From positions 1-35,423 of the IMG/VR virus record IMGVR_UViG_3300003852_000031: a stretch of DNA of 35,423 bases. One strand, written 5' to 3'. Positions 1 through 35,423 of this stretch are shown here, piece by piece; position 1 is the first letter of the stretch, and each line of letters starts with the position of its first letter. Source of the DNA: a virus. The translations under genes and the position numbers were made by a program. The notes beneath the pieces are model-generated. The model saw only the letters and a program-made list of their open reading frames with translations, did no database searches and was not told the DNA's origin.

Positions 1-2549
1 TGCACATCTGCCCGTTTTACTGATGATTCAAATCCTAATGGTGTTGGTAAATAAGAAATTATAGATCTTGGATACTTAATTGCATCAATACCAATTTGTG
101 AATATTCTGTTCCACCAGTACCATCAGTATGAATAAATCCCATCATTGATTTTAATACACCTTGTAATTGTACTAATTCAACAAAACCTTGATATGGTAA
201 ATATTTATAAATCATTTTAATTAACGCACCATTATGAGGTACTCCAATATAATCTAAATCTAAATATAATGTTTGACCCGTAACAACACCGGTTCCTGAC
301 CTTAATTTAATTGTATTAGTAGTAGGATCAGAATCATCTGAATTGTAATCATTATATACACTAACATCAGAAGTTAATATACTTCTATGAGTTATATTAT
401 ATTGACTTGCAATACCTGTTGCAATATATTGAGTTCCAGTTGTATAATGAACCAGAATAAATTGATTTACATGTCCACCACTAGTTTGTCTAAATACTGG
501 AACGTATGAACCACCGCTACCATATAATAATTCAATCGAAGTTGGATCTAAAACAGATGTAATTTTTGCAAAAGAGTATCCACTTGTAGGATGAACAAAA
601 ACATTACTTACTATTGCACTTGGATGTTCTGCTGCAGGCAATGTTGTAGCTACTTCATTTCCTCCACTAGCAGCATCATAAATACCACGTATAAACCACA
701 CATGATTTCGTCTAAATGGTAAACATACTAATCTAGTAGCTGCATCATAATTATTAGCAGATATTGTTCGAGTTGTTCCATCAATAGTTGTCGTTGATGA
801 AATTAATGGATGAATATTTATTGTTTTACTTCTATTATCAACATTATAATTTGATAAATAAAATGGAGGTGTAAAAACAGTAGAATTTCCCATATGACTA
901 AAATCTAACTGTTTAGTATGTCTTGATGTTAATTGTATTGATTTATTCAATAAATCAACTTCTCCTGCAATATTTGGCATTCTTAAAACACCAGTATGCG
1001 GAAAATAAGCAGCAGATACAGTTGGATATGATGAAGCATTAATATAATTTAATTTTAATAATTGATCAGGCGAATATGTTAATCCATAATTTTGTGGATA
1101 AAGTACATCAAACTGTATCCACAATTCCTGATTTGTTAATGAAGCATTAATTCCTAATGTAAAAGTAGCTGCAGCTGTGTCAAGTCCTGCCCATGCTCCT
1201 TGAACTGTTACTAAACCACCACCAATTATATTTTGAAAATAAACTGCCACACTCGTTGATTGAATTACTGTACCTACCGGTGACCCATGAGGCGCTTTAA
1301 CTCTAATTGTATTACCTGCAGTCCAGTTTCCAACTCCACTTACTCTATAAAAATCTTGAGAAGAATCCATATCGCCAATATTTAATCTAAATACTTTTAT
1401 GCCAGAAAAATAACTAGTGTATTTATCAATATCAGCATTTGATGTATCATCACTCCATGCTGATCTAATTCTATCACAAACACTAATAACTGAATAATTA
1501 GTTATACTAGTATTACTAATAGCATCATATTGCAATAATTCTCGTTCACGAACTTTATTTTTACCCATTAATAAATCATTAACTGCAGTTTTTAAAATCT
1601 CATTAGCACTATAATCTCTACTAAGTACTAAATGTCTTAAATCAATAACATCAGTTTCATCAACTGAATTATAAAATAATCCATCAGGTCTATCTGATAC
1701 TCCGCCTATAGCTATACCAGAACCAAATTGGTTCGTTTCATCATTATAAGCAATTGTATTTCTTCTAAAAATAAGTGCTATAGGTATTGCATATGTGTAT
1801 CCATCAATGGTTTGTAATTGCGTTCTTGATGCAAAATCACCATTTCCTGCTCTCCATAAGCCATAATCTCCAATTGCTGCTCCCATATTAGTATACAAAA
1901 ATGAACCAATTGGAGAAATAGCTGCACCTTGACCAAATGTTTGACTATCAAATATATTAGTACGTTGTTTATTTGGAACTGTAACATTTTGTTGTATTCT
2001 TATTCTATATTGAATCTGCACTCTTTTTGTTGATTCACCGGGTGTTGGTAATAAAGCAGGATCAATAATATCATCAGGTAAAATTTCAGAAACTATAGTG
2101 TTTTGTACATTTCCATCTTTATAAATTCCTGCAGATGATGGTTTATGTGTTGTTGTTCCACCACTAATAATTGTTTTCCATACTTCAAGAAAGACAAAAT
2201 CATATCTTTCAGAACTTGAAGCAGCTGGAAGAATTATACTATTATGTGTATTATTAAACACGGGACTAACATTAACTTGACAACCATTAACAATTGCAAC
2301 ATCATCTGACATTACAAACATATTAGAATAAGACACATTTAATGGATCAAATGTAAATAAATCTACTTTGTAGAATCCACTTTGATAATTACTTTTGATA
2401 TAATTTTGTAATCTATTAGACATTATATCAAAATGTAAATTCCAATCTGCATCCATTACAGGTTTTCCATGTTGCCAAATAATGGTGTCAAAAGATCTAT
2501 TATCTGGCTGTAATGTTCTAGATACTGTTAAACCATAATCGGTCGTCAT
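1..2549 (-). CDS. Large virion structural protein, C-terminus beyond left edge
   Basis: The minus-strand frame starting with ATG at 2549 reads open for 849 codons to the left edge, so the gene is partial. I translated it by hand and saw no in-frame stop. It begins MTTDYGLTVSRTLQPDN, then carries a WQHGKPVMDADWNLHFDI segment near residues 25-45. This resembles the N-terminal signature (hydrophobic, GKP-x-hydrophobic-D-x-x-x-N-L) seen in uncharacterised phage virion proteins related to tail and baseplate appendages. The rest is rich in Asn, Thr, Ser and beta-branched residues, as expected for beta-rich fibre or baseplate-associated proteins, and I recognise no enzyme motif. Its ATG overlaps the TGA of the upstream 69-residue gene as ATGA, implying translational coupling. 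A role as a tail or baseplate appendage is inferred from composition and position. Confidence 0.85.
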   Translation of the reverse strand, partial: MTTDYGLTVSRTLQPDNRSFDTIIWQHGKPVMDADWNLHFDIMSNRLQNYIKSNYQSGFYKVDLFTFDPLNVSYSNMFVMSDDVAIVNGCQVNVSPVFNNTHNSIILPAASSSERYDFVFLEVWKTIISGGTTTHKPSSAGIYKDGNVQNTIVSEILPDDIIDPALLPTPGESTKRVQIQYRIRIQQNVTVPNKQRTNIFDSQTFGQGAAISPIGSFLYTNMGAAIGDYGLWRAGNGDFASRTQLQTIDGYTYAIPIALIFRRNTIAYNDETNQFGSGIAIGGVSDRPDGLFYNSVDETDVIDLRHLVLSRDYSANEILKTAVNDLLMGKNKVRERELLQYDAISNTSITNYSVISVCDRIRSAWSDDTSNADIDKYTSYFSGIKVFRLNIGDMDSSQDFYRVSGVGNWTAGNTIRVKAPHGSPVGTVIQSTSVAVYFQNIIGGGLVTVQGAWAGLDTAAATFTLGINASLTNQELWIQFDVLYPQNYGLTYSPDQLLKLNYINASSYPTVSAAYFPHTGVLRMPNIAGEVDLLNKSIQLTSRHTKQLDFSHMGNSTVFTPPFYLSNYNVDNRSKTINIHPLISSTTTIDGTTRTISANNYDAATRLVCLPFRRNHVWFIRGIYDAASGGNEVATTLPAAEHPSAIVSNVFVHPTSGYSFAKITSVLDPTSIELLYGSGGSYVPVFRQTSGGHVNQFILVHYTTGTQYIATGIASQYNITHRSILTSDVSVYNDYNSDDSDPTTNTIKLRSGTGVVTGQTLYLDLDYIGVPHNGALIKMIYKYLPYQGFVELVQLQGVLKSMMGFIHTDGTGGTEYSQIGIDAIKYPRSIISYLPTPLGFESSVKRADV

Positions 2550-2755
2550 TTGATATCTCCGTGTTTATGTATTTGAATAGCTCTTTCTTGAGCTAATGCT
2601 TTTTCTTTAGAAGGATGTCGACCTAATAATTTTTTTCCTTTACTGTCATACAAACAAAATTTACTTGGTTTGCCTTTTTTCTTATCCTTTTGTGGACATT
2701 TCCTGATTATTGATTCTTTGACAAATTCAGATTGTATTTGCTGTAAATGTTTCAT
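2546..2755 (-). CDS. Small basic protein with capsid-targeting-like N-terminus
   Basis: A 69-residue, Lys/Arg-rich protein. Residues 1-14 (MKHLQQIQSEFVKE) match the leader of two other proteins in this window and resemble the T4 internal-protein capsid-targeting sequence MKTYQEFIAE, which is cleaved after its last Glu. The remainder has a W/FC-x-Y-x-x-x-G-K-K-LG-R/K pattern (KFCLYDSKGKKLLGRH, about residues 32-47) followed by SKEKALAQERAIQ. I know that pattern from small phage proteins whose function is undefined. The start overlaps the stop of the FtsK-like gene (ATGA), and its stop overlaps the start of the next gene the same way, so it is made in step with both. I infer a small basic protein packaged in the head, perhaps DNA-binding. 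Function is not shown. Confidence 0.85.
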   Translation of the reverse strand: MKHLQQIQSEFVKESIIRKCPQKDKKKGKPSKFCLYDSKGKKLLGRHPSKEKALAQERAIQIHKHGDIK

Positions 2756-5025
2756 TTACCTAATAATCCTTTTAATAAATTTAATCTGTCCAAAAAATGT
2801 TTCTTTTTAGTTTGCATATTCTTTCTAACATCTTCAGCTGACACTGTTCTTGACAATTCATTAATTTCTTTTTGAGTATCATCATCAACTGAAGATTCAG
2901 GTTCTTCTTCTGGTTCTTCAACTTCCGGTTCTTCACTTAATAATTTTTTTCTTTCTTCTTCTTTTTTAGCAATTTCTTCTTCACGTCTTTTTTGTTGTTC
3001 ATTTCTTTCTTTTTGAGTAATATCACTTTTAGAAATTTCTTCTTCAGTTCCAGTATCTCCAAGTATTTCTTTTATTCGTTTTCGTCTAGCTTCAATTTGT
3101 TTTTTAATATTTGAATATTCATCTTCTGGTTCTTGTTTTTCAATTTCTTCTTTTGGTATTGTAGTTGATTCTTCTTTTGGTTTTATGGATTGCAAAAGAT
3201 CTTGTTTTCCTTGACTCTTTTCACTAAATTTAGTTGATTCATTACCAGAAACAAAACCTGATTGAAATCTCTTTTTCGGTTGACCCTCAGCAGCATAAAA
3301 AGCATCACCGTGACTTAATAAATCAGTAGCATCTGGTAAATCTACACTTTCAGCATCTGCATGTTGATTCAAATGTAATATGACTTTTGACCCTAAATTT
3401 GCTTGTAATTGTCTAGGTATTGCTTTTAATGCAGGTGATTGAGTTGCCAATATAATATTTATACCCGATTGTCTTGCAACAGCAAGCATGTCATCTATAT
3501 AACCTTTAATTTTACTTGCATTTTTATTTACTTCTGGATTTAATAAACTTTTAACCTCATCTGCAACTAAAAATATTTGAGGTATAACTTTTCTTTCTTC
3601 AGGTGCTAATTTTTCAAATGCTACTTTTTCTTCTTCAGTTTTATCTTTTTTATCAATAAATGCATTAAATGACTGTGTATCTTTGAATGTTAATCCTGAT
3701 TTTTTGCTTAATTCTTGTATTTTCTTAAATCTATTTCCACTTTCCTTGTGCAAATTCTGTAATGATTTAATTGCACTATTTTCATCTTTTGCAACAGGAT
3801 CAGCTAAATATTTACTTCCGTCATATAAACCAAATTCATTACCTTTTTTTGCAACATCTAACATAACAAATTTAACATGATCAGAATCCTGCGTTGCCAT
3901 TAATGAATTAACCATAGAATTAATAAATACTGATTTTCCGGAACCAGTTCCTCCTGCAACTAGCATGTGAGGATTTACTTTAAAATCATGTATGATTACT
4001 TCACCATTAGCATCTTTACCAAAAGGTACAACTAATTTTTTAGGATTACTTGACTCATTAACAAACTTGTCACTTGTTAATATATCTTTCAAATATACAG
4101 TATCACGATTTGCATCATCTTTTGGAACTTCAATATTAACCATTCCTGATTTTCTATCTTCAGATATGATTACATCTCGATCTTTCCCAACCATTGAACT
4201 AATAATATTTTTTCCATCATTACTTAATAACCATCTAGTACCTTTAACTTTTGCAACATCATCATCAAATTTTATTTTAAATGTCATAGAATTAGGTGCG
4301 TTAGTTGCCTCGGCTATATTAGAACCTTTAATGTTTGCAGCAGTAAATGATCTACGAATAGCATCAACTGAATGATCAACTTCTTCTATACTGCCCTTTG
4401 ACGGTGGCGGAGGATCATTTAAAAAACTAATATCATTTTTTAATTTACCTTCATTTGCTTTAATTCTATCATTTTTTTGTTGATATTGTTCAGTTTTGTC
4501 ACCTGCTTTATCTAATTCTATTTTTTTCTGATTAATAATTTGTTCTTCAACTTTGTCACTCTTGATTTCATTATTAATTGCTTTATCCGTTGGTTTATTT
4601 TTTAATTCTGTCTTTTTAGCATCAAGCTTTTCCTTTAATTTAGGCTGTTTCTGTTCTCGCTTTATTTTCTTAAGTTCTTCTCTTTGCTTCTTTAATTTTT
4701 CCTGCAATTTTGTTAATTTATCTTCTCGTTTAGTAACAGAACTTACTCCTGAAACGCCTGTGCCTTTCCACTGTTTGTACAACTCTCTAAACAATCGTTG
4801 TTGAGGAGAATTTTTATCATAACCCTTTAACGATTTTATTTTGATACGTGGCTTTTTAGCTTTTAAATCGGGATTTCTAACTTCTCTCTCTCCCATTTCT
4901 TTCAAAAAACTACCAAGATCACCTTTACTGGGCGATAAAACACGAGGCGTTTTAATAGTAGCTGCATCTTTACGAGTATATAACTCTGTCATAAACTCAT
5001 TTTGTACTAAATCAAAATGTTTCAA
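2752..5025 (-). CDS. FtsK/SpoIIIE-like DNA translocase with capsid-targeting-like leader
   Basis: A 757-residue protein. Residues 1-14 (MKHFDLVQNEFMTE) form a T4-like capsid-targeting leader shared with two neighbours. Residues about 100-200 and 620-715 are highly charged and predicted coiled coil. Residues about 295-600 carry an FtsK/SpoIIIE motor: an EVP...VYLKDIL segment, PHMLVAGGTGSGKSVFIN with Walker A at 358-365, a MLDVAKKGNEF segment in place of the usual DPK, Walker B with D489-E490, an ATQSP sensor near 527-531, and L-x-x-GDAFY near 570-577. No transmembrane segments and no winged-helix gamma domain are visible, unlike chromosomal FtsK. A strong GGAGG lies 10 bases upstream of the ATG. 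Known family role: ATP-driven double-stranded DNA translocation. I infer a virion-packaged motor or one acting during head filling or ejection. A cytoplasmic role is the main alternative. Confidence 0.9.
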   Translation of the reverse strand: MKHFDLVQNEFMTELYTRKDAATIKTPRVLSPSKGDLGSFLKEMGEREVRNPDLKAKKPRIKIKSLKGYDKNSPQQRLFRELYKQWKGTGVSGVSSVTKREDKLTKLQEKLKKQREELKKIKREQKQPKLKEKLDAKKTELKNKPTDKAINNEIKSDKVEEQIINQKKIELDKAGDKTEQYQQKNDRIKANEGKLKNDISFLNDPPPPSKGSIEEVDHSVDAIRRSFTAANIKGSNIAEATNAPNSMTFKIKFDDDVAKVKGTRWLLSNDGKNIISSMVGKDRDVIISEDRKSGMVNIEVPKDDANRDTVYLKDILTSDKFVNESSNPKKLVVPFGKDANGEVIIHDFKVNPHMLVAGGTGSGKSVFINSMVNSLMATQDSDHVKFVMLDVAKKGNEFGLYDGSKYLADPVAKDENSAIKSLQNLHKESGNRFKKIQELSKKSGLTFKDTQSFNAFIDKKDKTEEEKVAFEKLAPEERKVIPQIFLVADEVKSLLNPEVNKNASKIKGYIDDMLAVARQSGINIILATQSPALKAIPRQLQANLGSKVILHLNQHADAESVDLPDATDLLSHGDAFYAAEGQPKKRFQSGFVSGNESTKFSEKSQGKQDLLQSIKPKEESTTIPKEEIEKQEPEDEYSNIKKQIEARRKRIKEILGDTGTEEEISKSDITQKERNEQQKRREEEIAKKEEERKKLLSEEPEVEEPEEEPESSVDDDTQKEINELSRTVSAEDVRKNMQTKKKHFLDRLNLLKGLLGK

Positions 5026-5067
5026 TTTATATCCTCCATTTTATATTACACACTTATAAATCATTAA

Positions 5068-6432
5068 TCAATCCCTACAATACAATGACGGTGTTACTTT
5101 AATATTTTGACTTCCAGTTTCCCATAATGGTATTAAATGCATGTACTTTCGTTTTAATCTTCTCCATATATCTGATCGTTGTTCTAACACATTAATTATC
5201 TTATCTGGATAACATAACTTAAAAACATTTATTTTTCTTAATGATTCATCACCAATAGTTTGCTTTAATTCGATATATGTACCTAATTTCCAATATTCAA
5301 AATTATCTAATAATTTAATATCTGGAATATAAGCATGAAAATCTTTATCATTTAATTTAAATATCTCTTTTTCATATTCATAGTGTATATTATTTAATTT
5401 TAACATTCTACAAAAATTAGCTTCTATTGTACTCCTAACAAAATGACCAACATCTCTTCTAAAACCATAATAACCTCTATTTTGAAATATAAGTGCGTCT
5501 GTGTCTAACATTGTTTTAGTTGCAGTAAAAGATGATCTTTCTACAACATCTCTTGTAACTAATGGTGCATTAACAAATATTTTCTGATACATATTAATAG
5601 TAAGTTTATGTTTATCTAAATGTCTAGCAGACATTCGTTTAACACATTTCAAACAATATCTACAATAAATTTTATTGTTACTATCTTGCAATTTGCTTTT
5701 ATTAAATTGATTAATTATTTCTATATAACTATTTATATCAAATTCTTCTTCCCAAATTAATCGTTTATCATCTCTATTAATTTTAATTTCGGGATATTCT
5801 AATCTAAATTGCTTAGTAGTATAATTATGTCGTTTCAAATGACTAGTTGTCATTAAACCAACCCTAGATAAAATTTCATCATTTGTTTCTTTCAAACACA
5901 ATGGACAAACCACAAACTCTTTCAATTGACATTTACTATTTCGTTTTTTATTCTTTCGTCGTTCCAATGTTAATGGTCGACGTTTTTTTCCTGCTTTATA
6001 AAGACTTTCAGAAATTCTCTGTTTATGTTCTTCACTCAACACTTTTATCTTTAGACTATCCCGCATTGACTTACATCTAAATTTTCTTACATCTTCATTA
6101 GACCAACTTGCTTTTGCTGCTTTACTCATCTTTTGCCGACATTCATCATCTTTCAATTTTAATTTCATACTATTTTTAGCAAAAACAGGTGCATTATATT
6201 TATTCTTGTACTCATCTAATGTTAAATTATGCATCTTTTTAATGTGAAAATCCAATCGACGTTTTACAATGTTACATATACGACAATAAATAAATTCCTC
6301 AGTATCATAATCTCTTTTTCCTTTAGGTATTTTTCCTAACTTTTGTTGACAATCTTCACATTGAACTATTGTAACATATTTAGATTCAACCAAGACAACA
6401 TTACCACAGGTCTTGCATTTTCTTTCAAACAT
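5068..6432 (-). CDS. Free-standing homing endonuclease, zinc fingers plus PD-(D/E)XK nuclease
   Basis: The protein has 454 residues from the chosen ATG. A longer in-frame start at 6468 would add 12 residues but lies inside a terminator-like hairpin and has no Shine-Dalgarno. The chosen ATG has only a weak AAGAAAG. Numbered from the longer start there is a CxxC...CxxC knuckle (C18-C40), then three CxxC...HxxxxH or HxxxH fingers with trailing LT-x-x-x-Y segments (C62/C65/H75/H80, C188/C191/H210/H214, C269/C272/H283/H287). NUMOD3-like stretches lie between (about 112-160). The C-terminus has E349, P382-D383 in YIPDIK and E400-L-K402, the PD-(D/E)XK layout also seen in Vsr-like homing nucleases. 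It sits between the 181-residue gene and the FtsK-like gene. It probably cleaves phage alleles lacking it and spreads itself; the target is unknown. Confidence 0.85.
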   Translation of the reverse strand: MFERKCKTCGNVVLVESKYVTIVQCEDCQQKLGKIPKGKRDYDTEEFIYCRICNIVKRRLDFHIKKMHNLTLDEYKNKYNAPVFAKNSMKLKLKDDECRQKMSKAAKASWSNEDVRKFRCKSMRDSLKIKVLSEEHKQRISESLYKAGKKRRPLTLERRKNKKRNSKCQLKEFVVCPLCLKETNDEILSRVGLMTTSHLKRHNYTTKQFRLEYPEIKINRDDKRLIWEEEFDINSYIEIINQFNKSKLQDSNNKIYCRYCLKCVKRMSARHLDKHKLTINMYQKIFVNAPLVTRDVVERSSFTATKTMLDTDALIFQNRGYYGFRRDVGHFVRSTIEANFCRMLKLNNIHYEYEKEIFKLNDKDFHAYIPDIKLLDNFEYWKLGTYIELKQTIGDESLRKINVFKLCYPDKIINVLEQRSDIWRRLKRKYMHLIPLWETGSQNIKVTPSLYCRD

Positions 6433-6448
6433 AAAACTTTCTTCATAC

Positions 6449-6489
6449 AAAATAAAAAACGGATTCATAATAATATTATAAACCCGTTT
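6449..6489 (-). terminator. Terminator-like hairpin overlapping the endonuclease 5' end
   Basis: On the minus strand AAACGGGTT (6481-6489) pairs with AATCCGTTT (6457-6465), nine base pairs with one G-T wobble. The AT-rich loop can itself pair (ATAATATTAT). The right arm runs into TTTTTTATTTT (6449-6459), the layout of a rho-independent terminator for the 181-residue gene. It also covers the upstream ATG candidate of the endonuclease, so it could instead hide that start. Confidence 0.5.
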
Positions 6490-6532
6490 ATGAAGAAAAT
6501 TTACTAGAAATCAATATACTATTATAGTACTA

Positions 6533-7078
6533 CTAGAATGTCAGTCGCCAAGTAATAGTGAGTGTAGCGGTGCTGGGTTTATTCCAGACGGGCATTGTAT
6601 AATAGTTGATTTGAGTTCCACCATTAGCAACTGAATATCCAAAACCAGTACTAGGATTTAAACCACCACCAAAAAGACCTTGCTCAACAAGTGCGCCTAC
6701 AGCTTGTGTTTCAGTAAATATTGCTTGAAAATCAACAATATTTGTTCTTGTTACCGATGGTAAAAATGTTATAGGATCAACATAATTTTTAGTTAACGAT
6801 GCTCTTGCAATCTCATTAACTAATGTATGTTGCGCCGCAGTTGCAACTGGTGGATTTTGTAAATCCCAACCAGGATCACCAACACCAACTGCTAATCTCA
6901 TAATTCCAGCAACAGTTGATGGATCATCTTGAATAGCCCATTGAGCCATTTGTAACGATGCATCATCAACAATAACATTATGATCTTCACGATGTTCAAT
7001 CATACCATTATTGTGCTTCATCTCCATTACAATCAATCCACTTTTTATTCGAAAACGACTACCCAAATCTATAAGCAT
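6533..7078 (-). CDS. Conserved phage virion protein, probably tail or baseplate
   Basis: A 181-residue protein with a clear AAGGAG six bases before ATG. An N-terminal strand pair (EMKHNNGMIEHREDHN) leads into a VIVDDASL...MRLAVGVGDPG segment, then LVNEIARASL, an ALVEQGLFGG turn near residue 130, and a C-terminal MPVWNKPSTATLTITWRLTF. The layout 'valid for T > G, LxNEIxR, xEQGLF, nKxxTxTLTIxWxLxF' recurs in many small phage structural proteins encoded near tail genes, usually of unassigned function. There is no signal peptide or membrane segment. It follows the beta-helix/PKD gene and a 43-residue ORF, and precedes a terminator-like hairpin and a homing endonuclease. A baseplate or fibre-attachment role is inferred from position. 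Confidence 0.85.
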   Translation of the reverse strand: MLIDLGSRFRIKSGLIVMEMKHNNGMIEHREDHNVIVDDASLQMAQWAIQDDPSTVAGIMRLAVGVGDPGWDLQNPPVATAAQHTLVNEIARASLTKNYVDPITFLPSVTRTNIVDFQAIFTETQAVGALVEQGLFGGGLNPSTGFGYSVANGGTQINYYTMPVWNKPSTATLTITWRLTF

Positions 7079-7090
7079 GGTTAACTCCTT

Positions 7091-7222
7091 TTAAAATTTG
7101 CGTTCTTCAATTCTTCCATCACTATGCTTCATAACACTAACACAAGCATCTGATTTTACTTTTGAAAATTCTTCAGTATTTGAAGGTTTTGACTTTGGTT
7201 TTTCTTTCTTTTTCTCTTGCAT
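7091..7222 (-). CDS. Small 43-residue charged protein
   Basis: The ORF begins ATG at 7222 behind an AGGAG (TTTAGGAGAAAATATG) and encodes MQEKKKEKPKSKPSNTEEF and onwards, ending MKHSDGRIEERKF with TAA at 7091-7093. It fills the only gap between the 1477-residue and 181-residue genes, and its end abuts the Shine-Dalgarno of the latter, which fits a coupled small gene. The first half is a Lys/Glu/Pro/Ser-rich disordered tail. The second half (VMKHSDGRIEER) echoes the N-terminal MKHNNGMIEHRE of the next protein. I do not recognise a family. The good ribosome site and exact fit favour a real gene, though length alone cannot prove it. Confidence 0.6.
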   Translation of the reverse strand: MQEKKKEKPKSKPSNTEEFSKVKSDACVSVMKHSDGRIEERKF

Positions 7223-7230
7223 ATTTTCTC

Positions 7231-10200
7231 CTAAACTACTCGCTCAATTTGATAATACAATAAATTATTAACTGTGTTTGTTACTGAATTAGCTCTATTC
7301 GTAGTAAACATTATTTTTACCAAATTAGGCTTATTTGATTCAATCATTACAGCAGATTCATCAACAATTGTCTGTATTAATTCATCTATCTCAGTTACAA
7401 GATCTGAAAATACTACTTCCTCAGGAATTTCAATATGTGTTGTAATCGTTAATGTTGTTCCATAAAAATTATCTTGAATCCCTGATGTTAAAATTGTTTC
7501 ATTTCTTGATTCAATATAATTTGAATAACCTGTTTCCTCAGTTAATGGAAATTTCCGTTCAATAAATGGTTCAAATTGCCATTCTACATCTACAAAAGAT
7601 TCACATATATGTGCATGTAAATCTTCAGGAATATTATAACTAATTATTGTACTAGCATTTGTAATCTGATTCATCAAATACGGTTGTGTCAAATCAAAAT
7701 GATCACCTTGAACCGTATAAGTATTTAAAAGAAAATTTAACTGTCTATATATGACGTATTTATTAAATTTATAGATAATTTTTACGATCTCAACAACAGA
7801 TGGATTGCTATCAAAACAAACTGTTCCTGACAATCCATCAACAGAACTAACAGATAACATATTACCTGACTGTGACGTCATCGTTTGCGTTCCAGCACCA
7901 ATTGTTGTCAATGTAATCGGAAATCCACCTGATGTCGCAGATAATTGAATATGTGTTGAATCAATTCTAATTACAAAATATATTACCATTGGCACTAATG
8001 GCGCCGGTAATAATGCTGATGTTTCAAATGTTACTGTGTCATTATTAAACCAATCTTGATCAATAGTTATTTGCGAATTCAAAAGATTCACAGCTGTTGG
8101 AGTAAATTGAATAGAAACAGTAACCTGAATATCATTCGGATTATTAGTTATTGTATTTTCACTCCAACTTAAAATTGGCTTATAAAATGTTGTACAACAA
8201 TGATTTGTACCATTAAACTGAAATGATACATCTTCAGTTATAATTTGAGCTTGTTTATATTTATCTGCACAATTAGTTCTTACATCATCACTACCTAAAA
8301 ATTTAAAATCTATTTTTGTTATTTGATCAATAATATTCTTTGTTCTTATAGTCTCAAAAAACAAATATCTTAATAAAAAGAAAGTATGGGCAGGTTTTAT
8401 CAATTTCAGCACATTAGTTGCACTTGTGTTAAAACTTTGCCAATCGGTAAATTTCTTATTATTTGCGTCAATATCAACAGCAAAAGTAAATTGTCTTGCA
8501 ATATCATACAAGAAATATTCAGTAATATTTACTGATAATGAACTAACAGTATGTTCTAATCCTAAAAACATTGTCAATCCATCAGTAATACTTTCAATTG
8601 TTGATCCTTTAAAAAACATTTGCATTAATGTCAATAATGCTTGTCTATAATCAGAATTTATTGGAAATGCAGGTGATGGCGGCGTCTTCAATAAATAACC
8701 CAAATTTTGATACAATAATTCAGTAGATTCCGATGTTGATGCATTATAATACATGTCATTATTATAAGATTCTGCTCGTTCTTTTGCTCGAGCTATTTCA
8801 GAAGCTATCATTCTAAAATAACCATCAAATACTGTCGATTCAGTATCTTTATTATACGTGCTTTCTAAATTATTCAGAATATTGCTAATAATTTCAATTT
8901 GATATTTATACCATAAATCTCTTGTCGTTCTTGACGGTGTAACAATATCTCTGCAAACAAATGAATATGTTTGTGTCGGCATTACATGAGGACCATTTAA
9001 TCCACTATAAAAATCTTTTGCGTCAATAGCTACATTTACTGTAGCTTTATCTTCAAATATTTCATTAGGAGTGATAGCAATCAAATATCCACGACTTCTT
9101 GGAATATAAAAGAAATTCTTATTATCGTCAAAACTTGCAAGTGATAATACTAATGAATTAACAATTGCAATATTATACAAATTTATTAAATCAATACTTG
9201 GTAAATATGCATAATTATCATTCAAAATTGTTGAACTAAAATATGGCAATGTATTAATATAGTTGTTAACTTTCTTTATAGTTGAAAATTCATCTCTTGT
9301 CAAATTCATTGTAGCAATAACAACGCCATCAACTATAATTCTCAATAAATATTCATCCAATGTTAAAAATACTTGAGTTGATGACCCAGAATAATCTATT
9401 CTTAAGGCGTCTTTTACAACCAATTGATAAGTAGTATTTGAAATCTTAACTTTTACTGTTCTTATATCAACACCAGATACATCATCATCAATAAAAAACA
9501 TTACATTTGTTTCTCGAGAAACATCAACTGCTTTATCACGAGGCCAGCAACCTTTTAAATACGGCGCGCTTGAATCAATCGGTGTCAAATTGATAGTCTT
9601 AATATTTGCTAAATTTCCAGCAACATCTTTAGCATAAATAACAACACTATCAATATCATCAAAATTTGGAATATTTGCTACTGGCCCAATTTGTACCTGT
9701 AATGAGTAATACCCACCACCAGGATTAATTGGGCCAACACCAGTATAATTAAAGAATGACGAATTTTTAACAGTTGAATATTCGATGTCATCAACAAATA
9801 TTTTAACTGAATTAACATCAATTCCAGAACAAGTACTATCTGTTGATGATAATGGATCATAAAGATTTATTGTTAAATATGTATATAATGTAAAATCTAA
9901 ATCAGCAGGAACAACTGATGTCACTATAGGTTTTATTACATCCAAATAAAAAAAGCGCTCAACTGGTGTAGTTGCTACAATATAATTTGTCTTTATTTCA
10001 GTCGCAGAATATGATCCTTTTGTAGCTGTCAAAGTAACAGTATATACTCCGGCAGTATTATAAACATGAATAGGATGTTGTAAACTACTATGTGGCGTTG
10101 CATCACCAAAATTCCAATTCCAGCTAGTTGGACCACCAGTAGTCAAATCTAGAAAACTGACAGCTAAATTAATATTACCTATAGTCGGAGAACCACTGAA

Positions 10201-11664
10201 ATCTACAACAATCGGTACTGTCACTATAATATAATTTGGTTTAACATTAATAGAAGAGCTAATACCTCTTGAAGCAGTTAAAGTAACAGTATAAATGCCA
10301 GGAACATTATAAATGTGACTTGGATTTTGTAAACCACTATGAGGCGATGCATCACCAAAATCCCAATCCCAACTAGTAGGATTTCCCAATGTTGAATCAA
10401 TAAAATTTACAGTTAAAGGAGCATTACCAGAAGTAGTAGAACTAGAAAAATCAGTTATAATATTAACAGTAATATAATCTGTTTTTACTGCAGTAGAAGT
10501 ATGTAAACCATCTGAAGCTATCAAAGTAACAGTATATATTCCGGCAGTGTCATAAATATGAATCGGATTTTGATCACCACTATGAAGTGATCCATCACCA
10601 AAATCCCAATCCCAAATTGTTGCTCCGCCTGTCGTTAAGTCAGTGAAATTTACTGTTAAATTGGCATCACCAGAAGTAACAGAAGCAGAAAAATCTGCTA
10701 CTATAACAACTAAATCTTCATAAGCACCTATACTTGGAGGATTTAATCTAGTTGTTTTAAGCACATCATCAACCGGACTATCAGTAAAATGATGACCTGT
10801 ATGTCTGGCTGGACTGCCATCTTGTAATGCATAAGGTTCTGCACCAGAACCTATAAAAAGAGGATCACCCTGTATTTCAGTAATATCTGGCGAAAATGGA
10901 ACTGAATGATCTGTATAAGTATAAGCATCATAGCCATTATATTTCAAAACAATATTATAAGAATGTTGAAAATCAGCTATAATATGACCAAATAAAAGCG
11001 TATTATCAATTGTTATTCCCCCATATGTTGTAACTTCATTCTCAGTGACTATATTATTTCGAATATATACTTTATTAACTGCTTTATTTCCACGAATAGC
11101 AAAATTTATGTCGGTAGTTCTAATAAATGTATTATTTTCTATTATTATATGATCGACATCACCTGCAGCATCAGTATCTATAAGAACATCACCATAACCA
11201 ACACCATCACAATAAAAAATATTATTTGTGATTATACAATCATTTCCATAATTACCATGAATGAATAAATCACATACTTGTGATGGAGTACCTACAAAAC
11301 CAATCTTACAATACTTCATGTCTTTACAATCTATAATGATAAGACCACCTGAAGTATCATCATTTGTCCAAATATGTAAATCTCTAAGTTCTCCAATATT
11401 TTCAAACCAATTATCTACACCCAAATAAATCTCATCAGTATGAAAATCAGTACCATGCATTGTACAGGCGCCCATTCCATATACAAAACTAGAAGTCACT
11501 GATTCAGTAATAACTCCTCTAACTTCAACAACATCAGTTGGACTCAAAGTTACACTATGGGCATCCAATCCTACAAAAAGATCATTAAAAGTGAGTGCGG
11601 CTTTAACTTCAGTATCAAATGGCCAAGTATTTGATCCGGTTGCTTTTACATAATAAACAGCCAT
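7231..11664 (-). CDS. Beta-helix/PKD tail protein with tail protein I-like region
   Basis: A 1477-residue protein. Residues 1-316 look like a right-handed parallel beta-helix (repeated NNIF, NNTF, RNNIV turns) closing with DGSPARHTG...PPSIGAYE, the end signature of secreted beta-helix polysaccharide-binding or lyase-like proteins. Three PKD domains follow (about 321-400, 403-482, 485-565), each with W-x-W-x-FGD and GxYTVTL. Two Ig-like parts (about 578-905) come next. Residues about 915-1110 (RDLWYKYQIEIISNIL, YQNLGYLLKTPP, FFKGSTIESITDGL) resemble a phage tail protein I/baseplate region. Residues about 1205-1262 are one copy of a 'LPAPL...YFVI' module shared with other genes here. Start has ATGGAGTA upstream. 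I infer a baseplate-rim protein fused to a surface-glycan-binding head. Catalytic residues of a lyase cannot be assigned. Confidence 0.85.
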   Translation of the reverse strand: MAVYYVKATGSNTWPFDTEVKAALTFNDLFVGLDAHSVTLSPTDVVEVRGVITESVTSSFVYGMGACTMHGTDFHTDEIYLGVDNWFENIGELRDLHIWTNDDTSGGLIIIDCKDMKYCKIGFVGTPSQVCDLFIHGNYGNDCIITNNIFYCDGVGYGDVLIDTDAAGDVDHIIIENNTFIRTTDINFAIRGNKAVNKVYIRNNIVTENEVTTYGGITIDNTLLFGHIIADFQHSYNIVLKYNGYDAYTYTDHSVPFSPDITEIQGDPLFIGSGAEPYALQDGSPARHTGHHFTDSPVDDVLKTTRLNPPSIGAYEDLVVIVADFSASVTSGDANLTVNFTDLTTGGATIWDWDFGDGSLHSGDQNPIHIYDTAGIYTVTLIASDGLHTSTAVKTDYITVNIITDFSSSTTSGNAPLTVNFIDSTLGNPTSWDWDFGDASPHSGLQNPSHIYNVPGIYTVTLTASRGISSSINVKPNYIIVTVPIVVDFSGSPTIGNINLAVSFLDLTTGGPTSWNWNFGDATPHSSLQHPIHVYNTAGVYTVTLTATKGSYSATEIKTNYIVATTPVERFFYLDVIKPIVTSVVPADLDFTLYTYLTINLYDPLSSTDSTCSGIDVNSVKIFVDDIEYSTVKNSSFFNYTGVGPINPGGGYYSLQVQIGPVANIPNFDDIDSVVIYAKDVAGNLANIKTINLTPIDSSAPYLKGCWPRDKAVDVSRETNVMFFIDDDVSGVDIRTVKVKISNTTYQLVVKDALRIDYSGSSTQVFLTLDEYLLRIIVDGVVIATMNLTRDEFSTIKKVNNYINTLPYFSSTILNDNYAYLPSIDLINLYNIAIVNSLVLSLASFDDNKNFFYIPRSRGYLIAITPNEIFEDKATVNVAIDAKDFYSGLNGPHVMPTQTYSFVCRDIVTPSRTTRDLWYKYQIEIISNILNNLESTYNKDTESTVFDGYFRMIASEIARAKERAESYNNDMYYNASTSESTELLYQNLGYLLKTPPSPAFPINSDYRQALLTLMQMFFKGSTIESITDGLTMFLGLEHTVSSLSVNITEYFLYDIARQFTFAVDIDANNKKFTDWQSFNTSATNVLKLIKPAHTFFLLRYLFFETIRTKNIIDQITKIDFKFLGSDDVRTNCADKYKQAQIITEDVSFQFNGTNHCCTTFYKPILSWSENTITNNPNDIQVTVSIQFTPTAVNLLNSQITIDQDWFNNDTVTFETSALLPAPLVPMVIYFVIRIDSTHIQLSATSGGFPITLTTIGAGTQTMTSQSGNMLSVSSVDGLSGTVCFDSNPSVVEIVKIIYKFNKYVIYRQLNFLLNTYTVQGDHFDLTQPYLMNQITNASTIISYNIPEDLHAHICESFVDVEWQFEPFIERKFPLTEETGYSNYIESRNETILTSGIQDNFYGTTLTITTHIEIPEEVVFSDLVTEIDELIQTIVDESAVMIESNKPNLVKIMFTTNRANSVTNTVNNLLYYQIERVV
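9970..10704 (-). repeat. Three tandem PKD-domain repeats, visible in the DNA
   Basis: Three units of about 245 bases encode PKD domains. The stretch coding for the FGD motif (plus strand CATCACCAAAATCCCAATCC and variants) recurs near 10593, 10350 and 10101. The close DNA match indicates fairly recent duplication; the leftmost copy (the third in the protein) is the most diverged. Confidence 0.8.
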
Positions 11665-11691
11665 GTATTACTCCATACTATAATTTTTATA

Positions 11692-14600
11692 CTAACCAAC
11701 TTTTATAGATTCAACATTACCAGCAACATCAACAGAAAAATATTTTATATGATAAATTCCGCTCAATGGTACAGTTATTGTAAAAGTTTCAGTATACGGT
11801 GAAAGTAATGTTGGATCTGGTACTGGAATAGATGATAATCTTATTTCATAATATGTCCGTTTTGCACCAGATACATTGTCAATAGCTGTAAATGTAATCA
11901 CTGGATTATTTGTCCATTGACCTGAAATATTATCAATTGTAGTCGGCGGATTTACATCTAATTTAAAAACATAACTTTTAATTTGTTCAGTATTTCCAAC
12001 ATTGTCAACACTAAAAAAGTATAAAGTATGAATGCCTTCAGATGGTATTAAAAATACGCCAGTATATACCATAAAGAAAATACTATTGTCCCATTTATAA
12101 TAAATAGCATTTACACCTGAATGCGCATCAACAGCTGTTAAGCTTATATTTGGATTTGTAACATACCAATTTTCTAAACCGTTAGGTGGACTTACAACAA
12201 CACTTGTAATTGGCGCAATATTATCAATTTGAACAATATCTGTAGCGGTTTGAACTAATTCAATATTTCCTGCATAATCTTGTGCGAAATATTTAATTGT
12301 ATATTGACCTGAAATATCAAGTATTATTGATGCATCAAATATATCAACGGGTGTAGGACTTGTAACAACTACATCAGGCACTAAACCGTGTATATTGTAA
12401 GTTATGCTCTTAATTCCAGAATTGTTCGGTGTATTAAAATCTGTAGCTGACAATGTAACTATAGCAGATGATACCCAACCAGTATGACCTGGAGCGGGAT
12501 TCCAGCCAATTATTGATGATGTGTCATCTGTTGTTACGGGAATAAAAGTATCTAATTTTATGATATTATTGAATCCGACCAACTGTGTGATAGTAGATTC
12601 AATTGTAAGATTATTATTTTTATCAATTATTGCTACAAAAGCAGTATGTTGACCCTCAAAATTATATGTATATGATACGCCATTGAAGAATAAATGCGGA
12701 CTTAATTGATTGTAAAAATCATCAACATAACTAACAGTAGATGTTGAATGTGGTATAATATCAATTTGTTTTGATAACGGTGTCACATTATCCTGAGAAG
12801 TCGTAAAAATATAATCAATTTCAAAAGTATCATTGCCTAAAAGAGCAACATTTGTTGCAGCAAAAAATCTACTAGGATTTATATCCAAAGTAATAGAAGA
12901 ATATATTCCACCATGAATAGTGTTAACAATACTTGAAACTGAAATCATTTGTTCTATAAATGGATCAACTCTAAAGGCTTCAAATGTAACTATATATGCG
13001 CCACTTATAGAAATAGTTTCTAAATAAACAACTGTTGATGATGATGTTACAAAAAATGTATCACCTTGAACAATTGATGATCCTTTAGCAGCTGCGAGTG
13101 CTCCATCACCTGTATCAGTACCATCACCTGAAAAAAATCTATTTGCATTGTTTAAGGATCCACTGCCGTCAGTCGTTAAATCAATGAAGATATTATTTAC
13201 AGCATCATTATATGTTAATGCTAACTTTAATTCAGTAGATGACACATAAATTGCATAATATGCTGTCATTGTAGTTAACGGTGTCGGTAATAAATCTGGA
13301 AATATAGGAGCTATAATTTCAACAACATCACCTGTTTCATAAGTATTTACTGGAACAGTTAATATATCTGTTGCTGCACTTGCAACAAATGATGTTTGTG
13401 GAAAATATGAAATTAATAAATTTTCAGTTGTCGTTAATTGGGTTAAATTTGCATATAATGATGGAATGACAGATTTATTGATACTAACAACAAAAGAACT
13501 TTCTTTAAAAACATAATGTAATTGATCTTCAAATGTTACCTTTATTTCGGGTGATGTCCCGTTAATATACCAACCATCACTATTTGGAGATAACGGATTA
13601 TTTGTATGTAAACTATCAACAATGTCTGTTATAATTACTGGTCTTTGATTTATAATAGCAATTTTTGCAGGATATGTTTCAAATGGTTCAACATTACCTG
13701 CAATATCAGTCGATCTATATTGTAAATTGTAAAATCCACTATCTGCAAGAATGACAATTAAACCAGAGCCTGATCGTGTAGTGAAATTAATATCATCTGC
13801 TGAATATGTAACTATATAATCTGTGGACGTTATTCTAGAATATGTGTAATTAACCAATATATTATCACTTACGCCAAAAGGTTCTAATATATAAATTTTG
13901 TTGTCATTAAAATAGTCAACTGTTAAATATTGACTTGTAGTATCATTAAATACTGTAACAATACTGTCTATAATGCCACTAACAGTTAATATATTATTGA
14001 CAACATCTCTATCTATCGGTAATTCAGTAACAGTAACAGATAAATCATCAGTAGGTAACAAATATAATCTGAAATCTGTTATAATATTTCCTGAACCTAA
14101 TGATGCTAATTCAATAGCATTATTTGCAATTGCATTAGCATATGAATATGCAAGCTTTATTGCAATTGGAGACAATTTAATAATGTAATAAGTTTGATTT
14201 CGTACTAATGGTTCTGGTAATGATAGACCTGTCAGTTTTACTGCATCTCCAGTAGCATATTTATAATTAGGTTCTGATAAATCTAAAGTGTCATCTATTA
14301 TTATTGATACAGTAAATAATGTTGGTGCATGACTATTAAAAATTGTTGCTTCTGGCGTTACTCTAACTAAATCGCCATTACCACTAGATGTTAAATCAAT
14401 CGGTGTAGGAACAATTGCAATTGCATCAGCATAAGTTGCTGCAAGTTGTAATTGTGTTGCAGACAATCTAATTGCATAATAATTTGTTGATTCAGTTAAT
14501 GGTGCTGGTAATGAAGATCCTATAACATTTACAACATATCCCGTTTGATAAATATTAGAGCTAACAGTTAATATATCAGTTAATGAGTCAGCTGTAAATG

Positions 14601-17600
14601 CTATATGAGTATAATTTAAATTTAAAGTTGCCAAATAAGCATCTAATTCAGTCCATGTTCTAAAATATTGTAAAGTTTGTCTTAATGACGGCGTCATCAA
14701 TGATGTAATTTCATATTGTCTCGTAACATCATTATAATCAACTACAGGAGCTAATGTGCAAAGAATATCATATCTAGAAGGTACGATAAATCCTGCATCT
14801 TGTATATGATCGCCAATGGGTCCATAATTATTTTGCCACTTTTCATCAGTTTCTTCATCAGTATCTTGAATTCTATCAATATCGGTAAAATCGTTAATAT
14901 AATTTGTAGATACACTATTTATTGATGTTATAGGTGGCGCGATATCAAAATTTAATATTATTTCATGTGGTGATTCAATATTTCCAGCAATATCTGATGA
15001 AAAATAAACGAATGTTATTGTTCTAGATGCTAATACAAATGGTAATTGTATGGGTCCCGTATAATAGCGGATCGTGGGATCCTTATCCATTTGATAAATA
15101 ATTTTGTCAACGCCTGAAATATTATCTGTCGCAGTTAATGTTATTTGCTGTTGTTGTGTATAATAATTATTAATTGATCCAGGAAAGATACTTATACTGG
15201 TTTCAGGATTTGTTGAATCAAGATAATAAATCTTTTGTGTTATTGCAGTTTCTGTATCAGTAACAGCTTTAGCACTTACCAACCAAATATTATCACTTGG
15301 TAATGTAAATAGATTTGTATAGGTCTGATATAAATAAGTTTCTGTAAATGTATATTCTGGTTGAAGATCAAAATCAAGACCAAACACAGTTAAAGTAGCA
15401 TCAAATTTTCCAGGATTAACAAATTTTATTTCTGATGTTGCAACTCCAGTTGCTGCAGCCGGTGATGTAACAGTAATATATCCAGTTCCAGCTAAACCAT
15501 CAACACCAGTTTGCGTTGCTATAACTGTACCAATAGCATTGTTGATGCCATCAATAATGTCTTGAATCGATGTATTTCTAGAGTCGACACCTCTAATGTC
15601 AATTGTTAATGGTTGACCTGATTGATCAATTTCAAGAGAAATTAATGACCCATTAAATAAATCAATTGGACTTGTTATTTGAACTGTACTAGTATAGGTT
15701 GCTGTCGTTGGTTTGCTGTTTGGAGCAATTTTATATTGTAATGTGTTTATTAAGTTAGGTTTGTTTGTAACAACACCAATATCAGGCGATGATCTATACC
15801 AACCGTGTTTTCCGTTTATTGGAAAACTTTCAGTTAATATTACTTGTAGAGTTGTTTCACCAAGCTCAATTCTAAATGGATCAGATTGTTTTACACTTTC
15901 AATATTTCCAGCATCATCTACTGAAAAGAATTTTACAACATATAATCCAGAATCTTTAATTTCAAAAGATGATCCCGATTTAGAATTAATTGTAGGAGTT
16001 GTTCCATCAATTGTATAATATGTTGTTGTATTATCTGATGCACTATCTGTTGTTAAAAAAGTTATTGTAACTGGTTCATGAGAAACAGTTAATGGGATTA
16101 AAATTTCAGTTGATGGAACAATATTATCATATTTGAACACTTGCGTTAAAGCATCTTCTTTATTTCCTGCTATATCTACAGAATAAGCTTGTAAATAATG
16201 AACACCAATATTTGGTATTGTTATAAACAATGATGTATATTCTTGAAATGGTTGACCATCCCAAGAATAAAATATTTGTTTTAACCCAGATACATTATCA
16301 GTAGCAGATAATGAAATAATCGGAGATGTTAAATACCAATTATTTGACCCATCAGGTACAATATTAGTATTTACAGTTGTAATAGGCGAATGACTGTCAA
16401 TTTTTACATATTCTGTTTGTACATCATTTATCTCGCTAGTAGAATGGCTTATTGAATAATATCTTATTCTTAATCCGGTTATTGTTATATCACCAGTGCC
16501 TGCAAAAGTAAAATCAATAAAATTATTAGCTACTGCATTGGCAAAAGTTGTCGCAAGTCTTATAGTTGTTGAAGATAATCTAATAACATAATATTGTGTA
16601 CCTGAAACTAATGGTACTGGAATAGATGGTCCTGAAACAGTAACAATATCTCCAGTAAAATAATTATTGTCGTTGCTTATTGTTATTATACTAGTTATTA
16701 ACCGTCCTATACCTGTTGAAGCAATATCAACAAAATTAATATCTCTAGCATTTTCCTGAGATATCGACAATCTTATTTGCGTGTCAGATAATCTAATGAT
16801 ATAATAATTAGTTGTTTCTGACAATACTGAAGGTAACGAGTCATCAAATAAAACAGTACTTAAAGTATCAACTGTAAAGGCATCATCTGCATTAAGTGAC
16901 GCAGCCTTTGCAGTCGTTAATTCTCCACTAGTAACATCTGACCCGTCAGCAGTATTAAATATATCTGATATACTTAAATTTTCGCCAATAATAAGATCTG
17001 CCAATGTGGCATAATTTGACGGAATAACTGGTTTTCCTGCTCCAGATACAGTAGTAATAGAATAACTACGGACAGTACCAGATCCATTATTTGTTAAATG
17101 AATTGCAATATTCGCTTTTGCATCATCAAATGTTAAAGCAAGTTTTAAAGAACTTTCAGAAATTCGAATCGCATAATAATTTGTTGATGTATTTAATGGT
17201 GATGGTAAAGAATTTCCAGAAACTGTTATGATATCACCAGTAGTATAAATGTCTAATGACAAATTCAAATATAATATATCATCACCTAAATCAGAAATGA
17301 AATTAATCGGCATATCACGAATAAATAAAATTTCACTCGCTGTTGCTGCACCACCAGTTGTTAAATCTATAGGTATATTAGCCAATGCATCAGTATACGA
17401 TGCTGCTAGTTTTATTGAAGTATTACTAATATGAATTACAAAATAATATATATTTTCTTGTAACGGTGTGGGTAATGATCCACCAGTTAAAGTTACGATA
17501 TCTCCAGTATTATAAGAATTATTGCCAATCAAAAGATCTGTTATACTATCACACACAAAAACATTCGCAGGAATATCAACATTCAATATACTTGTTTCTA

Positions 17601-18075
17601 ACTGTCCTCCAACACCTGTGCTAATCAATGTAATAAAATTGTTTAAAATAGCATCATCATATGTTAAAGCTAATTGTATTGTTGTCGGAGATGTAATGAT
17701 TACATAATAATTTGTTCCTACAACTAATGGATCTGGCAACGCAAATCCCGAAACATTTACAATATCACCAACAGTATAAATACTAGAATCAAAAACATTT
17801 AATTCGCTTGTTAGTATATTAGCAATAAAAGATACTGGACCATTTACTGTGAAATTAAATGCATTACTCGACCAAAAACCTTTAGCAACTATGGGATAAG
17901 TTTCGTCTTGTAATATAAATGGACTGATATATTGTAATCTTGTAATCGAAGTTTTAGGATCAGTACCATCTAAAGTATAATATGTATCACTTGGTTCATT
18001 TACTGTAAAATAAACTGCAAAAAAACTATTACACCACTGTGTTGAAATATTGCTAACAGTTATTGGAATTCCCAT
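11692..18075 (-). CDS. Giant Ig-like repeat tail/baseplate protein
   Basis: A 2127-residue mosaic with no enzyme motif seen. Residues 1-75 resemble a chitobiase C-terminal-like unit (YYTLDGTDP...YISPF). Eight copies of a roughly 75-residue module (GDIVTVSG-x-SLP-x-PL...TNYYVIRLS...LALT...DA...IDLT..GSG) lie at about 83-535, 1158-1335 and 1561-1645. About eight OmpL47/Ig-like units (LSATDNVSG...YSVDIAGN) lie at about 560-740, 955-1045, 1420-1465 and 1845-2127. A flagellin-hook-IN-like unit (IQDIIDGINNAIG) sits near 810-900 inside a diverged Ig-like unit. SD AAGGGA lies four bases upstream of the ATG, overlapping the stop region of the baseplate J gene. I infer an extended decoration of the baseplate or a fibre reaching the host surface; a tape-measure role is unlikely because it lacks long helices. 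Confidence 0.85.
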   Translation of the reverse strand: MGIPITVSNISTQWCNSFFAVYFTVNEPSDTYYTLDGTDPKTSITRLQYISPFILQDETYPIVAKGFWSSNAFNFTVNGPVSFIANILTSELNVFDSSIYTVGDIVNVSGFALPDPLVVGTNYYVIITSPTTIQLALTYDDAILNNFITLISTGVGGQLETSILNVDIPANVFVCDSITDLLIGNNSYNTGDIVTLTGGSLPTPLQENIYYFVIHISNTSIKLAASYTDALANIPIDLTTGGAATASEILFIRDMPINFISDLGDDILYLNLSLDIYTTGDIITVSGNSLPSPLNTSTNYYAIRISESSLKLALTFDDAKANIAIHLTNNGSGTVRSYSITTVSGAGKPVIPSNYATLADLIIGENLSISDIFNTADGSDVTSGELTTAKAASLNADDAFTVDTLSTVLFDDSLPSVLSETTNYYIIRLSDTQIRLSISQENARDINFVDIASTGIGRLITSIITISNDNNYFTGDIVTVSGPSIPVPLVSGTQYYVIRLSSTTIRLATTFANAVANNFIDFTFAGTGDITITGLRIRYYSISHSTSEINDVQTEYVKIDSHSPITTVNTNIVPDGSNNWYLTSPIISLSATDNVSGLKQIFYSWDGQPFQEYTSLFITIPNIGVHYLQAYSVDIAGNKEDALTQVFKYDNIVPSTEILIPLTVSHEPVTITFLTTDSASDNTTTYYTIDGTTPTINSKSGSSFEIKDSGLYVVKFFSVDDAGNIESVKQSDPFRIELGETTLQVILTESFPINGKHGWYRSSPDIGVVTNKPNLINTLQYKIAPNSKPTTATYTSTVQITSPIDLFNGSLISLEIDQSGQPLTIDIRGVDSRNTSIQDIIDGINNAIGTVIATQTGVDGLAGTGYITVTSPAAATGVATSEIKFVNPGKFDATLTVFGLDFDLQPEYTFTETYLYQTYTNLFTLPSDNIWLVSAKAVTDTETAITQKIYYLDSTNPETSISIFPGSINNYYTQQQQITLTATDNISGVDKIIYQMDKDPTIRYYTGPIQLPFVLASRTITFVYFSSDIAGNIESPHEIILNFDIAPPITSINSVSTNYINDFTDIDRIQDTDEETDEKWQNNYGPIGDHIQDAGFIVPSRYDILCTLAPVVDYNDVTRQYEITSLMTPSLRQTLQYFRTWTELDAYLATLNLNYTHIAFTADSLTDILTVSSNIYQTGYVVNVIGSSLPAPLTESTNYYAIRLSATQLQLAATYADAIAIVPTPIDLTSSGNGDLVRVTPEATIFNSHAPTLFTVSIIIDDTLDLSEPNYKYATGDAVKLTGLSLPEPLVRNQTYYIIKLSPIAIKLAYSYANAIANNAIELASLGSGNIITDFRLYLLPTDDLSVTVTELPIDRDVVNNILTVSGIIDSIVTVFNDTTSQYLTVDYFNDNKIYILEPFGVSDNILVNYTYSRITSTDYIVTYSADDINFTTRSGSGLIVILADSGFYNLQYRSTDIAGNVEPFETYPAKIAIINQRPVIITDIVDSLHTNNPLSPNSDGWYINGTSPEIKVTFEDQLHYVFKESSFVVSINKSVIPSLYANLTQLTTTENLLISYFPQTSFVASAATDILTVPVNTYETGDVVEIIAPIFPDLLPTPLTTMTAYYAIYVSSTELKLALTYNDAVNNIFIDLTTDGSGSLNNANRFFSGDGTDTGDGALAAAKGSSIVQGDTFFVTSSSTVVYLETISISGAYIVTFEAFRVDPFIEQMISVSSIVNTIHGGIYSSITLDINPSRFFAATNVALLGNDTFEIDYIFTTSQDNVTPLSKQIDIIPHSTSTVSYVDDFYNQLSPHLFFNGVSYTYNFEGQHTAFVAIIDKNNNLTIESTITQLVGFNNIIKLDTFIPVTTDDTSSIIGWNPAPGHTGWVSSAIVTLSATDFNTPNNSGIKSITYNIHGLVPDVVVTSPTPVDIFDASIILDISGQYTIKYFAQDYAGNIELVQTATDIVQIDNIAPITSVVVSPPNGLENWYVTNPNISLTAVDAHSGVNAIYYKWDNSIFFMVYTGVFLIPSEGIHTLYFFSVDNVGNTEQIKSYVFKLDVNPPTTIDNISGQWTNNPVITFTAIDNVSGAKRTYYEIRLSSIPVPDPTLLSPYTETFTITVPLSGIYHIKYFSVDVAGNVESIKVG
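13012..13473 (-). repeat. Host module split by an inserted beta-module (copy 8)
   Basis: Residues about 1535-1560 (VIPSLYANLTQLTTTENLLIS) and 1646-1688 (SGDGTDTGDGALAAAKGSS...) together match the uninterrupted unit at residues 350-410 of the same protein (VIPSNYATLADLIIGENLSIS then ADGSDVTSGELTTAKAAS, coded at 16846-17031). The intervening roughly 85 residues are module copy 8. Confidence 0.7.
14071..14604 (-). repeat. Beta-module copies 6 and 7 (LPxPL...YYxI)
   Basis: Residues about 1158-1335 hold two adjacent copies of the shared module (LPAPLTESTNYYAIRLS and LPEPLVRNQTYYIIKLS). They interrupt an Ig-like region that resumes near residue 1415. Confidence 0.75.
16471..17829 (-). repeat. Beta-module copies 1-5 (LPxPL...YYVI) in the giant Ig-like protein
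   Basis: Five copies of a roughly 75-residue module occupy residues about 83-535. Copy 4 (about 400-458) is diverged and has lost the GDIV start. Each full copy has a GDIV strand, an SLPxPL turn, YYVI, LAxT and a closing GxG. Further copies lie at 14071-14604 (two) and 13141-13395 (one). Confidence 0.8.
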
Positions 18076-18083
18076 AGTATCCC

Positions 18084-21000
18084 TTAGATAATATTGATGA
18101 TTAATGATTTAAGATTCAAATAATCTAAATCTGATACAATGATGTCATTCGCACCAGATTCTCCATGTACATTATATGCGACAGTCACATTAAAATTTGT
18201 CACGCTTGAACTAATCTGACTGACAATTGTATGATTCCCTGTACCTTGATTTATAAAAGGTATTGCAATTCCGGACTGAGCATTAGCTAGTGAACTTGCA
18301 ATTCTAATATAAATATTGTTAAGAAATATCACATAATAATCTGTTAATGGTAGTAAAGGATCAGGTAATGATCCTGTTGAAATAAATTGAACCTTTGTTC
18401 CTGTTTCCCATACTTGACTTACAAGAATAGTGTTATTTACTATATTTATATCAGTTGCGGCAACAACTTCCTGTTGATAATTAACAGATAAATAGATAGA
18501 TCCATCACTACTAATATATGCTTGATTTGCAAAAGTTTTGACATCATCTGGTGTCGCAACTAATGTAAGATCAACATTATCTTTTGTCACTCTCCAAAAT
18601 TTTGAAATATCACTGCTACTACCCAATGTCTTATATCTTAATATACCAGCTAATGTTTTATAAACAATAGCATTTCCAACTTGATAAATAAACCAATTAA
18701 TACTGTTTGGTATTACCTCGTTTGCAATATGAACACCATCAGATATTTTCATTGTTGTCATAGGCAAACTAACATAATCAACATCTGCACTATCATCAAT
18801 TACAGCAACGACATCACTTTGACTAATTCTATCACCCATTTTCTTTTGATCAAATATTGTAAACAATTTAGTTGAAAGTTGATCTTTAACTACTGGAGTA
18901 TTTGCACCAGTAGCTAATTTTACATTAAATTCTAAGTCAACATCAATTTGATTTGCAGCTTTAACCAAAACATCTGCAGTAACGTGTCTTGAAACATTTA
19001 TTTTATCTTGTATAGTTTTAATTAATGAATTCACAGTATAAGTTGCAGTCATTTGTTCACCATATTTATAACTTACGATAACTGTTTGACCCGTTGATAT
19101 TGAAGATGTATTTGATCTTGCAATTTGAACATAATTAAATGGTGTTTCTGCAGACAATATCAAATAATCATTATTTAATTCATATGTTATTGTTTGTGTT
19201 AAATCAGTAACTACAATTGTATGCTCATCAATTCCTTTTTTATTTAACGACTTGTAATCAAGTCCGGCAAGCACAACATTCTCACTAAAATCATATAATT
19301 GTCCTTCAGGCATTCCTGTACTAGGATTATATAGTAGTGTCACACTTCGTTGTGATCTTACTGAATTTCCTTCAATTAAAATATCGTCAACCTTATTAAA
19401 TGTGTATCCTGAACCTTCCTGTAAAACTGTCCCATTAGCTGTAACAATAGAAACAATAGTATCAACTGGTTGATTTGAAAAAATAATCGGCGGCGATTTA
19501 CGATAACGATATGTCATTCTAACAATATCTGTTGACAATAATCCAATAGTACTATTAATAGCATTATGAGTATTAATATTAATAGTTTTTCCATCAGCTT
19601 CTATTAATATCGCTTCAACAACATTGTCATGACTTAATAATGCTGTTATTTCTCCACCAGAAGCACTTGCAATAACAACTTCATTTAATACTGTTGTAAC
19701 ATATTTATAATCTGCAGTCAACATGTCACCAACAGCAATAAATGTATTATAAAATCTTTGTGTCGTCAATGCACTATTTATTGTTACAATGCCCGTACTA
19801 TAATCTATTGTATAATCTAAATCTTTTACTAATGTCACTTTTGTATCAGGAGTAATTACTAATGATCCAAAACCAGCATCAACAAAACCAATTGCCACAC
19901 CTGCTAATGCATTTTCTATTGTTGTGGCTAATTTCAACTGTCTTGTTCCAGTTTCTGTTAATCTACTACAAATCACATAATAGCCTATATCAGCTACTAA
20001 TGGAGCAGGTAATATTCCTGAAGGACTTGAAACTAAGACTTTATCACCAGTTCTGAAAATATGACGTTCACCTGTTGTTATTGTTATAACTGATACTGGA
20101 AAACCAACTGTTGATATTGTCCACGGATTAAATGATCCTGATCCAGCAGTAGACGTCACATTCACGACTAAAATTCCTGTCATCACATCATATGATGTTA
20201 CAGCTCCTTGCATTTTATGTGTATCATCATATTTAAGTTCAATGACTTCATCAACACTAAACATCAAATTCAAATCATTTGTAATTACAGTTTGTAATCC
20301 TGTACTTATTGAAACTATCGTATTTGATGTTGTTAAATTTCCAACTACAAAATTATTTGTTCTCGATCCATAAATTATCTCAGAAAATAATGCTACTGGA
20401 TTATTAATAGTTTGAATAGTTTGGGGATCAAGAACTATTACTGTTTCATTTGTAATTGCAACTTTATAATCATAATCTGCAACTATTTGATCACCAAACG
20501 ATAATGGTGTATCAAATGTCATTTCTCCCGTTATTAAATCCATTGAATATTGATCTTTAGGTAAAATAACAGCATTTCTTTTAATTGTAAAATTGCCTGT
20601 CAAATCATATAATTTACTTTTTGTTATATTCTCAATCATTTGTATTAAATAAACAGGATCATCAATTGAAACATCTGGATTTATAACTTGAATTCTCCAC
20701 TGTACTGGTAAACTAGCAACAACAACCACTACTGTTTCATCAATCACACCATTATATACAAAACCAAAAGTATCAGTATAACTTATTTCTGAAAATCCTT
20801 TAAAATAAATATCAACTTTTCCATAAGCATGCTGCTTTCTTACAATATCATAATCTCTTTGCATTAATGGATGACCTGCATCAACTACTAAAACATCTTG
20901 AACGTATTGAACACCAATAGTTGTTCTTAAATATCCGTCAAGAGTTCCAATATCTAAACCAGTAAAAGCCAACATTGCTCTAAAAGCTAAATTACTATTA

Positions 21001-22115
21001 CTTTCACTATCAGATCCTTCTTGCGTCGGCCTTATATTTGTTACCTGAAATTGTGTAAATGTAGAGTTTGTAATTGTGCCAGCATCAACATTTGTTATAG
21101 AGCCTGTTTGAACAGATTGTACTGGAGCAGTTACTTCATATCGTTGTGTAGCTTCATTAAAATATTGATCAATTGAAGATATCAACATTTTAGCTTCAGC
21201 CAATGTTTGAAAATTTATGGCAGGCACTGTTGATGTTGCTGTCGTTGACACAATAGTATTTAACGGTACAGTTATTGTTGCTGTTGGTTTTATTATAGTA
21301 TAAAAAACAACTTCACCTATAGATCCAGTTGCAGGCTCTCTAAATGTTTGACTATTTGCTGCAAGTTTGTCAAAAGAAAAATCAATCAAACTTTGTACAT
21401 CTGCATCTACAGTTAAATGTAATGCTGCCTTTAACTGTTGTTTATATACAGAATTTGATACACTGATTGATGATCCAGTATTATTAGGATCATCAATATT
21501 TAACAACGTTAGAAAAGATTGTGACCTCAAAAGAAAATCAATATAAATGTATAAATCACCATAATTAGCAGCATGTGGATCAATATGAATGTCTCTAGTC
21601 ATTGTACCAGGTTTAACATCAAGATCAGGATATCTATCAAGCATTCGACCAATCATTGTTTGAGCTACATCACTTGTAGATCTAACAGGAAAATCAACAA
21701 TACTTGATGTTATTATTATTGGTACATCGCTTATTTCAATAGAAAATAAACTTTCTTCATTACCATTATTAACAGCAGTAATTACATAATATTGTCGTCT
21801 ATTATCAACAAGCCCGCTATGAGTATAAGCATAAATTGATATATTTTGAAAGTCTTCAACTGTTGTTGTAGTTTTTACACCACCTATTACTTGTACTGTA
21901 GTTGTAGAATCAATCACTTTTTGAACAACACTATTCACAACTGTAATTAATTCATTATTTAATTTAGCATATCCACTAACACCACCACCAGAAGTAGTGG
22001 CATTATAAATATTATAACCTTTAATATCAGTTTCAGGATTGGCATCCCATTTTATGATGACTGCATTTCCTGATGATTCTGTAAATAGACCGGTAGGCTG
22101 TGAAGGTCTAGACAT
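18084..22115 (-). CDS. Baseplate J-like protein (T4 gp47 / P2 gpJ superfamily)
   Basis: A 1343-residue protein starting MSRPSQPTG. The ATG at 22115 has AAAGGA six bases upstream; an in-frame TTG further upstream is rejected. Residues about 5-130 are FN3-like (VIIKWDANPETDIKGYNIY). Residues about 145-440 are baseplate J N-terminal and core: RYPDLDVKPGTMTRDI, then RPTQEGSDSESNSNLAFRA near 362-380, a J hallmark. The C-terminal J part lies at about 1035-1120 (VSRHVTADVLV..., DRISQSDVVAVIDDS...VDYVSLP). Between them are some 600 residues of modules: several 'DY..tG.I...GD.V.Y.Y' units, one GSGSFNPWTI unit (about 600-668) and one LPAPL...YYVI unit (about 690-755). Another LPDPL...YYVI unit follows near 1240-1300. 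The gene overlaps the end of the upstream GIY-YIG gene by eight bases. Known role: wedge protein linking hub to rim. Confidence 0.9.
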   Translation of the reverse strand: MSRPSQPTGLFTESSGNAVIIKWDANPETDIKGYNIYNATTSGGGVSGYAKLNNELITVVNSVVQKVIDSTTTVQVIGGVKTTTTVEDFQNISIYAYTHSGLVDNRRQYYVITAVNNGNEESLFSIEISDVPIIITSSIVDFPVRSTSDVAQTMIGRMLDRYPDLDVKPGTMTRDIHIDPHAANYGDLYIYIDFLLRSQSFLTLLNIDDPNNTGSSISVSNSVYKQQLKAALHLTVDADVQSLIDFSFDKLAANSQTFREPATGSIGEVVFYTIIKPTATITVPLNTIVSTTATSTVPAINFQTLAEAKMLISSIDQYFNEATQRYEVTAPVQSVQTGSITNVDAGTITNSTFTQFQVTNIRPTQEGSDSESNSNLAFRAMLAFTGLDIGTLDGYLRTTIGVQYVQDVLVVDAGHPLMQRDYDIVRKQHAYGKVDIYFKGFSEISYTDTFGFVYNGVIDETVVVVVASLPVQWRIQVINPDVSIDDPVYLIQMIENITKSKLYDLTGNFTIKRNAVILPKDQYSMDLITGEMTFDTPLSFGDQIVADYDYKVAITNETVIVLDPQTIQTINNPVALFSEIIYGSRTNNFVVGNLTTSNTIVSISTGLQTVITNDLNLMFSVDEVIELKYDDTHKMQGAVTSYDVMTGILVVNVTSTAGSGSFNPWTISTVGFPVSVITITTGERHIFRTGDKVLVSSPSGILPAPLVADIGYYVICSRLTETGTRQLKLATTIENALAGVAIGFVDAGFGSLVITPDTKVTLVKDLDYTIDYSTGIVTINSALTTQRFYNTFIAVGDMLTADYKYVTTVLNEVVIASASGGEITALLSHDNVVEAILIEADGKTININTHNAINSTIGLLSTDIVRMTYRYRKSPPIIFSNQPVDTIVSIVTANGTVLQEGSGYTFNKVDDILIEGNSVRSQRSVTLLYNPSTGMPEGQLYDFSENVVLAGLDYKSLNKKGIDEHTIVVTDLTQTITYELNNDYLILSAETPFNYVQIARSNTSSISTGQTVIVSYKYGEQMTATYTVNSLIKTIQDKINVSRHVTADVLVKAANQIDVDLEFNVKLATGANTPVVKDQLSTKLFTIFDQKKMGDRISQSDVVAVIDDSADVDYVSLPMTTMKISDGVHIANEVIPNSINWFIYQVGNAIVYKTLAGILRYKTLGSSSDISKFWRVTKDNVDLTLVATPDDVKTFANQAYISSDGSIYLSVNYQQEVVAATDINIVNNTILVSQVWETGTKVQFISTGSLPDPLLPLTDYYVIFLNNIYIRIASSLANAQSGIAIPFINQGTGNHTIVSQISSSVTNFNVTVAYNVHGESGANDIIVSDLDYLNLKSLIINII

Positions 22116-22899
22116 GAAATGTCCTTTCAACTATTTTATTTCTAATTTTTCTTGTTATAATCAATGTCTTAATAATTTTAGATAATTTTTTTCCTTTTTT
22201 TGATTCACCAATTTTTCTTTTTGTTTCTTCAGATAATTTTTTTCCTTTTCTTGACTCACTAATTTTTTTCCTAGCTTCTTCAGACATTTTTTTACCTTTT
22301 TTTGATTCACTAATTTTTCTTCTAGTTTCATCAGAACATGGTCTATTATAAAAATTAGGATTGTTTTTTCTTGTTTCATTCATTTTTCTTTTCACTTCAT
22401 CTGAAAGATGTTTACCAAATAAATAATGATTTTCACCTTTATTTGATTCACTTATTTTCTTTCTAGTCTTTTTTGAATGATGCTTGCCAAACATTGGATG
22501 ATTTTTACCTGACTTTATTTCACTTAATTTCTTTTTATGCTCTTCAGTAAATTTCCTACCCTTTGATGCTATACTTAATTTTTTTCTAGTTTCTTCTGAT
22601 ATTATTTTACCCTTACCACCTTCATTTAAGTTATAACCTTTTTGTGGATTCATAGTATTATGCATTTTTATAAAATACTGTTCAGCTTTATCTAAAGTAG
22701 AGTTGTCTAAAGTATTACATTTTATACTCCACTCAAATTTATCAAACCCATACTTTCTAAGAGCTCTATGAAAATAAAGATCATCATTTTTCATAGCATC
22801 TTTAAAATGTTGAATCCTTCGTTTTTCTAAAGTTCTAGTAGTCTGACCAAAATAAAGTTTTCCGTTTATTTTATTTTTAACTTGATAAATTATAGACAT
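22108..22899 (-). CDS. GIY-YIG homing endonuclease with NUMOD3 array
   Basis: A 263-residue protein. The nuclease domain spans about residues 1-95: IIYQVKNKINGKLYFGQT (the GIY-YIG strands, here IY and YFG), R27, candidate catalytic E73 in KAEQYF, and a closing YNLNEGG. Residues 101-240 hold seven NUMOD3-like DNA-binding repeats (SEETRKKISESKKGKK type), three of which carry longer NHPMFGKHH-type linkers. The C-terminal 20 residues are basic. The start overlaps the stop of the 498-residue gene as TAATG with AAGGA upstream. The stop lies beyond the start of the baseplate J gene, whose ribosome site is within this ORF. That tight fit is typical of free-standing phage homing genes inserted at gene junctions. 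No intron is apparent on either side. Confidence 0.9.
   Translation of the reverse strand: MSIIYQVKNKINGKLYFGQTTRTLEKRRIQHFKDAMKNDDLYFHRALRKYGFDKFEWSIKCNTLDNSTLDKAEQYFIKMHNTMNPQKGYNLNEGGKGKIISEETRKKLSIASKGRKFTEEHKKKLSEIKSGKNHPMFGKHHSKKTRKKISESNKGENHYLFGKHLSDEVKRKMNETRKNNPNFYNRPCSDETRRKISESKKGKKMSEEARKKISESRKGKKLSEETKRKIGESKKGKKLSKIIKTLIITRKIRNKIVERTFHV
22180..22599 (-). repeat. NUMOD3-coding tandem repeats
   Basis: Seven units encode SEE-x-x-K-K-I-S-E-x-x-KG-K. The three nearest the 3' end (about 22180-22330) are near-identical 51-base repeats, visible on the plus strand as TTTTTGATTCAC/TTTTCTTGACTCAC blocks followed by AATTTTTC or AATTTTTT. Confidence 0.8.
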
Positions 22900-24395
22900 T
22901 AATTTCCTTGAAAGAGCGGCTTGTTAAACATTAGTGATGTGTCCAACTGAATAGCTGTCGCAGCTTGAGATACAACAGTAGCATCTATATCATAAAAATC
23001 TGGATCAATATCACTCTGTTCAACAATAATATTACTAAGAAAACTAAAAAATTCTTCATCATCAACTTGTTGATACTGTGTCTGTTGTGTTTGTAAATCT
23101 TTCATCTTCTCACCAGCATCAATAATCTCACCTTTAAATTTCGGTATATAATATTCCGATGGCTTAGCTGTACCAATATAAGATATTAATGATGTTCCAT
23201 ACCATGGATGTGCTGTATTTGTTCCTTTTATTGCTGTTACAAGTTTCAATAAATCTTGCAACATTTTTTGCTCTTTAACCACTGTAATTACATCATGTAA
23301 CTTATCATAATCATAATCATTAACTTGACCAGTTCTTCTACATTTTCTGCATTTTAATATTGTGACTTGATAATCTAATGATATTATATCTGTCGGCACA
23401 TTTTCATCTCTATAATTATATGAAATTGTCACAGTATCAGTTATTTTTGGTACAAATCCTAAATTAATTTCACCTGTTATTGCATCCATATTAACTGGAG
23501 TAATACGTTGTCCATTAACTAATACAGCTACTTGAGTTATCATTGTTGCATTTGGATCTGTTCTTATTTTTGCTTTTGGTGGAATTATAGGTTTATGTTG
23601 TGTATAAAAATAATTTTCAATACCAGTAAATTGATTTGACACATCTTCATCCTGAATCAAAAATTGATTTGTTTGTTTTTGTTGATCAAAAATAATCTTA
23701 CTTACACCAAATGTGTTATCAAATGTTAATTGCCACCCATCCTTAAATAATGGATAATAAAATATTGCAACAGTTTGATTCGTTGGAATAACCTCTTTAA
23801 TTGTTATTCTACCTGTTGTTGCGTCAACATTCTTAACATGCGCCCTATATATATAAGATACAGTCACAATTGCACCAGCAACCGGCGCATTTTTTAATAT
23901 TATTTTACCAAATATAGGTTCAATAGAATCAATATCTACAATAACAGAATTAACTTTGACTGTAATATCATTTTTTGTTAGTTGTGTTGCATATATGTCA
24001 TATTTTGACATTAAAGGTCTATGTTGTGTCACTAAAAGTGTATCTATACCTGTAAACTGAGCTGAAGCATCTTCATCAGTAATAGTTACTTGTACAATTA
24101 CATCATAAGGTCTTGATGCCAATATTTTTCTATTTGAACCATCATAAATTGGTATTTTAGATGCTACATAAATAGTATTTGATCCTGTAATTTGTGATGT
24201 TACATCTTCTGTAAATAAAAGTTCTGTTGTGTTATTTCTATTTAAAGGCACACCATCAACTCTAACAATCATACTATCAGGATTTGCAACAATAGAACTA
24301 ATTGTCACTGTTTTGAAATCAGTATCTTCAACACAGTATTCATCCTCAGATACTTTATGATCACAATATCGTAAAAGTTTTGTATCAAATGACAT
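22899..24395 (-). CDS. Baseplate wedge protein with gp25/W-like C-terminal region
   Basis: A 498-residue protein. The first 340 residues are beta-rich with three repeats of an 'EDVS-x-QFTG-x-x-x-x-x-x-TQHKP' unit (about 60-85, 106-128, 248-270), and 'D..TG.I.....VTVSYIYR' units like those in the J protein. A CRKC pair (C349, C352) introduces a region with VVKEQKMLQDLLKLVTAIKG then HPWYGTSLISYIG (396-408). This is the pattern of phage baseplate gp25/W-type proteins ('LLQ..K..LT..G.N..HP.YG..L..LIG'). The C-terminus (about 425-498) looks helical with a Gln/Asp/Glu-rich patch. It precedes the J gene, as W precedes J in P2, with only the GIY-YIG gene between them, and overlaps the previous stop as TAATG. 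The wedge role is inferred from the motif and order. Confidence 0.75.
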   Translation of the reverse strand: MSFDTKLLRYCDHKVSEDEYCVEDTDFKTVTISSIVANPDSMIVRVDGVPLNRNNTTELLFTEDVTSQITGSNTIYVASKIPIYDGSNRKILASRPYDVIVQVTITDEDASAQFTGIDTLLVTQHRPLMSKYDIYATQLTKNDITVKVNSVIVDIDSIEPIFGKIILKNAPVAGAIVTVSYIYRAHVKNVDATTGRITIKEVIPTNQTVAIFYYPLFKDGWQLTFDNTFGVSKIIFDQQKQTNQFLIQDEDVSNQFTGIENYFYTQHKPIIPPKAKIRTDPNATMITQVAVLVNGQRITPVNMDAITGEINLGFVPKITDTVTISYNYRDENVPTDIISLDYQVTILKCRKCRRTGQVNDYDYDKLHDVITVVKEQKMLQDLLKLVTAIKGTNTAHPWYGTSLISYIGTAKPSEYYIPKFKGEIIDAGEKMKDLQTQQTQYQQVDDEEFFSFLSNIIVEQSDIDPDFYDIDATVVSQAATAIQLDTSLMFNKPLFQGN

Positions 24396-24859
24396 TAGGT
24401 CACAATCCCTTCTGTCTTTAAATACCTATGTTTATTGTCAAACAATGAATTAATTGTTTCGATATTAGTTCTAAAATCTGACTTAGTAATCCGTAACAAA
24501 TGAATTCTTTCTTGCAATTGTTCTATTTTATCAAGAATTTTTCTATTTCGATGTTCAATATTATCTCTTACTTTAATATTTGAATAAAAAGGTTCTTTTA
24601 TTCTCTGTACTAAAATAGCAGAATCAATGTCATCAACTTGTGTAGGTACTACTCTAAAAAAAGATTTTTCAAAAGTTTTAAACTTAACATTCATACGATT
24701 GGAATAATCTGATAAATCAGATAATGTTTTCTGTAACTGGCCTATCTCAAAAATCATATGATTAATTTGTGCATCTACACTATCAAGTTGACTTTGCAGA
24801 TACGTACGTAAAGATTCAAGTTCTTGTTTTGAAAATATTCCCAAAAAATCAAATGCCAT
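24395..24859 (-). CDS. Coiled-coil protein of the baseplate cluster
   Basis: A 154-residue protein. Heptad-like hydrophobic spacing runs over about residues 10-65 (ELESLRTYLQSQLDSVDAQI and following) and 95-140 (RNRKILDKIEQLQERIHLLR), separated by a short FFRVVPTQVDDID loop. This predicts a helical hairpin. There is no Cys and no membrane segment. The ATG follows an AGAGA site within a leader holding inverted repeats, and its TAA overlaps the ATG of the 498-residue gene. I do not recognise a named family. Position before the W-like gene suggests a tail or baseplate assembly part. Confidence 0.8.
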   Translation of the reverse strand: MAFDFLGIFSKQELESLRTYLQSQLDSVDAQINHMIFEIGQLQKTLSDLSDYSNRMNVKFKTFEKSFFRVVPTQVDDIDSAILVQRIKEPFYSNIKVRDNIEHRNRKILDKIEQLQERIHLLRITKSDFRTNIETINSLFDNKHRYLKTEGIVT

Positions 24860-24995
24860 GAATGTCTCTTTTCATAATTGTAAGATATTATGATTTTATA
24901 AAACGATTATCGATATTGAGAGGATATAAAGACATTCTCCCTTAATAGGTCGATGAATGTCTTTGAGGGATAAAAGAAGCAAGAATTATAAATTT
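24860..24995 (-). promoter_or_regulatory. Structured leader with mutually exclusive hairpins
   Basis: The longest non-coding gap in the window. On the minus strand TCCCTC-AAAGACATTC is followed by a 12-base spacer, then AGGGA-GAATGTCTTT. AAAGACATTC (24955-24964) pairs perfectly with GAATGTCTTT (24928-24937) over ten bases. TCCCT (24966-24970) can also pair with AGGGA (24938-24942). A second AGACATTC (24860-24867) abuts the ATG of the 154-residue gene and could capture the same GAATGTCT. After the stem there is only a weak U-run, so plain termination is doubtful. I see no convincing promoter. Confidence 0.5.
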
Positions 24996-25754
24996 TTAAT
25001 CGTACATCTCACCTTCTCGATGTTGTGCTAAAGATTTAAGATCACTAATAAAATAACTGTCAACTTTTGAAATTTCAGGACCCCAGTCACCAGATCTTAG
25101 TACTGCTTTTTTATGTTCTTTTGTTGGAATAACCATAAGAGTCATACCGTCAGGATCTACACCACCATGTGGTCCCTCACCAACAGAAAATAATTGTTTG
25201 GGATATTTCTTCTTCAACTTAATAATTCTATTTACCATTCTTTTAGGACTAGTATGTGACATATCAAAATCAAAAGTTTTTAAACCTTTTACTAATTTTT
25301 GATCAGCATCTTCTAATTCTTTATTTTCTTTTGTTAAAATACTAACAACAGTATTTTTACTATATTTCTTATATGAAAGTATAATTTCATTTCCATCTTT
25401 ATTCCATGTTCTGACGCCAATATGGTAATCAGTTTTAGGTAATTTCTTACTTTTTCCATAATGTTCATTAAATTGTTTAAATAATTCTTTATATTTTCTT
25501 TTAGATTTATCTGGAAACGATTCACGTATTGCATAATCTCCATCACCTTCAGGCTCATTTTGCAATAATGATTTAATAGATTCAGAATGTTCTTGCGTGT
25601 CTTCTCCAGAAACTTCACGTTTTGGTCTCGCAGTTAACCGTCTTTTACTTTTCCTATGTCTTTTTAAATAAGCCCTTTGTTCATCTAAAGACAAATCATC
25701 CCATTTTCTTGCTTCTTTAACAAATTCTGATTGAATTATAGCCAAATGTTTCAT
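24996..25754 (-). CDS. Basic protein with capsid-targeting-like leader
   Basis: A 252-residue protein. Residues 1-14 (MKHLAIIQSEFVKE, then A) are the best match here to the T4 capsid-targeting sequence MKTYQEFIAE-A. Next is a KWDDLSLDEQRAYLKRHRKS segment (about 17-36) then KRRLTARP, a basic helical motif I know from phage structural proteins of no set function. The remainder (about 95-252) is a Lys-rich alpha/beta region with VVSILTKENKEL, FDFDMSHTSPKRMVNRI and GPHGGVDPDGMTLMVIPT; I do not recognise a fold. The ATG has AAGGAG six bases upstream. I infer a processed internal head protein, possibly ejected with DNA. It lies inside the baseplate cluster, not with head genes, which is odd for such a role. 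Confidence 0.85.
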   Translation of the reverse strand: MKHLAIIQSEFVKEARKWDDLSLDEQRAYLKRHRKSKRRLTARPKREVSGEDTQEHSESIKSLLQNEPEGDGDYAIRESFPDKSKRKYKELFKQFNEHYGKSKKLPKTDYHIGVRTWNKDGNEIILSYKKYSKNTVVSILTKENKELEDADQKLVKGLKTFDFDMSHTSPKRMVNRIIKLKKKYPKQLFSVGEGPHGGVDPDGMTLMVIPTKEHKKAVLRSGDWGPEISKVDSYFISDLKSLAQHREGEMYD

Positions 25755-25801
25755 TATTACTCCTTGAATGTTTCTTAAACTATAACTGACTTATCAATTG
25801 A

Positions 25802-28800
25802 TTAAAAAAACAAATTCAAAAAGCCTTGAATCTTATCTACATTCGGTCCACCAATCAATAATACCAATCCAGCAGTATAACCATTTTGACCTGAATCAGG
25901 ACCTCCAATTGCAGATTTAACCTGAGCTTTTATTCTTTCAACACCACCAGTTTTAACATCAATTCTAAGAATATAAAAACCTGCATTCGGAGAAAAAATA
26001 GTCTTTATAGTATCAATAATTTTTTCAATTTGATCTATAAAATCTGCCAATGTATTAATCTTAACAGTCAACAAATCTATAAATTGTGTTACAGATTCAG
26101 ATCCTTTTTGAATTGCATCAAGTTCTGAATTAACCCAAGCTTCTAATGATTTAATAAAATCCTCAACGGGTTTAAATAAACTTTGTGCAGTCATATTCAT
26201 CCAATTTGGGTATGTACCAGTAACACCTTCTTCTATTGATGTATAACCGGCACAAGAACCTGATGAATTACCTATCGTTGGCAAACAATAATTTGGATCA
26301 TTTCTATATTGCTTATTATAATATTGTACTTCACCACCTATTGTTCCATCCTGACATAAAACAGTATCAAAAAATAATCTATTTGGCACACATTTAGTAC
26401 CTAACTTTGTATAACCGACATTTAAGCATGCGTTTCCACTATCATAAACACATCGTTTATTTACATATTGTTCACAAATTTGTTTATTGACACCATTAGC
26501 ACACAAAATTTCATCAAAATTTATATTTTGTTTTCTACAAGCTGGTGAATAAGCCTTTATAGTATATTCTACGTATATATCATCACCATTTTGATAACCA
26601 ATACTTGAAATATCACTAATTGTTAATATAGTTTTATTATTCTGTCTAGCTATTAACAAATCCCAACCATAAGTTAACTTTGTATCATTTAGTACTGTTA
26701 TAAATCGATCATATCCAGGAGCATTTGTATCAATTTTGCTCGTTTCCACATCAATGAATCTATCATAGTTAAAATTTAGATCATTACTTTTCATTCTACG
26801 TATAGTTTCACTCAAATTTCTAATTGAGATATATCTCATGTCAATCATATCATCAATTGTAAAAGTAAATGTATTTACTTGTTGAAATCCTGCATTAATT
26901 TGTATTTTTGTACTAACAGAAAAATTACTAGATTGCTTCGCAATACCACTTCTATTAATAGATTTTACAATTACATTACTAAGTTTTTTGATCACAGTTG
27001 TTTGTGACTTATCAATATTACAAGCAAAATTTGCACATCTTTCAAAAATAACAGAATCTATCGATGGTTTTGCAAATAATTTTGATGAACCTACAACTTC
27101 ATTTGATAATACACTACCACTACTCGATCCCATTGTAGTTCTAATAGTATAATAATAATTTGTACCATTTTCAACACTTAAATCTTGATACTCATATCCT
27201 AACGGCATTGCAGGTTGAACATCTTTGCTCCAACCAACAGCAAAATTGCTAAATCTAAGTTTATATTCAGATGCTTTCACACTACCTATCGGTTTTAACT
27301 TTTGTTTTGTTTGAGAATCAATAACATCACCTCTATTAGATATTATTGTCTTATTATCTGTATCATAATAATCTTGTTGAGCAATTATAGCATTTGATTG
27401 TAGTTGAGTCCTGTAAATATCAAATCCAGAAACTAAATCAATTAAATTTTGTTTATGAAATATTCCAGATATACTAAATGTTATAAATTCCGGCAATTCC
27501 CATCGTACTATAACTTTTGAACTTCCAGAAACAGCTGTAACATTTTTTGGTTCTTGAACCTGTGGTTGCCAATCTATTGACGTAAATATTTTCTGTAATG
27601 ATTTTATTCCATTTATCACGTCAACAAGGTTTCCAGAATCAATAGCAATAATATATGCACCTACATCCGCTGATTCAGAAAATTGTGGTCGTTTACTATC
27701 AAAAATATCATCAAAAGAATCAGTAACTCTTTTCTTAAAAGCTTCAGATCCACCTCCAACACTTGCCAAAAATTTTGCAAATCCAGGTTCAGCTTCTACA
27801 GTCGGATCATTATAATTTATATTTGGAAATACAGGCAATAAATAAACACCAGATGCAGCTAAATCATTAACATATTGTTCAATAGCTTTTGATAATGCAG
27901 TCAATATTGCTTTTAATGCACTTCCAGTATCAACCAATAATACTTTAACAACACTTAACACACTATTAATTAATTTTAATATTGTCTTCATTGGATCTAT
28001 TACATTTTTAATAGCATCTGCTGTTGATATAATAGACTTCGGTAACATTGACTGTAAATCAAATGATTCCCATGCACCTTCAGGAACAACTCCAAGACCT
28101 TTTAACACAACATCTACTTGAGGTCGATCTATATCACTACTATTTATTCGAATTTTTCCTAAAAGATCACCTGATGTACTTGGTGCAAATATTATTGAAT
28201 AAAACGCTGAACCGCCAGGAGCTATAGTTGTCGGTATAAATCCTGCAACACTATACGAAGATGAAGCACTATCTATAACACTAATATTAGTAACACTCAA
28301 TGTATCATTACCAATATTATTAATCGTCACAGTTCTTTGACTTGAAGTTTTAACATTAGTATCTGCAAATAATATTTTATCTTCAACTTCAATAATTGGT
28401 TTATGAACACCAGTACCAGTGATAGTAATAATAATTTGACTATTTATAGGATCATCACATGTAATTCTTAATTTAGCTGTATATGACACTGTATCTAATG
28501 GTTTGAATATTACATCAAAATTATAGAAATTATTTGCTAAAACAATAGCTGATATTGGAGAAATTACAAAAACATCTGATATTAATTGTATTGAAACAAT
28601 CAAATCAACACTATTAATGTTTTGTATTGACAATATATGCTTACTTTCAATATTAGTAGGTTGATTTCCAAAATTTATATCTGATGTATCAACTAAAATT
28701 TGAGGATATATACCTTGACCAGTGACATGAATTGATAAATCATTTAGTGAATTACTTTGTACAACAATATCTTGATCCACCAATGCATCATCAGTAGGTT

Positions 28801-29611
28801 GAAAAAATATGCCTAAAGTATAAATATTTCCAGGATTAATACTAAAAGGATAACTCTCATTTACAGAAAATGGCAAACTAAAATTTATGTTTGAAACTGT
28901 AATTACAACATTTCCTGTGTTCTTAAGTTCAACTTTTTGCTCAATTTTTTGACCAACTTTTGTTTCAAATTTTGATGGTATACTATTTAAAAATAATGAT
29001 ATTATTGGTTCAATTCCTGCGCCAGAACAAACTATTGGATCAATCAATATATTTGCAGTAAAAGTTAATTGAGCAGCTATAAGTTGCTCAACTGTAGTAG
29101 GAGTAAAAGTTACAGCAACAACGATAGATTCACCGCTAACAACTTCAAAACTTGTTTGACTAATAGTTATATCAGGATTTAGCAATGCTTGAATGTTTGT
29201 TATATTTAAAATCGAACCATTTGTAGCAATATTAGACACAGTCATTGATAAAGTTAACAATTCACCAATAACAACATCTCCAAAATTAAGAATTCCTGGA
29301 TCAATAGATACAATGGGTTCTAATATTACAGCTATTGCATCGATAATAACATCGGGACCAGCATTATTTGAAATAGTTATTGTAGCAGATTGATCAGTAT
29401 TTGCAGTATATACAAATGTAATTTGCACCCAGTCATAAGCAGCAATAGTAAAAGGTACAGCATTAGTATTAAAATCTACACTTGAAATATTTATATTAGT
29501 GATATCAACGGGATTATTACTAGTATTATATAGCGACAATATTTTTGATGCCGAATATCCTTTAGATACTGGGTCAAAATCAATTACAGTTAATGATGGT
29601 GTTACACTCAT
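25802..29611 (-). CDS. ASH/Hydin-repeat tail protein with FN3-like and Cys-rich parts
   Basis: A 1269-residue protein. Residues 1-510 hold about five ASH/Hydin-like (choice-of-anchor D) beta-sandwich repeats, with the pattern 'FG...G.....T..I.N.G...L..TNI...PG.S....V.F.P......L.I......V..G.G'; the clearest are about 100-200, 305-400 and 405-505. A hydrophobic helical stretch (about 520-590) and an FN3-like part (WQPQVQEPKNVTAVSGSSK, FDIYRTQL...YYYTIR, about 680-845) follow. Nine Cys lie at 1025-1120 (1025, 1037, 1046, 1054, 1062, 1074, 1086, 1109, 1120). The C-terminus is helical (about 1140-1210) then Gly-rich. No signal peptide is seen. Its ATG overlaps the TGA of the 66-residue gene (ATGA). 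Position and repeats point to a tail-tip or baseplate-hub adhesin. Confidence 0.85.
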   Translation of the reverse strand: MSVTPSLTVIDFDPVSKGYSASKILSLYNTSNNPVDITNINISSVDFNTNAVPFTIAAYDWVQITFVYTANTDQSATITISNNAGPDVIIDAIAVILEPIVSIDPGILNFGDVVIGELLTLSMTVSNIATNGSILNITNIQALLNPDITISQTSFEVVSGESIVVAVTFTPTTVEQLIAAQLTFTANILIDPIVCSGAGIEPIISLFLNSIPSKFETKVGQKIEQKVELKNTGNVVITVSNINFSLPFSVNESYPFSINPGNIYTLGIFFQPTDDALVDQDIVVQSNSLNDLSIHVTGQGIYPQILVDTSDINFGNQPTNIESKHILSIQNINSVDLIVSIQLISDVFVISPISAIVLANNFYNFDVIFKPLDTVSYTAKLRITCDDPINSQIIITITGTGVHKPIIEVEDKILFADTNVKTSSQRTVTINNIGNDTLSVTNISVIDSASSSYSVAGFIPTTIAPGGSAFYSIIFAPSTSGDLLGKIRINSSDIDRPQVDVVLKGLGVVPEGAWESFDLQSMLPKSIISTADAIKNVIDPMKTILKLINSVLSVVKVLLVDTGSALKAILTALSKAIEQYVNDLAASGVYLLPVFPNINYNDPTVEAEPGFAKFLASVGGGSEAFKKRVTDSFDDIFDSKRPQFSESADVGAYIIAIDSGNLVDVINGIKSLQKIFTSIDWQPQVQEPKNVTAVSGSSKVIVRWELPEFITFSISGIFHKQNLIDLVSGFDIYRTQLQSNAIIAQQDYYDTDNKTIISNRGDVIDSQTKQKLKPIGSVKASEYKLRFSNFAVGWSKDVQPAMPLGYEYQDLSVENGTNYYYTIRTTMGSSSGSVLSNEVVGSSKLFAKPSIDSVIFERCANFACNIDKSQTTVIKKLSNVIVKSINRSGIAKQSSNFSVSTKIQINAGFQQVNTFTFTIDDMIDMRYISIRNLSETIRRMKSNDLNFNYDRFIDVETSKIDTNAPGYDRFITVLNDTKLTYGWDLLIARQNNKTILTISDISSIGYQNGDDIYVEYTIKAYSPACRKQNINFDEILCANGVNKQICEQYVNKRCVYDSGNACLNVGYTKLGTKCVPNRLFFDTVLCQDGTIGGEVQYYNKQYRNDPNYCLPTIGNSSGSCAGYTSIEEGVTGTYPNWMNMTAQSLFKPVEDFIKSLEAWVNSELDAIQKGSESVTQFIDLLTVKINTLADFIDQIEKIIDTIKTIFSPNAGFYILRIDVKTGGVERIKAQVKSAIGGPDSGQNGYTAGLVLLIGGPNVDKIQGFLNLFF

Positions 29612-29808
29612 ATTTTTGACTTCAATTCTTTTATTTTGTTATTAAATATTTCATCATCAATTTGAATCACACCTAATTTTTTTAAATTCTCTAACTTATG
29701 TATCAATTGTTCTTGTTCATGTACTAAAGCTTCTTTTAAAGACTTTAATAATGGTTCTAAAATATTATCTTGAAGGCCTAATGATGTTTTCTTTTCCCAA
29801 GTAGCCAT
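29608..29808 (-). CDS. Small helical protein
   Basis: A 66-residue, mostly helical protein (SLKEALVHEQEQLIHKLENL, then KKLGVIQIDDEIFNNKIKEL). AAAGGA sits five bases upstream of the ATG within the last codons of the 170-residue gene, and its TGA overlaps the next ATG as ATGA. The pair of small genes before a very large tail gene recalls tail-assembly chaperone placement. I see no slippery sequence linking the two, so that role is not supported. Function is unknown. Confidence 0.8.
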   Translation of the reverse strand: MATWEKKTSLGLQDNILEPLLKSLKEALVHEQEQLIHKLENLKKLGVIQIDDEIFNNKIKELKSKI

Positions 29809-29810
29809 AT

Positions 29811-30323
29811 TTATCCTTTTGTCAATTCAGCAATTTTCTTTTTAAGTTCAACTATTTCCAATTTAGCTTTCTCTAATTCCGTTTTTTCATTTATACATAT
29901 TGGCAATAATGCATCAGATTGTTCTATTGATAAAGACTCTGGCAACAAATTTTCATCTATCAGGAATGGATCAATTTCAACTTCTTCATTCATTGCAGCT
30001 TGCACATCCATGACTGAATATTCTTTTATTAAAGTTTCTAATTCTTTACCAAAATTATCCATGTCTTGTAGCACATAATTATTATCCATTATAGTCGGCA
30101 TGTTTTTTTCATTTTTTATTGAATATTTTTGACATAATATTCGTCGTTTCTTTTCAAATTCAACTAAAGGTCTTTCAATATCAATTATAACAGTCATCTC
30201 TTCATGAAATCTTACTTTATTTTTAGAAATAGCTATAGCAAATTTTGTATTAACTTTTTCTTTACTAAAACTATTTATTATTACATGTAATTTTTTCAAA
30301 CTATTTCGACTAATTTTAATCAT
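29811..30323 (-). CDS. Small acidic-tailed protein, possibly DUF1617-like
   Basis: A 170-residue protein from the chosen start. Two ATGs lie six bases apart; the AAGGAG (30330-30335) touches the upstream one but is six bases from the ATG at 30323, so the latter is used. Residues about 1-75 are basic (SRNSLKKLHVIIN... IERPLVEFEKKRRILCQKY). An acidic middle (NEEVEIDPFLID) and a C-terminal Lys/Glu coiled coil (EKAKLEIVELKKKIAELTKG) follow. The 'F-x-x-x-R-x-x-L-x-x-KY... GKELETLIKE... EVEI' pattern resembles DUF1617-type phage proteins found near tail genes. That match is from memory and weak. Confidence 0.8.
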   Translation of the reverse strand: MIKISRNSLKKLHVIINSFSKEKVNTKFAIAISKNKVRFHEEMTVIIDIERPLVEFEKKRRILCQKYSIKNEKNMPTIMDNNYVLQDMDNFGKELETLIKEYSVMDVQAAMNEEVEIDPFLIDENLLPESLSIEQSDALLPICINEKTELEKAKLEIVELKKKIAELTKG

Positions 30324-30329
30324 ATTCAT

Positions 30330-30335
30330 CTCCTT
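30330..30335 (-). promoter_or_regulatory. Ribosome binding site deciding the 170-residue start
   Basis: AAGGAG on the minus strand lies directly against the ATG at 30329 and six bases from the ATG at 30323. Only the second has workable spacing. The site overlaps the stop codon of the preceding 1413-residue gene, which implies coupling. Confidence 0.8.
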
Positions 30336-33300
30336 AAATCATTGATTTTAATTCATTAATTTTAGAATTATTATTTGAAATCATGTTTGTCGCTGTTACA
30401 ATGTTCTGTTGTTTTTCACCAACTTTATAATAAGACCCAGTTTTCTTATTCAAACGTTTTATCACTTGCTGCCATCTATTATCATAATATGATCCTGGAT
30501 TATAAAAATACAAATAATTTTCAATATTAATTAGTCTAGTAATAACCCAGGGTATCCTACCATTAGGAGAATTATTAATTGCTGCTATTCTATTACCAAT
30601 GAGATTAAATCTTGCAATTCTATCACTATCCGTCATTCCCGACATACAATGTACTAAACTACTATAATTATTATTTTCACTTGTAATAGCAGTTATTAAA
30701 TCAGGATTTGGATTACCACTATTAATCGGATCATACATACTATTTGAAAGTTCTTGACCCAATACTAATAACTCATTTCCTGCAACAGACAATTCTGAAC
30801 TTGCAATAGTATGCCAACTACTAAAACTAAATGATGGTAATACATACCAACTATTAAAAGTGCCTGATCCAGTTATAGATGTTATATTAACAATTAATGT
30901 TCCAGGACCTGGATTGTATGATATTACAGTACCTATCATTGTATGAGTATTATCATAATAAATTGTAATCGACTGTCCAAATGACAATGATAAAGTAGAA
31001 TTAACATGTAACGTCTGACTACCAGTTGAAATTAACAGTGATGTATTACTTGTAGATAATAATAATAATGTATGTTCAGATTGTAAATATCCTAATTCAG
31101 GATAAACTAAAAAATTATAAAAAACATTCCAATAATCATATGACCCTGAACCTACAGTTGATGTTATGTTAACAACTAAACTTCCATTTAAAGGATTATA
31201 AGATGTCACTGTGCCAATCATTTCATTTGAACTAGTATTTGCTAGAACAATATACTGTCCTGGATTTATTATTAATCCTAAATCAACTGTTATTAAAGTT
31301 TTTGTTCCTAAACCTATTGTCAATGGTGTTCCTGATAAAGTAAATGAACATTCTTTAAGACTATTGACAGTATAATACGGTGGCTGATAATTAAATACTT
31401 GTTTTTGTACAAATTGCGGAATTTCTGACATACTAAAAAAATCAGCACCAGAAAAAGTTACAGAATAATTTGCTGTAAAAGTTCCCGGTCCTACTAAATC
31501 AACTTCTGAAAAACCTAAATATCTTGCCATGCTAAAGGCTTTATTTGATCCTGAACCAAATAAAAATGAACCTGCTGTAAGGGTTATAATAAATTTTGAT
31601 AATGATTGTTTATATTGAACAGTACAAATTGGTATAGTATCCTGAATTAATGTTGCTAATTCTGATTCAGAATAATTACCATAAGCGAATGCATAAGGTC
31701 CTATAGGTATATCAATAATATTATTACCACCATCAATTTTTAATTTTCCACCATATAATCTTGGTTGCCCTAAACTAGCAGTATCGTATTCATTTGTCGT
31801 TTGTAAAACCAAACCTGTATTTAAAACATCTGTTGATATGATCATCGGATTTTGTATTGAAAGTAATGAATAACATGAATGCCAATAATCAGTTGTTAAA
31901 TCTGAACAACTAAATCCATTACTATTTAGAAAATCATACAAAGCTTTTATTGTATCATATGATGTCTCATTATTTCTTACTTCTGTTGGTGTTACCATTC
32001 CAATAAAAGGACTTAAATCTCTAAGAGGATCTTCTGCAGCTAAAAATTGTATTGACGACGTCGGACCAAAAGTCGGAGAATACACTGTAAATTTATTATT
32101 TGTAGTATAATAATCACATTCAACATCAGGTACAGACTCCCGAATTTTACTTTGAATCAATACTGCTAATGCAGAACCATTATTTGCCTGTGCGGGCTTC
32201 AATAAACTATCAGTAAAATCCCATCGCCAATCAGAACTGAAATCATCTAAAGCATACCCTAAATTATTGTTAAATTCTGGTTTTCTAATATCACCATAAG
32301 TAAATTCTAATCTATATACATTACCATCAATATTTACTTTCAATTTATTATTAGCATATCTACCGATAATTTGTTTTTGATTGTCAAATCCCATTAAACT
32401 TGATAATTCAATTGTTGAAACTATCCAATACCTATAAACTTGTGATGGAGGACCTGAAGAAACAATGCTTGTAGCATTTATTGCTATTTCTCCATTTATA
32501 GGATTATATGAAATAATATTGCCTCTCATAAAATTCAAATTGTCATAAATAATATCAACCATTTCACCAACAAATAAAGTTGTCAAATTCTTTTCAACAT
32601 TAAATATTCGTAATCCAATATTTATTGTAAGTGCAGAATCAGAAATTGTCAATATTTTTCTATTTATTATCCAATTACTATACATTCCAGAACCAATCAC
32701 AGTTGTAATATTAACAATTAATTTGCCTGTGACTGGATCATATGATACAACACTACCGACCATTCTATTATTTTCGTCATTAAATAATTCAACAATCGAA
32801 TTTACAGGAAATATTAATTTAGTATCTACAGTTAAAGTCTGTTGTTCTGCTACTAATGCCAAAGTATCAAAAGATTGTATTGTCTTATTTACAATAACTT
32901 GTGCTGTCGATGTCGGACCAACATTACTTGATGCAATTGTAAAAGTTTTTGCTGAACTATTATAAATACATTTTGCATCTGCAAAACCAGCAGCACCTAA
33001 TGCTAATGTAATTTGTCCGGCTAAAGCATCAGCTGCAATATCTGATTTACCACTTAAAGCATTTAAAATATCTTCAGTATAAACTTGAACATCAGTATCA
33101 ATACCGCCATCAAAATTAACAGTTATGAAATTATTACTATTATAAATTGTATAACTTAATGGTACATTTCTATATGTTGTTGTTGACCCATGTCTATCTC
33201 TAGTCCACAATTCAAAATTGGGACTAGTTATATTACCTGAAACATTATAAGCTCGAGAAGAAATAATAGGAACATTTATTGGCGGAGTAGTTGCTATAAA

Positions 33301-34575
33301 TCTACTATCATTTATAGTGATTCTAACATCAAACGTTGTACTAATAAAAGATGCTCTTGCTGATCCTTGATATATCCAATGTATTGTTCTTATAACATTA
33401 CTATTATTGAATGCTAGTACTCTTACTAAAATTCTATCAGTTACAAGCAAAGAAATATCTGAAGAAATAATATAATTAACAATTTCATTTTGTGCAGACA
33501 AAGATGACACAGCAGTAATAGCTGATGTAGAATCTGTAATAAATAATGAAGTTATTATTCCATTAACATCTATTTTACAAACTTCAAATTTTACAGTTAC
33601 TATTCCAATACTTATTGAATCAACCCAAAACCAACCATTAAAAGTCCAAGTTCCAGCACGTATAACATTATTGTTAGTAAATGTTCGTCCAGGAAAATCT
33701 ATAGCAGTTATATAATTTTCAATTACATCACCACTATTGTCAATATTGATGATTTCAAATGATCTATCTTGTTCTACACCAAATGCTATTCCTTCAGTAA
33801 ATTGTTTATTGTTAATAACAAAAGTAACAAATGATTTTCCTGTATCTTCATATGTTAATATAGTACATGCGCTTAAAATTAATTCCAAATCATTGACAAC
33901 TATCACTGTATAAATACCATCATTTAATGATGAATTTGTTACTTTAAGTCTACATTGTGATATCCAACCATCTTGAATAAAACTACCTGATCTTCTAGTT
34001 ATTATATTTGGATGTATAAATTTTACTTTGTTTACATTTGCCTCGGACATTACTGTTTGATCAAGTATTAGATATAAATCATTAACATTTGTTATTGTAT
34101 AAATACCATCATTTAATTCAGACCCTTCTATTTTAAGTCTTTGTTGCGATAACCAACCATCTTGAATAAAACTGCCTGATCCTCTAGTGATTACATTCGG
34201 ATAAACAAATGTTACATCAAATACCTGAATAAAAGGTGCAAAAATTATATGATCTATTGTCGTCGTTGGAAAATTAATAATATTACTATCATTAGTATTA
34301 AAAAATAATCTACAAATTGAAGTTATTGAAAAAGCAGGTTGTTGAACTGGATTAATAATTGTTTTTCCATCAAGTATTCTTCTTTCTTCTTCCAATTCAA
34401 ATACTTGTGCATGAGTTTCATCAACATATTTTTTACTAGAAATATCGACTAACATTAAATTATTAACTGTTTTAATATCTGATGAAATACTGTCCTGTAA
34501 TTGTTTATTTTGACTAATCAAATCATCGATTTGTTTTTGAATTAGTCCTTTATCCCTGTCACTTAAAGTCGGCAT
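30334..34575 (-). CDS. Large beta-module virion protein
   Basis: A 1413-residue protein starting MPTLSDRDKGL; AAAGGAG lies five bases upstream, and a longer in-frame start at 34662 is rejected as it lies inside the previous gene. Order: coiled coil (about 1-75); two tandem 'VITRxSGSFIQDGW...NDGIYTV...' units (about 115-250); a 'RAGTWTFNGWFW' unit (about 295-415); a Tyr-rich 'YTEDILNALS...GPTSTAQV' unit (about 470-560); four 'MxGxVxSYxPxxGxLxVNIT...GSG...W' units (about 575-638, 647-720, 1082-1151, 1175-1245), the first pair separated from the second by regions resembling fibre 'LxGF' units; then a helical C-terminus (about 1255-1413). No enzyme motif was seen. It is probably an extended tail appendage; the module types are common in phage fibres. 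Confidence 0.85.
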   Translation of the reverse strand: MPTLSDRDKGLIQKQIDDLISQNKQLQDSISSDIKTVNNLMLVDISSKKYVDETHAQVFELEEERRILDGKTIINPVQQPAFSITSICRLFFNTNDSNIINFPTTTIDHIIFAPFIQVFDVTFVYPNVITRGSGSFIQDGWLSQQRLKIEGSELNDGIYTITNVNDLYLILDQTVMSEANVNKVKFIHPNIITRRSGSFIQDGWISQCRLKVTNSSLNDGIYTVIVVNDLELILSACTILTYEDTGKSFVTFVINNKQFTEGIAFGVEQDRSFEIINIDNSGDVIENYITAIDFPGRTFTNNNVIRAGTWTFNGWFWVDSISIGIVTVKFEVCKIDVNGIITSLFITDSTSAITAVSSLSAQNEIVNYIISSDISLLVTDRILVRVLAFNNSNVIRTIHWIYQGSARASFISTTFDVRITINDSRFIATTPPINVPIISSRAYNVSGNITSPNFELWTRDRHGSTTTYRNVPLSYTIYNSNNFITVNFDGGIDTDVQVYTEDILNALSGKSDIAADALAGQITLALGAAGFADAKCIYNSSAKTFTIASSNVGPTSTAQVIVNKTIQSFDTLALVAEQQTLTVDTKLIFPVNSIVELFNDENNRMVGSVVSYDPVTGKLIVNITTVIGSGMYSNWIINRKILTISDSALTINIGLRIFNVEKNLTTLFVGEMVDIIYDNLNFMRGNIISYNPINGEIAINATSIVSSGPPSQVYRYWIVSTIELSSLMGFDNQKQIIGRYANNKLKVNIDGNVYRLEFTYGDIRKPEFNNNLGYALDDFSSDWRWDFTDSLLKPAQANNGSALAVLIQSKIRESVPDVECDYYTTNNKFTVYSPTFGPTSSIQFLAAEDPLRDLSPFIGMVTPTEVRNNETSYDTIKALYDFLNSNGFSCSDLTTDYWHSCYSLLSIQNPMIISTDVLNTGLVLQTTNEYDTASLGQPRLYGGKLKIDGGNNIIDIPIGPYAFAYGNYSESELATLIQDTIPICTVQYKQSLSKFIITLTAGSFLFGSGSNKAFSMARYLGFSEVDLVGPGTFTANYSVTFSGADFFSMSEIPQFVQKQVFNYQPPYYTVNSLKECSFTLSGTPLTIGLGTKTLITVDLGLIINPGQYIVLANTSSNEMIGTVTSYNPLNGSLVVNITSTVGSGSYDYWNVFYNFLVYPELGYLQSEHTLLLLSTSNTSLLISTGSQTLHVNSTLSLSFGQSITIYYDNTHTMIGTVISYNPGPGTLIVNITSITGSGTFNSWYVLPSFSFSSWHTIASSELSVAGNELLVLGQELSNSMYDPINSGNPNPDLITAITSENNNYSSLVHCMSGMTDSDRIARFNLIGNRIAAINNSPNGRIPWVITRLINIENYLYFYNPGSYYDNRWQQVIKRLNKKTGSYYKVGEKQQNIVTATNMISNNNSKINELKSMI
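30841..31332 (-). repeat. Two tandem 'SYNP..G.L.VNIT..GSG..W' modules
   Basis: Residues about 1082-1151 and 1175-1245 of the 1413-residue protein carry this module; two more copies are at 32416-32853, and one is in the baseplate J gene (near 20110-20320). All end with GSG, or a variant such as SSG, followed by an aromatic W. Confidence 0.75.
32416..32853 (-). repeat. Two further 'SY.P..G...N.T' modules
   Basis: Residues about 575-638 and 647-720. The second has SSGPPSQVYRYWIV in place of the usual GSG-x-x-x-x-W end, so it carries a short insertion. Confidence 0.7.
33826..34233 (-). repeat. Recent tandem duplication of a beta unit
   Basis: Two units about 190 bases apart encode SGSFIQDGW followed by NDGIYT. 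Their DNA is nearly identical over the stretch around plus-strand 33967 and 34157 (CCAACCATCTTGAATAAAAC in both). Confidence 0.8.
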
Positions 34576-34580
34576 CTCAT

Positions 34581-34587
34581 CTCCTTT
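34581..34587 (-). promoter_or_regulatory. Ribosome binding site deciding the 1413-residue start
   Basis: AAAGGAG on the minus strand lies five bases before the ATG at 34575 and overlaps the TAA of the 205-residue gene. It excludes the longer reading that begins at 34662. Confidence 0.8.
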
Positions 34588-35203
34588 AAAATATTTTACC
34601 TGTATCAGTCCCAACGCTCGGGATTGGAGGAAATGCTGGCGGTACTGGTCCAACTGCAACACCAGTTATTGTCGTGTTTACAATTGCAGTTTGAAAAGCA
34701 GCCGCAACTCCATATCCTATTCCATTTGCTAATTGAAAATTTTTTGTTCCTACTAAACCTACAGCAACCATTTGAGCTAATATAATTGATGCCATCATCG
34801 GTCCTATTATACCAACAATTATTCCTGTACCAGTTCCAATACCTACTATAGTTGATACACCTTGAACTATAGCTGTTGTCATGTGAGAAGCCACTGCATT
34901 TCCAATTGCCATTGACATTGGTTGCATTTTACTGCCTATCAACCCTTGTGCAGTACATTGCAAAAAAATCAAATTTCCAACAGTTGATCCTATAATTATT
35001 CCACCAGATAATGTACCAATTGATGCACCTGTTCCCAATCCCAATCCAGTTGACACCCCATTATATATTGCAGTTGACAATACATTAGTTACAATTCCAT
35101 TTCCAATAGCCATTGACAATTGTGGCACCATTGTTCCTGTAAATCCTATAGAAGCAAGTTGTGCCTGGATTTGAGCTCCAAGCAATGATCCATTAATTGG
35201 CAT
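34586..35203 (-). CDS. Glycine-rich three-repeat virion protein
   Basis: A 205-residue, hydrophobic, Gly/Ala/Ile-rich protein with three internal repeats (about 17-86, 87-148, 149-205). Each has a 'G-x-K...QLxMAIGNGxAxxxxTAIVxGVSTxxGIGTGT' pattern, and the first two continue into 'GIIG...AQ/VGL'. The last ends in a VPPAFPPIPSVGTDTGKIF tail. Hydrophobic stretches are long, but regular Gly spacing and Ser/Thr breaks make a simple membrane protein or holin less likely than a packed virion part. Similar repeat proteins occur among phage tail genes without defined function. The start overlaps the preceding gene by eleven bases and its own ribosome site is weak, so translation probably depends on re-initiation. 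Confidence 0.8.
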   Translation of the reverse strand: MPINGSLLGAQIQAQLASIGFTGTMVPQLSMAIGNGIVTNVLSTAIYNGVSTGLGLGTGASIGTLSGGIIIGSTVGNLIFLQCTAQGLIGSKMQPMSMAIGNAVASHMTTAIVQGVSTIVGIGTGTGIIVGIIGPMMASIILAQMVAVGLVGTKNFQLANGIGYGVAAAFQTAIVNTTITGVAVGPVPPAFPPIPSVGTDTGKIF

Positions 35204-35423
35204 GATTAATTACATTTCTGTTTTTATGTCGTAATTTAGTATAAAAACCTTCTTGTTTTATCTGTACATTATTTTCATATAATATTTTTTTCACTCTTTT
35301 TTTAAGAACATTATATTTATAACATATTTGTCTAATCGACGTATTATTCTGATAATCTATCAGAATATTTTTTTTAATATCATCAGTAATAATTGTCAAA
35401 TTATGATCTTTATTAACTTTATC
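35193..35423 (-). CDS. Helix-turn-helix protein, N-terminus beyond right edge
   Basis: The frame stays open to the right edge (reading DKVNKDHNLTIITDDIKKNI at the visible start), so the gene is partial; a TTG near 35399 need not be its start. The visible 76 residues hold a helix-turn-helix (IDYQNNTSIRQICYKYNV, then RVKKILYENN) and a basic tail. This HTH layout is common at the ends of phage HNH or GIY-YIG homing endonucleases, but it is also found in small regulators. Since two other homing endonucleases occupy junctions here, I favour the C-terminus of a third. It overlaps the start of the 205-residue gene by eleven bases. Confidence 0.65.
   Translation of the reverse strand, partial: DKVNKDHNLTIITDDIKKNILIDYQNNTSIRQICYKYNVLKKRVKKILYENNVQIKQEGFYTKLRHKNRNVINHAN

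Follow-up and report, generated by a model that had tools for sequence, protein, structure and literature searches.

Targeting sequences of phage T4 are propeptides of 10–20 residues, which bring proteins, even foreign ones, into the prohead core and are removed by a protease (PMC5694885, PMC3012670, PMC7411985). The T4 proteins ipII and ipIII start with MKTYQEFIAEA, cut between MKTYQEFIAE and the following A, and Alt starts with MELITELFDE, Glu10 being present in all of them. In phage SPN3US, N-termini are common to the paralogous ejected proteins gp53 and gp54 (PMC5694885). PubMed Central was searched for earlier descriptions of a tag of this kind in jumbo phages, and only the T4 and SPN3US work came up. 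For the FtsK motor, residue roles were taken from an FtsK–DNA structure (PMC7321959) and from simulations (PMC9410874).

The stretch of DNA analysed here (35,423 nucleotides, hereafter the window) is identical to a 416-kb viral contig of an uncultured jumbo phage (G001, IMGVR_UViG_3300027896_005002) from position 345,398 on. The nearest annotated kin of its head and tail proteins, all of them distant, are Bacillus phage G, Tunturiibacter phage Tunturi_5 and an uncultured 485-kb phage. Gene calls were longest open frames and gene counts are therefore approximate. G001, whose head module lies at 16–31 kb, also encodes a portal protein, a terminase large subunit (28447–30357) and a head-maturation protease (22896–24581), the last recognised by a PHROGs match (phrog_18299, E = 8.5e-17), while the protease models PF03420 and PF04586 gave no match.

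FtsK-like ORF and its gene context

The original prediction described a membrane-free FtsK/SpoIIIE motor with Walker A and Walker B motifs, lacking a gamma domain and lying among tail genes, and on these points it was borne out. The ORF matched PF01580 (FtsK_SpoIIIE) over residues 311–531 (E = 1.6e-28, 100.1 bits against a curated cut-off of 24) and solved FtsK structures at E = 3e-28, and both Walker motifs were located (Table 1). No transmembrane segment was found in the ORF, the highest 19-residue Kyte–Doolittle mean being 0.91 and located on the P-loop, and a Pfam scan (E ≤ 0.01) gave no match to the FtsK gamma domain. The AlphaFold2 (AF2) model was built from only five sequences and reached a pLDDT of about 70–90 over much of the motor, with low values elsewhere (mean 59.9); when it was searched with Foldseek, FtsK motor structures ranked first (6t8b, TM by target 0.77). 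Residues 592–757 were modelled mostly as low-confidence charged helices.

Table 1. Positions in the window of the features of the FtsK-like ORF and of two further leader-bearing ORFs.
Feature	Position	Strand	Remarks
FtsK/SpoIIIE-type ATPase, 757 aa	2752..5025	-	TTG start; without membrane segment and gamma domain
Ribosome-binding site GGAGG, upstream of the TTG start	5033..5037	-	sequence
N-terminal leader, residues 1–15 (MKHFDLVQNEFMTEL)	4981..5025	-	divergent copy of MKHLAxIQxEFLKxA
Basic segment, residues 39–90 (SFLKEMGEREVRNP...KIKSLK...LYKQWKG)	4756..4911	-	conserved; restricted to the FtsK family of the window
Charged, mostly helical region, residues about 95–205, K/E-rich	4411..4743	-	AF2 helices 98–126, 128–138, 148–175, 178–190, low confidence
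Alpha-beta FtsK motor, residues about 210–600	3226..4398	-	Pfam, structure matches (6t8b)
Walker A GGTGSGKS, residues 358–365	3931..3954	-	
Walker B D489–E490	3556..3561	-	
Arginine finger R518 (R620 of P. aeruginosa FtsK)	3472..3474	-	
Phosphosensor T528–Q529, then S530 replacing DNA-gripping R632 of FtsK	3436..3444	-	
C-terminal charged helices and basic C-terminus (LDRLNLLKGLLGK)	2755..3189	-	without gamma domain
69-aa ORF	2546..2755	-	4-bp overlap with FtsK; leader in the window copy, absent from orthologues in five related records
252-aa protein	24996..25754	-	full leader and second module (RKWxxLSxxEQ..YLKRHxKSKRRLT); insertion among tail genes

The FtsK-like ORF is surrounded by tail genes and adjoins, besides the 69-aa ORF, a 181-aa tail-region protein; the same tail-operon position was found in all six records holding the gene. 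Two insertions missing at these places in the relatives were also observed: a 466-aa zinc-finger/endonuclease-like ORF directly upstream of FtsK (window 5068–6468; five related records compared), and a GIY-YIG homing endonuclease (phrog_314) within the tail operon (window 22108–22899). Elsewhere in G001 (56589–58499), one frame combines HNH endonuclease and helicase matches with an intein-like start (LCFTGDTKVPL). The candidate role of sole genome-packaging ATPase of the FtsK/HerA kind (PRD1 P9, A32 type) was ruled out by the terminase large subunit of the phage itself.

A leader common to unrelated proteins

The capsid-targeting-like leader from which virion packaging had been predicted proved to be real; what the original prediction had missed is its spread over tens of proteins throughout the lineage. 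The consensus MKHLAxIQxEFLKxA starts about 31 proteins of G001, and a profile search found 93 ORFs with the leader in eight records: 32 in G001 (including one C-terminal copy), 19 in G006, 14 in G003, 10 in G002, 8 in G005, 5 in G008, 3 in G007 and 2 in G004, the counts of G004 and G008 overlapping, as these are near-identical phages. When N-termini were clustered without any pattern, 30 genes with 30 unrelated bodies were obtained in G001. In G006 there were 21 such genes, which fell into 20 body families; at the same threshold, phage G had no more than 5 genes and Tunturi_5 no comparable group. A short N-terminal peptide common to otherwise unrelated proteins is thus present, as in T4-type targeting.

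Among 92 leader copies, F11 was found in 91, Q8 in 81 and E10 in 89, the last figure being biased upward, since part of the training set was chosen by a pattern requiring E10; in the three leaders without E10 the position is occupied by Q (two) or D (one). The leader aligns without gaps to T4 ipII and ipIII, with M1, K2, hydrophobic residues at positions 4 and 7 and E10 in common, a match which is to be read as resemblance and does not imply homology. The helical moment of the leader (1.35 against 0.78 for shuffled sequences) is strong, and cell-division FtsK is membrane-located, both of which would suit an amphipathic membrane-binding helix that substitutes for the FtsK transmembrane anchor and holds the motor at the host membrane. 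This explanation appears very unlikely: Q8 and E10, among the most conserved residues, are polar and point to specific protein recognition, and enzymes that are soluble and have no obvious task at the membrane bear the same tag.

The tagged enzymes include a type IB topoisomerase and an M17 leucyl aminopeptidase (G001 208201–209517 and 337189–338655, respectively), and a protein related to the head-morphogenesis protein phrog_324 also carries the leader. Many carriers have in addition a second module (RKWxxLSxxEQKxYLKRHPKSKRRLT), which occurs together with a variant leader in tRNA nucleotidyltransferase, and also without a good leader, as in a sigma-70-type factor encoded beside the terminase gene. 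The leader might instead be an intracellular localisation tag, directing proteins to a replication or assembly site or to a phage compartment, with FtsK acting in the producing cell on concatemers, segregation or late assembly. The location of FtsK in the tail operon and the action of some carriers on nucleic acids (topoisomerase IB, tRNA nucleotidyltransferase) are in its favour. We nevertheless consider it rather unlikely, as a short N-terminal tag with Glu10 on tens of unrelated proteins is most like capsid targeting, and the aminopeptidase and the many small proteins without recognisable function are better accounted for as a cargo set.

On FtsK itself, the leader was found in all six records holding the gene (the window and five others), with no homologue lacking it, so that the predicted pairing of leader and motor held in the relatives. 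K2, Q8, E10 and F11 are invariant in the FtsK leader. Of the six copies, that of the window (MKHFDLVQNEF) is the most degenerate, its orthologues scoring higher. With a scoring model built without any FtsK copies, the score of the window leader was equalled or exceeded by 17 of 16,511 background start peptides, the highest of which appear to be leader variants left in the background. The occurrence of the leader on the 69-aa neighbour in the window only (Table 1) shows that gain or loss of the tag can occur without a change of body, and that the tag is modular. Among orthologous pairs of tagged proteins, which are not independent events, 50 have the leader in both members and 15 in a single member, variant leaders being seen in several of these 15.

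No leader was found in cellular genomes, and cultivated phages gave only weak partial matches, to glycosyltransferase genes of Erwinia and Yersinia phages. Neither the leader nor an FtsK of this clade was found in phage G, Tunturi_5 or LR745208. In phage G (NC_023719.1, L162–L186), ten ORFs, one of them near the portal gene (gp17), start with a KRLIKK-like sequence, which may possibly be a second, unrelated N-terminal tag; two of these gave weak matches to PARP-type ADP-ribosyltransferases, one is ParB-like and one SLOG-like. Mass spectrometry of phage G virions is in the literature (cited in PMC8570332).

Motor residues and a proposed packaging model

Walker A, Walker B (D595/E596), the arginine finger (R620) and the phosphosensor (T630/Q631), in P. 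aeruginosa FtsK numbering, are kept in all five distinct sequences of the clade, Walker A reading GATKSGKS in three of them. Loss of the arginine finger was considered and rejected once R620 had been correctly placed. With the ATPase residues intact, ATP turnover would be expected. At the positions of the DNA-gripping residues R632, K643, K657 and R661 of FtsK, the window protein has S, Q, H and E. In the clade, R632 is replaced by Ser in 5/5 sequences, R661 by Glu in four and Ala in one, and K643 by Gln in four, K657 being variable; the FtsKs of Bm15, Bobby and a faecal phage, with which the clade was compared, retain R632 and K643. The replacement in the clade counts against DNA as the substrate. 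The ATPase part of the predicted DNA-pumping ATPase stands, and the pumping part is weakened by the replacement of the residues that hold the DNA phosphates in FtsK.

The replacement of R632, K643 and R661 would fit a motor that moves protein and not DNA, like the type VII secretion ATPases EccC and EssC, for instance one that loads or unfolds tagged proteins at the prohead or at the tail. In agreement with this, the region of the DNA-binding loops, and the segment after the grip residues (GVPDA in relatives), resembles that of EccC/EssC. However, the overall similarity of the window motor is higher to FtsK (168 bits) than to EccC (87 bits), the clade falls with FtsK in the tree (the support of 83/91 refers to the clade itself), DNA-bound FtsK structures give the top fold matches, and DNA could be gripped by other basic residues. 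We regard protein as a distinctly improbable substrate; this reading concerns the substrate and is compatible with virion packaging.

The best explanation of the leader is that it acts as a capsid-targeting tag and that FtsK is packaged in the virion, which we hold to be somewhat probable from the resemblance to T4 capsid-targeting sequences in length, position, amphipathicity and Glu10. FtsK would be a late product destined for the virion, a hexameric ATPase of the alpha-beta kind that starts, over some 15 residues, with one copy of the amphipathic, Glu10-containing tag seen on tens of proteins with unrelated bodies. This tag would dock the protein on the prohead core or scaffold, as in T4, and might in some cases be cut after Glu10 by the head-maturation protease of the phage. 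Uniform cleavage at this site is unlikely given the three leaders without E10 and one C-terminal copy (AKHFATIQGEFIKEARS), in a short ORF (G001 216621–217031), which is the sole non-N-terminal copy found. The motor would then enter the cell with the genome, alongside the tagged topoisomerase IB and peptidase, and assemble there. It would hydrolyse ATP in order to displace or reshape a polymer, for which the incoming DNA is the simplest candidate. We infer that the gene is expressed late, that its product is packaged, cleaved, ejected and forms hexamers, and that it acts on DNA. That a packaged motor uses ATP to move the phage DNA is possible, and would need both packaging and DNA as the substrate.

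Evidence against this explanation as a whole includes the degenerate FtsK leader of the window and the replaced DNA-grip residues. In addition, the bodies of tagged proteins are not significantly more basic than other proteins, and no class of late-promoter motif stood out upstream of tagged genes in the AT-rich intergenic DNA. The head-maturation protease itself gave no significant leader match, its resemblance to the leader (KHGAIFSIVSNNFIKSASEW) being visual.

For the phage-G-like lineage as a whole, we consider it an evenly balanced proposition that one modular tag of about 15 residues, acquired and maintained independently of the body, loads 20–30 different proteins, including an FtsK-type motor and topoisomerase IB, into the virion, to be delivered along with the genome. 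The genome-wide tag, rather than the single motor, is the interesting part. If this is true, the idea of T4 capsid targeting, which there covers a handful of proteins, would widen into a delivery code used across a genome, with a sequence rule for predicting the injected proteins of jumbo phages, and the leader would serve as a handle to load proteins into phage heads. This would also be, to our knowledge, the first known tailed phage to inject an FtsK-type motor.

Comparison with known systems

The leader shares with T4 IPII, IPIII and Alt its place at the extreme N-terminus, its length of about 10–15 residues, Glu10 and its presence on several proteins. It differs in the number of carriers, a handful in T4 against about 31 here, in having enzymes as presumed cargo, and in the residues before the presumed cut (I-x-E in T4, Q-x-E here). 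The propeptides of SPN3US and phiKZ likewise belong to jumbo phages with a head protease; however, they are mostly at least 100 residues long, one sequence being common to few proteins.

With bacterial FtsK (6t8b, 2iuu, 2ius), the window ATPase has in common the motor fold, Walker A and B, the arginine finger and the phosphosensor; unlike it, it has no transmembrane and gamma domains, its DNA-gripping residues are replaced, and it is tagged at the N-terminus and has a basic segment of its own. Phages of Bacillus (BM15) and of Mycobacterium (Bobby), among others, also encode FtsK-like motors, but these keep R632 and have no such leader, and the two whose neighbours were read do not lie among tail genes, unlike the FtsK of the window. 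EccC and EssC are FtsK-family ATPases with similar sequence around the DNA-binding loops, and differ in being membrane-bound, in having several motor domains per chain and in their lower overall similarity to the motor of the window.
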